From contig MSJI02000780.1 of assembly GCA_001931905.2 (NCBI GenBank), positions 1 to 64,000 of the forward strand: a stretch of 64,000 nt of DNA, written 5' to 3'. Below the pieces are notes generated by a model. The model did not search any database, was not told the origin of the DNA, and was given only the letters and a program-made list of their open reading frames with translations. Within the stretch, counting starts at the first letter, position 1. Each line of letters begins with the position of its first letter. The stretch is from Cladosporium sp. IMV 00045. Lineage: Eukaryota; Ascomycota; Dothideomycetes; Cladosporiales; Cladosporiaceae. Positions 1 to 64,000 of this stretch are shown here, piece after piece. A program made the translations under genes and the position numbers.

Positions 1-360
1 GAGGACTTCCAGGAGCTCATGCAGGGCTACGGTGACCACAACAACCCCATGGGTGTGCACGGTGGCGGCCACTGGCTCGGTGGTGGCCCCTCCCAGCTCG
101 AGGACTTCCACTCCAGCCCCAACGACCCCATCTTCTTCATCCACCACGGCATGATCGACCGTGTCTGGACCATCTGGCAGAACCTTGACATCAACGGCCG
201 CCAGAACATCATCAGCGGCACCTCCACCCTCGCCAACGACCCGCCCAGCGACCCCATGCAGCTCTCCGACATGATCCCCTTCGGCTTCGTCGCCGACGAC
301 CAGACCTTCGGCGACCTCATGGACACCTTCGCCGGCCCCTACTGCTACCGCTACGAGTAA
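1..360 (+). CDS. Tyrosinase, C-terminal fragment (cut by left edge)
   Basis: The reading frame is open from base 1 and stops at 358-360 (119 residues seen), so the gene begins outside the window. The fragment carries the copper-B half of a type-3 copper site. It has a GGGHW-type segment and then a DPIFFIHHGMIDRVW-like block, whose His-His and following Asp match the second copper-binding motif of fungal tyrosinases. Enzymes of this family oxidise monophenols and diphenols to quinones for melanin or secondary metabolites. The C-terminus ends soon after the copper-B domain (CYRYE), without the long C-terminal lid of many fungal tyrosinases, so this resembles the short secreted type. Codon use is strongly C-ending, suggesting good expression. 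The signal peptide and copper-A half cannot be judged. Confidence 0.9.
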   Translation, partial: EDFQELMQGYGDHNNPMGVHGGGHWLGGGPSQLEDFHSSPNDPIFFIHHGMIDRVWTIWQNLDINGRQNIISGTSTLANDPPSDPMQLSDMIPFGFVADDQTFGDLMDTFAGPYCYRYE

Positions 361-1546
361 ACTACGCTCAAGGCGTAGCGTAGCGAAACGACAAAAGCAA
401 CCCAACAAAAATCCATTCTTTTCGTATTTCTTGCATTGCGTAACGGCACATCTCGCCCATTGCATTGCATTTTCTTTTCTTTCTCTTCTCATATCCATCA
501 AAAGGCCCCGACCTGCAAATCCAGGCTCGCCGCTGTTTACGAATAGAGCATTCATACCATTTTCCTTTTATTTCTCCCGGCTATCTACATCAAATCAGAA
601 TGTTACGGCAAAGGCGAGCATTGTCATCCGGCCTACTTGTGTCTATAGAGCATAGAATATGATGGTTGAGACACAATTAATCATAATGACCAAGTTCACT
701 CATGACTTCTAGTTGCTTTCTCTGCTGCTCGTCTCATAGTGATATTTCCCAGACTTGACTTTCACACACACATCAGGTGTTCATCTCCGTAGACCTGTTT
801 ATGCTCGCCTAACAACAGCAGCAACAATAGCATTGCGCGGCCCTCAAAACGCAAGGCTCCGTTAACAATCCCAGCAGGACACAAAACCTGGTCAGTGCAA
901 GCTGTCGGTGAGCTGCGGGCTTCCGCCACCGACAGGCAGTGCTCAAGCGGCAATTGGAGGAGGATAGTAGCAATAATAATACAACAAATTCGGACATACG
1001 ACCCTTGTCCCTCCCGGGCTACAAGGGTCTCAGAGTCTAGAACATCACCACCTCTACCCAAGTCACCAACCCAAACGAAGCTCTTGCTAACCCGGAGGCC
1101 TTTCCTCATGACCTCTGCTAGTCTTTCATCTTTTCCCTGAATTACGCGCCGTTGGGGATGAGGTTTCTATTTACAGGAAGTGCTGTGAGACATTCGTTTC
1201 TACCGCGCCGTTTGTGTTTTGCGGAACGGTGAGACATTATTGCGGAAAGCGCGCCATACATTGCTGCTTTCTTGCGGAGAATGTTGGGAAACCTTTGGTT
1301 CTGACTCCGCTGCTAAGGCTGCTTGGTGACGACAAGCATTCTTTCCTTGGATCTTCGCGGAAACGCAACAATGACGCCGAAGGTTGCGTGTGGATTCGAT
1401 CTTAGTCTTGACATGTCCCTGGTCGGGACTTGATCTTCCAGCGCAGCTCGTGCGTGTCTGAGCTGCCAAGTATAGCATCAATCTCCGCCAGAAGTAGATC
1501 TTCAATCACACCCGCGACACCGGGAACGGTTTATGAAGGGCATGCT
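361..1546. other. Intergenic region, no gene recognised
   Basis: About 1.2 kb between the tyrosinase stop and the convergent lipase stop. It contains only short overlapping open frames without family resemblance. The first part should hold the tyrosinase 3' UTR. Nothing else is supported. Confidence 0.6.
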
Positions 1547-2813
1547 TCAGAGCCCTTCCTTGGCGAGCATATCTAAGTAAGAGCGTCAGCAAACAGGACC
1601 TCACGGAGGAACACCTTACAAAAGAGGACACACCTGTGATATGCAAATAGAAAGCAATAGCGTTGAAATTCCGCCTCTTGCCTCCAGTCAACTCCCAAAA
1701 ATACCATCTCAGACGGTTGGTCCAGTTGATCAAGTCCAGATGGCTGACGTTGTCCAGCGTGCCTTTGTACTCGCCCCATTTCGAGCTTTCGACGCTGACG
1801 AGGCCATCGTTGGGCCCTTCCGCTGCTTTCACGATGTTGTGTGATTTGCGGAAGACAGATGTCAGATGCGGATTGAGAGAGGCGCCGTAGCTGAAATAGC
1901 GGACGTCGGGATTATCTGGTGTTCGGGGGTTGAATGATTCCTTGAATGGCAGTGTCAGCACCGGGAAACGCATAGGCGAGAAAGCACTCAACCTACCTGC
2001 ATATATCGGTTGGTCAACTGCTCAAAGGCACCAGTCTCGAATCCGAATGCTTCCAGAGCTTTGTATAGTTTAGGAATGTTCGCGGTTCCGATTCTCTTGA
2101 AAAGGTAGTCCGCGAACGCTGAACCGTGATGAGGCGTTGCTATTGTCGTCAAGGATAGGACTTCCACGCCCTTTGGTTTGAGTTCGGATATCATGTATCG
2201 TGAGTCCAAACCACTGGGAAAAGTCAGCAAAGTTGATATAAGAATGCCCTGCGTTGATTTACCCCTAGAGGAATTGTCAGCGGTCACTTCTTGATTGATA
2301 CCAGTAAGTAAACTGACCATGCTATGTCTACAAAAAAACGTTAGCCTCATATCAAGTACCAAGAACCAAGTAAACGCACGCAATGATATTAACAGCCCTC
2401 CCCTGAGCACTCTGCGAGATCCTCTCACCGAGCTTCTCAGCCCTCTTCTCAATAGACCCGGAAGGCGGTACGGTAGCCGTGATGACTTCAACATTCTGCG
2501 CCGCCAACGCCTCCCGGATGCCTCGCCAGTATGCAATTCCCGGGAGGAGTTGCATGGGATCCAGATGGAATTCATCAAAGCCGAGCAAACCATGAGCGAG
2601 GATTATGGGATGTTTCGGTGCTTGGTATTCGTTTCGGATCACGGCGAATTCATCTTTGATCACGGTCGAGTCGAATTCTTTGAGGCGTGGGTCGTGGACG
2701 CGTTGGTGGTGGCGTGCTGGAGATGTGTGGAATTTTGAGATTTGCTGGAGTTGCGTTAAGATTCTGGTGTAGGCCCGCCGGCGAAGGACTGTCCTGTGAA
2801 AAGGGAGTCTCAT
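1547..2813 (-). CDS. Alpha/beta-hydrolase lipase (serine esterase) with micro-exons
   Basis: Predicted 331-residue lipase in six coding exons: 2380-2813, 2318-2327 (10 nt), 2263-2264 (2 nt), 1997-2213, 1634-1940 and 1547-1572. The exon sum is exactly 332 codons with stop. All introns are GT-AG and 49-61 nt, and most have a CTRAC-like branch site. An oxyanion-loop HGLLG motif lies at residues 74-78. The nucleophile elbow HSMGGLDSRY (Ser147) only forms if both tiny exons are used. A later ATPHHGS block and a C-terminal segment with His (near VSHLDLINW) complete a triacylglycerol-lipase-like fold. The N-terminus is Arg-rich with an FHTSPAR segment, resembling a mitochondrial presequence, so the protein may act in mitochondria (inference). 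The substrate is unknown. The family is sure; the exact splicing is inferred from frame and motif conservation. Confidence 0.85.
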
Positions 2814-3506
2814 GGTATGGCGAGATTGAATAGATGTTGAGCATTGGATGGGAGTCGCAGGATCGAATATGTTGACGACCCTGTATCTGGGCTAGCGCGC
2901 GTTGGTATGACAGCACTTCAACCTCATCATCAATCAGCGTGAGGCCTGTCGTCAAATATAACTACATGTATATTCATGATTGACACATAACGAGTTCCAC
3001 CCTCCTCAAACGAGACACTGTCCATGAGTATTCCTCCATTCAATGGAAGATGATATGTCTCGGAATAACCTTTTATCACGAGATCCTAATGACCTTTCTA
3101 GCACATGAGTTTTATACAATGCGCACTTGCGAACGTAATAAGATTGAGTATTCTGGAAGATATGAAGCCCTTGATATTTCGCAGACATTCATCTCTTGCA
3201 AAGAACCATCACGCAATGCGAGAATGCCTCAAGTTTCCGTACTGTCAACACGAAGCTACAAACTTGTGTCTTGCCCAAACCACTTGGCTCGAAGCACTCT
3301 TGCATGAAGAGGCGTATTGTTAGCTATGTATTGTATCACGCAGACTCTACGCAGGCGACCATCGTCCTTCAGAGTCGAGGGTCAGAAGTTGCTCGGTCCT
3401 CCCGCACGCAAGATGTATCGAATGTATACAATTGAAAAGGTATCAACGCTTGCTCCGAATATTTATCCTCGGCAGTCTCTCATCTCATTCTTGAAAAGCC
3501 TGCCAT
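2814..3506. other. Intergenic region, no gene recognised
   Basis: About 690 bases between the lipase start and the 3' end of the V-ATPase G gene on the same strand. It should hold the lipase promoter. Only short, unconvincing open frames occur. Confidence 0.6.
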
Positions 3507-4481
3507 TTACACCGTCGGCTGTTCAGTCCGGGTCGGCACAACCGGGTTGACGGTCACCACCGCCTTCAGAAGATCATCAACAACCTGTGTGTCCTGTCAG
3601 CGGAGAATCTTCATGGCTGTGTCGGTGTTTCGATGGTGTCCTTACCTTGGGACCGGTCTTGTCGCCAATCTGCTTGATCTCCTGCAGCTGCTTCTCGGTC
3701 GCCTTCTCTGCGTCCTCCTCGGCCTTCTTATTGCCGCTGGTTTGCTATTCATGGCGTTAGCCTCTGGCCATATCCGGACCATATATGTTGCCGCCTATGC
3801 AGGTGCGAGCAAGCAGTTCTGGCCAACCGTCTTTAGATTTATCCTTCCAAGAAAAACTCACCTCGCTCTCGAAAGACTTGAACTCAGTCTCTTTCTGCTG
3901 TCTGTAGTCCTCGATCTCTTTCTGCGCCTCCGACTTGGCGTCCTTCACTCTCTTGGTGCGGTCTATCTCGTGTCAGAATTTCGGCTCGTCGCTATGCCTT
4001 TCGGAAGCTGGTGTTTTCGAAGGATCGCTTGCTGGAATACGTACACTCTCTTGCTGTGACACCAGTTAGCGGTCGTGATCTTTTGGAGAGCGCTCGAGCT
4101 GCTCGGCAGGCGTCCCCTGCTTGGAATGCCATGTTGCATGGCTCCAAGCAAGATACACTCCCGGTTGCGTTGCTGTCTTACCTTTCTGAACGATCTTCTG
4201 CGCCTCGCGCTCTGCCTGTTACCGGCTATTAGCCCCATGCCCGGATGAAACCATGCTTCCGGCCAGCCCTTTGACAGTAGGTTGTTATATGTCATATTTC
4301 CGAGCTATTTCTCATGGGATATAATGGCGCATGCGATCGTAGTATATCGGGATATTGGGATATGTGGAAGGCCTGGGTTCAACGTACATCGAGCAGTGTC
4401 TGGATGCCGGCGGAGTTCTGTGCTGCCTGTATGGTATTTTAGCAGGAGTATCTCTGAGCTTGCATGATCTAGCCATACCAT
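3507..4481 (-). CDS. vma10: V-type proton ATPase subunit G
   Basis: Peripheral-stalk subunit G of the vacuolar proton pump, holding V1 to V0 together with subunit E. The gene is split into seven coding exons: 4479-4481 (start codon only), 4388-4426, 4182-4215, 4045-4053 (9 nt), 3862-3962, 3646-3744 and 3507-3584. They sum to 121 codons with stop (120 residues), the normal length of the family. Introns are 61-128 nt and mostly have CTAAC or CTGAC branch sites. The product starts with a QNSAGIQTLLD block, followed by the family-typical AEREAQKIVQKAREYRTKRV segment and a long charged coiled coil (KDAKSEAQKEIEDYR). Because the first coding exon is only ATG and one exon is 9 nt, automated annotation would probably miss the N-terminus. 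It is head to head with pet117, sharing a 268-base upstream region. Confidence 0.9.
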
Positions 4482-4749
4482 TTTGTCAAGTAATTTGTGA
4501 ATGTGATGTGTATTGAAGGCCCGATGTCAAACCCGCGACCGTGTATCTAGATCACCAGCTGGAGCTGTTGCACCGCCGCCGCGACTGCCACAGGCGGCCC
4601 AGCCAGCCAACCGAGCTCTCCCATGTCATCGGCGCCGGCGCAGGCGGACTTTGAGGAAGGTTTAACGATTGCGACTCTTTTACTTTGACGAAACAATTGA
4701 TTATCCACCTCACAGCATCAGATACAACAAATAGTCTGTTCACGTCAAG
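4482..4749. promoter_or_regulatory. Shared divergent upstream region of vma10 and pet117
   Basis: The 268 bases between the two opposed start codons must contain both promoters and 5' leaders. I see no motif I would name. The arrangement is inferred from the two gene starts. Confidence 0.5.
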
Positions 4750-5043
4750 ATGTCAACAGCAGCAAAGACCACCCTCGCGACCACGGTCCTGGGCACAATC
4801 GGCATTGTCTACTTCGTTCATCAGCAACAGGTCGCCGACAAAGCCGTACGTTCTCATGCCTTTTACCATGCAGAATGAGGGCATTTATTAACGAAAAACC
4901 TATAGGCCATGCACCAAGGTGTCATCCGCGATATGGAGCAGCAGCGCATTAAGCGCGAACGCCAGGTCGATTTCGAAATGCAGCGCCAGCTTGAAGAGGA
5001 GTACCGCAAAGTCCAGAATGTGTCGGACAGTACGGATAAATGA
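4750..5043 (+). CDS. pet117: Pet117-like cytochrome c oxidase assembly factor
   Basis: A 77-residue protein in two exons (4750-4845 and 4906-5043) separated by a 60-nt GT-AG intron with a TTAAC branch-like site. The N-terminal half contains a single hydrophobic segment (VLGTIGIVYFVHQQQ), followed by a charged helix with the family-typical block MHQGVIRDMEQQRIKRERQ. Pet117 is a small inner-mitochondrial-membrane protein that helps assemble complex IV, acting with Cox15 in heme A synthesis. Length, single membrane segment and the RDMEQQR region all agree with the family. The splice junction lies immediately before the conserved AMHQG segment. The start codon is the only upstream ATG in frame. 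Confidence 0.9.
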
Positions 5044-5543
5044 GGCATTGAAGGACGATGAAGTTACACAGCATATCCTTGCCACTGGAGAGAACATCTG
5101 GAGGAGTCGTCACGACCGCCTGTGGGCTACATAACAATTCGGCAGACCAGCGAAGAGCGGCGATGCCGCGAGCAAGCGCAGGACGCTCGATCACACCAAG
5201 AACAGAGCATTTCTGTGGCACCGCGAACAGGTTGGATACGTCTCTGTGCTTGTGGAATGCGTTAGCAGACTAGACCTTAAGAGCATCCGAAACCCATAAC
5301 CAGAGTGACACATGGGAGACGAAAGGCCAGACGAGAAGAGATCTGGCGCACCTATGCGTCGAAAGGTTCAAAAGGCGATACATCGAGCTGTGCGAAGACG
5401 GTCCAGAACGCCCATGACCATACAAATTATACATTAGAAGAATCTACACTCTGCGAATGCATATATCTTTCGCATGATAATCAAAGCAACCATAATCGCG
5501 AGCTCAATTCATAACTAATCACAAGCCTTCAATCCCCATCTCC
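5044..5543. other. Intergenic region between convergent genes
   Basis: About 500 bases that should hold the 3' UTRs of pet117 and the DUF2237 gene. No gene or repeat is recognised. Confidence 0.6.
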
Positions 5544-6109
5544 CTACTCCTTATCAACGGCAAACTGCTTCAACTCATCCAGCTCCACCTTCCCCAACGC
5601 CTTCTCATTCGTAGCATTTAGAAAATCTTCGGCACAATCTTCGCGCCCTGCGGGTGGTTCTTATGCGCATCGAACGCCTCCCTCCACCTGTGCAGCCCAA
5701 AAACGTCAGCTTCACCTTCCTCAAAACACCCAAACAACTAAAAGCTCGCGAAAACTCACCTGCTAACGCATAGACACCACTTACAACCCCCCTGCATGCC
5801 CGGGATGGGTCTGAGGTCGTTGCCCTGCTTGGCGCTGAAGTCGAGGAACTCGTCCGTGACTTCCGCCGCGACGCTGTGGTTGCCGTAGTCCGCGGCGGGG
5901 ACTTCGCAGTAGCCGTTGCGGAGGAAACCGGTCATGGGTTGTGTGGAGTGCAAGGCGAGGGGCTTCTTGAAGACGTTGAGGGATTTCGACATGCGGGCGG
6001 CGGTGGTGGCGTGGGAGTGGAGGGGTTCTTGGTTGTTGTTCTGGTGGTGGGAGGCGAATGTGAGGGTTAGGATGCTGAGGAGGAGGGTAAGGAGGTGGGT
6101 GGTGTGCAT
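5544..6109 (-). CDS. DUF2237-family protein, apparent 1-base frameshift near the 3' end
   Basis: Exon 1 is 5760-6109; a 73-nt intron (5688-5759) follows; exon 2 starts at 5687. The core (LALHSTQPMTGF, then GYCEVP, DYGNHSVAAEVTDEFLDF and a GCKWCLC motif) is characteristic of the small DUF2237 family shared with bacteria, whose function is unknown. As written, exon 2 hits a TAA at 5618-5620 (139 residues). The typical family ending (LNATNEKAL and so on) continues in the neighbouring frame to a stop at 5544-5546, so one base appears to be missing near 5620. The first Met gives a signal-peptide-like leader (MHTTHLLTLLLSILTLTFA). An internal Met at MSKSLNVF would give a cytosolic form closer to bacterial lengths. 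The start is therefore uncertain, while the family is clear. Confidence 0.8.
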
Positions 6110-6586
6110 AAAGCGAGGTTTGGTTAGGGTGTTGGGATGGAAGAGAGGACCTTGATGATGCTTCAATTAATAAGGTACATGCACATAGCTTTTGCGTTCC
6201 TTTAGAGCTCATCATCGTTACATGTACATGTGTGCTTGTGCTTCTTCGATTCGGCGGACCCATGAGATCATCATCGAGATCGGTTGTGGGGTAAAAGATG
6301 CCTTGCATCAACAACGACGATCTGTTATTACTGCATCGAAAAAGAAATCTACATTTCATCAACTCGATGATAATTCAACCAAAAAGATCATGATGCTGGG
6401 TGAAACCGACGGCACAGCTGGTGAGTTACATATATTAGACCTTTGTGGCGACATGAAGTCATCGAAACCAGACGATCTCCACACCAAGATCAAATTGACT
6501 GGGAAATCCCGACTCGTGAGAAACTAAGGTGCTCATGAACCCGTGATGCTCAAGACTTCGTTCCGCATCACCATTAAGAACGGCGC
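6110..6586. other. Intergenic region, no gene recognised
   Basis: About 480 bases upstream of the DUF2237 gene and downstream of the hydrolase gene. The only frame of note (6192-6527, + strand) has no recognisable family. Confidence 0.55.
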
Positions 6587-7388
6587 TCAGACAACTTCCC
6601 CAGCCGCCCTACGGATGACCTTCGCGCATTCGCCTGGCATGCTCAGCATCGGACAATGAGAACTTTTGAGAGCTACAACCTCCACAGCCTCAGGGCCGCC
6701 CTTCCTGCCCTCTCGCGTACGGCAAGCATCGATCATCCTCTGCTGATCCGCAGGACCCCAAGCGTTGTCTTCGGTGCAGAGAACAAACGTGACAGGGAAC
6801 TCAGCCCAGCCCTCGTGCTGCGAGGGATCGGTGAAAGCATCCGCTGCAGTGGGAACTAGCCCAGTGACAGCCTTCGCGGCCTCGTCGGGCGAGAGGTCGT
6901 TGTAGAAGGTAGGGATTGGGGTTTTGCAGGTTACGAGGTCGTTCTGTTTGATGCGTGTCAGTAGATCGTGGGTACAAGAACGGAAATGGCAGACTGACTT
7001 CGATGTGAGCATACTCCGGCTTCTCAAACTGGACGCCCGCCAGGGAGGATCCCCTTTCCACTATGAAAGAGGATATGTAGACTGCTCTCGGAATCTTGGC
7101 CTTCTGATCAGGAATCAAGGTCGCGAGTGCATCCGAGCCTGGGATTCCGCCGTAGGAATGGAACACAGGAACCACGGAGGTGGCGCCTTTGTTGATAGCG
7201 TCGACGAGGGCCTGTTTGATGACTGCCGTATCTTCACTGAAAGCCGATGGAGGAGGGGTGAAGCTGGATGAAGGTAGTCTTGGAGCGGATGTTGTGTAGC
7301 CAGCTGCCTGGAGGATCTGGGTGAGAGGGTCCCAGACAGAGGGTAGGTGTTGGGCTCCGTGGACGAGGACGATGTGAGTTTTTGCCAT
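6587..7388 (-). CDS. Alpha/beta hydrolase (AB hydrolase 6-like)
   Basis: A 248-residue protein from exons 6999-7388 and 6587-6943, with a 55-nt intron (donor GTCAGT, acceptor AAACAG). It opens with IVLVHGAQH (oxyanion-loop HG) and has a short PVFHSYGG elbow, where Ser in HSYGG is the likely nucleophile. Late in the sequence is an SSHCPMLSMP segment carrying the probable catalytic His. The layout matches small soluble esterase or hydroxynitrile-lyase-like hydrolases that are common in fungi and often detoxify small esters. The substrate cannot be deduced. It is divergent from lipin across a 1.1 kb region. Confidence 0.85.
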
Positions 7389-8494
7389 CTTGGGGATTGG
7401 TATTGCTCCTTGTAAGTTCTAGTGTTCTGGTTGAGATCTGTTCCAGAAGAGGTAGTCTCGCTGGGCACTTGATCGCTTTATCAATGCCTCAATCCGGGTG
7501 GGTCTTTCTACGTGAAGGATCACCAGTGCTGCAAGAGCTCGCTTTGATTAGTGAAAGCTACTCAGCCGTATGATGGTGTGTTTTTCAGCCGGTCTGTATA
7601 TATACGTGATCGGCAGTGATACGGTGTGGTATGATGGGCCTAGTGAGCCTTTGCTGACAAACGCAGCAGCAACCCCAATGGATTTGCAGCTCCAGCCATG
7701 CACTCGCTAGGCGTTTGGTGAGCTATGGAATTACAGCGTATTGAACAGCTTTGAGCAAAGCATGTAACGAACAAGTGTCAAGTATTGCAATACACTCAAG
7801 CGACAGAGCCTCGATATTTGAGGGATGACTTGTATGGGAGACGTTAATTGGTTAAGACCTTAATCAATATGGGGGAAATCGGCAAGGCGGCTATTTACGG
7901 AAACACAGAGACAGACCACTAAATCTGGGGTACAGGATGCGGGATTGAGGAAGCGGCAGCGTGAACCGTAAGGCTGTATGGGTGGGTGGCTGCCTGCACA
8001 TTTACAGTGAAGGACTCCTGCGGTTGAGCACAACAAGCTTCGTCGATTGCTTTCTTCTCCTCACTTGCTTGCCCATTCCTTCATACTGCCTGCTTCTTGA
8101 AGAATATCACAATACACTTGTCCTCTTCGTTTACTGCTTTGGTTTCGCATAGCGATCCTCTTTCCTGCTGCTGCCTGCAACCGAGCCTCGCCTGCATGTG
8201 CTTTCTTGCGGCCGTATGACGTTTCTGCCTCTGCTGACCCGGACCACATCCACCATCCACCACTATCCGTGACCATCCTCAGACCACTTCGCAGCGAAAA
8301 AGGACTCTTACTCACAAAACACCCGTGACGGGCTCAGCGGCTGAGAAAAAGCTCTGCATGACCTGAACATTCGCTTGCCCTCTGCTTGACAAGGCACATA
8401 CACATCCGCGCCGTCCTCTCCTTGTCGGCGTCTGGTTACAGCAAACGCTCTTCTCACCTCATTAATATAGATAGATCCGGCAGAGCGACCAAAA
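7389..8494. promoter_or_regulatory. Divergent upstream region of hydrolase and lipin genes
   Basis: About 1.1 kb separating two divergent start codons. A TATA-like run (TATATATA) occurs near 7597-7605. The part closest to lipin is pyrimidine-rich, as expected of a fungal 5' leader. No small gene is supported. Confidence 0.45.
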
Positions 8495-11010
8495 ATGAAT
8501 TACGTCCGCGGGCTCGGTTCGAGCGTCTCCACCGCCTGGAACAGCATCAACCCTGCCACCCTGAGCGGCGCCATCGATGTTATCGTGGTCGAACAGGAGG
8601 ATGGCTCTCTCGCCTGCTCTCCCTTCCACATCCGATTCGGCAAATTCAGCCTCCTTCGCCCGTCTGAGAAAAAGGTGGAGTTCACAATCAATGGAGAGAG
8701 CAAGACTTTCCTATGAAGCTTGGAGAGGGAGGGGAGGCCTTCTTCGTGTTCGAGACGAAAGAGAGTATACCGGAAGCCTTGCAAACCAGTCCGCTCGTCA
8801 GTCCTGCAGCGAGCCCAGAGCTGCGACCGAGTGTGCCCAGTACACCAGCTTTGCAAGAGCCAGACCCCTTTGCGCTCGAGAGTGAAGGCAATTCGGCAGA
8901 GCAGGAAGATGGCGCAAGCACTGTTGGTAACGCTGGAGGAAGGAGGCACGCTAGGAGCACCACAGAAGGCATCACAATACCGACCCTTTCAAAAGCTAGG
9001 AGCGAAGGTGACGGGATGACGCCTTTGCCTGATACCCTGGACCAGACGAAACGCCTCCCTCTTGCGGGCGACATTGCAGCTTTGGGCCAAGCGCGCCTTA
9101 CTCCTAGACTCGAACGCACAGCTACAGACGGCGACCTGGCGTCTGCCAAAGCAGCCATCATAGAATCATTGGATCACTCCGAGCCTCTACAACCACCTGT
9201 GATACGGGAGGCAGCTTCGAGTCAAACTGCTCGCACAGACCGTTCGGCTAGCCCTCCACCATGGTCAAAGGAAGAGGCAGTAACGCGAGCGATCAATCTG
9301 TCGAAGAAGCTGTGGACTTCCAATATTGCTACCCAAGTCACCGACTCGGGAGACCTGATGCTCGATATGACGGGTTACAAAAGCGATGCTGGCGAGGCGC
9401 TTCAAGCGGAGGGTATCGCGCGTAAGCTCTTGTCAGAGGAGCTGGAAGGCCCGTACGATATCGGAGCTCTGATCGGAGCGGATGAGAAGGGCAACCTGTG
9501 GATTTACAGCAGCGAGGAGGCAAAGCATGCCGCAAGTAAGAAGGCCGCTGCCGACGGATTAGGCGCGTTGCAAACAGGATTTCAGTCCACAGACGCGCTG
9601 TCTGATCCGGGATACCACAGCGATGATGCCCGTAGCGATTCCACTGCTGACTATGCGGGAGCACACTTCAGGCGAGACAGCGACAGCGCGGTTGGAATGA
9701 CTTCTCAACCATCATCCCCCACTCCTGCCACCGCCGCTGGTGACCCGAACCGCAATTATGCGAAGACCCTTCGCTTGACCTCTGAGCAACTGAAAGCGAT
9801 GAACTTGAAGTCTGGTGGCAACCAGATGTCCTTCTCTGTCAACCGTGCTACGTGCAGTGCTACTTTGTGGTACTGGAAGCACGATGTGCCAATCGTCATC
9901 TCAGACATCGACGGCACAATCACAAAGAGCGATGTCCTGGGCCACGTCCTCACCACCATCGGCCGCGATTGGACACACTTGGGCGTGGCCAAGCTCTACA
10001 CTGAGATCCATGCCAATGGTTACAATTTCCTCTACCTGACCTCCCGCAGTGTAGGCCAAGCGGATACGACCCGAGGGTACATTGACGGCGTCGTTCAAGA
10101 TGGCTACAGACTGCCCAAAGGGCCCATCATCCTGAGCCCTGATCGCACAATTGCTGCTCTTCGTCGCGAGGTGTACCTCCGCAAACCCGAGATCTTCAAG
10201 ATGGCCTGTTTGCGTGACATCATGGCTCTGTTCGCTGGCCATGGCGGAGCCAACGACACTTCAGCATCGGCTGCGGACGGCCTGTCTCATCTCCCCGTCG
10301 GCATGGCTCCAGGGCGCGGCAAGGGTGGAAGTCCATTCTACGCCGGATTCGGCAACCGTCTCACAGATGCCCTGAGCTACCGCAGCGTCAACATTCCTTC
10401 GACAAGAATATTCACCATCAACTCCAACTCCGAAGTCAGCCTCGACCTACTCAGCCTGAACAAATACAAAACCGGATACGCCAGCATGCGCGAAATCGTC
10501 GACCACTACTTCCCTCCCATCGGCCTGCGCATGCTGGTTGAAGGCGGCGCAGAGGACTTCACGGATTTCAACTACTGGCGCGACAAGCCCTTGGACGTCG
10601 TAGATTTTACCGACTCAGAAAGCGACTCGGGCGACATGGACGACGACCTCCCCGCGGGCATGAATTCTCTCGACCTCGACAGGACGCGCACCAACGCCGA
10701 GAGCATCATGTCCGGCGGCAGCCAGATCCTCAGCGAAGACGAGGCGGGCAGCGAAATGCTCGATTCGTACCTCAGCGAGGCCAGGCCGAGTATGGATGAA
10801 TCTGTCTATGAGAGTATTGAGGAGGAAGACGAGGATCTCACGAGCTCCATGCTCGAAGACGACGATGACGAGTATGAAGGCGACGAGGAGGAGGAGGAGG
10901 AGGACGCGCAGACGCGGCAAGCACCGGCGGAGCGCGTCACTCCGCCCCGCGACACGAGCGCTGAGGAAGCGCAGGGCGGGCGCACGCCGAGGAGGAGTTT
11001 TGCTCGGTAG
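8495..11010 (+). CDS. pah1: Lipin-type phosphatidate phosphatase, apparent 1-base frameshift
   Basis: Magnesium-dependent phosphatidate phosphatase (Pah1/Smp2/Ned1/lipin) turning phosphatidate into diacylglycerol at the ER/nuclear membrane. It controls triacylglycerol synthesis and nuclear membrane growth. The N-terminal lipin domain (starting MNYVRGLGSSVSTAWNSINP) runs from 8495 in one frame. The continuation (MKLGEGGEAFFVFET and onward) lies in another frame from about 8710. The two are contiguous in all lipins, so one base seems lost at the TTTCC stretch 8706-8711. Restored length is about 838 residues. The HAD-like catalytic motif DIDGT is at about residue 471, followed by the conserved TSRSVGQADTTRGYI region. 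The C-terminal tail is very acidic (Asp/Glu runs), and Ser/Thr-Pro-rich linkers are typical of CDK-regulated lipins. There are no introns. Confidence 0.93.
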
Positions 11011-11691
11011 GCGGTTGGAGGTTTGATGTTTCATTGTTGTGATGCATAAGACGAATTAGCGAGCGGTTTTGATTCAACGGGTCTCATGGAGTTTTTTTAC
11101 TTTATTTTTGTACAGCTGCTGTGTGTTGTGTTTTGGTGAGAGGGTTGCATGGTCACAGGGGCAGGTTTGGGTGAACCTTTTCCGTTTCTTGAGCGGGGCT
11201 TTCAATGAATGTTGGGCGTGGTGTGCCCGGAGATTACAGAAGGAAGGAAGGAAGGAGGTGTTGTATAACAGACTACGTCCCGTTTTCGAGGCTGCATTCC
11301 TCGTGCGAATGATTTATTCAACATCTACGTAAATTGAAGATGAGGTTCTCTCGCATGGCTATCGCCTGTTTGTTCGTTTCATTCTCCGTTCCGTTTTCTC
11401 TCACTCACTACTATCATCTACTGGTCTACATGTAAGCAGTAATGATATTGATGGCTTCCATTTGCTACGAAGCTCATCGTGAATCCACAGCCCGTGGGTG
11501 CAAGCTCCGTTTTTGGAAATCGAATCACCCCTCCGTAACCGGCAAACGCCCCTCCGCTTTTGCGGTTTGTTGCAAACGGTGACTTCAGCTCTTGAGGAAA
11601 ACGAGTGACAAACATCCTTCGATCATATATATCACGACAATACCACAAGACCCACACAAGAACCCCTCCAAAATCATCAGAGTCATCAAAG
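11011..11691. other. Intergenic region with a short GGAA microsatellite
   Basis: Lipin 3' UTR and upstream region of the small Cys-rich gene. A GAAG/GGAA repeat lies at about 11238-11256. No additional gene is supported. Confidence 0.55.
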
Positions 11692-11966
11692 ATGTGCATG
11701 AAATCCGCCTGCAGCGTTTGCGGTTCGTCCCTCTCCCTTTTCCCCACGCAATCTACCATCACGGTGCAACACCTTGAAACCAAGCAGAGCGAACATCTTC
11801 TGACTTGATTTTCTGCATTTCTATAGCTAAGCAATCCTGGATCGGCTGTGGAAGCCACGTGCCCATGGTCATGGACAACATCCCCCAGGCCGACTGGTGC
11901 CAGTGCGCTCCTAAGGTTACGGTCGGTGAGAAGGAGTACCCGCCGAAGGCTGGGACTGGGAAGTAG
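11692..11966 (+). CDS. Small conserved Cys-rich fungal protein
   Basis: A 56-residue protein from exons 11692-11722 and 11827-11966. The 104-nt intron starts GTTCGT, has a CTGAC branch site and ends CTATAG. Cysteines at residues 2, 7, 10, 18, 35 and 37 form C-x(4)-C-x(2)-C and C-x-C pairs, which suggests zinc or another metal binding. The pattern (N-terminal Met-Cys, then SWIGCG, a VPMVMD segment, ADWCQC, and a YPP end) matches a short protein I have seen across ascomycetes annotated only as hypothetical. No function is known. It is too short and too split for a plain ORF scan. It is convergent with the viperin gene (260 bases between stops). Confidence 0.75.
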
Positions 11967-12225
11967 AGGACTGGCTTTTGGGTCGCGATTCTAGGTGAGT
12001 TGGAACGGTAGAGTTTCCTTGGGAGGGGGTTTAGATGGTGGGTGCTGACTACTTTGTCAAATGTAGGTATTCTGAGTAATGTTACATGACTATGAACGCT
12101 GTGCTTGAGCCTGTCCAAGAACTTCCATCTGAACACTTTCTTTGAGCCACTTCCACTTGACATCCAGAGCTTTGCTTCACCCAGATTCTGTCACTCTGCA
12201 AGAAGTGCGATGACTCTTCCCTCTC

Positions 12226-13260
12226 TCACCACTCGAGCTCCTTGGCCGTCGCAGATCCACACCCATCTCCCTCCTGCTCGTCCTTGCTCCATGCATACAA
12301 CCCACCTCTCTGCATGAAAGCTTCCTGGTCGAACTTCACTTCCTCAAGCGCCTTGGCCACGCCAACCTCCAGAATCGACCTAGACTGCCTCTCCTTCCCC
12401 TGTCCCTTGTCCAGGAAGCACAAGTACTCGTCCAGAATAAGATAGCTTGAAGCCATGAGATCGTTCGGCTCCGGCACAAACGCCTCCAAATGCTTATGCT
12501 TCTCACAAAAAGCCTCAAACTGCTCTCCCGAAATCAGCAAATCCCTCGCATCGCGCTTGCGTTTGTCGGACACAGCATCCACCGCTTGCGCATCATTCTC
12601 GTCTTCGACAAACAGCACTTGAAAACACTTCCAGCGCTGTGGCGCCAACTCCGCCACCGTCGCCGCCATGTCTTCCTGCCAATTGAGCTTGCTAACGACC
12701 GTGTTGAGCTTGAACTTAATCCCCATCTCACGACACCAGTCGCGAATGCGGAACAGCTGCTTGACGTTCTCGCCCGTGCCGCGCCCGATGGCCTCGTTGG
12801 TGCGCTCGTCGAAACTGTCGCACGACACGCCCATGACGTCCACGAACCGCCCGTACTTTTCCAGCCATTTCTGGCTCACTTTGGTGCCGTTGGTGATGAT
12901 GGAGACGCTCTCGAGGCGCAGCTCCTGCTTGCAGAACTGACACAGCCAGCCCAGCTTGTCCGGGTAGAGGAAGGGCTCGCCGCCGGCGAAGTTGATCTTG
13001 CGCATGCCGGCGGCTTTGAGCAGGCGGAGGCCGCGCTCCATGTCGTCTGAGGAGGCGACGAAGGAGGTTTTTTCGGTGTGGAAGCAGAATTTGCACGTTT
13101 TGTTGCATTTGCGTGTGAAGTGGTAGTTGACGGAGATGGGTTTGGTGCGGTTGATGTGGCGGCGGAGGCGGTAGAGGAGGTAGGTGGTTAGGGTGAGGAA
13201 GAGGAGGGTGGCGATTGATTTGCCGGTGGTGGAGGTGATGAGGGATTTTGTGAGTGCCAT
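12226..13260 (-). CDS. Viperin (RSAD2-like radical SAM enzyme, ddhCTP synthase family)
   Basis: Intronless, 344 residues from the Met at 13258-13260; the frame is open further upstream, but that part is low-complexity and unlike viperins. Residues about 15-31 form a hydrophobic anchor followed by basic residues, as in animal viperin, which sits on the ER and lipid droplets. Then comes the conserved NYHFTR segment with the 4Fe-4S radical SAM motif CNKTCKFC (C52, C56, C59), the typical FCFHTEKTSF context, GGEP (93-96), SCDSFDE and a PESN-like PEPN segment. The C-terminus ends in Trp, as in viperins, where the last Trp contacts the Fe-S assembly machinery. Characterised viperins convert CTP (or UTP in some microbial forms) to the 3'-deoxy-3',4'-didehydro analogue, a chain terminator. 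It is head to head with a nucleotide kinase. An antiviral role in this fungus is inference. Confidence 0.93.
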   Translation of the reverse strand: MALTKSLITSTTGKSIATLLFLTLTTYLLYRLRRHINRTKPISVNYHFTRKCNKTCKFCFHTEKTSFVASSDDMERGLRLLKAAGMRKINFAGGEPFLYPDKLGWLCQFCKQELRLESVSIITNGTKVSQKWLEKYGRFVDVMGVSCDSFDERTNEAIGRGTGENVKQLFRIRDWCREMGIKFKLNTVVSKLNWQEDMAATVAELAPQRWKCFQVLFVEDENDAQAVDAVSDKRKRDARDLLISGEQFEAFCEKHKHLEAFVPEPNDLMASSYLILDEYLCFLDKGQGKERQSRSILEVGVAKALEEVKFDQEAFMQRGGLYAWSKDEQEGDGCGSATAKELEW

Positions 13261-13823
13261 TTTGGTTTTGAGTTGGAGTTCTTGTTGGATGTTCGAATGC
13301 TTTGTTTGTTGGTTGGGAGAAGACTGATCTTTGCAGGAATGGACCAAACTCTTATACTCTGGAGAGGAAGAAGAGGTTGCCTTGTTGTCTTGAATGGTGT
13401 TTGTTGCAATCTCACTCGTCCAAAGACATTGTTGCTTCATCTCGGCCCAGCAAGCCTGGGGACGGAAATAGGCGATTGTTCCACAAACATCGCTCTGCGG
13501 GCACTCCCACTGAGGGCTGAGACGATTGAGGTTTGTCTTTTGATTGAAGACGATGTCTCATTCTAGACTTCACGTACCTAGGCGTTCTGCAGAAGAACAA
13601 ATATGATGGCTGACAGACAGTATATCAGACATGCGTCTAGAGATTCACTGCAGGCATGAAACATTGCAGTGTCTCCGGTTCAACTCTGGAACGAAGAGTG
13701 AAACTCACGTGTCGGTCTATCTATCATGGCCATTCACATACGTAGACCATGGCTTTAAAAGCCAACAAACACACAATAGTCTCCTACATTCCATTTGCCA
13801 CAGACAAACCAACACCCAACACC
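13261..13823. promoter_or_regulatory. Bidirectional upstream region of viperin and kinase genes
   Basis: 563 bases lie between the opposed start codons of viperin and the UMP-CMP-kinase-like gene, so both promoters must be here. Near the kinase side, 13750-13762 is a short inverted repeat (GGCTTT, A, AAAGCC) that includes a TATA-like TTTAAAA. This arrangement would allow co-induction. No specific factor site is claimed. Confidence 0.5.
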
Positions 13824-14514
13824 ATGGCTTCCAACACGCAAACTCCACCACAACCCTCCGCCTCCAACAAGTCCCCAACCTCACCCTCTCTAATCTACGT
13901 CCTCGGCGCCCCCGACGCAGGCAAAGGCACCCTATGCACCCTCCTCGCCAAAACCTACAAGAACATCCACCACATCTCCCTAGGCGACCACCTCCGCAGC
14001 CTTCTCTCCCCTGCAACTCTCCTCACAGCCTCTCCCGAAACATTCGGAGGCCTAGACTACGCCGACTTCAGCGCACGCATGCAGCGCCGCGAACTCCTCC
14101 CAGCCACCAACATCGTTGCCATCACTCGCAAAGCCATCGAGAATCTCGTCGAAAGCACCCCCAGCGATAAAAAGAAACGAAACAGATCATCCTCATCGAC
14201 GGCTTCCCACGCTCTCCGGAATCCGCCCAGCTAGCCGACATCACGCTCGGCAGACCAGACAAGGTTCTTTTCTTCGACTGTCCGCGCGAAATCGCGCAGG
14301 AGCGTTTCCTCAAGCGAAGACGCTCTGTTGATGATGGTCTGAGGTTTTCAAGACCAGGTGTGATGAGTTTGAGAGGCTGAATGGTGAGATTTTGGGCTTG
14401 TACGGAGACGCTGTTGTTAGGGTTGGGACGGAGAAGGGCGTGGAGGAGACTTGGGAGACGTTGAGGGGGAATGTTGGGGGGAGTTTTGAGGGCATGGAGT
14501 TGGTGGAGGTGTAA
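13824..14514 (+). CDS. UMP-CMP/adenylate kinase family protein, two apparent 1-base frameshifts
   Basis: Nucleoside-monophosphate kinase. The N-terminus has a P-loop LGAPDAGKGTLC; a Cys two residues after GKGT is typical of UMP-CMP kinases. It is followed by ISLGDHLRSLL (NMP-binding start). The middle part (ILIDGFPRSPES, then VLFFDCP) continues in a different frame from about 14183. The end (EVFKTRCDEFERLN to the stop at 14512-14514) lies in a third frame from about 14341. Restoring one base at the A-rich stretch 14169-14182 and one at 14336-14341 gives a 230-residue, full-length kinase. An upstream ATG at 13749 is in frame but adds unlikely sequence. The neighbouring viperin uses CTP, so a CMP/UMP kinase would plausibly feed it (inference). 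The breaks could be assembly errors or real inactivation. Confidence 0.8.
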
Positions 14515-14809
14515 ATGGAGGTTCGAAATGGTTTGACAAGGCGCTGTGAAGACACGAAATGCTCGTCACGTTCAGGGAGAGAGATTCGGCAGTGCCGAGA
14601 TGGATAAATGCGAATTGTACGAGCGCCAAAGTACAGAAAGACACAGTCGTTAACTTCTCTTGCAAATAAATGGTCTCGGGTTGGCAAGCCTATGAAGAAA
14701 TTGAGCATCATATTGTACTGGAGTCATGGCGTATCTCATTCATTGCTCATTACCGCTAGGTCGAATCCAATTGAAGACATAAGAAGAAAAGTCCATCATT
14801 AGAGACCGT

Positions 14810-15778
14810 TCACTTCTGCTCCTTCAACTCTTTCGCCGTCTTCACCACCCACTCCTCGTAATCATCGGCTTCCTTGCCCAAAACCGCCCGAGTCAACCTG
14901 TACTCATCCTCCGAGACTCCGAACCCTTCGCGTACCCAACCCGATGCCATCATAACCAGATCCCTTCCAACCGCCCTCCCTGCAGCGCCAGGAATGCTCT
15001 CCCTCAATCCCATCTCGAACGCCTCCAAGCCCTCGTCGTCTCCTTTCGCAACATACACCTCCCTTCCAAGTGCCTGACCCCACAAAGCCTCCGTCTCCCG
15101 CCCAGTGAATCTTCTGGCAGACCCAACGTTCACCTTCCGCCCGTTCAACTTCTCGCCTCCGTCCTCAGCACTCTTGACAACGACACGGGCGATATCAGCG
15201 CACGAAACGCGACTCACGCCCTGCTCGCCCAGAGGCTGCGGCAGAACTCCTTCCTTCAATAGCAAGTCCGGAGCCATGAGATCATTCTCGAAAAAGAGCG
15301 TGGGACCCACCACCGTCCACTTGAAAGGGTACTGGCCGTAAAGCAATCGCTGCTCGATAGCCACTTTCGCCACGACTTCCGCACTGCCGAAGATCCGCAA
15401 TATCTCCGCCACTCCCTGAGGCGAAGTGAACTCGCCCGCAGCAGAGAGGTAAATCACATGTTTGACGCCAGCTCGAGAGAAAGAGTCAAGAGCTCCCAGA
15501 GCGGTGTAGAGCTCGTCTTGGCCTCCAAGGTTGAGAAAAGCGGTTCCCACGCCGTGCTCCTTGCAGAGGGACTCCAGCCAGACGGGGTCGGAGACTTTGC
15601 CTTCGGCGACGGCGAGTCGGGAAGCGTCTTCTGGGTAGGCTGCGGAGAGGCGTGAGGCGGAGGAGGTGGGCAGGACTAGCTTTGTGTTGTCTTTTGCTGT
15701 GGTTGAGAGGAGGAGAGGGACCAGCTCGCGGCCGATCTTGCCGGAGGCGGAGGTTACGAGGATGGATTTGGGAGACAT
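14810..15778 (-). CDS. NmrA-like NAD(P)-binding protein
   Basis: Intronless, 322 residues. The N-terminus ILVTSASGKIGRELVPLL is a Rossmann-fold dinucleotide-binding motif of the NmrA/atypical SDR type (variant of GxxGxxG). A VIYLSAAGEF stretch and a WTVVGPTLFFEND stretch match the family core of NmrA-like redox sensors or isoflavone-reductase-like proteins. No catalytic Tyr-x3-Lys is evident, as usual for NmrA-like members. Such proteins sense NAD(P) or reduce small aromatic compounds, and the role here is unknown. It is convergent with the kinase gene (295 bases apart), so it is not obviously part of the viperin unit. Confidence 0.82.
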   Translation of the reverse strand: MSPKSILVTSASGKIGRELVPLLLSTTAKDNTKLVLPTSSASRLSAAYPEDASRLAVAEGKVSDPVWLESLCKEHGVGTAFLNLGGQDELYTALGALDSFSRAGVKHVIYLSAAGEFTSPQGVAEILRIFGSAEVVAKVAIEQRLLYGQYPFKWTVVGPTLFFENDLMAPDLLLKEGVLPQPLGEQGVSRVSCADIARVVVKSAEDGGEKLNGRKVNVGSARRFTGRETEALWGQALGREVYVAKGDDEGLEAFEMGLRESIPGAAGRAVGRDLVMMASGWVREGFGVSEDEYRLTRAVLGKEADDYEEWVVKTAKELKEQK

Positions 15779-16896
15779 TGTCGTGTTGTTCTGTTGGAAG
15801 ATTGCTTGTGTTTGTTCCGAAGTGCTTTTTCGAAGATGTTGATGCTCTGATTAGGAGATGCTCACAGTTCAAGAGGAGGATCCCCTTTATATATTCTGAG
15901 GTCGTTGTCCTGGAGAATACTGCTTCGTCGGTGTAATTCGTCTGCCTAATCTTCCGTCTCCTGATGCCAAGTGGAAATGCGAGGCGCGAAAGCGGTCTCA
16001 GCCTTCGCTGTGCACTGAAGTCTCGTGGGGGTTTGTAAGCCAGTCTTTACAAAGCAATCTATTGAGGCCTCGCAACGAACACAAATTGAGTTATGGGTGG
16101 ATGTCAAATGGACGGGACCGGGATTCGATGAAGTTCGCAACAGGAACTCCTGGAGGCCGCGGAGTCCGGACAAGCGCCCGCTCTTGTAATCACAGATCCA
16201 TTAGATCAACTGAGGGTAGGCGTGAAGTGCACCAGTATCCTGTCTTGGAAGCCTGCAGAGCCAAGGAGGAGCTGAGGTGCTGCAAGTGAGGGGAGAAGGT
16301 TTGTTTACTTGGCATGTTTAGTAATCGCAACTGAGGATATGTTTCCTTTTGAACATCTTCACTCCTGGCGTTCTGACGTATTATCATGAGCACAAATGTC
16401 GAAGAAGGGTCTTGCGATGCTTGATGTATGACCGACACGACGATATGCGAATGAGTCGTGCATCTTGTGTTACGCCACAAGCGGCTGTTGGCGTGTCTAC
16501 TCTCTCATCCTTGAAACCGAGGAATACGGACTGGATATCCCGTGAAGTGGGTATTGCGATAAGTAAGGAGCCGACTTCCAATGATCTTCTCCAACACGAA
16601 TCTTCAATTGATGATTGTTCGCTCTCGCTTCGAGGAGAAAGAGGATCGGTTACTCAATCTGACTTCGGCTAGGCCTTCCACTTTAGGATTTGACTCCTAC
16701 CTCACTTGCAGCAAGAAGGTAGATGTGAATCATCCTCCTTATCAAAAAGCGTAACCAAAAGGCGTGATTAGTACAAGCCATTGTTTAAGAAGGCTGATTT
16801 TGCAATCGAAATCTTTGGCCACTTCCCTACTCAAGATCTTAACCCAATCTAGGTACCTTGAACTCCAGACATTTCCATCTCACAGCAACAGCCACC
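15779..16896. other. Intergenic region between divergent genes
   Basis: About 1.1 kb containing the promoters of the NmrA-like and GNAT genes. Short frames only; nothing recognised. Confidence 0.55.
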
Positions 16897-17780
16897 ATGG
16901 GCTCTTACCAAGACCAAGAGGACCTCGACACCGTTCTTGGACCCAAAGTTCATACCAAGTTATCCCCTCTCCCGACTCGCGACTTGGACGTTCACGGGAA
17001 ATTCGTGACTCTCGAACGCCTGACGGAAGCCCACATCCCCAGCCTATGGACCAACGTGGGCATGCCCGCCGACGACTCGGTGTTCAGATACATGCTATCC
17101 CGGCCTAACAGTCCTCAAGAATTCTGGGAACAATTTGAAGACGGCACTCGAAGTGGGAAGATCTTCTACGCCATCAAAGCCAACCCAGCACGTCTCTCCC
17201 CATCCCCCTCACAGGAGGCAGACACGGCAGAATCCCGATCCGAAGTCGTGGGCGCCGTGGCCTTCTTGAACATCGAGCCCGCCAACCGCGCTCTAGAAAT
17301 CGGCCACGTTATGTACGGTCCCGTGCTGCAGCGCACGGCCGCCGCGACGGAAGTCCAGTACCTGCTGCTCCGCCACGCGTTTGGGGAAGATCACGCGGCA
17401 CTCTCGCCTCCGTACCGTCGTGTGGTGTGGAAGTGCAATCATCTCAATGCTGCTTCGCAGCGCGCGGCGAAGAGACTTGGGTTCGTTTACGAGGGCACGT
17501 TTCGGAAGCATATGGTCATTCAGGGCCGGTCGAGGGACTCGGATTGGTTTAGCATTGTTGATGATGATGGGAAGACTCCATCAAGCGTGGATTCGAAATG
17601 TGGCTTGATGATGCGAATTTTGATGCTGAGGGAAAGCAGATTCGAAGTCTTGAACAGTGCCGTGAGAAACGACAGGCCATCCAGTGTTTCAATAGAAAGT
17701 ATAGAAATACCGCTGTCAAAGAAGACAAAGACAACGTAGCCCAGAATATCATCAAGCTTGACTCATGTCATCAACAATGA
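16897..17780 (+). CDS. GNAT acetyltransferase (RimL-like), apparent 1-base frameshift
   Basis: The start at 16897 has a strong context (GCCACCATGG). The N-terminal and central part match the RimL/GNAT family: GKFVTLERLTEAHIPSLW, AVAFLNIEPANRALEIGHV and the acetyl-CoA region HLNAASQRAAKRLGFVYEGTFR. The conserved DWFSIVDD..W segment then breaks. The reading frame shifts at the ATGATGGG stretch near 17568, where a Trp codon would need one extra T. The homologous tail (FEMWLDDANFDAEGKQIR and onward) continues in the next frame to the stop at 17778-17780. The restored product is 294 residues. Family members N-acetylate small molecules or protein termini, and the substrate is unknown. The stop is only 12 bases from the stop of the opposite-strand sulfotransferase-like gene. 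Confidence 0.85.
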
Positions 17781-17792
17781 CACCAGGACCCT

Positions 17793-18742
17793 CTACACCC
17801 GAGTCGACGCAAGTGCAAAATACAACAATAACGAAACAACACCAACCACCACAGCCCCAGCAATCGCCATATTCCGCAGCGCTCTCTGATTGTACTCCAC
17901 AAACGTAGCACCCACACGCTGCGCGAACTCAGTGGTAGGATTCCCATTAGGAAACGCATCACCAGGCACCTCCTTACCAAGAAACTCACAAAGCGGCTCC
18001 CACCCATCTCTCACAGACCACTCCAGCAACCTCTCAGACGGCAGACCCAAGCCGCGCACCATGGCCACATGCTCCTGGTACGTCCAGACGCCGTTGGAAG
18101 CGAAAGAACCGCTGAAAAAACCCGGAAGCAGAGTCCGGGTCACGAACTGTCGTGTCCAGAAGAGTTCGGCACTGGAGAAATCAGAAACATTAGCCAATTG
18201 CTCATGTGCAATACAGCAGGAAAAGTAAAAAGGCATCCTCATCCTCACCAAAACCAACTCTTCGCCCACTCCCACCCCACCGTATCGCCCTCATACGTCC
18301 CAAACGTCGCCGCAAAACTACGATACCACCCCTCCATATCCGCCCTCGTGTTCAAAATGACCTTCGCCTCAGGATACGCAGCGATCAAGTCCCTCGCAAA
18401 AGCGGCAGCGGGCAAATCCGAAATCCCCACGCAATGCCCGACGACGGCGTCGAAGTCCTCGCGGGTGAGTTTCAGGTCGCTCGACGTGTCGTTCTCACTC
18501 ACGGGTTGGCGGTACTTTTTCGAAGCGATCTTGTACCATTCTTCTAAACAGAAGGGTCGCTCGATGGAGTCGTAGCCGTGCCAGACGTGCGCGATGCCGA
18601 GCGTGTGCAGGGCTTGTTGGAGGGATTCTGTGCCGGAGCGTGAGATGCCTACGCAGAGAATTTCCATCGGCTGGGTGCGCGTGCGGCGTGGGTGGGAGGT
18701 GGCGTAGAGGGTGTGGTAGATGGTGTCTTTGAGGGAGTCCAT
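17793..18742 (-). CDS. Sulfotransferase-like P-loop protein with C-terminal membrane anchor
   Basis: 290 residues from exons 18249-18742 and 17793-18171 with a 77-nt intron. The GISRSGTESLQQAL segment is the 5'-phosphosulfate-binding loop of the fungal sulfotransferase family (Sulfotransfer_4-like), many members of which are annotated simply as P-loop NTPases. The conserved KVILNTRADMEGWYRSF region contains the second phosphate-contacting Arg. The C-terminus is a hydrophobic helix (MAIAGAVVVGVVSLLLYFALAS) that would tail-anchor the protein. The acceptor substrate is unknown. The intron lies between WFC and AELFW, with the splice completing a Cys codon. It is tail to tail with the GNAT gene. 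Confidence 0.85.
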
Positions 18743-19173
18743 GGTTTGGTTTTGGGGAGTGTTGTGGATGTACCGGAGGTATGGCAGTATCTACAGACTC
18801 TTGATGTTGGAGGTCGTGGCCTATTGAAAGGTGTTGCTGTCGTCTTTATTATATCGTGTACAGCTGGATTCTGTTCGACTCAAATGTTTGTCGATCAGAT
18901 AGATCCGTGGGCAGCTTTCCAAGGAAAGCTCTTTCAGCTCGAGACAAGAGCTCTGCCCTCCTTTCTCGCGGCAACTAGTATATATCCGGTCGCTAGACGA
19001 TCTGTACGGTGCAGTATAGATTACACGCAACCCTGCAGTCAGCTTTTAGCGCTCTTATGCAGTAGTGGAAGTGGTGACGAGCGGGATACTAAATGTGAAT
19101 TGATGCGAACGCATAGTACTGCAGCATGCCTTTCGGAGGTCTGCTTATATTCCAGGACAAGACCTCAAGACGG
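18743..19173. other. Intergenic region, no gene recognised
   Basis: About 430 bases upstream of the sulfotransferase-like gene and downstream of the glycosyltransferase-like gene. Nothing further is seen. Confidence 0.55.
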
Positions 19174-20631
19174 TCATCGTCCAAAAAGCTCCTTGCCAAA
19201 TTCACCACACATCCCATCCCACGCCAACCAAGTCTCACGATCCGTCCACGCTCCGACACCATCAACACTCTGCGACGAATCACCCAGTTCCAGCTCGGCG
19301 CCAACGTACTCGACGCCATTCACCTTCGCGATCACAGCGCCGCCGCGTTTTCTCGTCGCCAATTCGGCCTCAAGCAAAGCCTCCGCGTACGGATAAAACC
19401 ACATGCGCGGCCACCAGCGCTGGCGAAAGCTCTTGTCGCCCGTGACGTGGTATACAGGAAAAGCCTGCTGAGTGATAAGATTCGTGCCGAGCATCATGTC
19501 CGCCCAGCTTTTGTGCGTAGGAAGATCGTCAGAGAGCTGGCTAGCATCGAAAGGCGGGCGCGAGTGCACGATGTCTTGCGACAGTGTGAGCTGATCCATG
19601 CGCTTCACCGCCGAAGGATTCTGCTGTTCCGCAACAGGCACAGGCGTGCTGTGATTGAAACTCATCCAAGTCAAGAACGGCGTATACGCCGCCGAAGTCT
19701 GGAAGACGTCCGACTCGTAGTCCATGGCGATGTGAAATTCCGTGCGCATGCCCTGTGGAATGTCAGGCAGGATGCCGTAAGAGTCTTCTTTCACGAGAGG
19801 CGCATCGATTTTGCCGTCTCTGCGCATAGAACGTCCGATTTCTTGGTATGCCCATAGTTCTTGGAAGTAGTACTGGTCTGAATTGTGCTGCTTGAACGCC
19901 TCGTCGTACCGCTCCTGCACAACGTCCATGGTCGCCGCGAACATGTCGCGCATCTCCTTCGCCGGACCCATGATCGTGCCCGAGTTCAGCCATCGAGGCC
20001 GGTTGGGCACCATCCAGGTATCAGTAGTGGGACCGAAAGCAGCAGGCGAAAGGGAAGATTCCGGTACAGCCCAGCAGGCTGCGCGGCGCTTGTCGTCGGG
20101 CCAGCACATCTTGTCCGGGCCGAAGATGATGCTCTGCTTGACCTTCGCGCCGCCATGGTCAGCGCCGTAAATGCCTTCTCTCCTCAGCCGCGCGTTGGCT
20201 TTGTCGATGGCGGTGAGGTAGCGGCTGATGAGGACTTCAGGCCGCAGTTGCAGCCAGATGTCGTAAGCGTCTAGAACCAGAACAAGATCGTTGTCTGCCG
20301 AAGGGGGTAGAGTGTTGAGGTACGCGAGTGTTTCCGATATTTTGAAAAGATGCGATTTCGAGCCATTGTATTGTCCATGACCCTCCCAGCCTAGTAAGAT
20401 CGGGTTGGGGTATCCTGTCACTGCCGCCGATAATAGGAGCTTGCATAGGTTCGGATTGCTCGCCGTGGCGGGCAACAGAAGATGAAACTGCGGAATGGCC
20501 GCTCTGAAGGGTGAAGTGAGGAATCTCGCAGCTGGGGCGGCCGTGGACGTGGTGAAGATCCCAATGATGGAGATGGCGAGAACAGTGCCAGCGACGGCGA
20601 AAGGTAGGAAAAGCCGCTGCGGTAGCATCAT
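19174..20631 (-). CDS. Type II membrane glycosyltransferase-like protein (PLOD-type GT domain)
   Basis: 485 residues, intronless. A short cytosolic tail and one membrane segment (about residues 9-25) precede a luminal domain. LVLVLDAYDIWLQLRPE at 117-132 holds the Asp-x-x-Asp motif (121-124) typical of metal-dependent GT-A enzymes. WLNSGTIMGPA further on is the usual GT-A acceptor/donor-site segment. The family is broadly conserved in filamentous fungi, resembles the glycosyltransferase domain of procollagen hydroxylysine glycosyltransferases, and is probably Golgi-resident. Donor and acceptor are unknown. A divergent paralogue lies at 29466-30986. Confidence 0.8.
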   Translation of the reverse strand: MMLPQRLFLPFAVAGTVLAISIIGIFTTSTAAPAARFLTSPFRAAIPQFHLLLPATASNPNLCKLLLSAAVTGYPNPILLGWEGHGQYNGSKSHLFKISETLAYLNTLPPSADNDLVLVLDAYDIWLQLRPEVLISRYLTAIDKANARLRREGIYGADHGGAKVKQSIIFGPDKMCWPDDKRRAACWAVPESSLSPAAFGPTTDTWMVPNRPRWLNSGTIMGPAKEMRDMFAATMDVVQERYDEAFKQHNSDQYYFQELWAYQEIGRSMRRDGKIDAPLVKEDSYGILPDIPQGMRTEFHIAMDYESDVFQTSAAYTPFLTWMSFNHSTPVPVAEQQNPSAVKRMDQLTLSQDIVHSRPPFDASQLSDDLPTHKSWADMMLGTNLITQQAFPVYHVTGDKSFRQRWWPRMWFYPYAEALLEAELATRKRGGAVIAKVNGVEYVGAELELGDSSQSVDGVGAWTDRETWLAWDGMCGEFGKELFGR

Positions 20632-21055
20632 GCCGCCGACTCGCAGTGAAGACTACGAAATCTCCAGTTGCGTAACAATCCACCTTGACCAGAACCGCAA
20701 AGACAGCATCGGGAACCTACCTTATCTCTTTCTCAAAATGAACAGCATCAGCCAGTTCAGCTCGCACAATCTACAAGGGCGTAGTGCATGCATCTCGCCA
20801 GCCACATGCGCCGCCACCCGAAGGCCAGCCAGGCAACATACACTCTGCCTCAAAGCAAACATGCACAGAAACACAGGGTGTGACTGTAAAATGTTTCCAG
20901 CCAGCTGATGTGCGTTCCCGCCCGTCGCGGCCCAAGGCAGACAAGAGCTGGAAGCACAAAGAACGCCCTGCCTGAACCACGGGAGCGGCATTCGCATGGT
21001 CCTCTCCGGGTAGACCTTTCTGCAGTACGAATCAGTGTGGGTGATACCGAGCCGT
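20632..21055. other. Intergenic region, no gene recognised
   Basis: About 420 bases, upstream of the glycosyltransferase-like gene. Overlapping short frames on both strands lack family features. Confidence 0.5.
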
Positions 21056-21528
21056 TCATGTCATGTAAGAGAAAGGAGCCGGGGTTGAGTGTGAATAGCC
21101 GTTAGGGCATGACTCGGTCGCTTCCAGGTCCAGCTCCAGTTCTCTCAACGTGGAAGTTTGGCAGCCGGGAGCACTCCAGATCGTCAATCCCCACGTCCAG
21201 CGGTTGAAGGTGGGCGCAGACGACCCCCCTCTCTTCGCACCCGTAAAGAAGAATTGCTGGACAAATCCAGGGTCGGACGAGATCGTCGTTTGCAGGCTGA
21301 CTGATGAAACAACTTTCTCCCACAGTTCTGGAACGTTGTGAAATTTTTCCAAGGTTCGCGACTCGGCCCAATTCATGGTCTGCGGGCCAGCCGTGGTTGC
21401 CATATGGGCTGTAAATTGGGCGGCGAAGGAATACCAACCCTTGCTCAATTGCTGATTGCTGCTGCAGGGTTGGTGCGCGTAGCCGAGCGCGCGAAGGTAG
21501 CGAGGATGCGGGATGGCGCTGCTGACAT
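21056..21528 (-). CDS. Small protein of unknown function, mitochondrial-presequence-like N-terminus, possible 1-base frameshift
   Basis: I do not recognise the family. An ATG at 21526-21528 begins an Ala/Arg/Ser-rich leader (SAAPSRILATFARSATR) like a mitochondrial targeting sequence. The frame stops at about 21447, but the next frame continues at once with SKGWYSFAAQFTAHMATTAGPQTMNWAESRTLEKFHNVPELWEK, which looks like real protein. One missing base near 21448-21450 would join them into about 157 residues ending at 21056. The tail after ELWEK is less convincing and may contain an unrecognised intron. Alternatively translation begins at an internal Met. Function is not assignable. Confidence 0.45.
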
Positions 21529-22227
21529 CTAATTTCTTTTTTGCGTAGCTGAATACGGGCGGATGAGTGGCTGTGGGAGGATGTAGTGTGAAAGCTGAAC
21601 TTTAGAGTGTCATTTGCTCGCATGTACCTTTCTTCGCTGGTGACATTTGATGAAATCGGTTGAGCGTGTAAGAGGGCGAGTTAGCGACACGTGGTGGCGT
21701 TGGTCGGTCGTGGAGTTCCGTCACTGGAGACTTCGTTTACATGTCTATCGCTTTGCCGAACAATCGGTATATAGTTGCTGTTGCGGGTGATACTGGTTCG
21801 GATAAGAAAATACTTAGATCAATGATTGATCTTGTCGTTACAGCCAATTCCTATGTTCTCCGTGCTACATGTACTTGAAGAATAGCCTGCTCGACTTGTT
21901 CAAGCGAGCTTCCTCAAATCATCATATGTGTCTCTATCCTCCGCGATTACCACGTCTTGTACAGCGGTTCGTGCCCGTCCAATTAAAGTAGCATAGAAAA
22001 ATAAACAAAGACCGAGGAGCTTGTGGAAGATATTTTTTTTGTTTGCAATTGAGAAAGAAACACCTTCTGGATGCTGCCATCCTAATGGCTTCTGAACGCC
22101 TTTATACCCAGCCCCGCAACGCCCTTTCCTCGCATGAAGCATGACTGCTCATAAGAAAATTATATAGAAAAGGAATGCCAACATCAGACATAAGCTAGAG
22201 AATCAAACAAGTCGTGCAAGACAGCGA
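21529..22227. other. Intergenic region, no gene recognised
   Basis: About 700 bases. It includes the 3' side of the UDP-glucose dehydrogenase gene and the promoter of the small protein gene. A frame at 21900-22142 has no recognisable product. Confidence 0.5.
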
Positions 22228-23973
22228 TCACCTAGCGTAAGGACGAGCGCCAGCCTTGCCGATGCACTCGACCTTGAAGCCGAGCGAAGCGAGCCTCTGA
22301 GCGTCCACGACGTTGCGGCCATCGAACACCAGGCGAGGGCGGCGCATGACGGATGCGATCCGTGACCAGTTCACGCGCTCCGAACCGGGCTTGCCTTCCA
22401 GGGCTGCTTCGGAAGGGGGTGTTGAGAGGGGAGATGCGTGGACGCCGTTGGCTTCAGGGCTCTCGCTGCCAGCGTCGGAACTGGCCGAGGAAAGGTCGCT
22501 TGCGGGAGCGTCGTGCGCTGCCAATGCTTGGAGCTGGACGGCGGGTGCTTTGTGAAGGACTTCGGGTTGGTGTCTGGGCTCGGGAATGAGGTCGGTCTTG
22601 AACTGGTCCCACTCGGTGAGGATGGCGATGGCGCAGGCGTCAGAGCAAGCCGAGACTGCGTCGGGGTAGACGGTGATGCTGTCCTTGACGTTCTTCTCGG
22701 GGTTTACGCTCTGCAGGTCGGCAATGATTTGCTTTTCGGAGACTTGAGGGTCGTAGATTGCCACTCTGGCACCCTCGGCGATGAGCTGGCTGATGACGGT
22801 GATTGCTGCTGTCTCACGGGTGTCGCCGGTGTTTTTCTTGTAGGCGAAGCCAAGCACGGCGATCTTTTTGCGCGAAAGTGTGTTATACAGACGCTTGATG
22901 ATGCGTCTTGTGAAACGGTGCTTCTGGTACTCGTTGATCTCCACGACTGAGCGCCAGTACTCCGCTACCTCGGGCAGGTGAAGCGTCTCGGAAATGTAGA
23001 CCAAGCTGAGCACGTCCTTCTTGAAGCATGAGCCGCCGAATCCAGCAGAGGCCTTGAGCATGCGGCTGCCGATTCTGGTGTCGAGACCGACGGCAAAAGC
23101 AACTTCGTCGATATCAGCACCGGTAGCCTCGCAGACGGCACTGAGGGAGTTGATGCTGGAGATTCTCTGGGCAAGCATGCAGTTCGCGGCAAGCTTAGCG
23201 AGCTCTGAAGACCACAGATTGATGGTCTTGATTCTGTCGTTGGGAACCCAGGCAGCATAGACATCAACAAGGGCTTGCGCCGCTGCATCCTCCTCAGGGA
23301 GATGTCCGATAAGAATACGGTCGGGCTGCAGCAAGTCATTGATAGCGGTACCCTCGGCCAAAAACTCAGGGTTAGAGAGAATGTGAAATTTGACCTTCGG
23401 GTCAGCGAGGCCAGAGAAGATTTCGCGCAAGCTCTCGGCGGTGCCACATGGCACAGTGCTCTTCTCGACAATGATCTTGTCGTTAGTGGCAACTTCGGCA
23501 ATGTGGCGAGCAGCAGACTCGACGTAAGCCAGGTCCGAGGCAGATCCTGAGCCCACACCGGCGGTCTTGGTGGGGGTGTTGACGGAGATGAAGATGAGGT
23601 CGGCCTCGTCAATGGCCTGTGAGATTTCGGTGGAAAAGTGAAGGTTAGGTTCTCTGCCGTCGGTGCCGTCTCTGGCGACCTCGACAATTTCAAAGAGTCC
23701 AGGCTCGTAGATGGGGAGTGAGTTGGATTTCCATGCCGCAATGCGCGGCTCGCTCAAGTCGACGACAGTGACCTTGATGTGCGGGTTCTGCTTTGCGATA
23801 ATGGCACATGTCGGGCCGCCCTATGAGGAAGCAAGAAGAGCGTATTAGCATTATGAGCGCAACCATAATAATACCACGGCCTCGAGGAGGCGTGAGCTCG
23901 GCGAACTTACCACGTAGCCGGCACCGACGCAGCAAATGTTGGTGACCTTGCCCGAAGCTTTCCAAGAGGCCAT
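22228..23973 (-). CDS. UDP-glucose 6-dehydrogenase
   Basis: 551 residues from exons 23911-23973 (21 codons) and 22228-23820, with a 90-nt intron placed inside the N-terminal Rossmann motif (CCVGAGYV then GGPTCA). It oxidises UDP-glucose twice to UDP-glucuronate with NAD. Visible motifs are the NTPTKT segment, STVPCGTAE, the NPEFLAEGTAINDL block, GFGGSCFKKD with the catalytic Cys at residue 286, and the C-terminal RPRLVFDGRN. The C-terminal domain carries a 60-70 residue low-complexity Ser/Pro/Ala/Glu insertion between DQFKTDL and VNWSRIASVM that bacterial enzymes lack. Product UDP-glucuronate feeds UDP-xylose and glucuronoxylomannan-like glycans. It is divergent, across 2.4 kb, from a nucleotide-sugar-type transporter. 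Confidence 0.95.
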
Positions 23974-26358
23974 TGTGAGAGTGGTGTGTGCGGGTTAAAG
24001 AACGACTTGAGCAGTGAGAGGTATGACGATAATCACCAGCGCAGACACTGCAAAGGGAGGCGTAGGAGGCCGCCAGATACAAAGGTTATGTCGCCTTCTT
24101 GGCAAAGAGGGAGCAGTAAGATGGGGCGTTGGTGCCACGCTGCAGGTACAGGGACCCGATAGACAATAATTATCACCTGGGCGCGGCCGGGCGCCAGGGC
24201 TCAGCAGGCCAGCAGCAGCAGGACAAGCAGAAGGCCGAAAGGGCTGAAGGGTCACTGCGGCGGCGGTGGGCGGCGGGTGTGGATGGTGGGCGCGTTGGTT
24301 CGTCTAGGCGCTCGTTCGAGCTAACATCATTTAGCAGCCGGACACCATATTACCGGGCACACGCTAAGGAAGAAACGTGGGAGATGGACGAACACGAGCG
24401 AATGATTGGTGAAGCTGTCACAAGGCTGGAGGTTGCTTGCTTGGTCGATTGTTGTGGTATTGCTCCAGTACTCGGCCGCTTGCTATTTGAAAAGGCTTCA
24501 TACAGAAAATTATCCAACGTTTGGGATGCGTGCCGTCTTCAACACTACATCACGAAATTGCTAGCTTGCATGGCGAAAGCCTATCTGGATATGACATCCA
24601 CTAAACTATCCAGGTAGACATCCTGACGCTTTCCAACCTTCGGAGGATAAAACTCTTGGAGAAACCCATCTCCGCCACAAGCGGACAGCGCATCTCAAAT
24701 CTCCAGTGCTTGTGGGCCGCCGCCTGAAGGTTTCACTTGATTCACCTAGAAGGCTCGTCCGCGCCGGGCGGGCTTGGCTAATCCTTTACTCCTCCGACGC
24801 CAAGGCATATCGTCGACGGATGAGGAGGAAAAGGCCGCTTTCGTGATCTGTGACAATACTAGGCGGATGGGGACACTTTTGGGGGGAAAACGAGGAAGTG
24901 GAGGGCCAGAGACAGCCCTGCTAAGCACGCCATTTCGGACACGCCTCTCATGCGTAGCAGGGTTGCGTGGCCCTCAAGAAAGGCTGAGAGTCTCGGTACT
25001 AGCTGATCCTGTACCTGAAGTAGCTCCTGTGTCATCTCGCAGGTGTAAATCATGGAATTGCGGTATACGCGATTGCTGACGGAAAGATCATCGTGATCAT
25101 GTGTTCTGGCTGCCGGTCGAGCCATGAGACTGCCTCCACTGCCCCAGAAGGCACCAGAGGCCGTATCTGCGCGGCCGCGCCGCTTGCTTCCGAGGAAATC
25201 AAAATCGGAGCAGTTTATGGAGGTAGTCAAAAAGTATCGCGTGAGGCCAGGGAATAGCCACGATCTTCCTCCACAGCCGATGACAGCATCGATTGGTGTC
25301 TGGCGCTGGCAAACACCTGAACACGACTTGATTCAGGCTGCTAAATCGTTTAGTGACAGCCCTGCCAGGCAAAACCTCGCGTATCGCCCAAAAATAAAAT
25401 GTCCAAACGGGCAAAGGGTGGAGAAGAGCAACAATCAGCACAGCGGCCAATCCTGAAAGTCGATTTGAGTGGCTCGAGGGAGTCGAGGGTGGATGTTGCG
25501 ACTTGGCAGGCCGGAAGGTCGGAAGCGGGCTGAGTGACTGCGCGCGAGAGGAAGGACACCAAAATAACGCCAACGCTCGTTCTAATCATCGCTGTCGCCC
25601 TGCGCCCACTGCTGTAAGAGGATTGCACTCTTGGCACATGTCGGCTCGGCGCTGTGATGATATTATTATTATGCAGCCTGGCATGATCAGGTCAGGTCAT
25701 GTCATTTCTCGAGTACCCAGTAGTTGACTTATCACTCTCACACCGCAGCAGCTCCCTCGACCGCCTTACTTCTTCTCGTCGGGCGCACATCATCCTCAGC
25801 TCTCACCCGTCAGCTCGCAAACTCCCAAAACACAAAGGATCTTCGGACTATACCCGAACCTTCTCCCTCTCTCTCTCTCACCAGCCTATCTTTATCTAGG
25901 GCAGCCTTCCAAGCCACTAGACACTCGGCTCTCACCGCACTGCACCCTGTTCATCTCGCCAATCACTCGGTAGTCAGTCCATCCGCCGATTGGCCTGCAG
26001 AGACTCCTCCACCACTCGGCCCTGTCCAGCCACATCCCTCCCGCGGCCTGCAATTCCGGGAGAACCGTTGTGACTTTAGTCTCTCCAACTGCTGCTGCTG
26101 CTGCTCACCTACAGTAGTACATAGTCTGGTCCGACTAGTTCCACATAGTCTGGCTGCGGACTGACGTTGAAACCGTCTCTTGTTCAGCGCTCTTCTTCCT
26201 CGCTGCATCTGCCAGCCAGTCTTTACAGAACCCGCGCGTCACATTCGCAGCCATCCAGCACCTTCCACCTCGATAGCTCTCGAAGCCTACAGAAAAGAGG
26301 CGGGAATTGAAATCAGCGTTATCATTTCTAGGAAGAGTCGGACTCAATCGCCGACATC
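23974..26358. promoter_or_regulatory. Long divergent region between UGDH and transporter genes
   Basis: 2.4 kb without a convincing gene. Near the transporter it is pyrimidine-rich, with a CT repeat at about 25862-25880 and a GCT triplet run at about 26089-26105, consistent with a long 5' leader. A TTATTA run lies near 25663. The frames 24129-24617 (+) and 24859-25230 (-) have no recognisable family. Confidence 0.5.
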
Positions 26359-27574
26359 ATGGCCGCCCAAACCACCACATACCGCCATAGCGTCGACCAC
26401 TCACAGCAAGAGGGCGAGAAATATCCCATGGACAGGACATCCGTTTCCAGCGATGCGCCTCTGAAAGACGACCAAGATGATCTGGAGGCACAAACAGTAG
26501 TACAAGCGCAACAACCTCCCGCGCAGCCTCTGGAGTACAGCACATCCACAACCAAGAAGCTGGTCTTCCTTGGCCTGTATTTCTTCCTGAGTCTCGGACT
26601 CACTCTTTCAAACAAGGCCTTGATGAAGAAGGTAGGTCTACAAAGAGTCTGCGCAACTTGCGGCGGTTTCAGAAGGCTAACCCAACGCGAAGTCCAAACT
26701 GCCCTGGCTTCTGACAGTGCTACACACCGGATCCACCTTCATTGGAACTTGCATGTACCTTGCCACAGGAAACCTCAAGCTGTCGAGATTAGGGACAAAA
26801 GAGAACCTCACCTTGGTTGCATTTTCCACACTCTTCACCCTCAACATCGCGATTAGCAATGTCTCACTGTAAGCATGCTCCGAGGCCAGAGTGAAAACGC
26901 ATAATCACTAACAAGGATCCAGCGCGCTTGTTTCCGTACCCTTCCACCAGGTCCTGCGATCGACCTGCCCCGTTGCGACCATTGTTATCTACCGTGTGGT
27001 CTATGGCCGCTCTTACTCACGCGACACCTACATCTCCATGATCCCTCTTATCTTCGGCGTTGGACTTGCGACATTCGGCGACTACTACTTCACCATGATC
27101 GGCTTCCTGCTCACTTTGCTGGGTGTCTTCCTCGCCGCCGTCAAGACAGTCGCAACCAACCGCCTCATGACCGGCTCCCTCGCCCTCTCCGCCATGGAGG
27201 TGCTTTTCCGCATGTCTCCGCTCGCCGCGGTGCAATGTCTTTTCTACGCCTACGCCGGTGGCGAGTTCGCCGTTCTCAACGAAGCTGTCGCCAACGGTGT
27301 ATTCGACAAGACCTTCCTCTTCTCCATCTTCTGCAACGGCGTGATGGCCTTCTCCCTGAACATCGTTTCATTCCAGACCAACAAGGTCGCCGGTGCGCTT
27401 ACCGTCTCCGTCTGCGGTAACCTGAAGCAATGCCTGACCATCCTGCTCGGTATCGTTCTTTTCGACGTCACCGTCACGATGCTTAACGGCATTGGCATGG
27501 TCATCACCGTCTTGGGCGCTGCATACTACAGCAAAGTCGAACTCGACCGCAAGCGCGCAGCGGCTCCCAAGTGA
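26359..27574 (+). CDS. TPT/DUF250-type nucleotide-sugar transporter family protein
   Basis: 366 residues from exons 26359-26631, 26693-26868 and 26923-27574, with introns of 61 and 54 nt (CTAAC branch sites, GT-AG ends). After a soluble N-terminus of about 60 residues there are some ten membrane segments. Examples are LVFLGLYFFLSLGLTLSNKALM, the SMIPLIFGVGLATFGDYYFTM region and a GALTVSVCGNLKQCLTILLG segment near the end; the latter, with the conserved Lys-Gln, is typical of the triose-phosphate/nucleotide-sugar translocator superfamily. Substrate specificity is not readable. Divergence from UGDH hints at a UDP-sugar, but other substrates are as likely. Start codon context ATCATGG is good. 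Confidence 0.88.
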
Positions 27575-29465
27575 GCAAAAGGCATAGCGCCACGTGTTTT
27601 TGCTTTTAGTGCAAATGCGCTTGCCCGCCTGTTGTCCACGCAATTCAGAGCGAGGCCAAGCGGCGTCCCGTAGATAGACCAGCATTTACTCAGCGAGCGA
27701 GCGAGCGATTTTATGTTCATTCTTCTTCCTAACGATTCTCCTCATTTCTACTAATGCGTCTGATCCGGGACATACGGAAAAAGGAGTTTACCCTAAGTCA
27801 TATATGGGTGTACATTTTCTTAATGACAAGCTTTGTTATCATCACAATCAGTCAGAACTACCTTCTCTCTTGCATCGATGAGACACAAGATCTTGGTAGT
27901 CCTCACGATTGTTTCTCCTGAACCTGGAGCCGAGCGGCCAGGATATCTGTGTTCCCCGTGTACTAGCACTGTTCCTCGATTAATTGCAAACGCCTCTCCA
28001 TCCCGTCTGTCAAACGGCCGCACCGTCACGGCCGGCGGTTGTAATGTTTCACAGCGGTTTTGGACCGCCTCCGCCTTTCTGTCCCGCATCCCGCATTCTC
28101 GTCGCTTGCCGTGACTGTCAAGCTCCAGATGCTACTCTACGTTTGGCACATCTGGAACACCAAACACGACAGAGATGTCTTCGGCTCGGAAAACTCAGAC
28201 ACACAGAATGGAACACAAAGTCGAGTTGCCCCATCACTCGTTTCGTTCCTGGATCTAGATAGACCCTTGGCTTTTGTTGGTCCTGTAACCTTTCCGGTAG
28301 AGTTTCAAGGGACAAACAGAAATCAAGAAAAGTTGAGAGCTAGACTTTTTAATCACCCCTCTTCCCACGCGTTTCATCAAACTTTATCGCCTTCTTATTA
28401 CTTTCGACTTTCAACTTTCTCGCTTGCGTTTCGCGTTTCTTGGATTGACTTTGGCATGATCGTCGCGCTCGCAATCCCACCCATATCTCGTCGTGGCGCG
28501 GGGAAAGTAGGCATGCCGATTTTGACGGATGATGGGATGGTGTATGCGCGATTGCGATGCGCTGAGTGCCTGCGTGTAATCAATTCATCGAACCTCCAAT
28601 GCTTGAAGCCGCACTCGCGTTGGTGTGCACACACTCCGTCCTATCAAAGCGAACGGATTCGACCTTCCTCTTCCTCTCACCTCTTATCATCAATCCCTCA
28701 TCTCCAATTTCCCGGCTTACGCATGCGCGCCCCCTCCCCAACCCTGTCATGCGATCTTCAGCTTTTGCCTCATCAACCAACGGAACCCAAAGACGAGAAT
28801 AATGCACGCCAGCGCCACCCACGACAGCGCAGGCAATCGTTACGTCCCCTGTCGCGCGCTCCAGCTCTCTGCACCACTTCCGCATGTAAGCTGTAAGCTT
28901 TTCCGGGCCAAGCCACCCGCAGCTTACCTGCAGACCAGACGAGGCGAGGCGAGGCGCGGTCCCGACATGCCGCAGGCAGGCAGGCTTGGGTGAATTTGCC
29001 GGTTTGTACCACGTTCTTTGCATTGCACTGCTTGCCGTACCGGAGGGGTGGAGGCTTGCTTGGTGTTTCGTGTGAGAGTTTGAGGGTTTGTGTTCTGGTC
29101 GTTTGCGGCGCAAGGGAGAGTTCTTCTCGTTCCGTCTTGTGTTCTACTTATTGTGCGGATGCTGTGTTGCGCGACAGTGTCGAGAATGCTCTGGAGCCTC
29201 AGGTTTGCCGCAGGCGCGTGGTGTTACCGGTAGGCTGATTTGTGGCGTTTATAAGCTGGATGTTGCATCCTGGTAGGTGGTCTGGCGAGATTTCTCCTCA
29301 GGTATGGGTACGCGATGGATGGATTGGGATGGGTGAGTTGCTGATCCCGCGCGTTTTGCTCGTGATGTTTCTTCGATGCCGCTACATTACTTTTCTGGTC
29401 TCATATCTGCTTGAATTCGTCGGTCTTTGCTTGGTTTGTCGTGACCATTGGACTTTTTCTAAGAC
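27575..29465. other. Long intergenic region, no supported gene
   Basis: 1.9 kb with a GAGC tandem run (about 27692-27708), a GAGGC run near 28941 and a 278-codon open frame (28060-28896, +) that resembles no family and is compositionally unlike neighbouring genes. It probably contains the transporter 3' UTR and a long leader of the downstream gene. Confidence 0.5.
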
Positions 29466-30986
29466 ATGGCGCATCCGTTGCGATCGCCGTCACTTCTGCG
29501 CGAATATCTGGAGTCATGGACGCGGGTTCTGCAGTTGTTCGCTCATCGAAAATCACCGGGAGAAGATGGCGAGAGCTTGCTTGGACGAGAGAAGAGGGAG
29601 TCTGAAACAAATGTTCGGGAAGCATGGCGGACTGTCAGACACTTTCGAGTCCGTCGTTATATCGCTTTCGTCGGCACGACAGTATCAGTATTACTGCTGC
29701 TTACTCTCGCCTTTTCTAAACGAGCCGCGATCCACCCCCAGAACGTACAGGCACTACATATCCTAATACCCTCTCCCGACCTCGGCAGGGAGCTTTGCAA
29801 AACGGCACTCAGCGCAGAGGTTCTACAATACTCGCCGCCAACACTGATACAATGGGACCCGATTGGCAAAGATGCGCATAGCAACATGCAGTGTCGTATG
29901 ACGGCAGTACGGAATCATCTCGAGGTCATTGCAAAGCATCACGAAAACGACACCGTCATTCTGATGGACAGCATAAGCACTTGGTTTCAGCTTCGTCCAG
30001 AAGTACTGCTCAAGCGATACTACGATATCAATCGCGCAGCAGACAAGAGGTTGGCATCGTACATGGAAGAGAAGACAGCTGCTCAGCAAGGCATCAAGCA
30101 ATCGATCGTCTTCCCTGCTTCATGGAATTGTGGCGCAAAGTCTTTCGCTGATCGGGGTTGTCATACCATTCCGGCGTCTCCTCTGTTCCGACCGGCTGAT
30201 CACATGAACGCGCCGCGATATCTTGCGCAAGGTGTGGTGATTGGACCTGCGAAGGACATGTATGAACTCTACCGCAGAGCGGTGGCGATCGTGGAGCGAT
30301 CGCAGGATTTCAAGCATGAATTGCAGGTCTTCACGGATATCTTTGGTCAGCAAGAGTATCAACGCAGTCTCCTCAGGCGAAAACCTCAGTCTTGGATGGA
30401 ACGGTTCGGCGGGCTGTTCTTTCGCGAAAACGAGGAAACTCAAGAACCCAGCGACAACCCAGACGAGTTCTCCATCGGACTCGATTACGCCGGCGAGCTA
30501 AGCCTTAGTACAGAAGCCGGGCCAGACACCTTCACCTGGTCGAAACATAGCCGGCTGCCTGTGGACATCACATCTTCCATGCCGCCTTTCTGGACACCAT
30601 CAGGTCAGGAACTACCCTCATCCACGACCTGGACGGATCTGAATCTTCTCACAAACGCTCACACTCAGTCCGTCCCAGCAATGATTCAGCACAACGCAAA
30701 GGTCAGCCACAAACTACTTATGAAGCACTGGGAGAACCTCTGGCTGCGGCGACATTCTCGCCAACTTCTGGATGCCTCTATGCAGTTTCCGACGATGCCG
30801 CTGACGGTGCTCCGTGACACGAATGATGTCGATCAAGTCTTTTGGAGCACTTCACTTGAAGACAAAGCTGGTGTCAAAGTGGCTGGGGGACCTTGGCTTG
30901 GCTGGGATAGGCTTTGTCCTGGTGAGGATCTGGCGAGGGAGATCTTTGGCGATGAGGTAGGGGAATGGAAGAATCCGGTTCTCTGA
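29466..30986 (+). CDS. Divergent paralogue of the 19174-20631 glycosyltransferase-like protein, Asp motif lost
   Basis: 506 residues, intronless, with one membrane segment at about residues 65-83. It aligns with the protein at 19174-20631 along its length: both have an ILIPSPDL/HLLLP-type start of the luminal domain, a TWFQLRPEVLLKRY / IWLQLRPEVLISRY segment, VIGPAKDM / IMGPAKEM, SIGLDYAGEL / HIAMDYESDV and the final GWDRLCPGEDLAREIFG / AWDGMCGEFGKELFG. Where the paralogue has DAYD, this one has DSIS (168-171), so the metal-binding second Asp is gone. It may be catalytically dead or use another mechanism (inference). Cellular location is probably the Golgi, type II. Confidence 0.75.
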   Translation: MAHPLRSPSLLREYLESWTRVLQLFAHRKSPGEDGESLLGREKRESETNVREAWRTVRHFRVRRYIAFVGTTVSVLLLLTLAFSKRAAIHPQNVQALHILIPSPDLGRELCKTALSAEVLQYSPPTLIQWDPIGKDAHSNMQCRMTAVRNHLEVIAKHHENDTVILMDSISTWFQLRPEVLLKRYYDINRAADKRLASYMEEKTAAQQGIKQSIVFPASWNCGAKSFADRGCHTIPASPLFRPADHMNAPRYLAQGVVIGPAKDMYELYRRAVAIVERSQDFKHELQVFTDIFGQQEYQRSLLRRKPQSWMERFGGLFFRENEETQEPSDNPDEFSIGLDYAGELSLSTEAGPDTFTWSKHSRLPVDITSSMPPFWTPSGQELPSSTTWTDLNLLTNAHTQSVPAMIQHNAKVSHKLLMKHWENLWLRRHSRQLLDASMQFPTMPLTVLRDTNDVDQVFWSTSLEDKAGVKVAGGPWLGWDRLCPGEDLAREIFGDEVGEWKNPVL

Positions 30987-31188
30987 GTGAGGGGGAGAAA
31001 CAGCTTGCACTTCATTACGAATCATGCGATATATGCTTTAAACATCATCTCAACGTCACATATTTCGCATTCAAGTGTCTGCGTGAGAAGGCCATTGCCA
31101 CGCGGAAGTTACTTTCTAGGTGGGATTTTAGCAAGTTCATGCCTCCAAAGGTGGCGAATGTCACACTATTCTACTTCTATGAATAACC

Positions 31189-32299
31189 TCAGCTAAACAC
31201 AAACCCAGGATACACAGGATCACTCGGATCGATGAAAAAGTTCATATTCCCAACAAGCCTCGCCTTGCCTCTCACGCGAGGTATACACGCTGGAAACTCA
31301 CTCTCACTGGGCGCTCTTTCTACCACATACGCTTCAAATCTCGTCCCAATAATCGACTCATGCACCAAACCCTTCTCCTCACTCACCCTCCCCTGCGCCA
31401 GCAAAACTGCAAGTCTCGCGCAAGTCCCAGAGCCGCAAGGCGATCTGTCGATCGCGCCTTCCGCATAGACGGTAACGTTACTCTGCACGATGGCGTCGGC
31501 TGTCTCGCCCTTTTCTTCGAAGAAAATGACGCCGTAGAGGTAGTATTTGTCCAGGTAAAGGAAGTCGGTGCATTGAGCTTTGATCTGGCCGGCGAGTTCG
31601 ATGAAAGCACGGTGGTTTGAGGGCTCGATTTTGAGGTTTAGATCTTCCGCGTTGACGCATGCGTATACCGCGCCTGCGAAGGAGAGGTCGTATGATATTG
31701 GGGTTTGCTTCCCGCTTAGATTCACGGTGAGGGTGTTCGCTTTGGAGACCTGGTAGCTAGTGACGTTAATGAAGTCTACATGCTTGACGTCGCCGTCAGA
31801 GTTGAAATCGGCTCTGGCGACGACTCGGCCGGAAGGGACGTCGATGACTATGTCGGTCGTGCCGTTTGGTTTGCGTTCGATCAAGCCGTTGGCGACGGCC
31901 CAGTAACCGAGAGCGATAATGCCGTGTCCACAGGCCGTTGAGAAGCCGTCTCTGTGCCAGAATAGTACGCCGAAGTGAGCGCCTGAGTCGTTGGGTGGTA
32001 GGATGAATCCACCGTACTTTGGACAGAAAGGTAGACGAGTCAGCACCAGATCAGAAGTACGGTAATCAAGAAAGCTCGTCTTTCATGCTTACCATATCAG
32101 CATGGCCACGAGGTTCTAGACATAGGGATTGCCGTAAAAGGTCCAAAGGGTGAGAGGGAGTGTCCATGATTCGGAGACGTTGCTCCGGTACCGTGAGACC
32201 TGCTGTCAGGGAGCCTTCAGGTAGGTCTTTGACGATACGAAATGGCTCGCCTGCTGTGTGCCAGTCTTCTGTCGCTTGCCAGAACCCTTCGGACGTCAT
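31189..32299 (-). CDS. Proline racemase family protein (both catalytic Cys present)
   Basis: 344 residues from exons 32093-32299 and 31189-32016, with a 76-nt intron lying within the conserved EPRGHADM/YGGF segment. The N-terminal HTAGEPFRIV segment is typical. The two catalytic positions are Cys98 in STACGHG and Cys263 in DRSPCGSGT. Having both Cys is the racemase/epimerase pattern (proline racemase or 4-hydroxyproline 2-epimerase). In trans-3-hydroxy-L-proline dehydratases one of them is Thr or Ser. Hydroxyproline catabolism is therefore a reasonable guess. It is divergent from an ICL/PEP-mutase family gene, and a sugar carrier follows, which suggests a catabolic neighbourhood. Confidence 0.9.
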
Positions 32300-32995
32300 T
32301 TTGATGATTAGTCGACCTGATCAAGAATCTGAAAACTGCAAGGATTAGTTATCTTCCAGAAACCATTCAACATCAACATGTGACTTGGAGGTGTTTGTAA
32401 ACATACCGTATTGCAGAATCATGACAAAGCATTAGCGAATGGCCAAATGCGATCAGGTCTCATGAAACTACATTCGAACATTTACAAGGACTGCAAGTGA
32501 GGTGCGCCCTACCGTTGACACCCCGCGTGTACATACCTCAGCAGTCCCCACTCTCAGCCGACAGAGTCCGATCTCTGGTGCAGAAGAGCTCTGTTTATCA
32601 ACATCGATCCGGTAGATTCACAAATGGCGTGTACCAAATGAGTCATTCAACGCTTGCTTCCTCGACGGATGGTCAAATCACTGTGTTAATGCTCAAGGTG
32701 TCACACAGATTATAAATGCTTTGAGCAGATTACGAGCCTTTTGAGTTGTTCACAATTGAAGGTTGTACAGCCAAGCGATCAAAACACATGACTTGACATG
32801 GCATTGAGCCAAGGAGAAAGCCCGAAAGAGGATGAGCTGACTTTCAGGACCTGTGTGAGGAGTAATCAAGAAAACGTTGCTTGTCGATGTCAGCGCGCCA
32901 CTTCAGGCAGACACATGCGGGGTCTTTCGAGGTTATATAAACCTTCAACTATTCTACGAAATATCGACTTCTCCCAATGAGCTTCAACTGTCAAA
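32300..32995. promoter_or_regulatory. Divergent upstream region (proline-racemase and ICL/PEPM genes)
   Basis: About 700 bases between opposed start codons, containing both promoters. A TATA-like GGTTATATAAA lies near 32931-32941, about 55 bases before the ICL/PEPM start codon. No gene is recognised. Confidence 0.5.
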
Positions 32996-33757
32996 ATGGC
33001 TTCCAACACTATGTCCTCCACTCTCAAGTCCCTCCACATTTCTGGCAAACCAGTCATCTTCGCCAACGTCTGGGACACCATTTCTGCCAAATCAATCGCC
33101 CCACTTGATTCATGCAAGGCTCTAGCAACGGCCAGCTACGCCATTGCGATCGCCAACAACACGGTTGATGAGAAGCTGACCTTCGAACAAAATATCAACG
33201 GCATCCGCGAAGTTGCCACCGTGGCCAAAGAGTTCAACAAACCACTGACAGCAGATATACAAGACGGCTACGGCGAGAGGTTGGAAGAAGCCTTCGAAGC
33301 TCTCCTCGACATTGGTGTTTCTGGCTGTAATCTGGAAGATTACGACAATGCCAATCGATGCATGATCCCCAAGGACGAAGCTGCTGAGCGCGTCAGGCGG
33401 GCTATTGCGGTGGCGAAGCGGCGTAGTGATCCGGACTTTGTCATCAACGCCCGATGCGACACTTTGGTTCAAGGTGGAGAGCTCTCAGAGGTGATTGAGC
33501 GTGGCAAGGCGTATCTTGAAGCTGGAGCGACCACGGTGTTCGTTTGGGGAGCATCAAAGCGTGGAGTGAGGACGGAAGAGGTTAAGGCATTGGTGGACGC
33601 TTTTGAAGGTAGACTGAGTGTGAAGCTTGACTTTGATGGGCTGTCGGTGAAGGAACTCGCAGATATCGGTGTGGCCAGGGTCAGTGTTGGGCCAAGTATG
33701 CAAATGCGCATGATGAAGGCTCTTGCGCAGGATGCCGAGGCGTTGCTCAAGTATTGA
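32996..33757 (+). CDS. Isocitrate lyase/PEP mutase superfamily protein
   Basis: 253 residues, intronless. FANVWDTISAKSIA near the start, TADIQDGYG (Asp residues for Mg2+), VSGCNLEDYDN and VINARCDTL are the hallmark strands of the ICL/PEPM alpha/beta-barrel superfamily. Members cleave or rearrange alpha-oxycarboxylates, for example 2-methylisocitrate, carboxyphosphonoenolpyruvate or oxaloacetate. The KKCGH-type Cys loop of true isocitrate lyase is absent, so it is one of the short superfamily members of unassigned reaction common in fungi and bacteria. A TATA-like element lies about 55 bases upstream of the ATG. Confidence 0.88.
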   Translation: MASNTMSSTLKSLHISGKPVIFANVWDTISAKSIAPLDSCKALATASYAIAIANNTVDEKLTFEQNINGIREVATVAKEFNKPLTADIQDGYGERLEEAFEALLDIGVSGCNLEDYDNANRCMIPKDEAAERVRRAIAVAKRRSDPDFVINARCDTLVQGGELSEVIERGKAYLEAGATTVFVWGASKRGVRTEEVKALVDAFEGRLSVKLDFDGLSVKELADIGVARVSVGPSMQMRMMKALAQDAEALLKY

Positions 33758-33920
33758 GTTCGAAAATGTTCTAATTTGCGAGGGAAATACATTCCATTTC
33801 TACATGTATGCCACTCTTAACATCTTGTAGTCTAAAAGCCCAAGCTACAGAAGTGTCGTTCATAAGGCCCCAACCACTTTCCCAAGGAGGCCATCACACA
33901 GTGACGGAACAATCCCACGC

Positions 33921-35660
33921 TCAGACGTTATTCCCACCTTTTCCCTCAACGTGGCTCGCACCAATCTTCTCAGAGAACATCTGTTGACCACTGTGCGCCG
34001 AGTTCCTCCTACTAGCCACATTCGAGCCTCTCCTGCCTTGACTTTCAGCAGCAGCTCGTTCAAGAGCATCACGATGCGGGCCCGGCTTCGCGAAGAGCAC
34101 ATCGATCTCTTCGAGCGTGCGGCCCGTTGTCTCGGGGCAATAGTACCAAACGTAGGCGGCAGCTAGGAAACAGCAGACCAGAGGCCAGATGAAGATCTTC
34201 GGTCCAACAGCCGCGATGCCAGTGCCGCCGCCGAAGACCATCACCCAGGTCGAGAACCATTCACCTGCTGCACCGAGACTGCCGGCGACGTGGCGATATC
34301 TCAAGGGAGCAATTTCGGGGCCTGAAATTTTCGGCAGTCAGCAAGAGAAATACGGTGCTTCATTGGTTCATGCCAACTTACCATAGATCCAACAAGTGCC
34401 TAACCAGCCGAAGGCAAACACGACGTTGTAAAGAATGATGAAGGCGACGGCCGACCAGTTCGTGGCAGTGGTAGGATTTGCCACGGTTGTGAGGCCGACA
34501 TAGATGATCATGCAGACACCGCAACCAAGAGCGCACCAGAACATCATGGCACGGCGACCAAGCTTTTCGATAAACCAGATGGGCGGGTATGACGCGATTG
34601 CGAAGATGGTGTTCATGACGCCCGCAAGGATACCGGATAGCAATTGCGAGTAACCCAGGTTCGTGAAGATTTGCGTCGAGAAGTAGACAAGCATGTTGAT
34701 ACCCTGAAATCTCGTCAGCAACTGCATGAGGGTGTAGATTCGTGTAACTCACCAAAAATTGCTGAGCCCAGAGAATGAGGAACGAAGTACGTAGACGACG
34801 ACCAAACTGGAGCTCAGAGTTGTCCCAGAAAAGAAGCCAGAAGTTGAACGAAGACGAATCGCTCTCTTCTTCTTTTAGAGATGCGAGGACATCCTCCCTT
34901 TGCTGTTGGACTGTCTCATGCTGCACAGGAAGCGAGTAAAGTCTTGCCAGTACTCTGTCTGCTTCATCATATCGGCCACGCGCGTAATACCACCTAGGCG
35001 TATCAGGTAGAAAACAAAGCAAGGTAGTAGAGAAGATTGCAAAGCAACTCTGCATTGCCAGAGGGATACGCCAGAGCCAAGGGTTTGCTTCGAGGCCTTG
35101 AACGAAGCCGAGATCGATCCAGTAGGCGAGGGCAACGCCAGAAATCAGAAGGGCGAGCTGGTAAGAGACCTCTGGTCCGCGCTCGCCGGCTTCGAGGGAC
35201 ATCTCAGCCATGTATGTTGGCACAGCGCTGGCGATGCAGCCAATGCCAGCACCGGTCACGATACGGCCGACGAGAATGTGAGGGACCGAATAAGCCGAAG
35301 CTTGGAGAACAGCTCCGATGCAAATCAAGAGGTTGCCGAGCAGGATAGTTCCTTTGCGACCCAATTGCATGGCAAAGAATGATGTGCAGAGAGACATGAC
35401 ACCAGCCGCGAGATTGTAAGAAGATGCGATCAGCGGAATGGTGAAGGCTCCTTCGGGGTTTCCAATGGCATCTCGGAACTGCGTGGTCTCCTGGAATCCA
35501 CCAAGCACACCGGCGTCGTATCCGTAGAGCATGACTAGAGGACCGTGTCAGCATCGTTTTTTTCGTTTGATCAAATTGTGGTATGTTTACATGCAGCACC
35601 GCAAGCAGCGCTCATAGTCTTGTAGAGGGCCTTGCCCTCAAGATTCTTGAGCCCAAACAT
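33921..35660 (-). CDS. MFS sugar transporter
   Basis: 524 residues in four exons: 35591-35660, 34753-35534, 34382-34703 and 33921-34321. Introns are 49-60 nt with GT-AG ends. It has the 12-helix sugar-porter architecture. Visible are GYDAGVLGGF in helix 1, GRKGTILLGN after helix 2, GRIVTGAGIGCIAS, the LPDTPRWYYARGR motif before the central loop, GINMLVYFST in helix 7, EKLGRRAMM, and a C-terminal PETTGRTLEEID motif. The cytosolic tail is Ser/Arg/Gly-rich. Such carriers import hexoses, pentoses, quinate or galacturonate, and the substrate is not deducible. It is convergent with the ICL/PEPM gene. Confidence 0.93.
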
Positions 35661-36702
35661 GGTTGCGTGACAAAACGAATGCAATGCCGTCTAGCGGAGG
35701 TCAATTCTTAAAGACACCAAGGGGTCGTGTCTCGATGAATAGGAAGTAAGAACGTATGAAGAGTCAATCTGAATGGATAGACCCTCAGAAGCAATGGGCC
35801 GACGTGAGCTGATTATGATCAAGCGATGGCGGGTTTCCAGTCCATGATATATATGACGATCTTTGAGATGGATCGAACATGTATTGAGCGGTCTTGCGCG
35901 TTGATAGGCTTCACGATGCCGAGAGCACTAGGAACGTGCTAGTAGTTCCACGTACGATGCCAATCGCTCGTTGATGTGAGCACAGTCGACGGAAAGATCC
36001 AACACAAACGCGCTACGTCCTGCTGTTTCGGTAGCTACAGTATGCGTAAGCGACGAAAGCCGGGCATGAGGAGGTGCCTGACCCTGTCCTGTCATTTCCT
36101 CGACTTGGGGATAGAGTATGAGGGGTCGACAACCCCATGGAGAAGCAACCTTATTTCCGGCGATCTGCTTTTGGAATTGCGCTTTCTAAATCAAGGATCT
36201 GCATCCAGCGTCCAAATATCGGGCGGAGTAGGTTGGTTTTATGAGATCAGCGGCGTCAACTGCCACGTGCTTGACTTTCAACAATCACTCAGGTACCCCC
36301 ATAATATTGTTGTTGCTTTGCGAGTCTGCTGTTGATAGTGAGAATGTCGCAATCTGCGGACGAAGGGGCAGACCACAAGGCATCATGCATCAACAACTGC
36401 ATGCAGCACTTGACATATGGTGAGACAAGCACTTCGCATCTTAACAGGCTAGAACCTTGGCAGCGCAGAAGCTTTAGATCGTTGCTGTTGGCCCGCAGCC
36501 TCGTTCGTGCTCCCGTATGCGTGTCAAACGAGGATAGCAAGAGCCTAAGAACGCCAAAATGGAGCGGCTCTGTTTTGAGCCACCAGTTGAGGCTGCTCTG
36601 GAAGAGCATCAAGCACGATGGTGAAAGGGAAACTCTTAGCCATATCGATTCGAGTAAGAAATGAACCCAGATTCGTGGCAGTATGGATCTTAGTCTGCGC
36701 AA
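35661..36702. other. Intergenic region, no supported gene
   Basis: About 1.0 kb holding the sugar-carrier promoter and probably the 3' part of the SDR transcript. A minus-strand frame at 36545-36742 could be an extra 3' coding exon of the SDR gene (see that entry). Confidence 0.45.
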
Positions 36703-37844
36703 TTACTCGAGCGTTTTCTTCTGAGGCGTAGAGTGAGGGCATCCACCGCTGCTAGGTAGAGGCATACAGAAGCGGCAATCGCGTGGGTATACCCCCACGC
36801 GCCCTCCACTGCCTTTCATGACAATATTGGCACCCATTAAACGTCTATTTCGGCAACAAGGCGCCCTAACACGTTTGTGAGCTCCACGTGGCACCGCATG
36901 CGAGTAAGACAAAGCTAAAAGACTCACTTTTTGGACAGCCTCAGAGTTGATTCGCATTCTTCTTGAAGGCTCTTCGCCTAGCCATTGCGGCTGAGCGGCA
37001 ATGAAACTGTCTTCGAACTCGTATCCATCTCCGCCTTCCACATAGAAGGCCTTGCCATACATGTTCTCGGACGACAGAATGCCCAAGATGACTTCCGCTA
37101 CTGCTTCCGGTGGCTGCCAGAACAAATTTGCATCCTTGAATGCTTGGATTATGTGAGCTGTCATCGGGGTATCGGTAACGCCAGGGCAAAGAGCGTTGAT
37201 TCTGATGCGATCTCTTTCATACAGAGTCTTTCTTGTAGATCGCAAGAGACCGTGTATTGCGTGCTTCGAAGTTTGGTATAGGTACAGACCCGGGCTTTCG
37301 CGGAAGGCATTAACGCTTGAAAGCAGAGTCAACGACTTGTCCTGTGGGCCTTGCTGCCTCTCGCGTAAGAACACAGCGGCAATGCGAGCAAAATGTAAAG
37401 TACCCAAGACGTTCACGTCGAGAGTCGTGGTGTTGCCGGGGTCGTCTTTGACGGTTTCGACGGTAAGATTGGGATCAAACCAGTTACCCTGCTCGAAGAT
37501 GCCAGCGCAAGAGATCGCGTGATCAATGTGCCCATGCTTGTCGTGCGCTTGTTTAAAGAAACTGTATATTTCACTGTAATTGGTGACATCGCACTTCACA
37601 AAAGTGGTGCCTTGGTGAGCGTCTTGCATTTGGTGAGCGTCCGTGTCATTCGTATCCCCAAAAACCACATGTGCACCCTGTTCGGCCAGCAATCTGACAG
37701 TGGTCGCACCGATTCCAGTTGAAGCCCCTTGGAATGGTGTTTAGTGATGGTCGACCGTTTAATGGTAATGTACTTACCGCTGATCACCACCACCGCATCC
37801 TTGAGCATAGCGAAACTCGCACGCGCCGGTTTGAATAGCGCCAT
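36703..37844 (-). CDS. Short-chain dehydrogenase/reductase
   Basis: Exon 1 is 37778-37844; after a 50-nt intron exon 2 runs from 37727. The cofactor motif is split by the intron (VVVISG then GASTGIG). DTND after strand 2 suggests NAD preference. AISCAGIFEQG, a Ser in LLSSVNAF and YQTSK (Tyr-x3-Lys) complete the classical SDR active site. CPGVTDTPM and a long C-terminal part follow. The 3' end is uncertain. A good GTGAGT donor follows EAVQK (exon end about 36928), and one acceptor near 36752 would join to RWMPSLYASEEN and continue to 36545. Straight read-through ends at 36703 with unlikely sequence. The substrate is unknown; 15-hydroxyprostaglandin-dehydrogenase-like SDRs are the closest in style. 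Confidence 0.85.
36781..36802. repeat. Inverted repeat (8-bp arms, 6-base spacer)
   Basis: Arms CGCGTGGG (36781-36788) and CCCACGCG (36795-36802) are exact reverse complements around TATACC, with a nested GGGTATACCC palindrome. It lies in the 3' region or last intron of the SDR gene. It could be a stem-loop or a dimeric factor site; neither is proven. Confidence 0.6.
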
Positions 37845-38964
37845 CTTTCCCGATTAGTGATTTGGTCGATGCCTGTTGTTCGTAGAAAAGACCCAGTCGT
37901 CTGAACAATGGGAATATAGAAGGTGAATGCATCCCAGAGTAATAAGCTGAAGCTATTCCCGCTCATGCAAGTCAGCCCCAGCCGAGGCTGCTGTCGACCA
38001 GCACCTGCAGCATCGGCGCGTGCTTCGTCATTTCCCATAGACCACTTGCAAGGCTATCTTATGTCTTCATACTTGAGACTCATAGCTAAGGTGAAGGAGC
38101 TCAGGAGAAAGTTGCCTGGAAACCATGCATAGCATCAGCAAAGATGAGGTCGCGGCCCTTGCCTCGAGCCTATCGTGATTTGAGGCTGCTTCAGGAGGAT
38201 TGCTGTCATGCCATGCCAGCAGCAGTCTTCTAGTACCTTAGACATAGAAATGGTTACTCGTGCAGTCATGTTGTCTCACTCTGACCTATTGGCATCAGAA
38301 GCAGATAATGTTGAACGCTTCTCCAACAGACCCTTTGTCACATGCAGCGACGACAATCACTGGAATCAAACGAGGTTAGCTTCGCGTCTGAGCAAGGAGC
38401 GTACCTACCTCTGTCTTGACAAACAAAAACGAACGGCCCCTGGGGAGCCGTATGCCTGTTCAAAGCAAAACTGACGACGAAAGTCATTGTGCAGAAAGGT
38501 CAACCCCTACTCGCGACCGTAACAATGCATTGGTCTGATTTGATGGCAACGTCGAAGTCGCGCAACGATGTACAGGTTCGCTGCCCCGCCACCCGGGCAA
38601 CATTCTTGGCCCCACGCGCGGCCCTGCCAGCCACCGCTGGCAAGAGACTACATGTGAGATGTGCCTCCTACCGGTGGTCCATCAATGCTTCCCTGCTTGT
38701 ATGGTTTCATCACGTTGAGAAAAACTTCAGAAAAGCAGCGTGAAGGACTGATCCCTGCTGCCAAACTGAACGTGGTTCTGCTCTATGTTACTCCCGTTGG
38801 TCCGATCAATGCCACATGCCCCAGTTCTGAATAGTCCAAAACATTGTTTCCCACGAGTCCATCCTGCAATTTCCCTTCGCACATACCATCAAAAGCTTCC
38901 AACGTCAGTGTACGCTCACCTTGAGCAGACGAAAAAGAGATTAGACGTCGTCTGAACAAAAGAT
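37845..38964. other. Intergenic region, no gene recognised
   Basis: About 1.1 kb between the SDR start and the tRNA gene. Only short frames of no recognisable family. Confidence 0.55.
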
Positions 38965-39045
38965 CGACACCTGTGTGATTCGAACACACGCTCCCGAAGG
39001 AACTGCCTTAGCAGGGCAGCGCGTTAACCACTCCGCCAAAGTGCC
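38965..39045 (-). tRNA. tRNA-Ser (anticodon GCT)
   Basis: Folds as a class II tRNA without intron (81 bases). The acceptor stem GGCACTT pairs with AGGTGTC (two G-U pairs). The D region is GGCGGAGTGGTTAACGCG. The anticodon stem CTGCC/GGCAG closes the loop CTGCTAA, with anticodon GCT. A long variable arm follows (TTCCTTCGGGAGC), and the T arm is GTGTG-TTCGAAT-CACAC. The variable arm and the anticodon both indicate serine (AGC/AGU codons). Confidence 0.93.
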
Positions 39046-39417
39046 TCATATGATAGTAGTGCATTAAATGCTGTAATAAACTAAATTTGTTTTGACTACA
39101 GGCCGTTACCATCACCCGTCAACTTGACGACTCCCGATTCACCGCGATACACCTGATGGTCAATATTGAATCAGGTAGGTTTCTGTGCTTGGGTTTTAGA
39201 TTTTATCCAAACATTGAAACCTAATTGGATGCAGGTAGTGGATGCATGATCTGTACAAGTTCCAAGTCAAACAGAGTCTGCCTAATGGATTGAGATTTTG
39301 GATTGACTTGAAAACGATGACCAAATAACGTCAAAACTTTGTTGCCAAGCTATCTATGTACATAAACTCCTGAAATCATCTGTCGTTACTCAGTCGTATT
39401 CGTGATGTTCGCATCGC
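39046..39417. other. Intergenic region, no gene recognised
   Basis: About 370 AT-richer bases upstream of the tRNA and at the 3' side of the next gene. Nothing further is seen. Confidence 0.55.
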
Positions 39418-40787
39418 TTACTTTTCGGTACGATCGTCTTTGGAGCCTGACGGTTGATTTGAAGACATAAAGGGATTCGGAGCAAGTGTCGCTTCAAGAC
39501 CCATTCCTTCGTTATGCAAGCGAGTTGGAGGCACAGTGATATCCCGTGCTGGGTGAGTCGGAATTTCGCCTTGCTCAAGACCGGCATTGAAAGCCCATGG
39601 TGCAGAGTGGTACCGTTGTTGGTAGCTCGGCATGATTGGCATGCTTGCTGAGTATGCTTGGTCATTTCGCGAGCTCATTGGTCTACGATTGGGATTGTAA
39701 GAGTACTTGCGAGCAGGAGAGTTGTTTTGAGGGCTCGGCAGCGTGCTCGCATACGCGGATTCGACGGGGCTGCTTGCAAGAAGTTGATGGGTTTCTGGCG
39801 GTAGAGTTGTAGAAAGTGGAAATGGTGCAGTGTGACGTCTAGGCGGTAGCTGATGAGCTGCAGACCATGCAGATTGTCTAGAGGAAAGCTGATCATTAGC
39901 CATGTCGATCGCTGAATCGTTGCGTGTCAGGTCGTTTGGCGACTGTGAGTTGGCGGCCCTCGGTGTTTGGTCTTGTAGCGCAAATTTCTGCGGGTTGTTT
40001 TGGTCTGGCATGGCCAATCCGTTGTCTTGAGGCACCGTGGCGCTGGGAGCCTGACTTTGCGCATGGCGGTCGTAATTCCAACGGGGGGCAGCACCTAGCG
40101 GAGTCGAGACGGACGCTGGGCTGCCTTGAGATCTTGGTTGAAAGTGATGTCCATTGCTTGATGAGTGTGCTTGGTGTGGATGCAGATCTGTTGACATCTC
40201 ATGAGGGTGATTCGAGGCCGCCAGACGCTGATCATTGGGCTCTTGGAATTGAGCCAGCTGTTGGTGGTGAAGGTATTGCTGTTGGTATTGTTGAGGCAGA
40301 TAGTCCACTGAATGCGGGAATGGTGTTGTCTGCAGCCCTTGGGTAGTCACAGGCTGCGCGTGACCGATGGAGCCGTTGCCTTGGATCGCATGATGAAGCA
40401 TACCGCGCGTGGACATCTGGGATTCGATGTACGCCAGTAGTTTCCGGTCGAACTCGGCGTGTTGAGCTTTATAATGCGAGTCTAAAAGGCCATATCTGGC
40501 TGGCGGGTCCATAATCTCTTCATACATCTCCTCGTTGAGTACATCGGCTTCAGTAACCTGCAACGCTCGACCGGTACGCTTCTTGTGTATCTCGGAAGCA
40601 CGTCGTGCAGACTCGACGCGCGCTTCAAGCGTCCGATCACTTCGTCGCGAGGCCGCGATATATGCTCTGTGAAGAATCAGTCACTGATGGTATGTGAGTT
40701 CTAGTCTACCCACCTTTCCTGGTTCTCTTCGTGAGAACGTTCATATCGGAACTGTTTCGAGGGAGGTTCTCGTCGCACGGGAGGCAT
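39418..40787 (-). CDS. Conserved fungal protein with basic N-terminal region and Gln/Pro/Ser-rich tail
   Basis: 440 residues from exons 40714-40787 and 39418-40666, with a 47-nt intron after the Arg-rich start. The first about 75 residues (MPPVRREPPSKQFRYERSHEENQER, then AYIAASRRSDRTLEARVESARRASEIHKKRTGR; runs separated by the splice) are highly charged and look strongly conserved. They recall the basic region of a bZIP protein, but no heptad leucines follow. An acidic VTEADVLNEEMYEE block comes next. The remainder is low-complexity Gln/His/Pro/Ser, as in transcriptional activators. I believe homologues occur across filamentous ascomycetes as hypothetical or transcription-factor-like proteins. 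A nuclear regulatory role is inference. Confidence 0.72.
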
Positions 40788-42858
40788 CTTAGCAAAGCAG
40801 CGAAGAAGGAGTAGATAAGATTCAAGAAGCCTGAATCCTTGTTTGGGTGACGTCTCGCGTTACGAGCTATGCCTTCGAGAGCACGCTGCGACTTTCTGAT
40901 CGCTGCTGACTTGGACAAGCTGAAGTGCTTAAGTGGTCTGTTAAAAGGGTATCAAGAGGGAAAGCGCGTTGCCCACTGCCGAACAGATCTGCTCGTTGTT
41001 GGATCGAGATAGGACACGGGTTATCGTCGAGGCTGCATGAACGCTAATACTAGTGTCTCACCGGGTGGTGTGACCCGCAGGCAGTCCCCAGTATGTACCA
41101 TGTGTTTTGGCTTCCGGGCTGGATGATGGAGATGTAGGGTGGGGAAACCTATGCTTGTTCTCGGCTGGAGTAGACTCCGGTCGTCGACTGCAAGACTCGG
41201 TAATACAAACGACGCGCTCGAGCCCCTGCCAGAGCCACTGGATTGAATGTCGACAGTACTTTAACGAGGTCTTTTCTCGCATTCCCAAAAACCCCAACAC
41301 CTAATAAAAAAAAAAAAAAAAAGTCGTCTCCTCCTCTCAGACGTTACATTTCCAAAATAAACTTCGTTTGTACCACATCCTGAAGACGTGTCTGGCTCAA
41401 TGGGACAGAAGTTAGGGTTCGCGTTCCGAATAAACTTACCAGGCCATCACGCACCAGAGGCCGCGTTGATAAGCCCAAGTTGAGCTACAGTGGCTTCCTA
41501 AACGACCACGAGTTTCCACAACGGCAACGAACCTCATCAAACCTCATCAAACCAGAAAATGGAGATGCAACAGGCTTGTGGCTTGTCGGACAGCGAGCTT
41601 GGCTTGCATCTCTGGCTGGATAGGTTGTCTTCATCCTGATTGCGAGTCTGTCCCTGTCGTCTTGTCCGTGCCATGGCAAGCTATCGGTCACCCGGTTGAA
41701 CTCTGGATGAGGTCATTGCTATCTCACCTGTAGCGGCGTGGCCACAGATCGCCCATGAGCTGAAGTGGGACCAATGGACTTGAGTCCGAGGCCGGAGGCA
41801 GGTCCGCCTTCTGAGCGGCTAAGCTGCTCTTTTCAGCCAGTCAAATGTGCCGACAACGCCTGTGTCTCAAAATCATTCCAGACAACGAAAAATTGTCAGA
41901 CCTTCGGGACCTGTTTATCTCAATAGGTCTGTCAGATTCGCAGATACGGAATGCCGATATCTTCTCTCCCGAATTTTAACCATATGTGTGCCATTGATTG
42001 CATCGATCAAATTGCAAACGGAGATGCGTTCCCCACCCTGGATCGCGGCTGGGGCATCAAAGTTTGAGAGATTGTCGTCAAACACCTGTACTGGGATGCT
42101 GTGCATTATCTAGGATTGGCTATTTCACAGCTTCGATTCCGAGTTTTACGTAGGCGAGCCCTACCTCCTGGACGAGGGATTGACATTGAGGACGGGAGTG
42201 CACCTAGCGTGCACTCAAACGCGAATACGTGATCAATAACAATGCAGCCTGCGTGCAAATGTCAGCTTGAGCTCGCCACTCTGCAAGTTAGGTCCGCACC
42301 ACACGATTCACGTTGCCAAGGCTCTCCCTACGACCTAAAAACTCCCGTGCGGCGACGGCATGCCTATGTAGGACGGCAGTCAAACGACGTGGAGAAAACC
42401 AACCTGGTCGGTGACGGGGCGTCGGTGAGCGCACCGATGGAGAGGGATCACCATCACAAGGACTAACGCAGCTAGTCACTTCCGCCGCGGCAACGGTTCA
42501 CAGGTGCCATTTGCCAATCTCCTACGACTGATTCTTGCGTTTGGTGACCCTGGCCAACAATTGATGTCGATACCATCGCTACACCGGAGATGACTACCGA
42601 CAAGAACGAGGTACTTGATTGAGCTTCCTCTTTGCAGTTAAGCTCAAATTACGACATCGAGTGTGGATATTAACCGTCTCGTGCTTTGCGGAGACGTGGT
42701 CAGTCGTGCCAGAGGGAAAAAAGGTATCCAACCCTTATCTCCTAGCATTTCCGGTTTTTGTAACTCATGCTTCAGAATCTCACGAGTTTCCACTTATTCC
42801 TTCTTTATTCGTCTGGAGGTCCAAGCCAGTATAGCTCCGTGCTTCACACACTTTCAAG
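40788..42858. promoter_or_regulatory. Long divergent region between two regulator genes
   Basis: 2.07 kb separating the basic Gln-rich gene and the double zinc-cluster gene. It contains a 17-A tract at 41306-41322 and no convincing gene. Regulator genes often have such long upstream regions. Confidence 0.5.
41306..41322 (+). repeat. Poly(A) tract (17 A)
   Basis: An uninterrupted run of 17 A residues, the longest homopolymer I see in the window. It may be nucleosome-excluding promoter DNA. I see no target-site duplication or element upstream that would make it a retroposon tail. Confidence 0.7.
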
Positions 42859-43647
42859 ATGGACTCAACAGCGAATTCCACGCAGGGTGGCCACCAGAGT
42901 GATGGCGCTCTCGATATGAAGTTGCGCATGCCGTTCGTCCCGCTGCCCCAGGTAGAGGGAAGTCGCCCTTCACCTGCTACAGTCGTCGAAAAGGTTTCAT
43001 CGGACAGTCCGCAACATCAGGATAGGTGTGACTCAGGAGCGCCAGATGGAGACTCGAGCAACCCCAGAGGTCACAAAAGAGGCCACAGCAACGAAGAAGT
43101 CAAACGCGCTTGCCATGAATGCCAGCAGCGTAAATCCAAGTGCTCAGGCTCACGACCCGTGTGCCAATTCTGCAGCGAGCGTAACCTGGGGTGTACTTGG
43201 AACGGACCTCCTGGACAGAAGGCAATGCTGCAAGTCAGGAGTGCATGTCTGCGGTGCCACAAAAGGAAGGCCAAATGCTCTGGAGAGCGACCTGCGTGCC
43301 GATTTTGTCGAGACCGGAATCTCGAATGCAAATGGGATGTCGCTGATGGCGCAACTAGGTAATTTTATCTCTGTCCTGGTCGTAATCATTTGAATCACCA
43401 TTGCTGACCCGACCTGATCACTAGAATGGCAGATTTGAAACGAAGAATTCAGGAAGCGGCTGAACGCACGCAAGATCCAGACACGCTTCTCGAAGCAATG
43501 CGCACCGGCTCAGATGAAGAGTCGACGATGTTGCTGGCAAAGCTACGGACTGGTCATTCTGTTAAAAACTTGGTCCGCTCAATACAAGACGACTCATCGC
43601 CTTCACAGAGCCAAGGTGAAACTTTTGGATCGAGACAGCATTCCTAA
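42859..43647 (+). CDS. Regulator with two tandem Zn2Cys6 clusters
   Basis: 240 residues from exons 42859-43358 and 43425-43647, with a 66-nt intron having CTGAC and CACTAG near its end. Two complete fungal zinc clusters follow each other. Cluster 1 is at Cys 85, 88, 95, 102, 105, 112. Cluster 2 is at Cys 130, 133, 140, 147, 150, 157. Both have CX2CX6CX6CX2CX6C spacing and very similar sequence (CSGSRPVC / CSGERPAC), which indicates an internal duplication. After the intron is a helical MADLKRRIQEAAERTQ segment and a short tail. The standard fungal_trans middle domain is absent. The 3' end is uncertain, because another intron starting near 43615 could add sequence downstream. The targets are unknown. 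Confidence 0.8.
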
Positions 43648-44217
43648 CATCTGACGAGGCTATACGAACCTTACGACGAGTCTGAATCGGATCACCTCTT
43701 ACTTTTCCCGGCGAGCAACAGCATTTTGGAAGCCCTTGGTGAGAGCGATAGGACCCCGTGTCTCACTTGATGGCCTCCGAGAGATTATGGGACATCTGGC
43801 AGAGCATGGGTTACCGCTATTCGATTAGTGTCCACTGGGAAGAGCTTCGGTTCGCTTCCTTCCAAGAGTTCGAGATCGGTTCAGAGCCTCAATCAAAACC
43901 ACGGACCTTCATTGCCACGGTCGATTCCCCTAGTAATGTCTTGAGAGCAAGCGATCTGTGGAGGTCCGATCGTTTTGTAGACGTTTCTTATCTTTTATGT
44001 CCAGCCGCCATGACACATTAGAGAATTCTTCCTGGCGGACCATGGGCTGATAGATCCAGGCATGCGATAATACAGGATAACGAGAGCAGGGATCGATAGT
44101 TCAAGCCTAACAAGTATCTGGCGGACGCCTCTGTATCCCATGAAGCTTCCTCTGGTAATCGTATAGGCCTTGCAAACCTCGGTCGTGACCAGCAGAATCC
44201 AGAAAGCACCTGGCCAC
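43648..44217. other. Region between convergent regulator genes
   Basis: 570 bases. It may contain a further 3' exon of the double-cluster gene: after a possible intron (donor near 43616, acceptor near 43659) a frame stays open to about 43830. I cannot decide. No independent gene is supported. Confidence 0.4.
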
Positions 44218-46549
44218 CTATATCCTCCCATCTTCCATCCCAGCAATCGTCGGATGGGTAGCAAGATTTTCCCAGAAGTCAACTTCAAAGTCCCAAGGCT
44301 CAAAGCTGATGTCTGGGTTCCAATTGTTGTAAATATCCATGGATGTTGCGCCTTGCAAATTGGTAAGATCAGTCTGCGGTGGAGGCGCCAGAGTTAGAGA
44401 CGAGTCTAAGATTGACTGAATAGTCCTTGTTGCCCGAGTGAAAAGCTCAAAGCTTGGCTCCCAGCGAGATATGACTGCGCCTGCCTTTACTTGTGCTACC
44501 AGAATGCAGAGGTTCTGGATCATCTGTGATTTGCCTCGTGTGGGCGCGCCAGTCCCGCTTCGACGGAGGAGGGCGAGTGATACCACGCCAGCAGCAGGGA
44601 GACCAAAGTGAGCAACCTGAAAAGTAAGTATGAACTCGACCAAGCTATTTCGTTGAAAAAAAAAGCCGTACCTTCCACAGCCAACAGGTGCCAGAGTTGA
44701 CGAGTTTGTTTCTCAACAGTATGACTTCCACAACCAAGTTCAGCATTTGCCCAGCAGTGTCTAGAAGATCTTCGTCGGGATCTGGGTTCTTCTGAAGAGT
44801 CACCAGTCCAAGAAGGAAGTGCGTGTGCAGGTATTCCAAGCGCTGGTTAACCAAAAAGTCTTTCGCGAACGGACTTCCTGTAGACTCCGCTAGGCTTGTT
44901 GTTAAACGGAAATGTGCTGGCATATCGAGCCATAGCTGCTCCAAATCTTGCCTGGCCCTCTCAACCATCTCTGCTTGATCGCTTGCATGACGTTTTCGGA
45001 AGATCTCTAGGCTGTGCTCCTTGACCACTGCGAACCTTGCGCTGCAGCGTGTATCGGCGACGTAGTTGATCATTTCTGGCTGGTAGGAATTGCCATTCAT
45101 ATGTAAGACTGGTGCCTGGAAGTTGCAAAAGCCAAGCAGTATACGTGGTGGTCTTCCCATGAAAATCGACAGAGTTTTGTCAGCCCAGTATATGCGCGCG
45201 AAGATTGCCTTCCTGAGTTCCAAGACGAAGTCAGGGACATTCGGCGCCTGTTGGTCGATTTTCTCGTGATAGCCCAAGGTCACGAGAGATGTTGCAAGGT
45301 CTCCCATGCTACGCCAAGTATGAAAGCCTATGATTGTCGGACCCAAGTCAGCTGCTTTCCTCGGTAGTCTACCACATGATGGAGGTGCGATCATCGTTAT
45401 TCTGACTTACTTTGGTCTCCGTGTATTCGAGAGTGCATCTGAAATTGCTCGTACTGCAGAACGATTTGCAGATCATTCAAACAATCGATCGAGAGGCATA
45501 TCTCAAGACAACAATCACCAATGTATGTCAGGCTTTTAGCCAGCTTTCTTCGACGTTCTTCCGATACGTAGAGGGATGCGAAAATTTCCACATCTGATGC
45601 AGCCTTCGCACCAGCCGCGAAGAATATCCCCAAGGTTTCCCATCGTATTTCACTACCAGTCATCTGCGAAATGTATTCGTCGAAAGTCGATTTACTGTTG
45701 AATGTGATCGGCTTATATGTGTTCTTCGACAGTGACCTCGCTCTGCGAGAGAACGCTTGAGTTTGCTCAAACGATCCCGGCTCTAGAGACGATGTACTTT
45801 GCCGCCATGGGCAATGAAGCATGGCGTCCACACATCCGCGTACAAACGGCTCGGCAAGAGCTAGGTTTGCTCCCGTGTCCAGCCAAGCGAGAACGAGGTT
45901 GGACAGCTTAGTGATATCAAATCCACTGAGTCTACCTAGAACGTGCGTGGCTCGAAAGTGAATCCCTTGGTCCTCAAACATATCTGCTGGTAAGCTGTTG
46001 TGAAAGTCATGTGGGGACTGAGCTCTAGATTCCAGTGGAGTCTCGCTCATGGACTGTACTTCGTTGAAGATAGCAAAGCCACTTGACGATCCCAAAAAGC
46101 CAGGGTTTGGATAGCGGTGCGATGGAGTATGATCTTCCTGAGAATGTCGTCTTGGGCTAGAAGCGCTGAACCTACTGCTGCTGGTGGATGAGTGTCAGGT
46201 ACAAGTCTGTGATGGAGATACAACAAGAAATTCGCCCTATCTGGACATAGATCCAGAGGCTCCGGGCTGTACTACGTCTGATAGATCCTCCAAGCGATTG
46301 TGCTCTTCGCTCGTTCCTGTGGGACACTTACACCGGCAACTCTGAATGATCCTCTTTCTCATGATGTGCCACATGCTGCAGCCTTCGTTTCTTGAAAGGC
46401 GCATCTCTGTACACACAGTCGTTCCTTTGGCCTCGTTGGAGGCATCGGTGGCAAACAGGCTGCTCGTGTCCGCATGCAACCTTCGAAGTTCTGCAAGGAT
46501 TACAAGCAGGTCGTTTCTGCGTGCTAGGAGTGCCTGTAGCAGTCTCCAT
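44218..46549 (-). CDS. Zn2Cys6 transcription factor with fungal_trans-type middle domain
   Basis: 688 residues from exons 46332-46549, 45411-46180, 44672-45351 and 44218-44616, with introns of 151, 59 and 55 nt; all phases agree. The zinc cluster has Cys at 16, 19, 26, 33, 36 and 45 (CX2CX6CX6CX2CX8C), followed by a basic FKKRR patch. The large middle region (LGPTIIGFHTWRSMGDL through FARIYWADKTLSIFMGRPPRIL) is typical of the fungal-specific transcription factor domain. The start is the Met just before the cluster. The first intron is relatively long, and an alternative with a 20-nt exon is possible. It is divergent from the MFS carrier/pectinase pair, so a role in their control is conceivable (inference). 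Confidence 0.87.
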
Positions 46550-47262
46550 CCGGCTGAAGGTTTTGTCTGAGATATCCGGAATGCAACAATAGGACGTAAA
46601 AGAAGATCGGGCCAGATAGGAACACGGGCGCAGTCGAGCGAAAACCAAAGGCGACGCCGAGCCCGCCGCTCCGAAGATCCACGCCGAAAATTTAGAGGCC
46701 AGTTTTCGACGCTATCCCTGTCCTTTCTGGTTTATCAAAATGGGCAATACGCCTATATCTTGAACACTTTGTCAAAAACGAAGGTCTTCCCCGCGAAAAA
46801 TGGACATTGAAAGCAGTGACGAGGTTCTATTCTGCGATTTCAAACGTCTCTGCAACTACTAGGGCCGTACCATTGCTTCTAGCATATCAAGATGTCGTGC
46901 GTGCCGCTGAGAGAGAATGAGGCTATCTTGTCATAGTACAGGTCTGATGTGGAGGACCATTCTCGGCGTGAGCCTCCGAAATCATCGACTACTCCGTCTC
47001 ACTGTACCCCAATGGCACCAAGCCTTTCATTTCTTCACGCCCTACGCCAATGTTTCCAGCAAAGATAGGAACAATGGTATGCAGTCTTCGGAGTCAACAT
47101 CGGTGCGATGGAAATATTCTTCTATGACCCACCCATCTCTGATGGCATGGGGGGGGGCTGTCGAATACTACTTAACCTTGGCCTTCGTACTACGTTCAAT
47201 ATGCATCGTCTAATCTTATTTTGAACGCAAACGCCCCGATCAGGTGATCTATTTCCGACCTC
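46550..47262. promoter_or_regulatory. Divergent upstream region of the Zn2Cys6 factor and MFS carrier
   Basis: About 710 bases, with a run of G residues at about 47150-47157. It should contain both promoters. No gene is recognised. Confidence 0.5.
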
Positions 47263-48759
47263 ATGGGCCCAGACGCCGTCCCGAGACATGATCCTCAAGA
47301 TCAGGAGTCTCCGCCATTGAGCATACACGAAGACACCAAATCGGAGAAAGACAGCGGCGACCTTTCACCCAAGGATGACGATCTCTCAATACCAGACGGT
47401 GGGCCTGGCTGGATCGTTCTTGCCGGCTGCACTGTCGTATCATGGTGGTCAATTGGCACTGCTCAATCGTTCGGAGTTCTTCAAAAGGGCTTGCTGGATG
47501 AGGATGTCTCGTCATCCGTCAATCTTATGTTCGTGGGCTGTCTGGCGGCGGGAGTTGTGACTGCATTTTCGACACTGTACGCTCGAGCGATGCGATCTTT
47601 CGGAACTCGATGGACGGCCATGTTTGGCGTCTTCCTCATGAGCCTGAGTGGAGCGATAAGTAGCGTCGTCTACAAGCACGTTGCTGCGTTGTTCGTGTCG
47701 TACGGAGTCCTGATGGGACTCGGCATGGGGTAGGTCTTCTAAAAGGTGGATTGCTTGTAGCAGAGAGATCTAACATCAAGATACAGACTCACTTTCACGA
47801 CAGTTGCTGTTGCTCCGACACAGTATTTTCTGCAAAGACGTGGCCTTGCCAACGGAATCGTTCTCGCTGGCGGCGGTGCCGGCGGGGCCATCGTTAGTGT
47901 TGCACTCAACGCTATCATACAGCACCTAGGCATCGCTTGGGCTCTTCGAATCCATTGTCTCCTTGTTGCAGGCACTGGGTTTCCTGCTGCATTTGTCATT
48001 CAAGAGCGGGTGCCTTACAAGCAATCTGGCCTTGTGGATTGGTAAGTCATTTTGAAGCTCAACGCATCCAGACGACGTCGCTGACAATATTACACAGGAG
48101 CCTTTTCCGATCGAAGACATTCGTCCTGCTATTCTTGTCTGGTGCGATCGGCACATTCGCCGTGCTCGTGCCACCTTACTGCATGCCTCTATTCGCGGAG
48201 TCCATTGGCTTGTCCTCGAGCACCGGAGCAGCGATGGCAGCGGCATTCAACGCCGCATCTGCAGTGGGTCGTATCGGCTCCGGCGTCTTGAGCGACAGAG
48301 TAGGCGCTCTAAATGTCTTGTTCACATCCATGGCATTGCTGGGAACCAGTATGTTCGTGGTATGGCCTTTCGCAAGCACGCTCGGTGTCACTATTGTCTT
48401 TGTGTTGCTTGGTGGCATTGCCGTAGGTGGTTTCTTGTCCATGATTCCCACCTGCGTGGGACATATTTTTGGATCTGCGAGGATGTCTGTGACGATGGGA
48501 ATGATTTTGACGGGATGGACTGGTGGTTATGCAATAGTAAGTGAAGACTCGCAAACCACGTTGGCGATATCATACTGATCGTGTAATACAGGGAACCCCT
48601 ATAGCAGGTTACATTCTTGAAGCCAGTGGAGGCTCAGGCAACGGACTCGCACCTTTCAGGCCAGCAATGTTTTTCGCCGGATCGCTTGCTATTCTCTCAA
48701 CGGTACTGATTGCAATCGTCAGATTCCGGAGAGAAAGAGAGATCCTTGCCAAATCATGA
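47263..48759 (+). CDS. MFS monocarboxylate-type transporter
   Basis: 442 residues in four exons: 47263-47729, 47787-48041, 48098-48536 and 48592-48759. Introns are 55-57 nt and the phases agree. After a charged N-terminus the product has about twelve membrane segments. GPGWIVLAGCTVVSWWSIGTAQSFGVLQ at helix 1 (two runs either side of the Trp pair), the GGGAGGAIVS segment and GRIGSGVLSDRVGALNVL are typical of fungal MCT-like (major facilitator, monocarboxylate porter) carriers. Substrates of such fungal proteins are diverse (carboxylates, riboflavin, secondary metabolites) and unknown here. It is convergent with the pectinase gene, 134 bases between stops. Confidence 0.9.
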
Positions 48760-48893
48760 TGAACGCAAGATCGATGGAAGATGAATAATGAAGACTAATG
48801 TAATGCGAGGAGATACCTATATCCTTTAAACAAATGGGTTGAGTAATGAAGAGTTTGTCGTTCTATCGTTTCTATCTTACCGCACCACTCATA

Positions 48894-50349
48894 TCAAATA
48901 GGCACATAGGTGCCATTGGCGCAGTCGAAACCCAAATCAGGGTTCAGTTCCGCGGCAGCGTGCATGCAAATGACGGTAGGGGACTCCGCCTCTTTCTGTG
49001 GGTAAAGGTTGATGTTGGAAGTCTCGAATCCGCTGCAAGAAGTTTCTGTGTTGCATTCGATAATGATGCCTTCTATCTGCTTGAGGTTGGGAAGACCTTG
49101 GTCGTACTGCGGAGTCATTAGCACATAAGCATGGACAAGGGGGACTAGGCTCTAGAGCAGACTTACCCAGCAGGGATCAGTGGCACAGCTACCATCACCA
49201 GGGTTGAAGCTGTTGATATCGCCCGAGAAGTCTGCGAACTTGAAATCTTGCAGGATCACACTGGAGTTGTTGGGTCTATTCGCTTCTCCAGCCGAGTTCT
49301 GGTCGACGTATTGCTGGTTGATGAAGATTGGGAAAGTGACGTTGTGGACGTGAATGTTGGTCCACGACACGTTGCTCACGAGACCTTGTCCGCCGATCCA
49401 GGACTTGAAGCGAGCTGCGTAAAGGCCACCAGCGACGGTGATGCGATTGAAGTGGATGTTTGATACATTAGCGAATTGGGCCTGGTTCTTGCCGAGAGAG
49501 CCGATGGAGAGACCTCCAGATACAGGTCAGCGATGTCGAATAGATGGACCTCTATCCATCGAACATTCGATATTTGGTGTCCCAGTACTTACCGTGTGTC
49601 TGATATCCAATCGTCGAGTCCGTGACATAAACATTATGTGCACCGTTGTTGATCGCAACCGCGTCATCTCCGTTGTAGCTGATAAGATTTTTGATCCTGA
49701 CATTCTGCGCCCCGATACCCAACCCATCAGTGTTGAACGGGAAGCTCTCCCACTTGTCAGAGACAGCGTCAACGATGACATCCTCGATGTCGATGTCGCT
49801 GCCCTTGATCTGCACGTTCCATGCGACGGGCTTGCTGGACCTCAGACGCTTGATGCTGCCACCCTTGGTGGTGTACGACATCAAATGAGGACGTCCAGAG
49901 ATACCGGTGCCACCTGGGGGGTTAAGGTCCCACCAGGCCTGTCCAAAGCTTCTGATCCATCCATTGTTGATGTTCTTGGGACCGTCCCAGTGAATACCTT
50001 GGCCCGCGAAAAGGAACCAGTAAAAAGTCGAACTGCTCGAATTGACCATCTCACGGGTCGCCTCAATATCCTTCGACAGGTGCAAGTTTCCGTGCATCTG
50101 AATGGCCACATCGGAGAGGTTTGAGGCAATGATCGGCTTGAAGATCGAATAAGAAACGCCTTCTTCGAAGACCACGGTTCCGCCGTGTCCACATTCTTCA
50201 AAAGCGTAGTTGATTGCGGGCGAGTCATCCTCAGTGCCGTTCGACGCGTCGTATTTTGAAGGGATAACGCAGGTCCGACCAGGTGTCGTGGAGTTTTGGG
50301 CGAGGGCGGTAGCAGCACCCAAACCGAGGGTGAGCAGGAGAGACTTCAT
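48894..50349 (-). CDS. Glycoside hydrolase family 28 pectinase (exo-acting polygalacturonase-like)
   Basis: 438 residues from exons 49593-50349, 49167-49513 and 48894-49106, with introns of 79 and 60 nt; the first intron splits the Gly of the HGLSIGS motif. A secretion signal ([18 protein letters not shown]) precedes a parallel beta-helix protein. Catalytic GH28 motifs are NTDG (206-209), GDDA (227-230), HGLSIGS (252-258) and RFK. The usual GDDC/GDDS is GDDA, and Cys near the HG motif is missing, pointing to an exo- or rhamnogalacturonan-type branch rather than a classical endo-polygalacturonase. There are several N-x-S/T sites. The enzyme would be secreted to degrade plant pectin, so the organism likely lives on plant material. 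Confidence 0.92.
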
Positions 50350-51656
50350 GGCTGCAGTCAAGCGAGAATCGTGGTGGCGCAAATTTTTTGTGCTGTACAA
50401 AGACTGAAGGAGCATAACACGTGCATCTTAAATATGCGTTCGCCAAAGATCTACCAGCATCCATCTGAAATGCACCTCGCCTGTTGTCAGGAACAATCAA
50501 TACTAGCCATCGACATTGATGGAAAATTGATTTCCCCGTCGGCGGCCCAAATGAACCATGATGCCGCAGGACATTGGAGAGGAAAATACGGGGCCCCATC
50601 AAACGGACCATTGAGGCTCTCTATCGCGTGGGGGGCATCTCCACTTCTCCAGTGCCGGGACCCGTTCTCGAGCCGCAAGGTCCGCAACAACTTGGCGATT
50701 CAGCCTGGTCGTAAGGCTAGGAGTATAGTGTTGTGTGAGGTATCTAAAGGGACATTTCCCAGAAAGAGAGACGGAACATCAAGTCCCGTGAAACGCCAGA
50801 GTAGATTGTTGATGATGATCCGAGATCTCGGCGACGTCGAGACCTTTTCGAATGTTCGCTTCATGCTTCTTCAGCCGGCTTTTCGCTCCCTTTCATTTTC
50901 GCCCATCCCCAGGAACACCAGAAAGCCGTCTCGGCGGTCGCAGCAACCCCCAGAGCCGCGTAGACGACAAGGCGAACAGTAGGCGTGGCTCCAAGCCTTT
51001 TGAGATCGAATGGAGAATGCTGGTTCTGATCCGGTTTCGTCTGACGGTGAGGTGGCTGGTCCGCGAAGCGTCGGATGAGACTTGGTTGATGGCCCGAGAA
51101 TCTTTCGTGCGACAATGCAGCTTGTGCGGGACGAAGCGATTGGATGGGATACATTAGAGTCATGTTTGATATGCCAACGATTTTGGTGATGGATTTAAGA
51201 TGATGGATCCAAGATGAAAGTTCGGCGTCTGCACATGCGCGGAGTGCCTGCAATATATAAAGACAGAAGACTTGGTTGTAACGAAGGATCCGAGGTGGCT
51301 GTGTAGACAAGCGAAAGCGACATGACATCTTATACCAAGACTCATGCCGGGACATCCTCGTGCATTCGTCACGGGATATTTCAGGTGCACCTTTTCCCAC
51401 AAAATGCTTTCAAGAACGAATGTCTAGCTTACATGATAGTAGCTTGACATAAGAATGGATATTTTGGGAAAAGGTGTAGTAGGTAGACTAGCGAGACGAA
51501 TCGAATACTAATCCTGTATAAAATCGGGCGATCGAGAAGCACACGCTTCGATGCTTCTATCGTCAAGCTCTAATCATGCTCATGAATTAAACGAAACTTT
51601 TCTGCCTCACCTTTCTCTAACACTCCCACTTACACAGCGAACGATTAGCAAAACAC
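50350..51656. other. Intergenic region, no supported gene
   Basis: 1.3 kb with the pectinase promoter and the permease 3' side. A 228-codon frame (50296-50982, +) and an overlapping minus frame have no family features and low credibility. Confidence 0.5.
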
Positions 51657-53389
51657 TCAAGCAAGCCAGAACCAGAACTTCTGCAGCCAATTCTTTGGCA
51701 CAGGCTCAGTCCACGTAGCTTCCAGAGCATCCATCTCCTTCTTCCCCGTCATGATATCGACATCGCTGATTTTGATGACAAACGGTGTACGTCTGAAGAT
51801 CTTGTGCGCGGCGTACAAAGCCAGGAAAATGGGCAGAGTAATGTACGCGGCGAGGAAACTGGCAGCGGACCAGTTCTCGGGGAAGAAGACCTGGAATCCG
51901 TTGGTGATCGTCAAGACAATCAAGACGACCAGGATAAACCAAGTGGCATACGGTTGGAACGGAGTGCGGAAGGGTAGGGTGTCCAGGGCGTTGTTGTAGA
52001 TCATTGCCTTGCGGAACCGCAGGTAGGTGATGAGAATGACGATCCAGGCGATAAAGCCCGAAATGGTTGAAATGTTCACGAACCAGTTGAATACCACAGC
52101 TCCTGAGTTGGAAGCATTGAGATACGCCAGGAGGCCAAACGCCCAGGTGACGAGGATGGCAGCCCAGGGAACGCCGAAGCGATTGGTTTGAGAGAAGACT
52201 TTGGGAGCTTGACCATTTAAAGCCATGCCGTACATAATGCGGCTACCAGAGTAGAGGAATGCATTGCCGGCAGACCAAGCAGATGTGAGAACAGCTGCGT
52301 TGATTATGTGGTTGAGAACGGGAATACCAGCATTCTGAATTCCAATGACGAATGGCGAGGCGCTGGCATTCGAATCAGGCGACAGGAGTCGTGGGTCGTC
52401 GGAGGGAACGATTACTCCGATGATCAAGGAGGCGATTCCGTAGAAGATAGCCAAGCGCCAGATGAACCTCCGGGCAGCCTTGGGAATGTTGCGGCGGGGA
52501 GCCACCGTCTCACCAGCAGCCAAGGCGATTAGCTCTGGAGAGGTGATGAAAGCAAAGCCAGCACGAACGAAAGCAGTCCAATAGGCGAGGAACTTTCCTG
52601 TGTTACCACCGACGAGGTAAGGGTTGAAGGCACCAGGATCGTTCCAGTACCTGAATCCGAGTCGACTCTCCTGTGCAGGCCCTCCGCCAAAGAAGAGCAC
52701 AATGCCGAGGATGATCAATCCCATGATAGTGATCAGCTTGATGCTCGCAAACCAGAACTCTGCCTCGCCGAAGAACGGTACGGCAATAATGTTTAGCAGC
52801 AGGATGGTGATCAAGATGATTGTTATCCAAACGGCAGGATTGATCCCAGCGTCCCAATAGCTGAGGATGATTGCGCCAGCGGTTGCCTCTGCGGCAACCA
52901 GAATAGCATAAGCATACCAATAGTTCCAGCCGGTGGCAAACGCCAACGATCGATCGACGAAGCGACCGACGAAGTATGGAACAGTGATACCGCTCATGGG
53001 CAAGTAGGTGACCATTTCGGCGAGGACGTTCATCACAACGTAGACGATGAGCATCATACTCAGATAGCCCATGAACAGGGGAGCAGGTCCGACAAGACTG
53101 AGGATCGCTCCTGAGCCGATGAACAGGCCTGTACCAATTGCGCCGCCGAGTGCTCTGTAGTTCATGGTCAGCTGGAGTCGCGGTCCGTTTCGATAACTTG
53201 TCAGACTTACAAGAACTGAATGTGACGACTCTTCAATCCGCGTTTCGTCTCACCGCCCTCGCCGGCGATAGCGCCCTCGCGATAGGTGGTGTTGGAGGGG
53301 GAGTTTCCGAGAGCCTCGGCGTCGTACATCATTTCCTTTGTCGCGCTGTCAGCCATGGTTGGCGATGTTTCTGGGGTGATGCTGTTCAT
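51657..53389 (-). CDS. Amino-acid permease (APC/YAT family)
   Basis: 558 residues from exons 53211-53389 and 51657-53154, with a 56-nt intron in the conserved KSRHIQFL/ALGGAIGTGLFIG segment, which is the diagnostic start of helix 1. Twelve hydrophobic helices follow, with GYLSMMLIVYVVMNVLAEM, ATGWNYWYAYAILVAAE, GEAEFWFASIKLITI and PRRNIPKAARR as further family marks. It is a plasma-membrane proton symporter for amino acids. Fungal YAT members usually have broad specificity. The C-terminus ends with a KNWLQKFWFWLA aromatic tail, as in endocytosis-regulated permeases. A paralogue lies at 59043-61091. Confidence 0.93.
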
Positions 53390-54632
53390 CTTCGACGACG
53401 ATGGAGCGACGTCTGTTTATGTATGTATGCGACGATTTGTCAGATGAAGGACTGGGAGACGTCGAGCACGCAGGCTAAGGCCGATGATGGCCGTTTAAGC
53501 ATGAAGATTAAGGCTCGAGTGCCGCTGGCTGACTGCATGGCACACATTTAAGCTTAGAGCTTCATCGCTTGTCAGCTGCACTTTTTGGTATAGGCCAGTC
53601 TTCTTATCAGGATCAAGATCAGCATGTGTTGAAGAGCGGGGTTGCCATGCATCTCTGCCAGCTTGTGCTCGATCGAAGATAGCAATACACCGCGATAGGG
53701 GCTGACCGATATCTTTACAAGGCGAGAGAGTGATGCCCCAAAGCAAAAGCGACCAGTTGACATTTGTGGCTTTCTTCACGGCAGCAGTAGCAAAGCCTCA
53801 AGAGTTACGTTTCGCTTGTCATCGGCGTATGCGATGACTGTTCGCAAGCACACCTCGCGATGATACCAGGGACTGGTATGCGAGTCCCCGACTCCCTCCT
53901 ACCATGTGGCGGCAAAGTTTGTTCTGGAAATCAGCCACCAAAACAAACCTCCGACAGGATGCGCCGACCACGCCGAAACCCGAGAAAACCGTCCCAAAAA
54001 TGCCATTCGAAGGCCAGCATCGCGGGTCTTCGATGCTAAACGCACAGATCATTCGCAGACTTGAGGTATAAAGATCTAAAGGCACTGGTCGCGGTGAGAA
54101 GAGAAGCAGACTTGTCACGCAAGGGTACTGGTGACTCTGACAGTGATGTGAAACTTACGCACTTACCAAATACACTGTAATTTCACACTGAGCTTGCCGC
54201 ATCGGGGACTCATGCATGCATTTCAGCTGTTTGATGCCCTGGCTTGGAGTAATTGGTAACGATATTCTTCTGCTTTGTCTTTACACAGCACCGGGGATGG
54301 GCATCATCCTTCCAGTGAGCGTATCGTCAAGCAGTCGTCTGACGTGACCTGAAATCGAGCATGATACTAAGGTAGTCAGCCCATCACATACATGTATCTG
54401 AAAATCGAAACGCGGCAATTAGTTGCAGGGAAGTAGAAAAGGATGGGATGAAAATGATTTATAAGATACACATGAAGGGAGAAGGCCATCAAGGTGTGCG
54501 GGCCAATCACGCGACCCCGCCTTTCTTCACATGCCCGGTCTCTGACGTTTGGGCATGTAGGACCCCCCATAACATCGACACTTCAGACTTCTACATTATA
54601 CCCTACATTCCGACAACATACACTCAGAAAAG
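53390..54632. promoter_or_regulatory. Divergent upstream region (permease and PTPA genes)
   Basis: 1.24 kb between opposed start codons, containing both promoters. Short frames only; nothing recognised. Confidence 0.5.
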
Positions 54633-55913
54633 ATGCCTGCCGCTGCGCCCATACCGGATTCCGCCATTCCGAGCAACCCTCCCGACCTCTCCAAACAGCT
54701 CCCAAAGCTCACACCGCGCCGCCGCCCACAAGTAGAACAAAGACCTTCAAACCCACCGCCAGCTACTCCGGCACTACCTGCAGCACCAAACCTCGAAAAT
54801 CACACATTCATCACTCCTTCACGGCGTATTCTCTCCGAAAATGACCACAAGACTTTCCTCGAATCCGACACGCACAACCTCATAGTCAGCTTTGTCTTCA
54901 CGGTCGCCGACTCTGTTCGACAGACAACAATAAGCGATGTCAAGAAGTCGGAGGCTGCGCAAGATCCTGAGATCCTCGCTCTATTGGCTGTCTTGGACGA
55001 AGCCGATGAGCTCTTGAAGCAGTGCCCGCCCTTGGACACTGGTTCACGCTTCGGCAATCCCGTCTTTAGGACGTTCCTGACCGAGTTGGAGAAGAAGCAA
55101 GAATCATGGCATAAGAAGATTGGTATGGAAGATGCTGCGGCGATCCAAGAGCTCTCAACATACCTCTCAAATGCATTTGGAAACGGCACACGCATAGACT
55201 ACGGGTCAGGCCATGAGCTCAACTTTGTTCTCTGGCTTCTCTGTCTCCGACAGCTGGGACTGATCAAAGAGTCGATGTTCCCTGCACTGGCTTTGATCGT
55301 TTTCCCCCAATATCTGCGCGTCATGCGTGATGTCCAGAGTACATACTACCTTGAGCCTGCTGGCAGCCACGGCGTATGGGGACTGGACGACTATCAATTT
55401 TTGCCATTCCTCATTGGTGCAAGCCAACTTGCAGGACACAAGCACATTCGTCCCCTGAGCATTCACAACGAGATGATCATGGAAGAGTGTTCGAAGGATT
55501 ATCTCTATCTAGATCAGATCCAGTGGGTAAATGCGACCAAGACCGTGCAAGGCCTCCGTTGGCACAGCCCGATGCTGGACGACATCAGCGCCGCGAAGAA
55601 CTGGGACAAGGTCGATGCAGGTATGCGAAGAATGTTTTTAGCAGAGGTCCTTGCCAAGCTACCAGTCGCTCAACATTTCCTCTTCGGCAGCTTGCTCCCT
55701 GCGGCGCCTGAAATGAGCCAGGATGTCGAGGCTCATGGCGATGAACACGACGGATGCGGAGGACACAAGACAGTTGGCGATGTGAAGCACGAACACAATG
55801 CTGCCAGTTGGGGAGATTGCTGTGGTATCAAGGTGCCGTCTGCCATTGGAGCTAGGCAAGAGGCTAAGAAGCATGGTGAAGATTCTGGATTACGCCGCCT
55901 GCCTTTCGACTAG
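54633..55913 (+). CDS. PP2A phosphatase activator PTPA (Rrd-type peptidyl-prolyl isomerase)
   Basis: 426 residues, intronless. After a Pro-rich start the PTPA fold is clear: YGSGHELNFVLWLLCL (nucleotide/substrate pocket), FPQYLRVMRDVQSTYYLEPAGSHGVWGLDD, the LPFLIGASQL helix, HKHIRPLSIHN and KDYLYLDQIQWVNATKT (each shorter than the full block). Such proteins activate and help assemble PP2A-type phosphatases and have prolyl isomerase activity. Yeast has two (Rrd1, Rrd2). The long His/Cys-containing tail (GCGGHK, then WGDCCGIKVPSAIGA) resembles the Rrd1-type tail of filamentous fungi, but I do not insist on which orthologue. Start ATG follows AAAG. Confidence 0.93.
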   Translation: MPAAAPIPDSAIPSNPPDLSKQLPKLTPRRRPQVEQRPSNPPPATPALPAAPNLENHTFITPSRRILSENDHKTFLESDTHNLIVSFVFTVADSVRQTTISDVKKSEAAQDPEILALLAVLDEADELLKQCPPLDTGSRFGNPVFRTFLTELEKKQESWHKKIGMEDAAAIQELSTYLSNAFGNGTRIDYGSGHELNFVLWLLCLRQLGLIKESMFPALALIVFPQYLRVMRDVQSTYYLEPAGSHGVWGLDDYQFLPFLIGASQLAGHKHIRPLSIHNEMIMEECSKDYLYLDQIQWVNATKTVQGLRWHSPMLDDISAAKNWDKVDAGMRRMFLAEVLAKLPVAQHFLFGSLLPAAPEMSQDVEAHGDEHDGCGGHKTVGDVKHEHNAASWGDCCGIKVPSAIGARQEAKKHGEDSGLRRLPFD

Positions 55914-56183
55914 GAGTAGCTACACAATATATCTAATGAGCCATTGCACTCCAGAATCATGTGCACTGCGAGGCTACACAACAGTCAAGTTTTGGTGTTT
56001 GATATATCTGTCATCCAAAGCTGTCTATATATGGAGCCCCACGTGGCTTAAGCCGCTAGCGCCTTTATGCCACCTCTCAAGTGGATGACCTCAGATGCCA
56101 CGATTTCCAGAGACAAATAAACCATTGCGGCTTTAGCCAATACACTCGCAACTTCCTATACACACTTAATAGAAATCACAACC

Positions 56184-57074
56184 ATGGACCCCACACAAAC
56201 CCTGACCCTCAACCGCCTCCTCCAACGCCTCGACCAAACCCTCCTCTCCCCCTCCGGCACCGACCCCCAAATCCGCTACTCGCAATACGAGCGCAACCGC
56301 GTGAGCGCCAACATCGAACACGCACGCACCCTCCTCCTCACGCTCGAAAAGCAAAGCGCCACCACCCGCGCCCAAATAGCGCAAAAACAGAACATCCAAG
56401 CAGATTTGCAGCGCAAACGCGAGCTGGTCAAGAAGCTCAATGCGCGGTTACAGGAGTTGAATGAAGCGGATGAGGAAGACAGCGAGAGCGATGACGATGA
56501 GGAGGACGAGGACTTGGTTAAACCTTCTTATGCGCCGGCCAGGTTGGATGCGGATGCTGGACTGGATAAGGGCGGCGAGACGCCGGGGTTGAGCGAGGAG
56601 CAAATACCGGAGCCGAAGCAACTACCTCAACAGCAGCAGGAAATGCGGTCGCGCAAGCCGCTCTCGGGTGAAGATAATCGCTCTGCGGCTTCTACGACGG
56701 CGCGAGAGAACCTGTTCGAAGGACGCAAGCAGGGGCATCAGGATTTGGAGACTACGGAGGCATTGATGTCGCATAATCGCTCGGAGCAAGACGCGCTGAC
56801 CAATGGCTTGCTGGGTTTGGCGAGAGCGTTGAAAGAGAGCACGGTGGACTTCGGCACGAGTCTGGAGCAGGAGAAGGATATCATGAAGCGGGCAGAAGGC
56901 AGCTTGGAGAAGAGCAGTATCGGCATGGAAGCTGCTGGGAAGAGGATGGGCACGCTGAGGCGCATGAGTGAGGGCCAAGGTTGGTGGGGGAGAGTGAAGC
57001 TGTACGGGTGCATTTTTGCGCTGTGGGTGTTTTTGTTTCTCATTGTCTTTCTTGGGCCGAAGTTGAGGTTCTAA
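56184..57074 (+). CDS. use1: Use1-like SNARE of the ER (retrograde Golgi-ER fusion)
   Basis: 296 residues, intronless. The N-terminal helical LNRLLQRLDQTLLSP and YERNRVSANIEHARTLLLTLE match the Use1 N-domain. An acidic linker follows. Then comes a SNARE-type coiled coil (TNGLLGLARALKESTVDFGTS, then EKDIMKRAEGSLEKS) with an Asp at the expected zero-layer region, which is the peculiarity of Use1. The protein ends in a C-terminal membrane anchor (GCIFALWVFLFLIVFLGP). Use1 works with Sec20, Ufe1 and Sec22 at the ER to receive COPI vesicles. The neighbouring gene encodes the COPI subunit epsilon. Confidence 0.88.
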   Translation: MDPTQTLTLNRLLQRLDQTLLSPSGTDPQIRYSQYERNRVSANIEHARTLLLTLEKQSATTRAQIAQKQNIQADLQRKRELVKKLNARLQELNEADEEDSESDDDEEDEDLVKPSYAPARLDADAGLDKGGETPGLSEEQIPEPKQLPQQQQEMRSRKPLSGEDNRSAASTTARENLFEGRKQGHQDLETTEALMSHNRSEQDALTNGLLGLARALKESTVDFGTSLEQEKDIMKRAEGSLEKSSIGMEAAGKRMGTLRRMSEGQGWWGRVKLYGCIFALWVFLFLIVFLGPKLRF

Positions 57075-57314
57075 TGGTTTGAGCATGGAGGTATGGAAAC
57101 CACAGCTGCTTCGAGCGCTTCTTTGAATAACGACCTCTGAATGATCATGACTATGGGTTCCTTGCTGAGCGAGGCTTGATACCCGCCAGCTTTGCTTGAC
57201 AGCTGACAACAACAAGAATGCTTCCTCCCATTCGCTTTTCCGAGCAGTTCCTGGTGACTCCTTGAACGCCTTCTTTCCTTGTATCATGTTCTACCCGTTC
57301 TGCGGTGAAGCTCT

Positions 57315-58281
57315 TCAAGGCTCAAACTTGGGGTTGTACTTTGCCGTAGCTGCCTGGAAAGCCTCCCTCTTAGCACTGATGTCTGCAAGGATCTCGTTCT
57401 CCTTGTCGACGCTCTGTAGCTTCGCGCGCGTCTCGCTGGTGTCCTTTCCGGCGATAGTGTCGAGGACGAACTTGTTGGCGATGGCGGTGCTGTTGTCGGG
57501 CTCCAAGGTGAGTGCCTGCTCGAGCGCAGTCTCGGCCTCTTCGATGCGACCCATGTGCAACTCGGAAACTGCCTGGGCGATGAGTGAAGTAGCGGATGCG
57601 GAAGAGGGAGCCTGGGCAAGTTCCTCGAAGACATAGAAGGCTTTCTGGTAGTTGTCACCGCCCTGGTATGAAACACGTCAGCTGTTATCCAACGCACACC
57701 ATACTCCTTTCCAGTACAATGCATACCTGTCTCACACCAATCCAGCTCTCAGCCAGATTCACCAATAACGCATCCTGCGCGAAACTCCTCGCACCCTTCG
57801 CCTCCTTGACAGCCAAATCAGTCCTATTCTGGCTCAAATGGATCTGCACGATCAAAGCGACAGCGTCCAAACTGCCCTGGTGCTGAGCCAGCAATTGCAC
57901 CGCCTGCTCCTGCTTGTCCGACCTCGCCAACACGGTGCCGCACAGCAATTGCACCGTGAGGTTGTCGCCATGCTGCTCGCTCAATTTCTCCGCCTCTGCG
58001 GCGGCCTTCTCATCCTGTGCGCCCTTGCTGATGAAGCTTGCGTATGTTCGTACCGCCGCGAGGTCGGGGCTGCTTTGGGCGTCGGCGCTGGAGATGGCGG
58101 AGAGGACTTCGGCGTGTTGGCCCAGTTCGCATTGTGCGCGGTATTGGAGGATCTGAACGGGAAGGCGATTGCTTTCTGAGAAGGAGCTGGGTTCGAAGTC
58201 GGACAGGACCAGTTGGTATTGGCCTTGGATGAAGGCAGTGTGGATGTTTACGAGCTCGCCTTCGGCGCTGAAAGGATCCAT
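57315..58281 (-). CDS. sec28: Coatomer subunit epsilon
   Basis: 300 residues from exons 57727-58281 and 57315-57662, with a 64-nt intron (GTATGC donor, CCAG acceptor). The whole protein is a TPR-like helical solenoid. The start FSAEGELVNIHTAFIQGQYQ, the middle NLTVQLLCGTVLARSDKQEQA and the final repeats (ISELHMGRIEEAETALEQAL-like, EPDNSTAIANK) match epsilon-COP, which stabilises alpha-COP in the COPI coat for Golgi-to-ER traffic. Length agrees with the family (about 300). It is convergent with use1 (240 bases between stops), a gene of the same trafficking step. Confidence 0.92.
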
Positions 58282-59042
58282 GGTTTCGTTTGTTTTTCTG
58301 GCGATGAACGGTATCAAAAGGAAGCGAGTCGATTGCGGTTTAGCAGAGAAGGTTTTGTATTTGCAATGTTGTAAGGTATCTTGTTGTGTTCGTGTCGATA
58401 AGGTACACTTCGTCAGGGACACTTGGACGTGCGGGGCATTTCCGCAGTGCTTGGGCACTCTAGATGAAGACATGGTACGGGTGTGGTTCTAGGAAACGAC
58501 ATGACATGTTGCGGGCATGGATTTTTATTCTATTGAATCGATGGAAATCCGACAAGATACATAAGACATCGTCCTCAAAAGACGGATTATGATGTTCTGG
58601 TCTCTCTGAGCTTTCCACTTAACTACCGCTGAACTGCTACCTAGGTACCTAAGGTAGCGATGTCAAGTCCAGGTTATTACATTTCTCTTTGCTGAACTCC
58701 TTACAGGGCGTGTCAGCTTGTCGAGGGCCATGATTGAGTGTCGTAATCTGCAGGCTCAAGCACCTTTGGACAAGATAGGGAAGCTACCTTATGGTGGTTA
58801 AAGTTCTGAATTGTGTACAAAAAGTATCTCTACCTGACATGCTCTCATTTCACTCTCTCTATCAGAGCTGGAGGCGATAAAAAGAGAGAAGAGAAGAGAA
58901 AGGAAAGAAAGAAAGTCTTTTCCAGAGGTATGAGTGCCTATTGCCTGGGCTAAGAGAAGAGCCAAGGAGGCACGCGTTCAACCCCGTCAGGAACACTGGA
59001 GGGTAGCAGCTGCCTCGATCATGCACACCGATTTCACCCTGT
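58282..59042. other. Intergenic region, no gene recognised
   Basis: 760 bases with an A/G-rich stretch near 58880-58920. It contains the sec28 promoter and the 3' UTR of the second permease. Confidence 0.55.
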
Positions 59043-61091
59043 CTATGCAATCCAGAACCATATCCTCTCGATCACGTTTTTGGGAACGACCGGCGGCCAC
59101 TCCTCAGCATCGAGCGCAGCTTTGCCGATCCAGATGTCGGCTTCGGACGGCTTGACGAATTTGGTGCGTTTGATGAGCTTCCAGGAAATGAAGAGGCCGA
59201 GGTACACGGGGATCACAATGTAACCGTGAGAACCAAGCGTTAGTGACCTGAACTGGGTTCTTGCGGGTGTTTAGCCATCTGGATGGTCACGACTTACGAG
59301 GTAACGAAATCTTCAATCGCCCAGTTCGACTCGCCGGTGGTGGCCTCGTGGGTGAACACTCTCCAGCCATTGAAGATGATGATCACGAGGAAATAGATGA
59401 GGGAGCACCATGCAGTATAGGGCTGGAATTTGGAGACCCATGGCTTGTCTTTGTCAGTGACGCCTTGCGCGAGGCAAGCGGCGCGGAACCGGAGGAAGGC
59501 GATTAAGATCGACACCCAAGTGAAGAGAGAGGTGACGGTTGTGAGCTGATGAAAAGTTTAGCAATTGCCACTTGGCAAACAATCGGGATCAGTATGCTTA
59601 CAGTCTGGAACCAGGTGAAGACATTGTTGGAGCCTTTGGACACGGTCTATAGGAGCACCTGGTCAGCAAATCAACGTTTCTCCGACGAACCAACGAGCCC
59701 GAGGACATTTTCTTACCATGTATGTCAAAAGGCCAACTGACGCTGTACACAAAACGCACCAGATAGGAACGCCCTTTTTCGTGCACATCAGGAAGACCTT
59801 TGGAGCTTGGCCATTCTGGGCCAAGGCGAAAAGGTAACGGGAGCCGCTATATAGGAAGGCATTCCCGGAAGACGAGGCCGATGTCAGGATCACTGCGTTG
59901 ATTATGTGAGGCAGCACCGGAATACCTGCGCGCACAATGGCAATAACCCAGGGAGACGATGCGGCGCCAGCGCCACCGTTGAGTAAACGATCATCGTCGG
60001 CCGGGACGGTGACACCGATGGCGAGAGTCCCGAGGACGTAGAAGAAAAGGATGCGCCAGAAAACGCGACGCACCGCTTTAGGGATGTTCCTCCTTGGGTC
60101 TTCGGCCTCGCCGGCGGCAACGCAAACCATTTCGACACCTCCGTAACTGAAAGCCGCGTTCACGAGTGTTGAAAAGAGGCCACCAAATCGACCAAGGTCT
60201 CCTATGCCAACATACTCTTTCATTGCCGCCCATGGTGTCTTCCAGTACCGGAAACCGAGTCTTCCCTGCTCAGGCGCACCGCCGAGATCGATGATGAAGG
60301 CGAGAATGAGCAGGCCGACAATCGTGATGATCTTGATTGAGGCGAAGATGAACTCGGCTTCGCCGTAGATTGACACGGCGAAGATGTTGAGACAGACGAT
60401 CAGCACGAGGATGAGGGTAATCCAAGCGGCTTGGTTGATCTCATCATTCCAAAAGCCAATAACGATAGCAGCGGCGGAGATCTCAGCGCATAGAGTAAGC
60501 GAGTTCGAGAGCCAGTTGTTCCACCCGACAGCGAAACCCATGGCCGGGTCGACATAACGAGCGCAGTACTGGGGAATAGCGCCGGGAAGAGGCAACCAGC
60601 TAGCCATTTCTCCCAGGCAAACCATCATGCCGTATATGGCGGCGCCGGTGAATGCGTAGCCAAGAAGGACGGAGAGTGGGCCTGCTCTGACAAAAGCGCT
60701 GCCAATGCCCTGGAAACTATCAGCATCGAACTTCGACTCGAAGAGACTCGGCGTGAGGTTGATGTCCTCGGTCGAGCATCTTTAACATGGCAGAATGGAC
60801 ATACCAAGAACAGGCCAGTGCCGATGGTACCACCGAGCGCAATGAATTGAATGTGGCGAGATTTGAGACCACGAGCGACATAACCATACTCTACTTGCCG
60901 TCAGCACTCACACTCTATGTATTGCATCCGGTGGATCTCATACTCTCAGCAGTTTCTACATCGCCATAGAGGGCAGCCGCCTCGCCTACGGCTACGTTGT
61001 TCTCGAGCAAGCCTGCAACTGGATGTTCTCGGTCGTGGGAGTCATTGTGGTTGATGGAAGACGGATGCTTCTCCTTGTCGGGGTGTGCCAT
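59043..61091 (-). CDS. Amino-acid permease (APC/YAT family), second copy
   Basis: 568 residues in six exons: 60960-61091, 60805-60888, 59717-60709, 59602-59646, 59298-59545 and 59043-59247. Helix 1 has GLKSRHIQFIALGGTIGTGLFL. Other marks are GGAAIYG-like FTGAAIYGMMVCLGEMASW, WNNWLSNSL, GEAEFIFASIKIITI, PRRNIPKAVRRVFWR, SGNAFLYSGSR and the aromatic tail ERIWFWIA. The last intron (59248-59297, 50 nt) uses a CAG acceptor that adds eight residues before YIVIPVYLG. The acceptor expected from alignment a few bases later would end in GG instead of AG, so this junction needs transcript evidence. The first intron donor (GTAGAA) is weak. The protein has more introns than its paralogue at 51657-53389. 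Confidence 0.88.
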
Positions 61092-62409
61092 ATCGTTTGT
61101 CGCGGTTATGGAACCGAATCGAATGGGTTTTGAATGTTTGATGTTATTTGCTCAGGGCGCAGGAGAAACGCAAGCTGGTGGTGCAAGTGAGGTAGCGCTG
61201 CATGTGCTTGCACGAGTACCCCGGGAAATGGTGTGGTTGTCGTGGGAGCGAACAGCAAACCACGCAGGAGCAGCTGAATCTCTTTTGAACACATGCCCAC
61301 CTCGTCATTCACACCATGTGAGTCGCGCAACGCCACGATAGTCATGCACCATCAGCCGCTGGTATCCTTCCTGTGTCGATGACATGGCGCGCTCAACAGT
61401 GGTCCCATTCACTTCGCAACCGTACATGTATCGCTGCAAAGTCTGCAGACTCCCGCACCACATGCCTGTGGGTCTGTTCGACACAAGCATGTAAGCACAT
61501 CGGCACGGCAGGATGCAGGTGACACCCGAGCACAGAGCGTGGCGACTGCCAGGACTCATACTAGATCGACTCGCCGACACCTAGTATACAGGCTAGCGAA
61601 GAGATGGGATTGCCTCGCGGTGCTGATCGCTCCGTTGTTCCATATGCTCGCGGATCCACATGGTATTGACGACACGGCCGAGACCAAAGGCAATGTCTAC
61701 ACTCCATCGACTGGTTTCACTTTATCCCAACAGCATTCACGTCCGTGCAAATAGCGTTGATCGCCGATAGATCAATTGAATCGAGGCGCTCCTAAGGGAA
61801 CTCCCCTGCGCGCGTGCCATCGAATAATCTCAAACGAACATACGCCCCAGCTCTATCAGCTGAAATCTCACGAAAACCAACCCTCACACAAAGAGATCAG
61901 AATACCATGCAGTGTAACACCACGCGGCTCAAGAAACACGACAATCCCTCAACGGTAGCACCCACGACATGGCTCCGAAGCACGCACCCGATCGACGCAA
62001 GCACTGAAAGAAGCAACATTCCAGAAGGCATCGGGTCTGGGCGACAAGGGTTGACTGAAGCTTGTTGGCATATGGTGGCAGCTTGATTGGAATCTTGATT
62101 CGCTTGGTCTTATTATACTTGGCGGCTTTGTTTGCACCTCGTTCACTCGCGCTCGTCCGTGGGCGATGCTCAGTTCCACCTTGAGGAGAATCTTTCAATA
62201 ACGCACGGCATTTACGGTTGACCACGGGTGGAGCAAATTGAATTTGTCGATGGACTAGTGATAACAGTGATGATAAAATATGCTACAAATCTATCTCTTT
62301 CGACACACCAACGACGCAAAATCGTTCCAAAGACGCCTCGCTGAAAACATTTGATACTCTGATCATCCACAATCAACCGTAGGTAATCTTGACATCTTCC
62401 CAATCCCTA
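61092..62409. other. Intergenic region, no gene recognised
   Basis: 1.3 kb holding the permease promoter and the 3' UTR of the Nup188 gene. The frame 61929-62225 (-) and others are short and unlike known proteins. Confidence 0.55.
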
Positions 62410-64000
62410 TCAACCTAGCTGCTCAATACTCTTCATGACACTCACAACCGCAGCCTGCAATCCATCATCGTACCCACCAACACTGCCCTTGGTGGCTTGC
62501 AGAGCCGCTTCTCGCTCAGTCGAGACGGTGATCCGATCCCTGAGACTCCTCTCGTTCTTTGTCAGGCTCTCCACGTCGTCTTTGAGAGTTTGCACATCCA
62601 TCGACAATTCCTGCACATCTCTGCCGGCGATACCCTCCGCGGCTCCGATCGCGATGGCAGAGCGGAGAATCATGGAGATGAGGATGAGGCTGCGAGCTTC
62701 GGAGACGAGGCCCAGAGTGACGGCTCCGGCGCGCGGGTTGCGCGGTGTGGGTTTCGCATTGGTCAAAGACTTTTCTGCGCGCTTGAGTTGCGCAGGGAAA
62801 GAGTCGAGGAAGTGCGAGATCTCCGGAGCGATGGCAGGGCCTACGGCGTCGAGTAGGTTGAGGCACAAAGGCAGGAAACCGTCGGACCAGATGGTAAACA
62901 TGCGTACGGGCTCGTCGAAGGGGCCTTTGCCGCCGTCCTTGCGGAAGTACTGACATAGGTTGGCGGTGCTGAGCTGGGAAAGTACGCTGTCTCTGACCAT
63001 TTGCTCGGCGATATCGGGCACGGATGATAGCGATACCAGAAGGTTGGCAGCGATGGACCCGTAGACTGGATCCTGGTCGGTGAATTCGGCTAGTTGATCG
63101 GACCAGGAGAAGAGGCTCAGTCCGCCGCGGATAATGCTAGATTCAGCGACCATATCGGCGATCTGGGCGTGGATCTGCTGCACACCACGTACAGACAGAA
63201 TAGCGCGAAGCAGAGCAGTCAGTAGGAGGAAGTCATCCGGTCGCGCAAGCTCAATGCTTGTATGCAGGTTTCCGCAGAGAGCACGGAAGCCGCTGGCGAT
63301 TGTTCGTCCCACAATATCCACAAGAATGGCACCAGTGTAGGGGTGCAGAATCGCTTTTGTGCCCATACCAGAAGCCAAAGGTCTCGGGTCCAGGTACGTG
63401 TGAGGCTGCAAGGACAGATAGAGGATCTGCAGCAGCGTCGTGTAATACTTGAGATCCTGTGGCGCGCGTGCGACATCATAGTCGACCGGACTTGTCTTCA
63501 CCAGATGCCATGCTGTCGGCAGTATGTCTCTGACCTGGTCAATTTCAGATTTGACACCGGTTAGACGCGAAAGCAGGACAAACGCGAGGTCGGCTCTGGT
63601 CTGAAGTATTTCGGCAGCGTAGGGCATATCCAGATTTGTATTGCTGTTCGCATCCAGCGCGGTCTGCGCTGTAGATGCAAGCACAACCTGAAGCTCGGAT
63701 GAGTCGTCGACGCATTCTGAAAGTGTAGTGGCCAAAGTCTTCCAAGAAGTCAAAAGGCGACTTTGCGCTTCGACAAGGCTCAAGTTGATGTTTGCACGGT
63801 CGAATTCTTCCTTGAACCCTTGCTTCCCGGGCCAGTGTGCATCGAAGCCCAGCATATCACTAGCCAACTCCACGTCGTAGAAGTACTTATCACCGAGTGG
63901 AGCAGGGTTAGCCTGGGTTCGCTTGAAGTCGGCTGGCACACAAGGCAAATTTCTCGGCATGTTCTTCGCGAAGTTGGCATGCAGTGAGCTGTTGTATCCG
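62410..64000 (-). CDS. nup188: Nucleoporin Nup188, C-terminal part (cut by right edge)
   Basis: The frame is open to base 64000, so only the C-terminal 530 or so residues are visible; the Met at 63958-63960 is internal. The visible part begins with GDKYFYDVELASDML and FKEEFDRANINLSLVEAQSRLL, characteristic of the C-terminal alpha-solenoid of fungal Nup188, and continues as an all-helical protein to a coiled-coil-like end (VQELSMDVQTLKDDVESLTK). Nup188 is a structural inner-ring component of the nuclear pore, binding Nic96. There are no introns in the visible part. The stop codon is TAG at 62410-62412. Confidence 0.8.
   Translation of the reverse strand, partial: GYNSSLHANFAKNMPRNLPCVPADFKRTQANPAPLGDKYFYDVELASDMLGFDAHWPGKQGFKEEFDRANINLSLVEAQSRLLTSWKTLATTLSECVDDSSELQVVLASTAQTALDANSNTNLDMPYAAEILQTRADLAFVLLSRLTGVKSEIDQVRDILPTAWHLVKTSPVDYDVARAPQDLKYYTTLLQILYLSLQPHTYLDPRPLASGMGTKAILHPYTGAILVDIVGRTIASGFRALCGNLHTSIELARPDDFLLLTALLRAILSVRGVQQIHAQIADMVAESSIIRGGLSLFSWSDQLAEFTDQDPVYGSIAANLLVSLSSVPDIAEQMVRDSVLSQLSTANLCQYFRKDGGKGPFDEPVRMFTIWSDGFLPLCLNLLDAVGPAIAPEISHFLDSFPAQLKRAEKSLTNAKPTPRNPRAGAVTLGLVSEARSLILISMILRSAIAIGAAEGIAGRDVQELSMDVQTLKDDVESLTKNERSLRDRITVSTEREAALQATKGSVGGYDDGLQAAVVSVMKSIEQLG

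Follow-up and report, generated by a model that had tools for sequence, protein, structure and literature searches.

The window analyzed here, a stretch of 64,000 nucleotides from Cladosporium sp. IMV 00045 whose contig is labelled C777, carries on opposite strands a complete viperin gene and the remains of a nucleoside-monophosphate kinase gene (Table 1). The preliminary description had spoken of a full-length viperin with the CX3CX2C motif and a terminal tryptophan, and this was borne out: the protein of 344 aa has its motif cysteines at C52, C56 and C59, ends on Trp344, and reaches 254.6 bits on the viperin family model NF038283 (cut-off 180). It scores 358 bits on TIGR04278, below that model's own cut-off of 450, 70.9 bits on the radical-SAM domain PF04055, whose CX3CX2C signature it also carries, and 236.6, 224.2 and 174.3 bits on the PADLOC pVip models PDLC02903, PDLC02904 and PDLC02905. 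The match to 6b4c, which a table in PMC8124187 gives as the viperin of Trichoderma virens, is 363 bits. In the protein search P0001 is 96% and P0002 81% identical to the window viperin, the latter, from Cladosporium fusiforme, being the nearest with a species name among the matches listed. Judged by sequence, this is a genuine viperin, with homology far beyond chance. The longest reading frame (12226-13440, minus strand) extends up to an ATG at 13440, but the start is most likely the internal ATG at 13260 since P0001 and P0002 begin at the same methionine, and the part up to 13440 is probably leader. A membrane anchor had also been claimed; residues 7-25 are moderately hydrophobic (1.18, the best 19-residue Kyte-Doolittle value of the N-terminus), by which an anchor is suggested and no more. 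Three scans of viral contigs, with the viperin alone, a viperin alignment and a kinase alignment, found no relative.

Table 1. Features of the viperin-kinase locus (positions in the window)
Feature	Position	Strand	Basis
Viperin CDS, 344 aa, single exon	12226..13260	-	ORF, family-model matches, start shared with relatives
C-terminal Trp codon (Trp344)	12229..12231	-	Translation; shared by 11 of the 12 viperins aligned
CX3CX2C [4Fe-4S]/SAM motif, C52/C56/C59	13084..13107	-	Translation; three Cys invariant in 12 of 12 aligned viperins
Hydropathy peak of the N-terminus (residues 7-25), perhaps a membrane anchor	13186..13242	-	Hydropathy
Divergent intergenic region between both start codons, 563 bases	13261..13823		Start codon positions
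Kinase remains in the first frame, with P-loop and NMP-binding part	13824..14231	+	PF00406 29.9 bits; P0127 97.4% over 116 aa
Kinase remains in the second frame, with the base-site motif GFPRSPES and the LID region	14171..14377	+	TIGR01359 28.7 bits; P0127 96% over 52 aa
Kinase remains in the third frame, with C-terminal part and stop 14512-14514	14335..14514	+	14338-14511 matches P0127 residues 198-255

A kinase gene in three frames

The two start codons lie 563 bases apart on opposite strands, as the preliminary description had it, and a further in-frame kinase ATG occurs at 13749, inside the intergenic region. The kinase gene itself, which had been taken for a working copy, is real by descent, but its reading frame is not intact: homology runs in frame 0 from 13824 to about 14183, in frame 2 from about 14180 to about 14338 and in frame 1 to 14511. 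The reading frame shifts at about 14170-14186 and again at about 14333-14344. The closest intact relative is P0127, of 255 aa. The second-frame piece is in addition 98% identical to P0125 over 53 aa, and the third, about 90-91% identical to P0127 over 57 aa, has no Pfam match by itself. Introns were considered as the cause of the frame changes, and by eye there is no plausible GT-AG intron (too short, poor donor).

Because close relatives are intact, and the pieces are still 91-97% identical to P0127, the window kinase is probably a recent pseudogene on its sequence. The main alternative is a local assembly error, in which case the module in the window would be intact; such an error is compatible with any of the other explanations weighed below, and we consider it possible if rather unlikely. 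That all three pieces keep their high identity to P0127 is what would be expected of it. It has to account for two separate changes within 691 bases, however, in a window where other coding sequence is open: 14 of 16 other Pfam-supported ORFs scanned there were tallied, a biased sample of 17.2 kb, and all 14 are open over their full length. Left out of the tally were 6801-7388 and 44645-45394, each matching only part of a profile; 34378-35532 and 59663-60628, which are included, are partial profile matches too, so that introns or breaks are possible there. Gauged on this biased sample, the chance that two random shifts would both fall in the kinase is about 0.0015, and a general error rate thus does not explain them. 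No second copy or allele of the kinase stretch was found in the genome for comparison, which also stands against assembly error. On the pseudogene reading, the break means that at least this strain can do without the kinase, and that the module in the window is probably reduced to the viperin alone.

Kinase family and base site

The fold named in the preliminary description, of the adenylate-kinase/UMP-CMP-kinase type and not CMPK2, held up, both by the TIGR01359 scores of the relatives and by the sequence and structure match to 1uky. The P-loop GxPGxGKG, the NMP-site and LID arginines and the fold are those of the adenylate-kinase superfamily (PF00406). At E 0.001 the models matched by the window pieces include PF00406 and AAA_17 but none for thymidylate kinases, and the window kinase is thus not a thymidylate-kinase-type CMPK2 of the kind found in the vertebrate module. 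Its relatives were grouped as family A, which comprises 43 aligned rows of the kinase listing; the fragments P0174, P0175, P0184, P0195 and P0232 (147-177 aa) were left out, though 47-53% identical to P0121. Among six family-A relatives the sole dTMP-kinase match is TIGR00041 on P0121 (20.8 bits, cut-off 83.25), and PF02223 stands among the precomputed domains of one row of the 43, P0224.

Family A does not reach the UMP-CMP kinase model TIGR01359 (cut-off 207.6) either: the intact relatives P0121, P0122, P0135, P0137, P0197 and P0235 score 75.3, 72.1, 70.2, 72.4, 109.3 and 96.0 bits. The strain's own Ura6-like gene (contig C658) is separate and reaches it with 239.7 bits, against the 70-109 bits of these six kinases. 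Yeast uridylate kinase (1uky) is the best sequence match of the family (77 bits, P0121) and also the best structure match, by a predicted model of P0127 alone (mean pLDDT 84.6). The two differ in the LID, which is shorter in family A, and in the base-site motif, where 1uky has Gln and most family-A rows have Ser or Thr (33 of 43, linked to a viperin or not).

Another viperin-kinase pair of the strain

The genome of the strain (49.9 Mb, 954 contigs) was searched for further copies. By this search it holds one other clear viperin, at 8752-9753 of contig C739, with 57% identity across residues 40-344. Two other matches proved to be other radical-SAM genes (24% identity, E about 4e-4). This second viperin also stands head to head with a kinase, which lies on the opposite strand at 7619-8407 with one predicted intron and an intact ORF, 344 bp from start to start. 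The C739 kinase (k739) belongs to family B, a subfamily other than that of the window kinase, and keeps Gln at the base site. PF00406 gave nine exon matches at six gene loci in the genome, on C658, C827, C706, C857, C739 and C777, and two of these six loci are viperin neighbours. From their translations we read C658 as Ura6-like, C827 and C706 as Adk1-like, apparently two copies, and C857 as Adk2-like. The intergenic regions of C777 (563 bases) and C739 (344 bases) have no shared sequence by blastn-short.

Around the C739 pair, on a contig of 15.2 kb, lie ORFs for a reverse transcriptase, a Tc5/DDE_1 transposase and a hAT dimerisation domain. A run of about 30 A bases comes close behind the kinase stop codon, and retroposition was considered on account of this tract; a predicted intron is present, and the 8-15 bases that follow have no copy across the tract (10 kb searched), and the idea was rejected. 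In the C739 viperin Phe-Pro stands just before the first Cys motif, a place taken by His-Phe in all 11 others of the 12 viperins aligned. The PDB chains 9dfn and 9dfu differ at the same place of the aligned stretch, Phe vs His, and given this difference the natural Phe-Pro variant may differ in activity. Several genes of the genome occur twice, on separate contigs and with equal or almost equal scores (C735/C947, C597/C906 and C827/C706), for which partial duplication, a hybrid or uncollapsed haplotypes are the alternatives; no near-identical duplicate exists of window positions 8713-11010 and 12226-14514.

Linkage in other fungi

A viperin protein search gave 1,743 matches and a kinase profile search 2,757, of which 120 each were listed, and a viperin and a kinase were counted as linked when the longest contigs given for them had the identical size in bp. 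At least seven pairs were found among these 120 viperins and 120 kinases. In Cladosporium fusiforme (P0002/P0135) the locus tags are consecutive, Q7P37_004132 and _004133, and the two genes are therefore adjacent; the others are from Vermiconidia calcicola (P0093/P0166), Lecanosticta acicola (P0096/P0197) and Nemania sp. FL0031 (P0064/P0235), with three further pairs on contigs of 3,767, 4,978 and 53,451 bp. Coincidence was gauged from near-misses in contig size, which were not themselves taken as links: 13 pairs differ by 1-20 bp, including four at 1-3 bp, from which chance would yield about 0.3-0.7 exact matches vs seven observed. Together with the divergent pair on C739, this answers in the affirmative, as far as it was run, the neighbourhood check that the preliminary description had proposed for fungi, and it supports an association of viperin and kinase genes in fungal sequences beyond chance. 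Adjacent and divergent genes are seen twice in the strain's own genome, from which alone orientation and distance are taken; elsewhere linkage means contigs of identical size, with consecutive tags in one pair.

All seven linked kinases fall in family A (43 rows) and none among the other 77 listed, including the five short family-A-like fragments P0174, P0175, P0184, P0195 and P0232, which have no viperin on a same-size contig among the matches listed. Eleven family-A kinases carry a species name; four of these have a viperin of the same species listed, in each case on a contig of the same size, and for the other seven there is no same-species viperin among the 120 listed of 1,743. It counts against linkage that neither the closest intact kinase, P0127 (contig of 57,668 bp), nor the closest viperin, P0001 (3,378 bp), has a same-size counterpart among the matches listed, and that in Zymoseptoria tritici the viperin P0107 and the family-B kinase P0155 are on differently sized contigs, again among the matches listed. 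The linked kinases do not form a cluster on the tree (8 changes vs a shuffled mean of 7.7). Given this, and since the strain's own two kinases are of different subfamilies, a single origin of the pairs is not required. The linked fungi span what we take to be Dothideomycetes and Xylariales. At the column of the 1uky Gln, all seven linked kinases have Ser or Thr, and as the same holds for 33 of the 43 rows, the changed base site is no mark of linkage. As a separate observation, two different viperins of Mycena vitilis, P0085 and P0089, are both given a contig of 164,258 bp and are probably paralogues on one contig.

Comparison with known viperin systems

In vertebrates the viperin gene RSAD2 neighbours CMPK2, whose fold is of the thymidylate-kinase type. 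The fungal pair resembles this module in that a viperin has a nucleotide kinase for partner, and differs from it in the partner's fold, which is that of PF00406; it is on this difference that convergence with CMPK2, claimed in the preliminary description, depends. According to PMC11249213, viperin relies on CMPK2 for its activity, and in bacteria 15% of the viperin genes adjoin a CMPK2-like kinase. Prokaryotic viperins with a linked kinase are likewise represented in the PADLOC pVip models PDLC02904 and PDLC02905. At nine prokaryotic viperin loci, some of which are truncated where a contig or record stops, none of 58 ORFs is of the adenylate-kinase type (ten ORFs went through a Pfam scan). At the archaeal locus L032 a kinase of the amino-acid-kinase fold (PF00696) has an overlap of 7 bases with the viperin ORF at the latter's end; the best match of this kinase is the archaeal UMP kinase model TIGR02076, whose cut-off of 158 it does not reach (115.6 bits). 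Such a UMP-kinase-like neighbour of another fold fits independent kinase recruitment, in a single case.

These prokaryotic loci have other features as well. In L032 (2248-4610) a single ORF of 559 aa joins a type I restriction domain (T1RH-like_C) in front to the viperin behind it, and the overlapping archaeal-type UMP kinase ORF comes next. In L034 a Heimdallarchaeal viperin (3243-3908 and 4016-4909 for the pair) lies next to an opposite-strand CARF-like/winged-helix gene (HFX_2341_N, CARF_Card1), followed by an ORF of 919 aa; an ORF of like size behind the L033 viperin is helicase-like (AAA_11/AAA_12).

The window viperin is of the same enzyme family as TtRSAD2 of Thielavia terrestris and the Trichoderma virens enzyme noted above; a linked kinase is not mentioned for these in the available excerpts of PMC9642334 and PMC8124187. 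The word kinase is absent from the main text of PMC10732462, and the word viperin from PMC10197012. No report of a fungal viperin-kinase pair was found in the literature searched, and one may be in print elsewhere.

Proposed mechanism and its alternatives

At the level of the genes, this is a viperin-kinase module of the kind known in vertebrates and bacteria, here with an adenylate-kinase-fold partner. We somewhat favor the view that the locus holds a fungal viperin and the remains of its dedicated NMP kinase, that is, a recurrent two-gene module in which the kinase feeds the viperin's substrate pool and which has decayed here; recurrence is argued from the second divergent pair of the genome and the shared contigs in other fungi. 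The viperin would act as a radical-SAM ddh-nucleotide synthase that converts CTP and/or UTP into a 3'-deoxy-3',4'-didehydro chain terminator, a reaction established for related fungal viperins. The preliminary description had named the product as ddhCTP, which is too specific, as eukaryotic viperins make derivatives of CTP or UTP according to PMC11249213. It was likewise too specific on regulation: a bidirectional promoter and joint induction are candidate features, as mycoviruses are a candidate target. The linked kinase, with its adenylate-kinase/UMP-CMP-kinase fold and changed base site, would phosphorylate pyrimidine NMPs to NDPs, and by its fold, its linkage and the analogy with CMPK2 it may thereby feed or tune the viperin's substrate pool. 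In the window, where the kinase has decayed, the intact viperin may work with housekeeping kinases or with the intact kinase on C739.

The kinase might instead handle the viperin product, by taking ddh-nucleoside monophosphates from RNA turnover and either returning them towards the triphosphate or keeping them from host pools. The changed base site permits such a role, at least in sequence terms, and with Ser or Thr in all seven linked family-A kinases base recognition may differ from that of housekeeping kinases, while the catalytic Lys and Arg columns are kept. However, the same residues occur in family A regardless of linkage, P0137 also lacks the motif Arg, and the family-B partner on C739 keeps the Gln; moreover, the role of this residue is carried over by analogy from adenylate and UMP/CMP kinases. 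We regard product handling as improbable. About equally doubtful is a merely positional linkage, in which two old accessory genes stay side by side through a common promoter or joint movement, with no pathway in common. The hAT, Tc5/DDE and reverse-transcriptase ORFs on the 15.2-kb contig of the second pair would agree with it, as would the decay of the kinase and not of the viperin in the window. Yet kinases of two different subfamilies stand beside the two viperins of this genome, and pairs occur in what are presumably both Dothideomycetes and Xylariales. That nucleotide kinases partner or neighbour viperins in animals and bacteria too, as PMC11249213 reports, also speaks against a linkage of position only. 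One proposal for a fungal viperin is a natural-product role (PMC9642334), and the pair could accordingly make a secondary metabolite, a diffusible nucleoside active against viruses or fungi, in place of a cell-internal defence. We hold this to be very unlikely: the larger ORFs scanned at 8.7-20.6 kb are Ned1/lipin-like, NmrA-like, GNAT and weakly GT-like, and none resembles part of a biosynthetic cluster.

Returning to the module with a substrate-feeding kinase, we raise only tentatively, as something that is probably not the case, that fungi repeatedly recruited adenylate-kinase-fold partners for viperin (family A and, separately, the family-B kinase of C739) and specialized them for the ddh-nucleotide pathway. 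If it were true, then with the CMPK2 type of vertebrates and bacteria and the archaeal PyrH type of L032, at least three unrelated kinase folds would have entered one antiviral pathway independently. A simple prediction on the substrate of the linked kinases follows from their changed base site. If the module is real, fungi would share with animals the two-step logic of a nucleotide kinase and a viperin, built with an unrelated kinase; the needs of the pathway would become visible through convergence, and fungi would offer a genetically tractable place to ask what their viperins are for.
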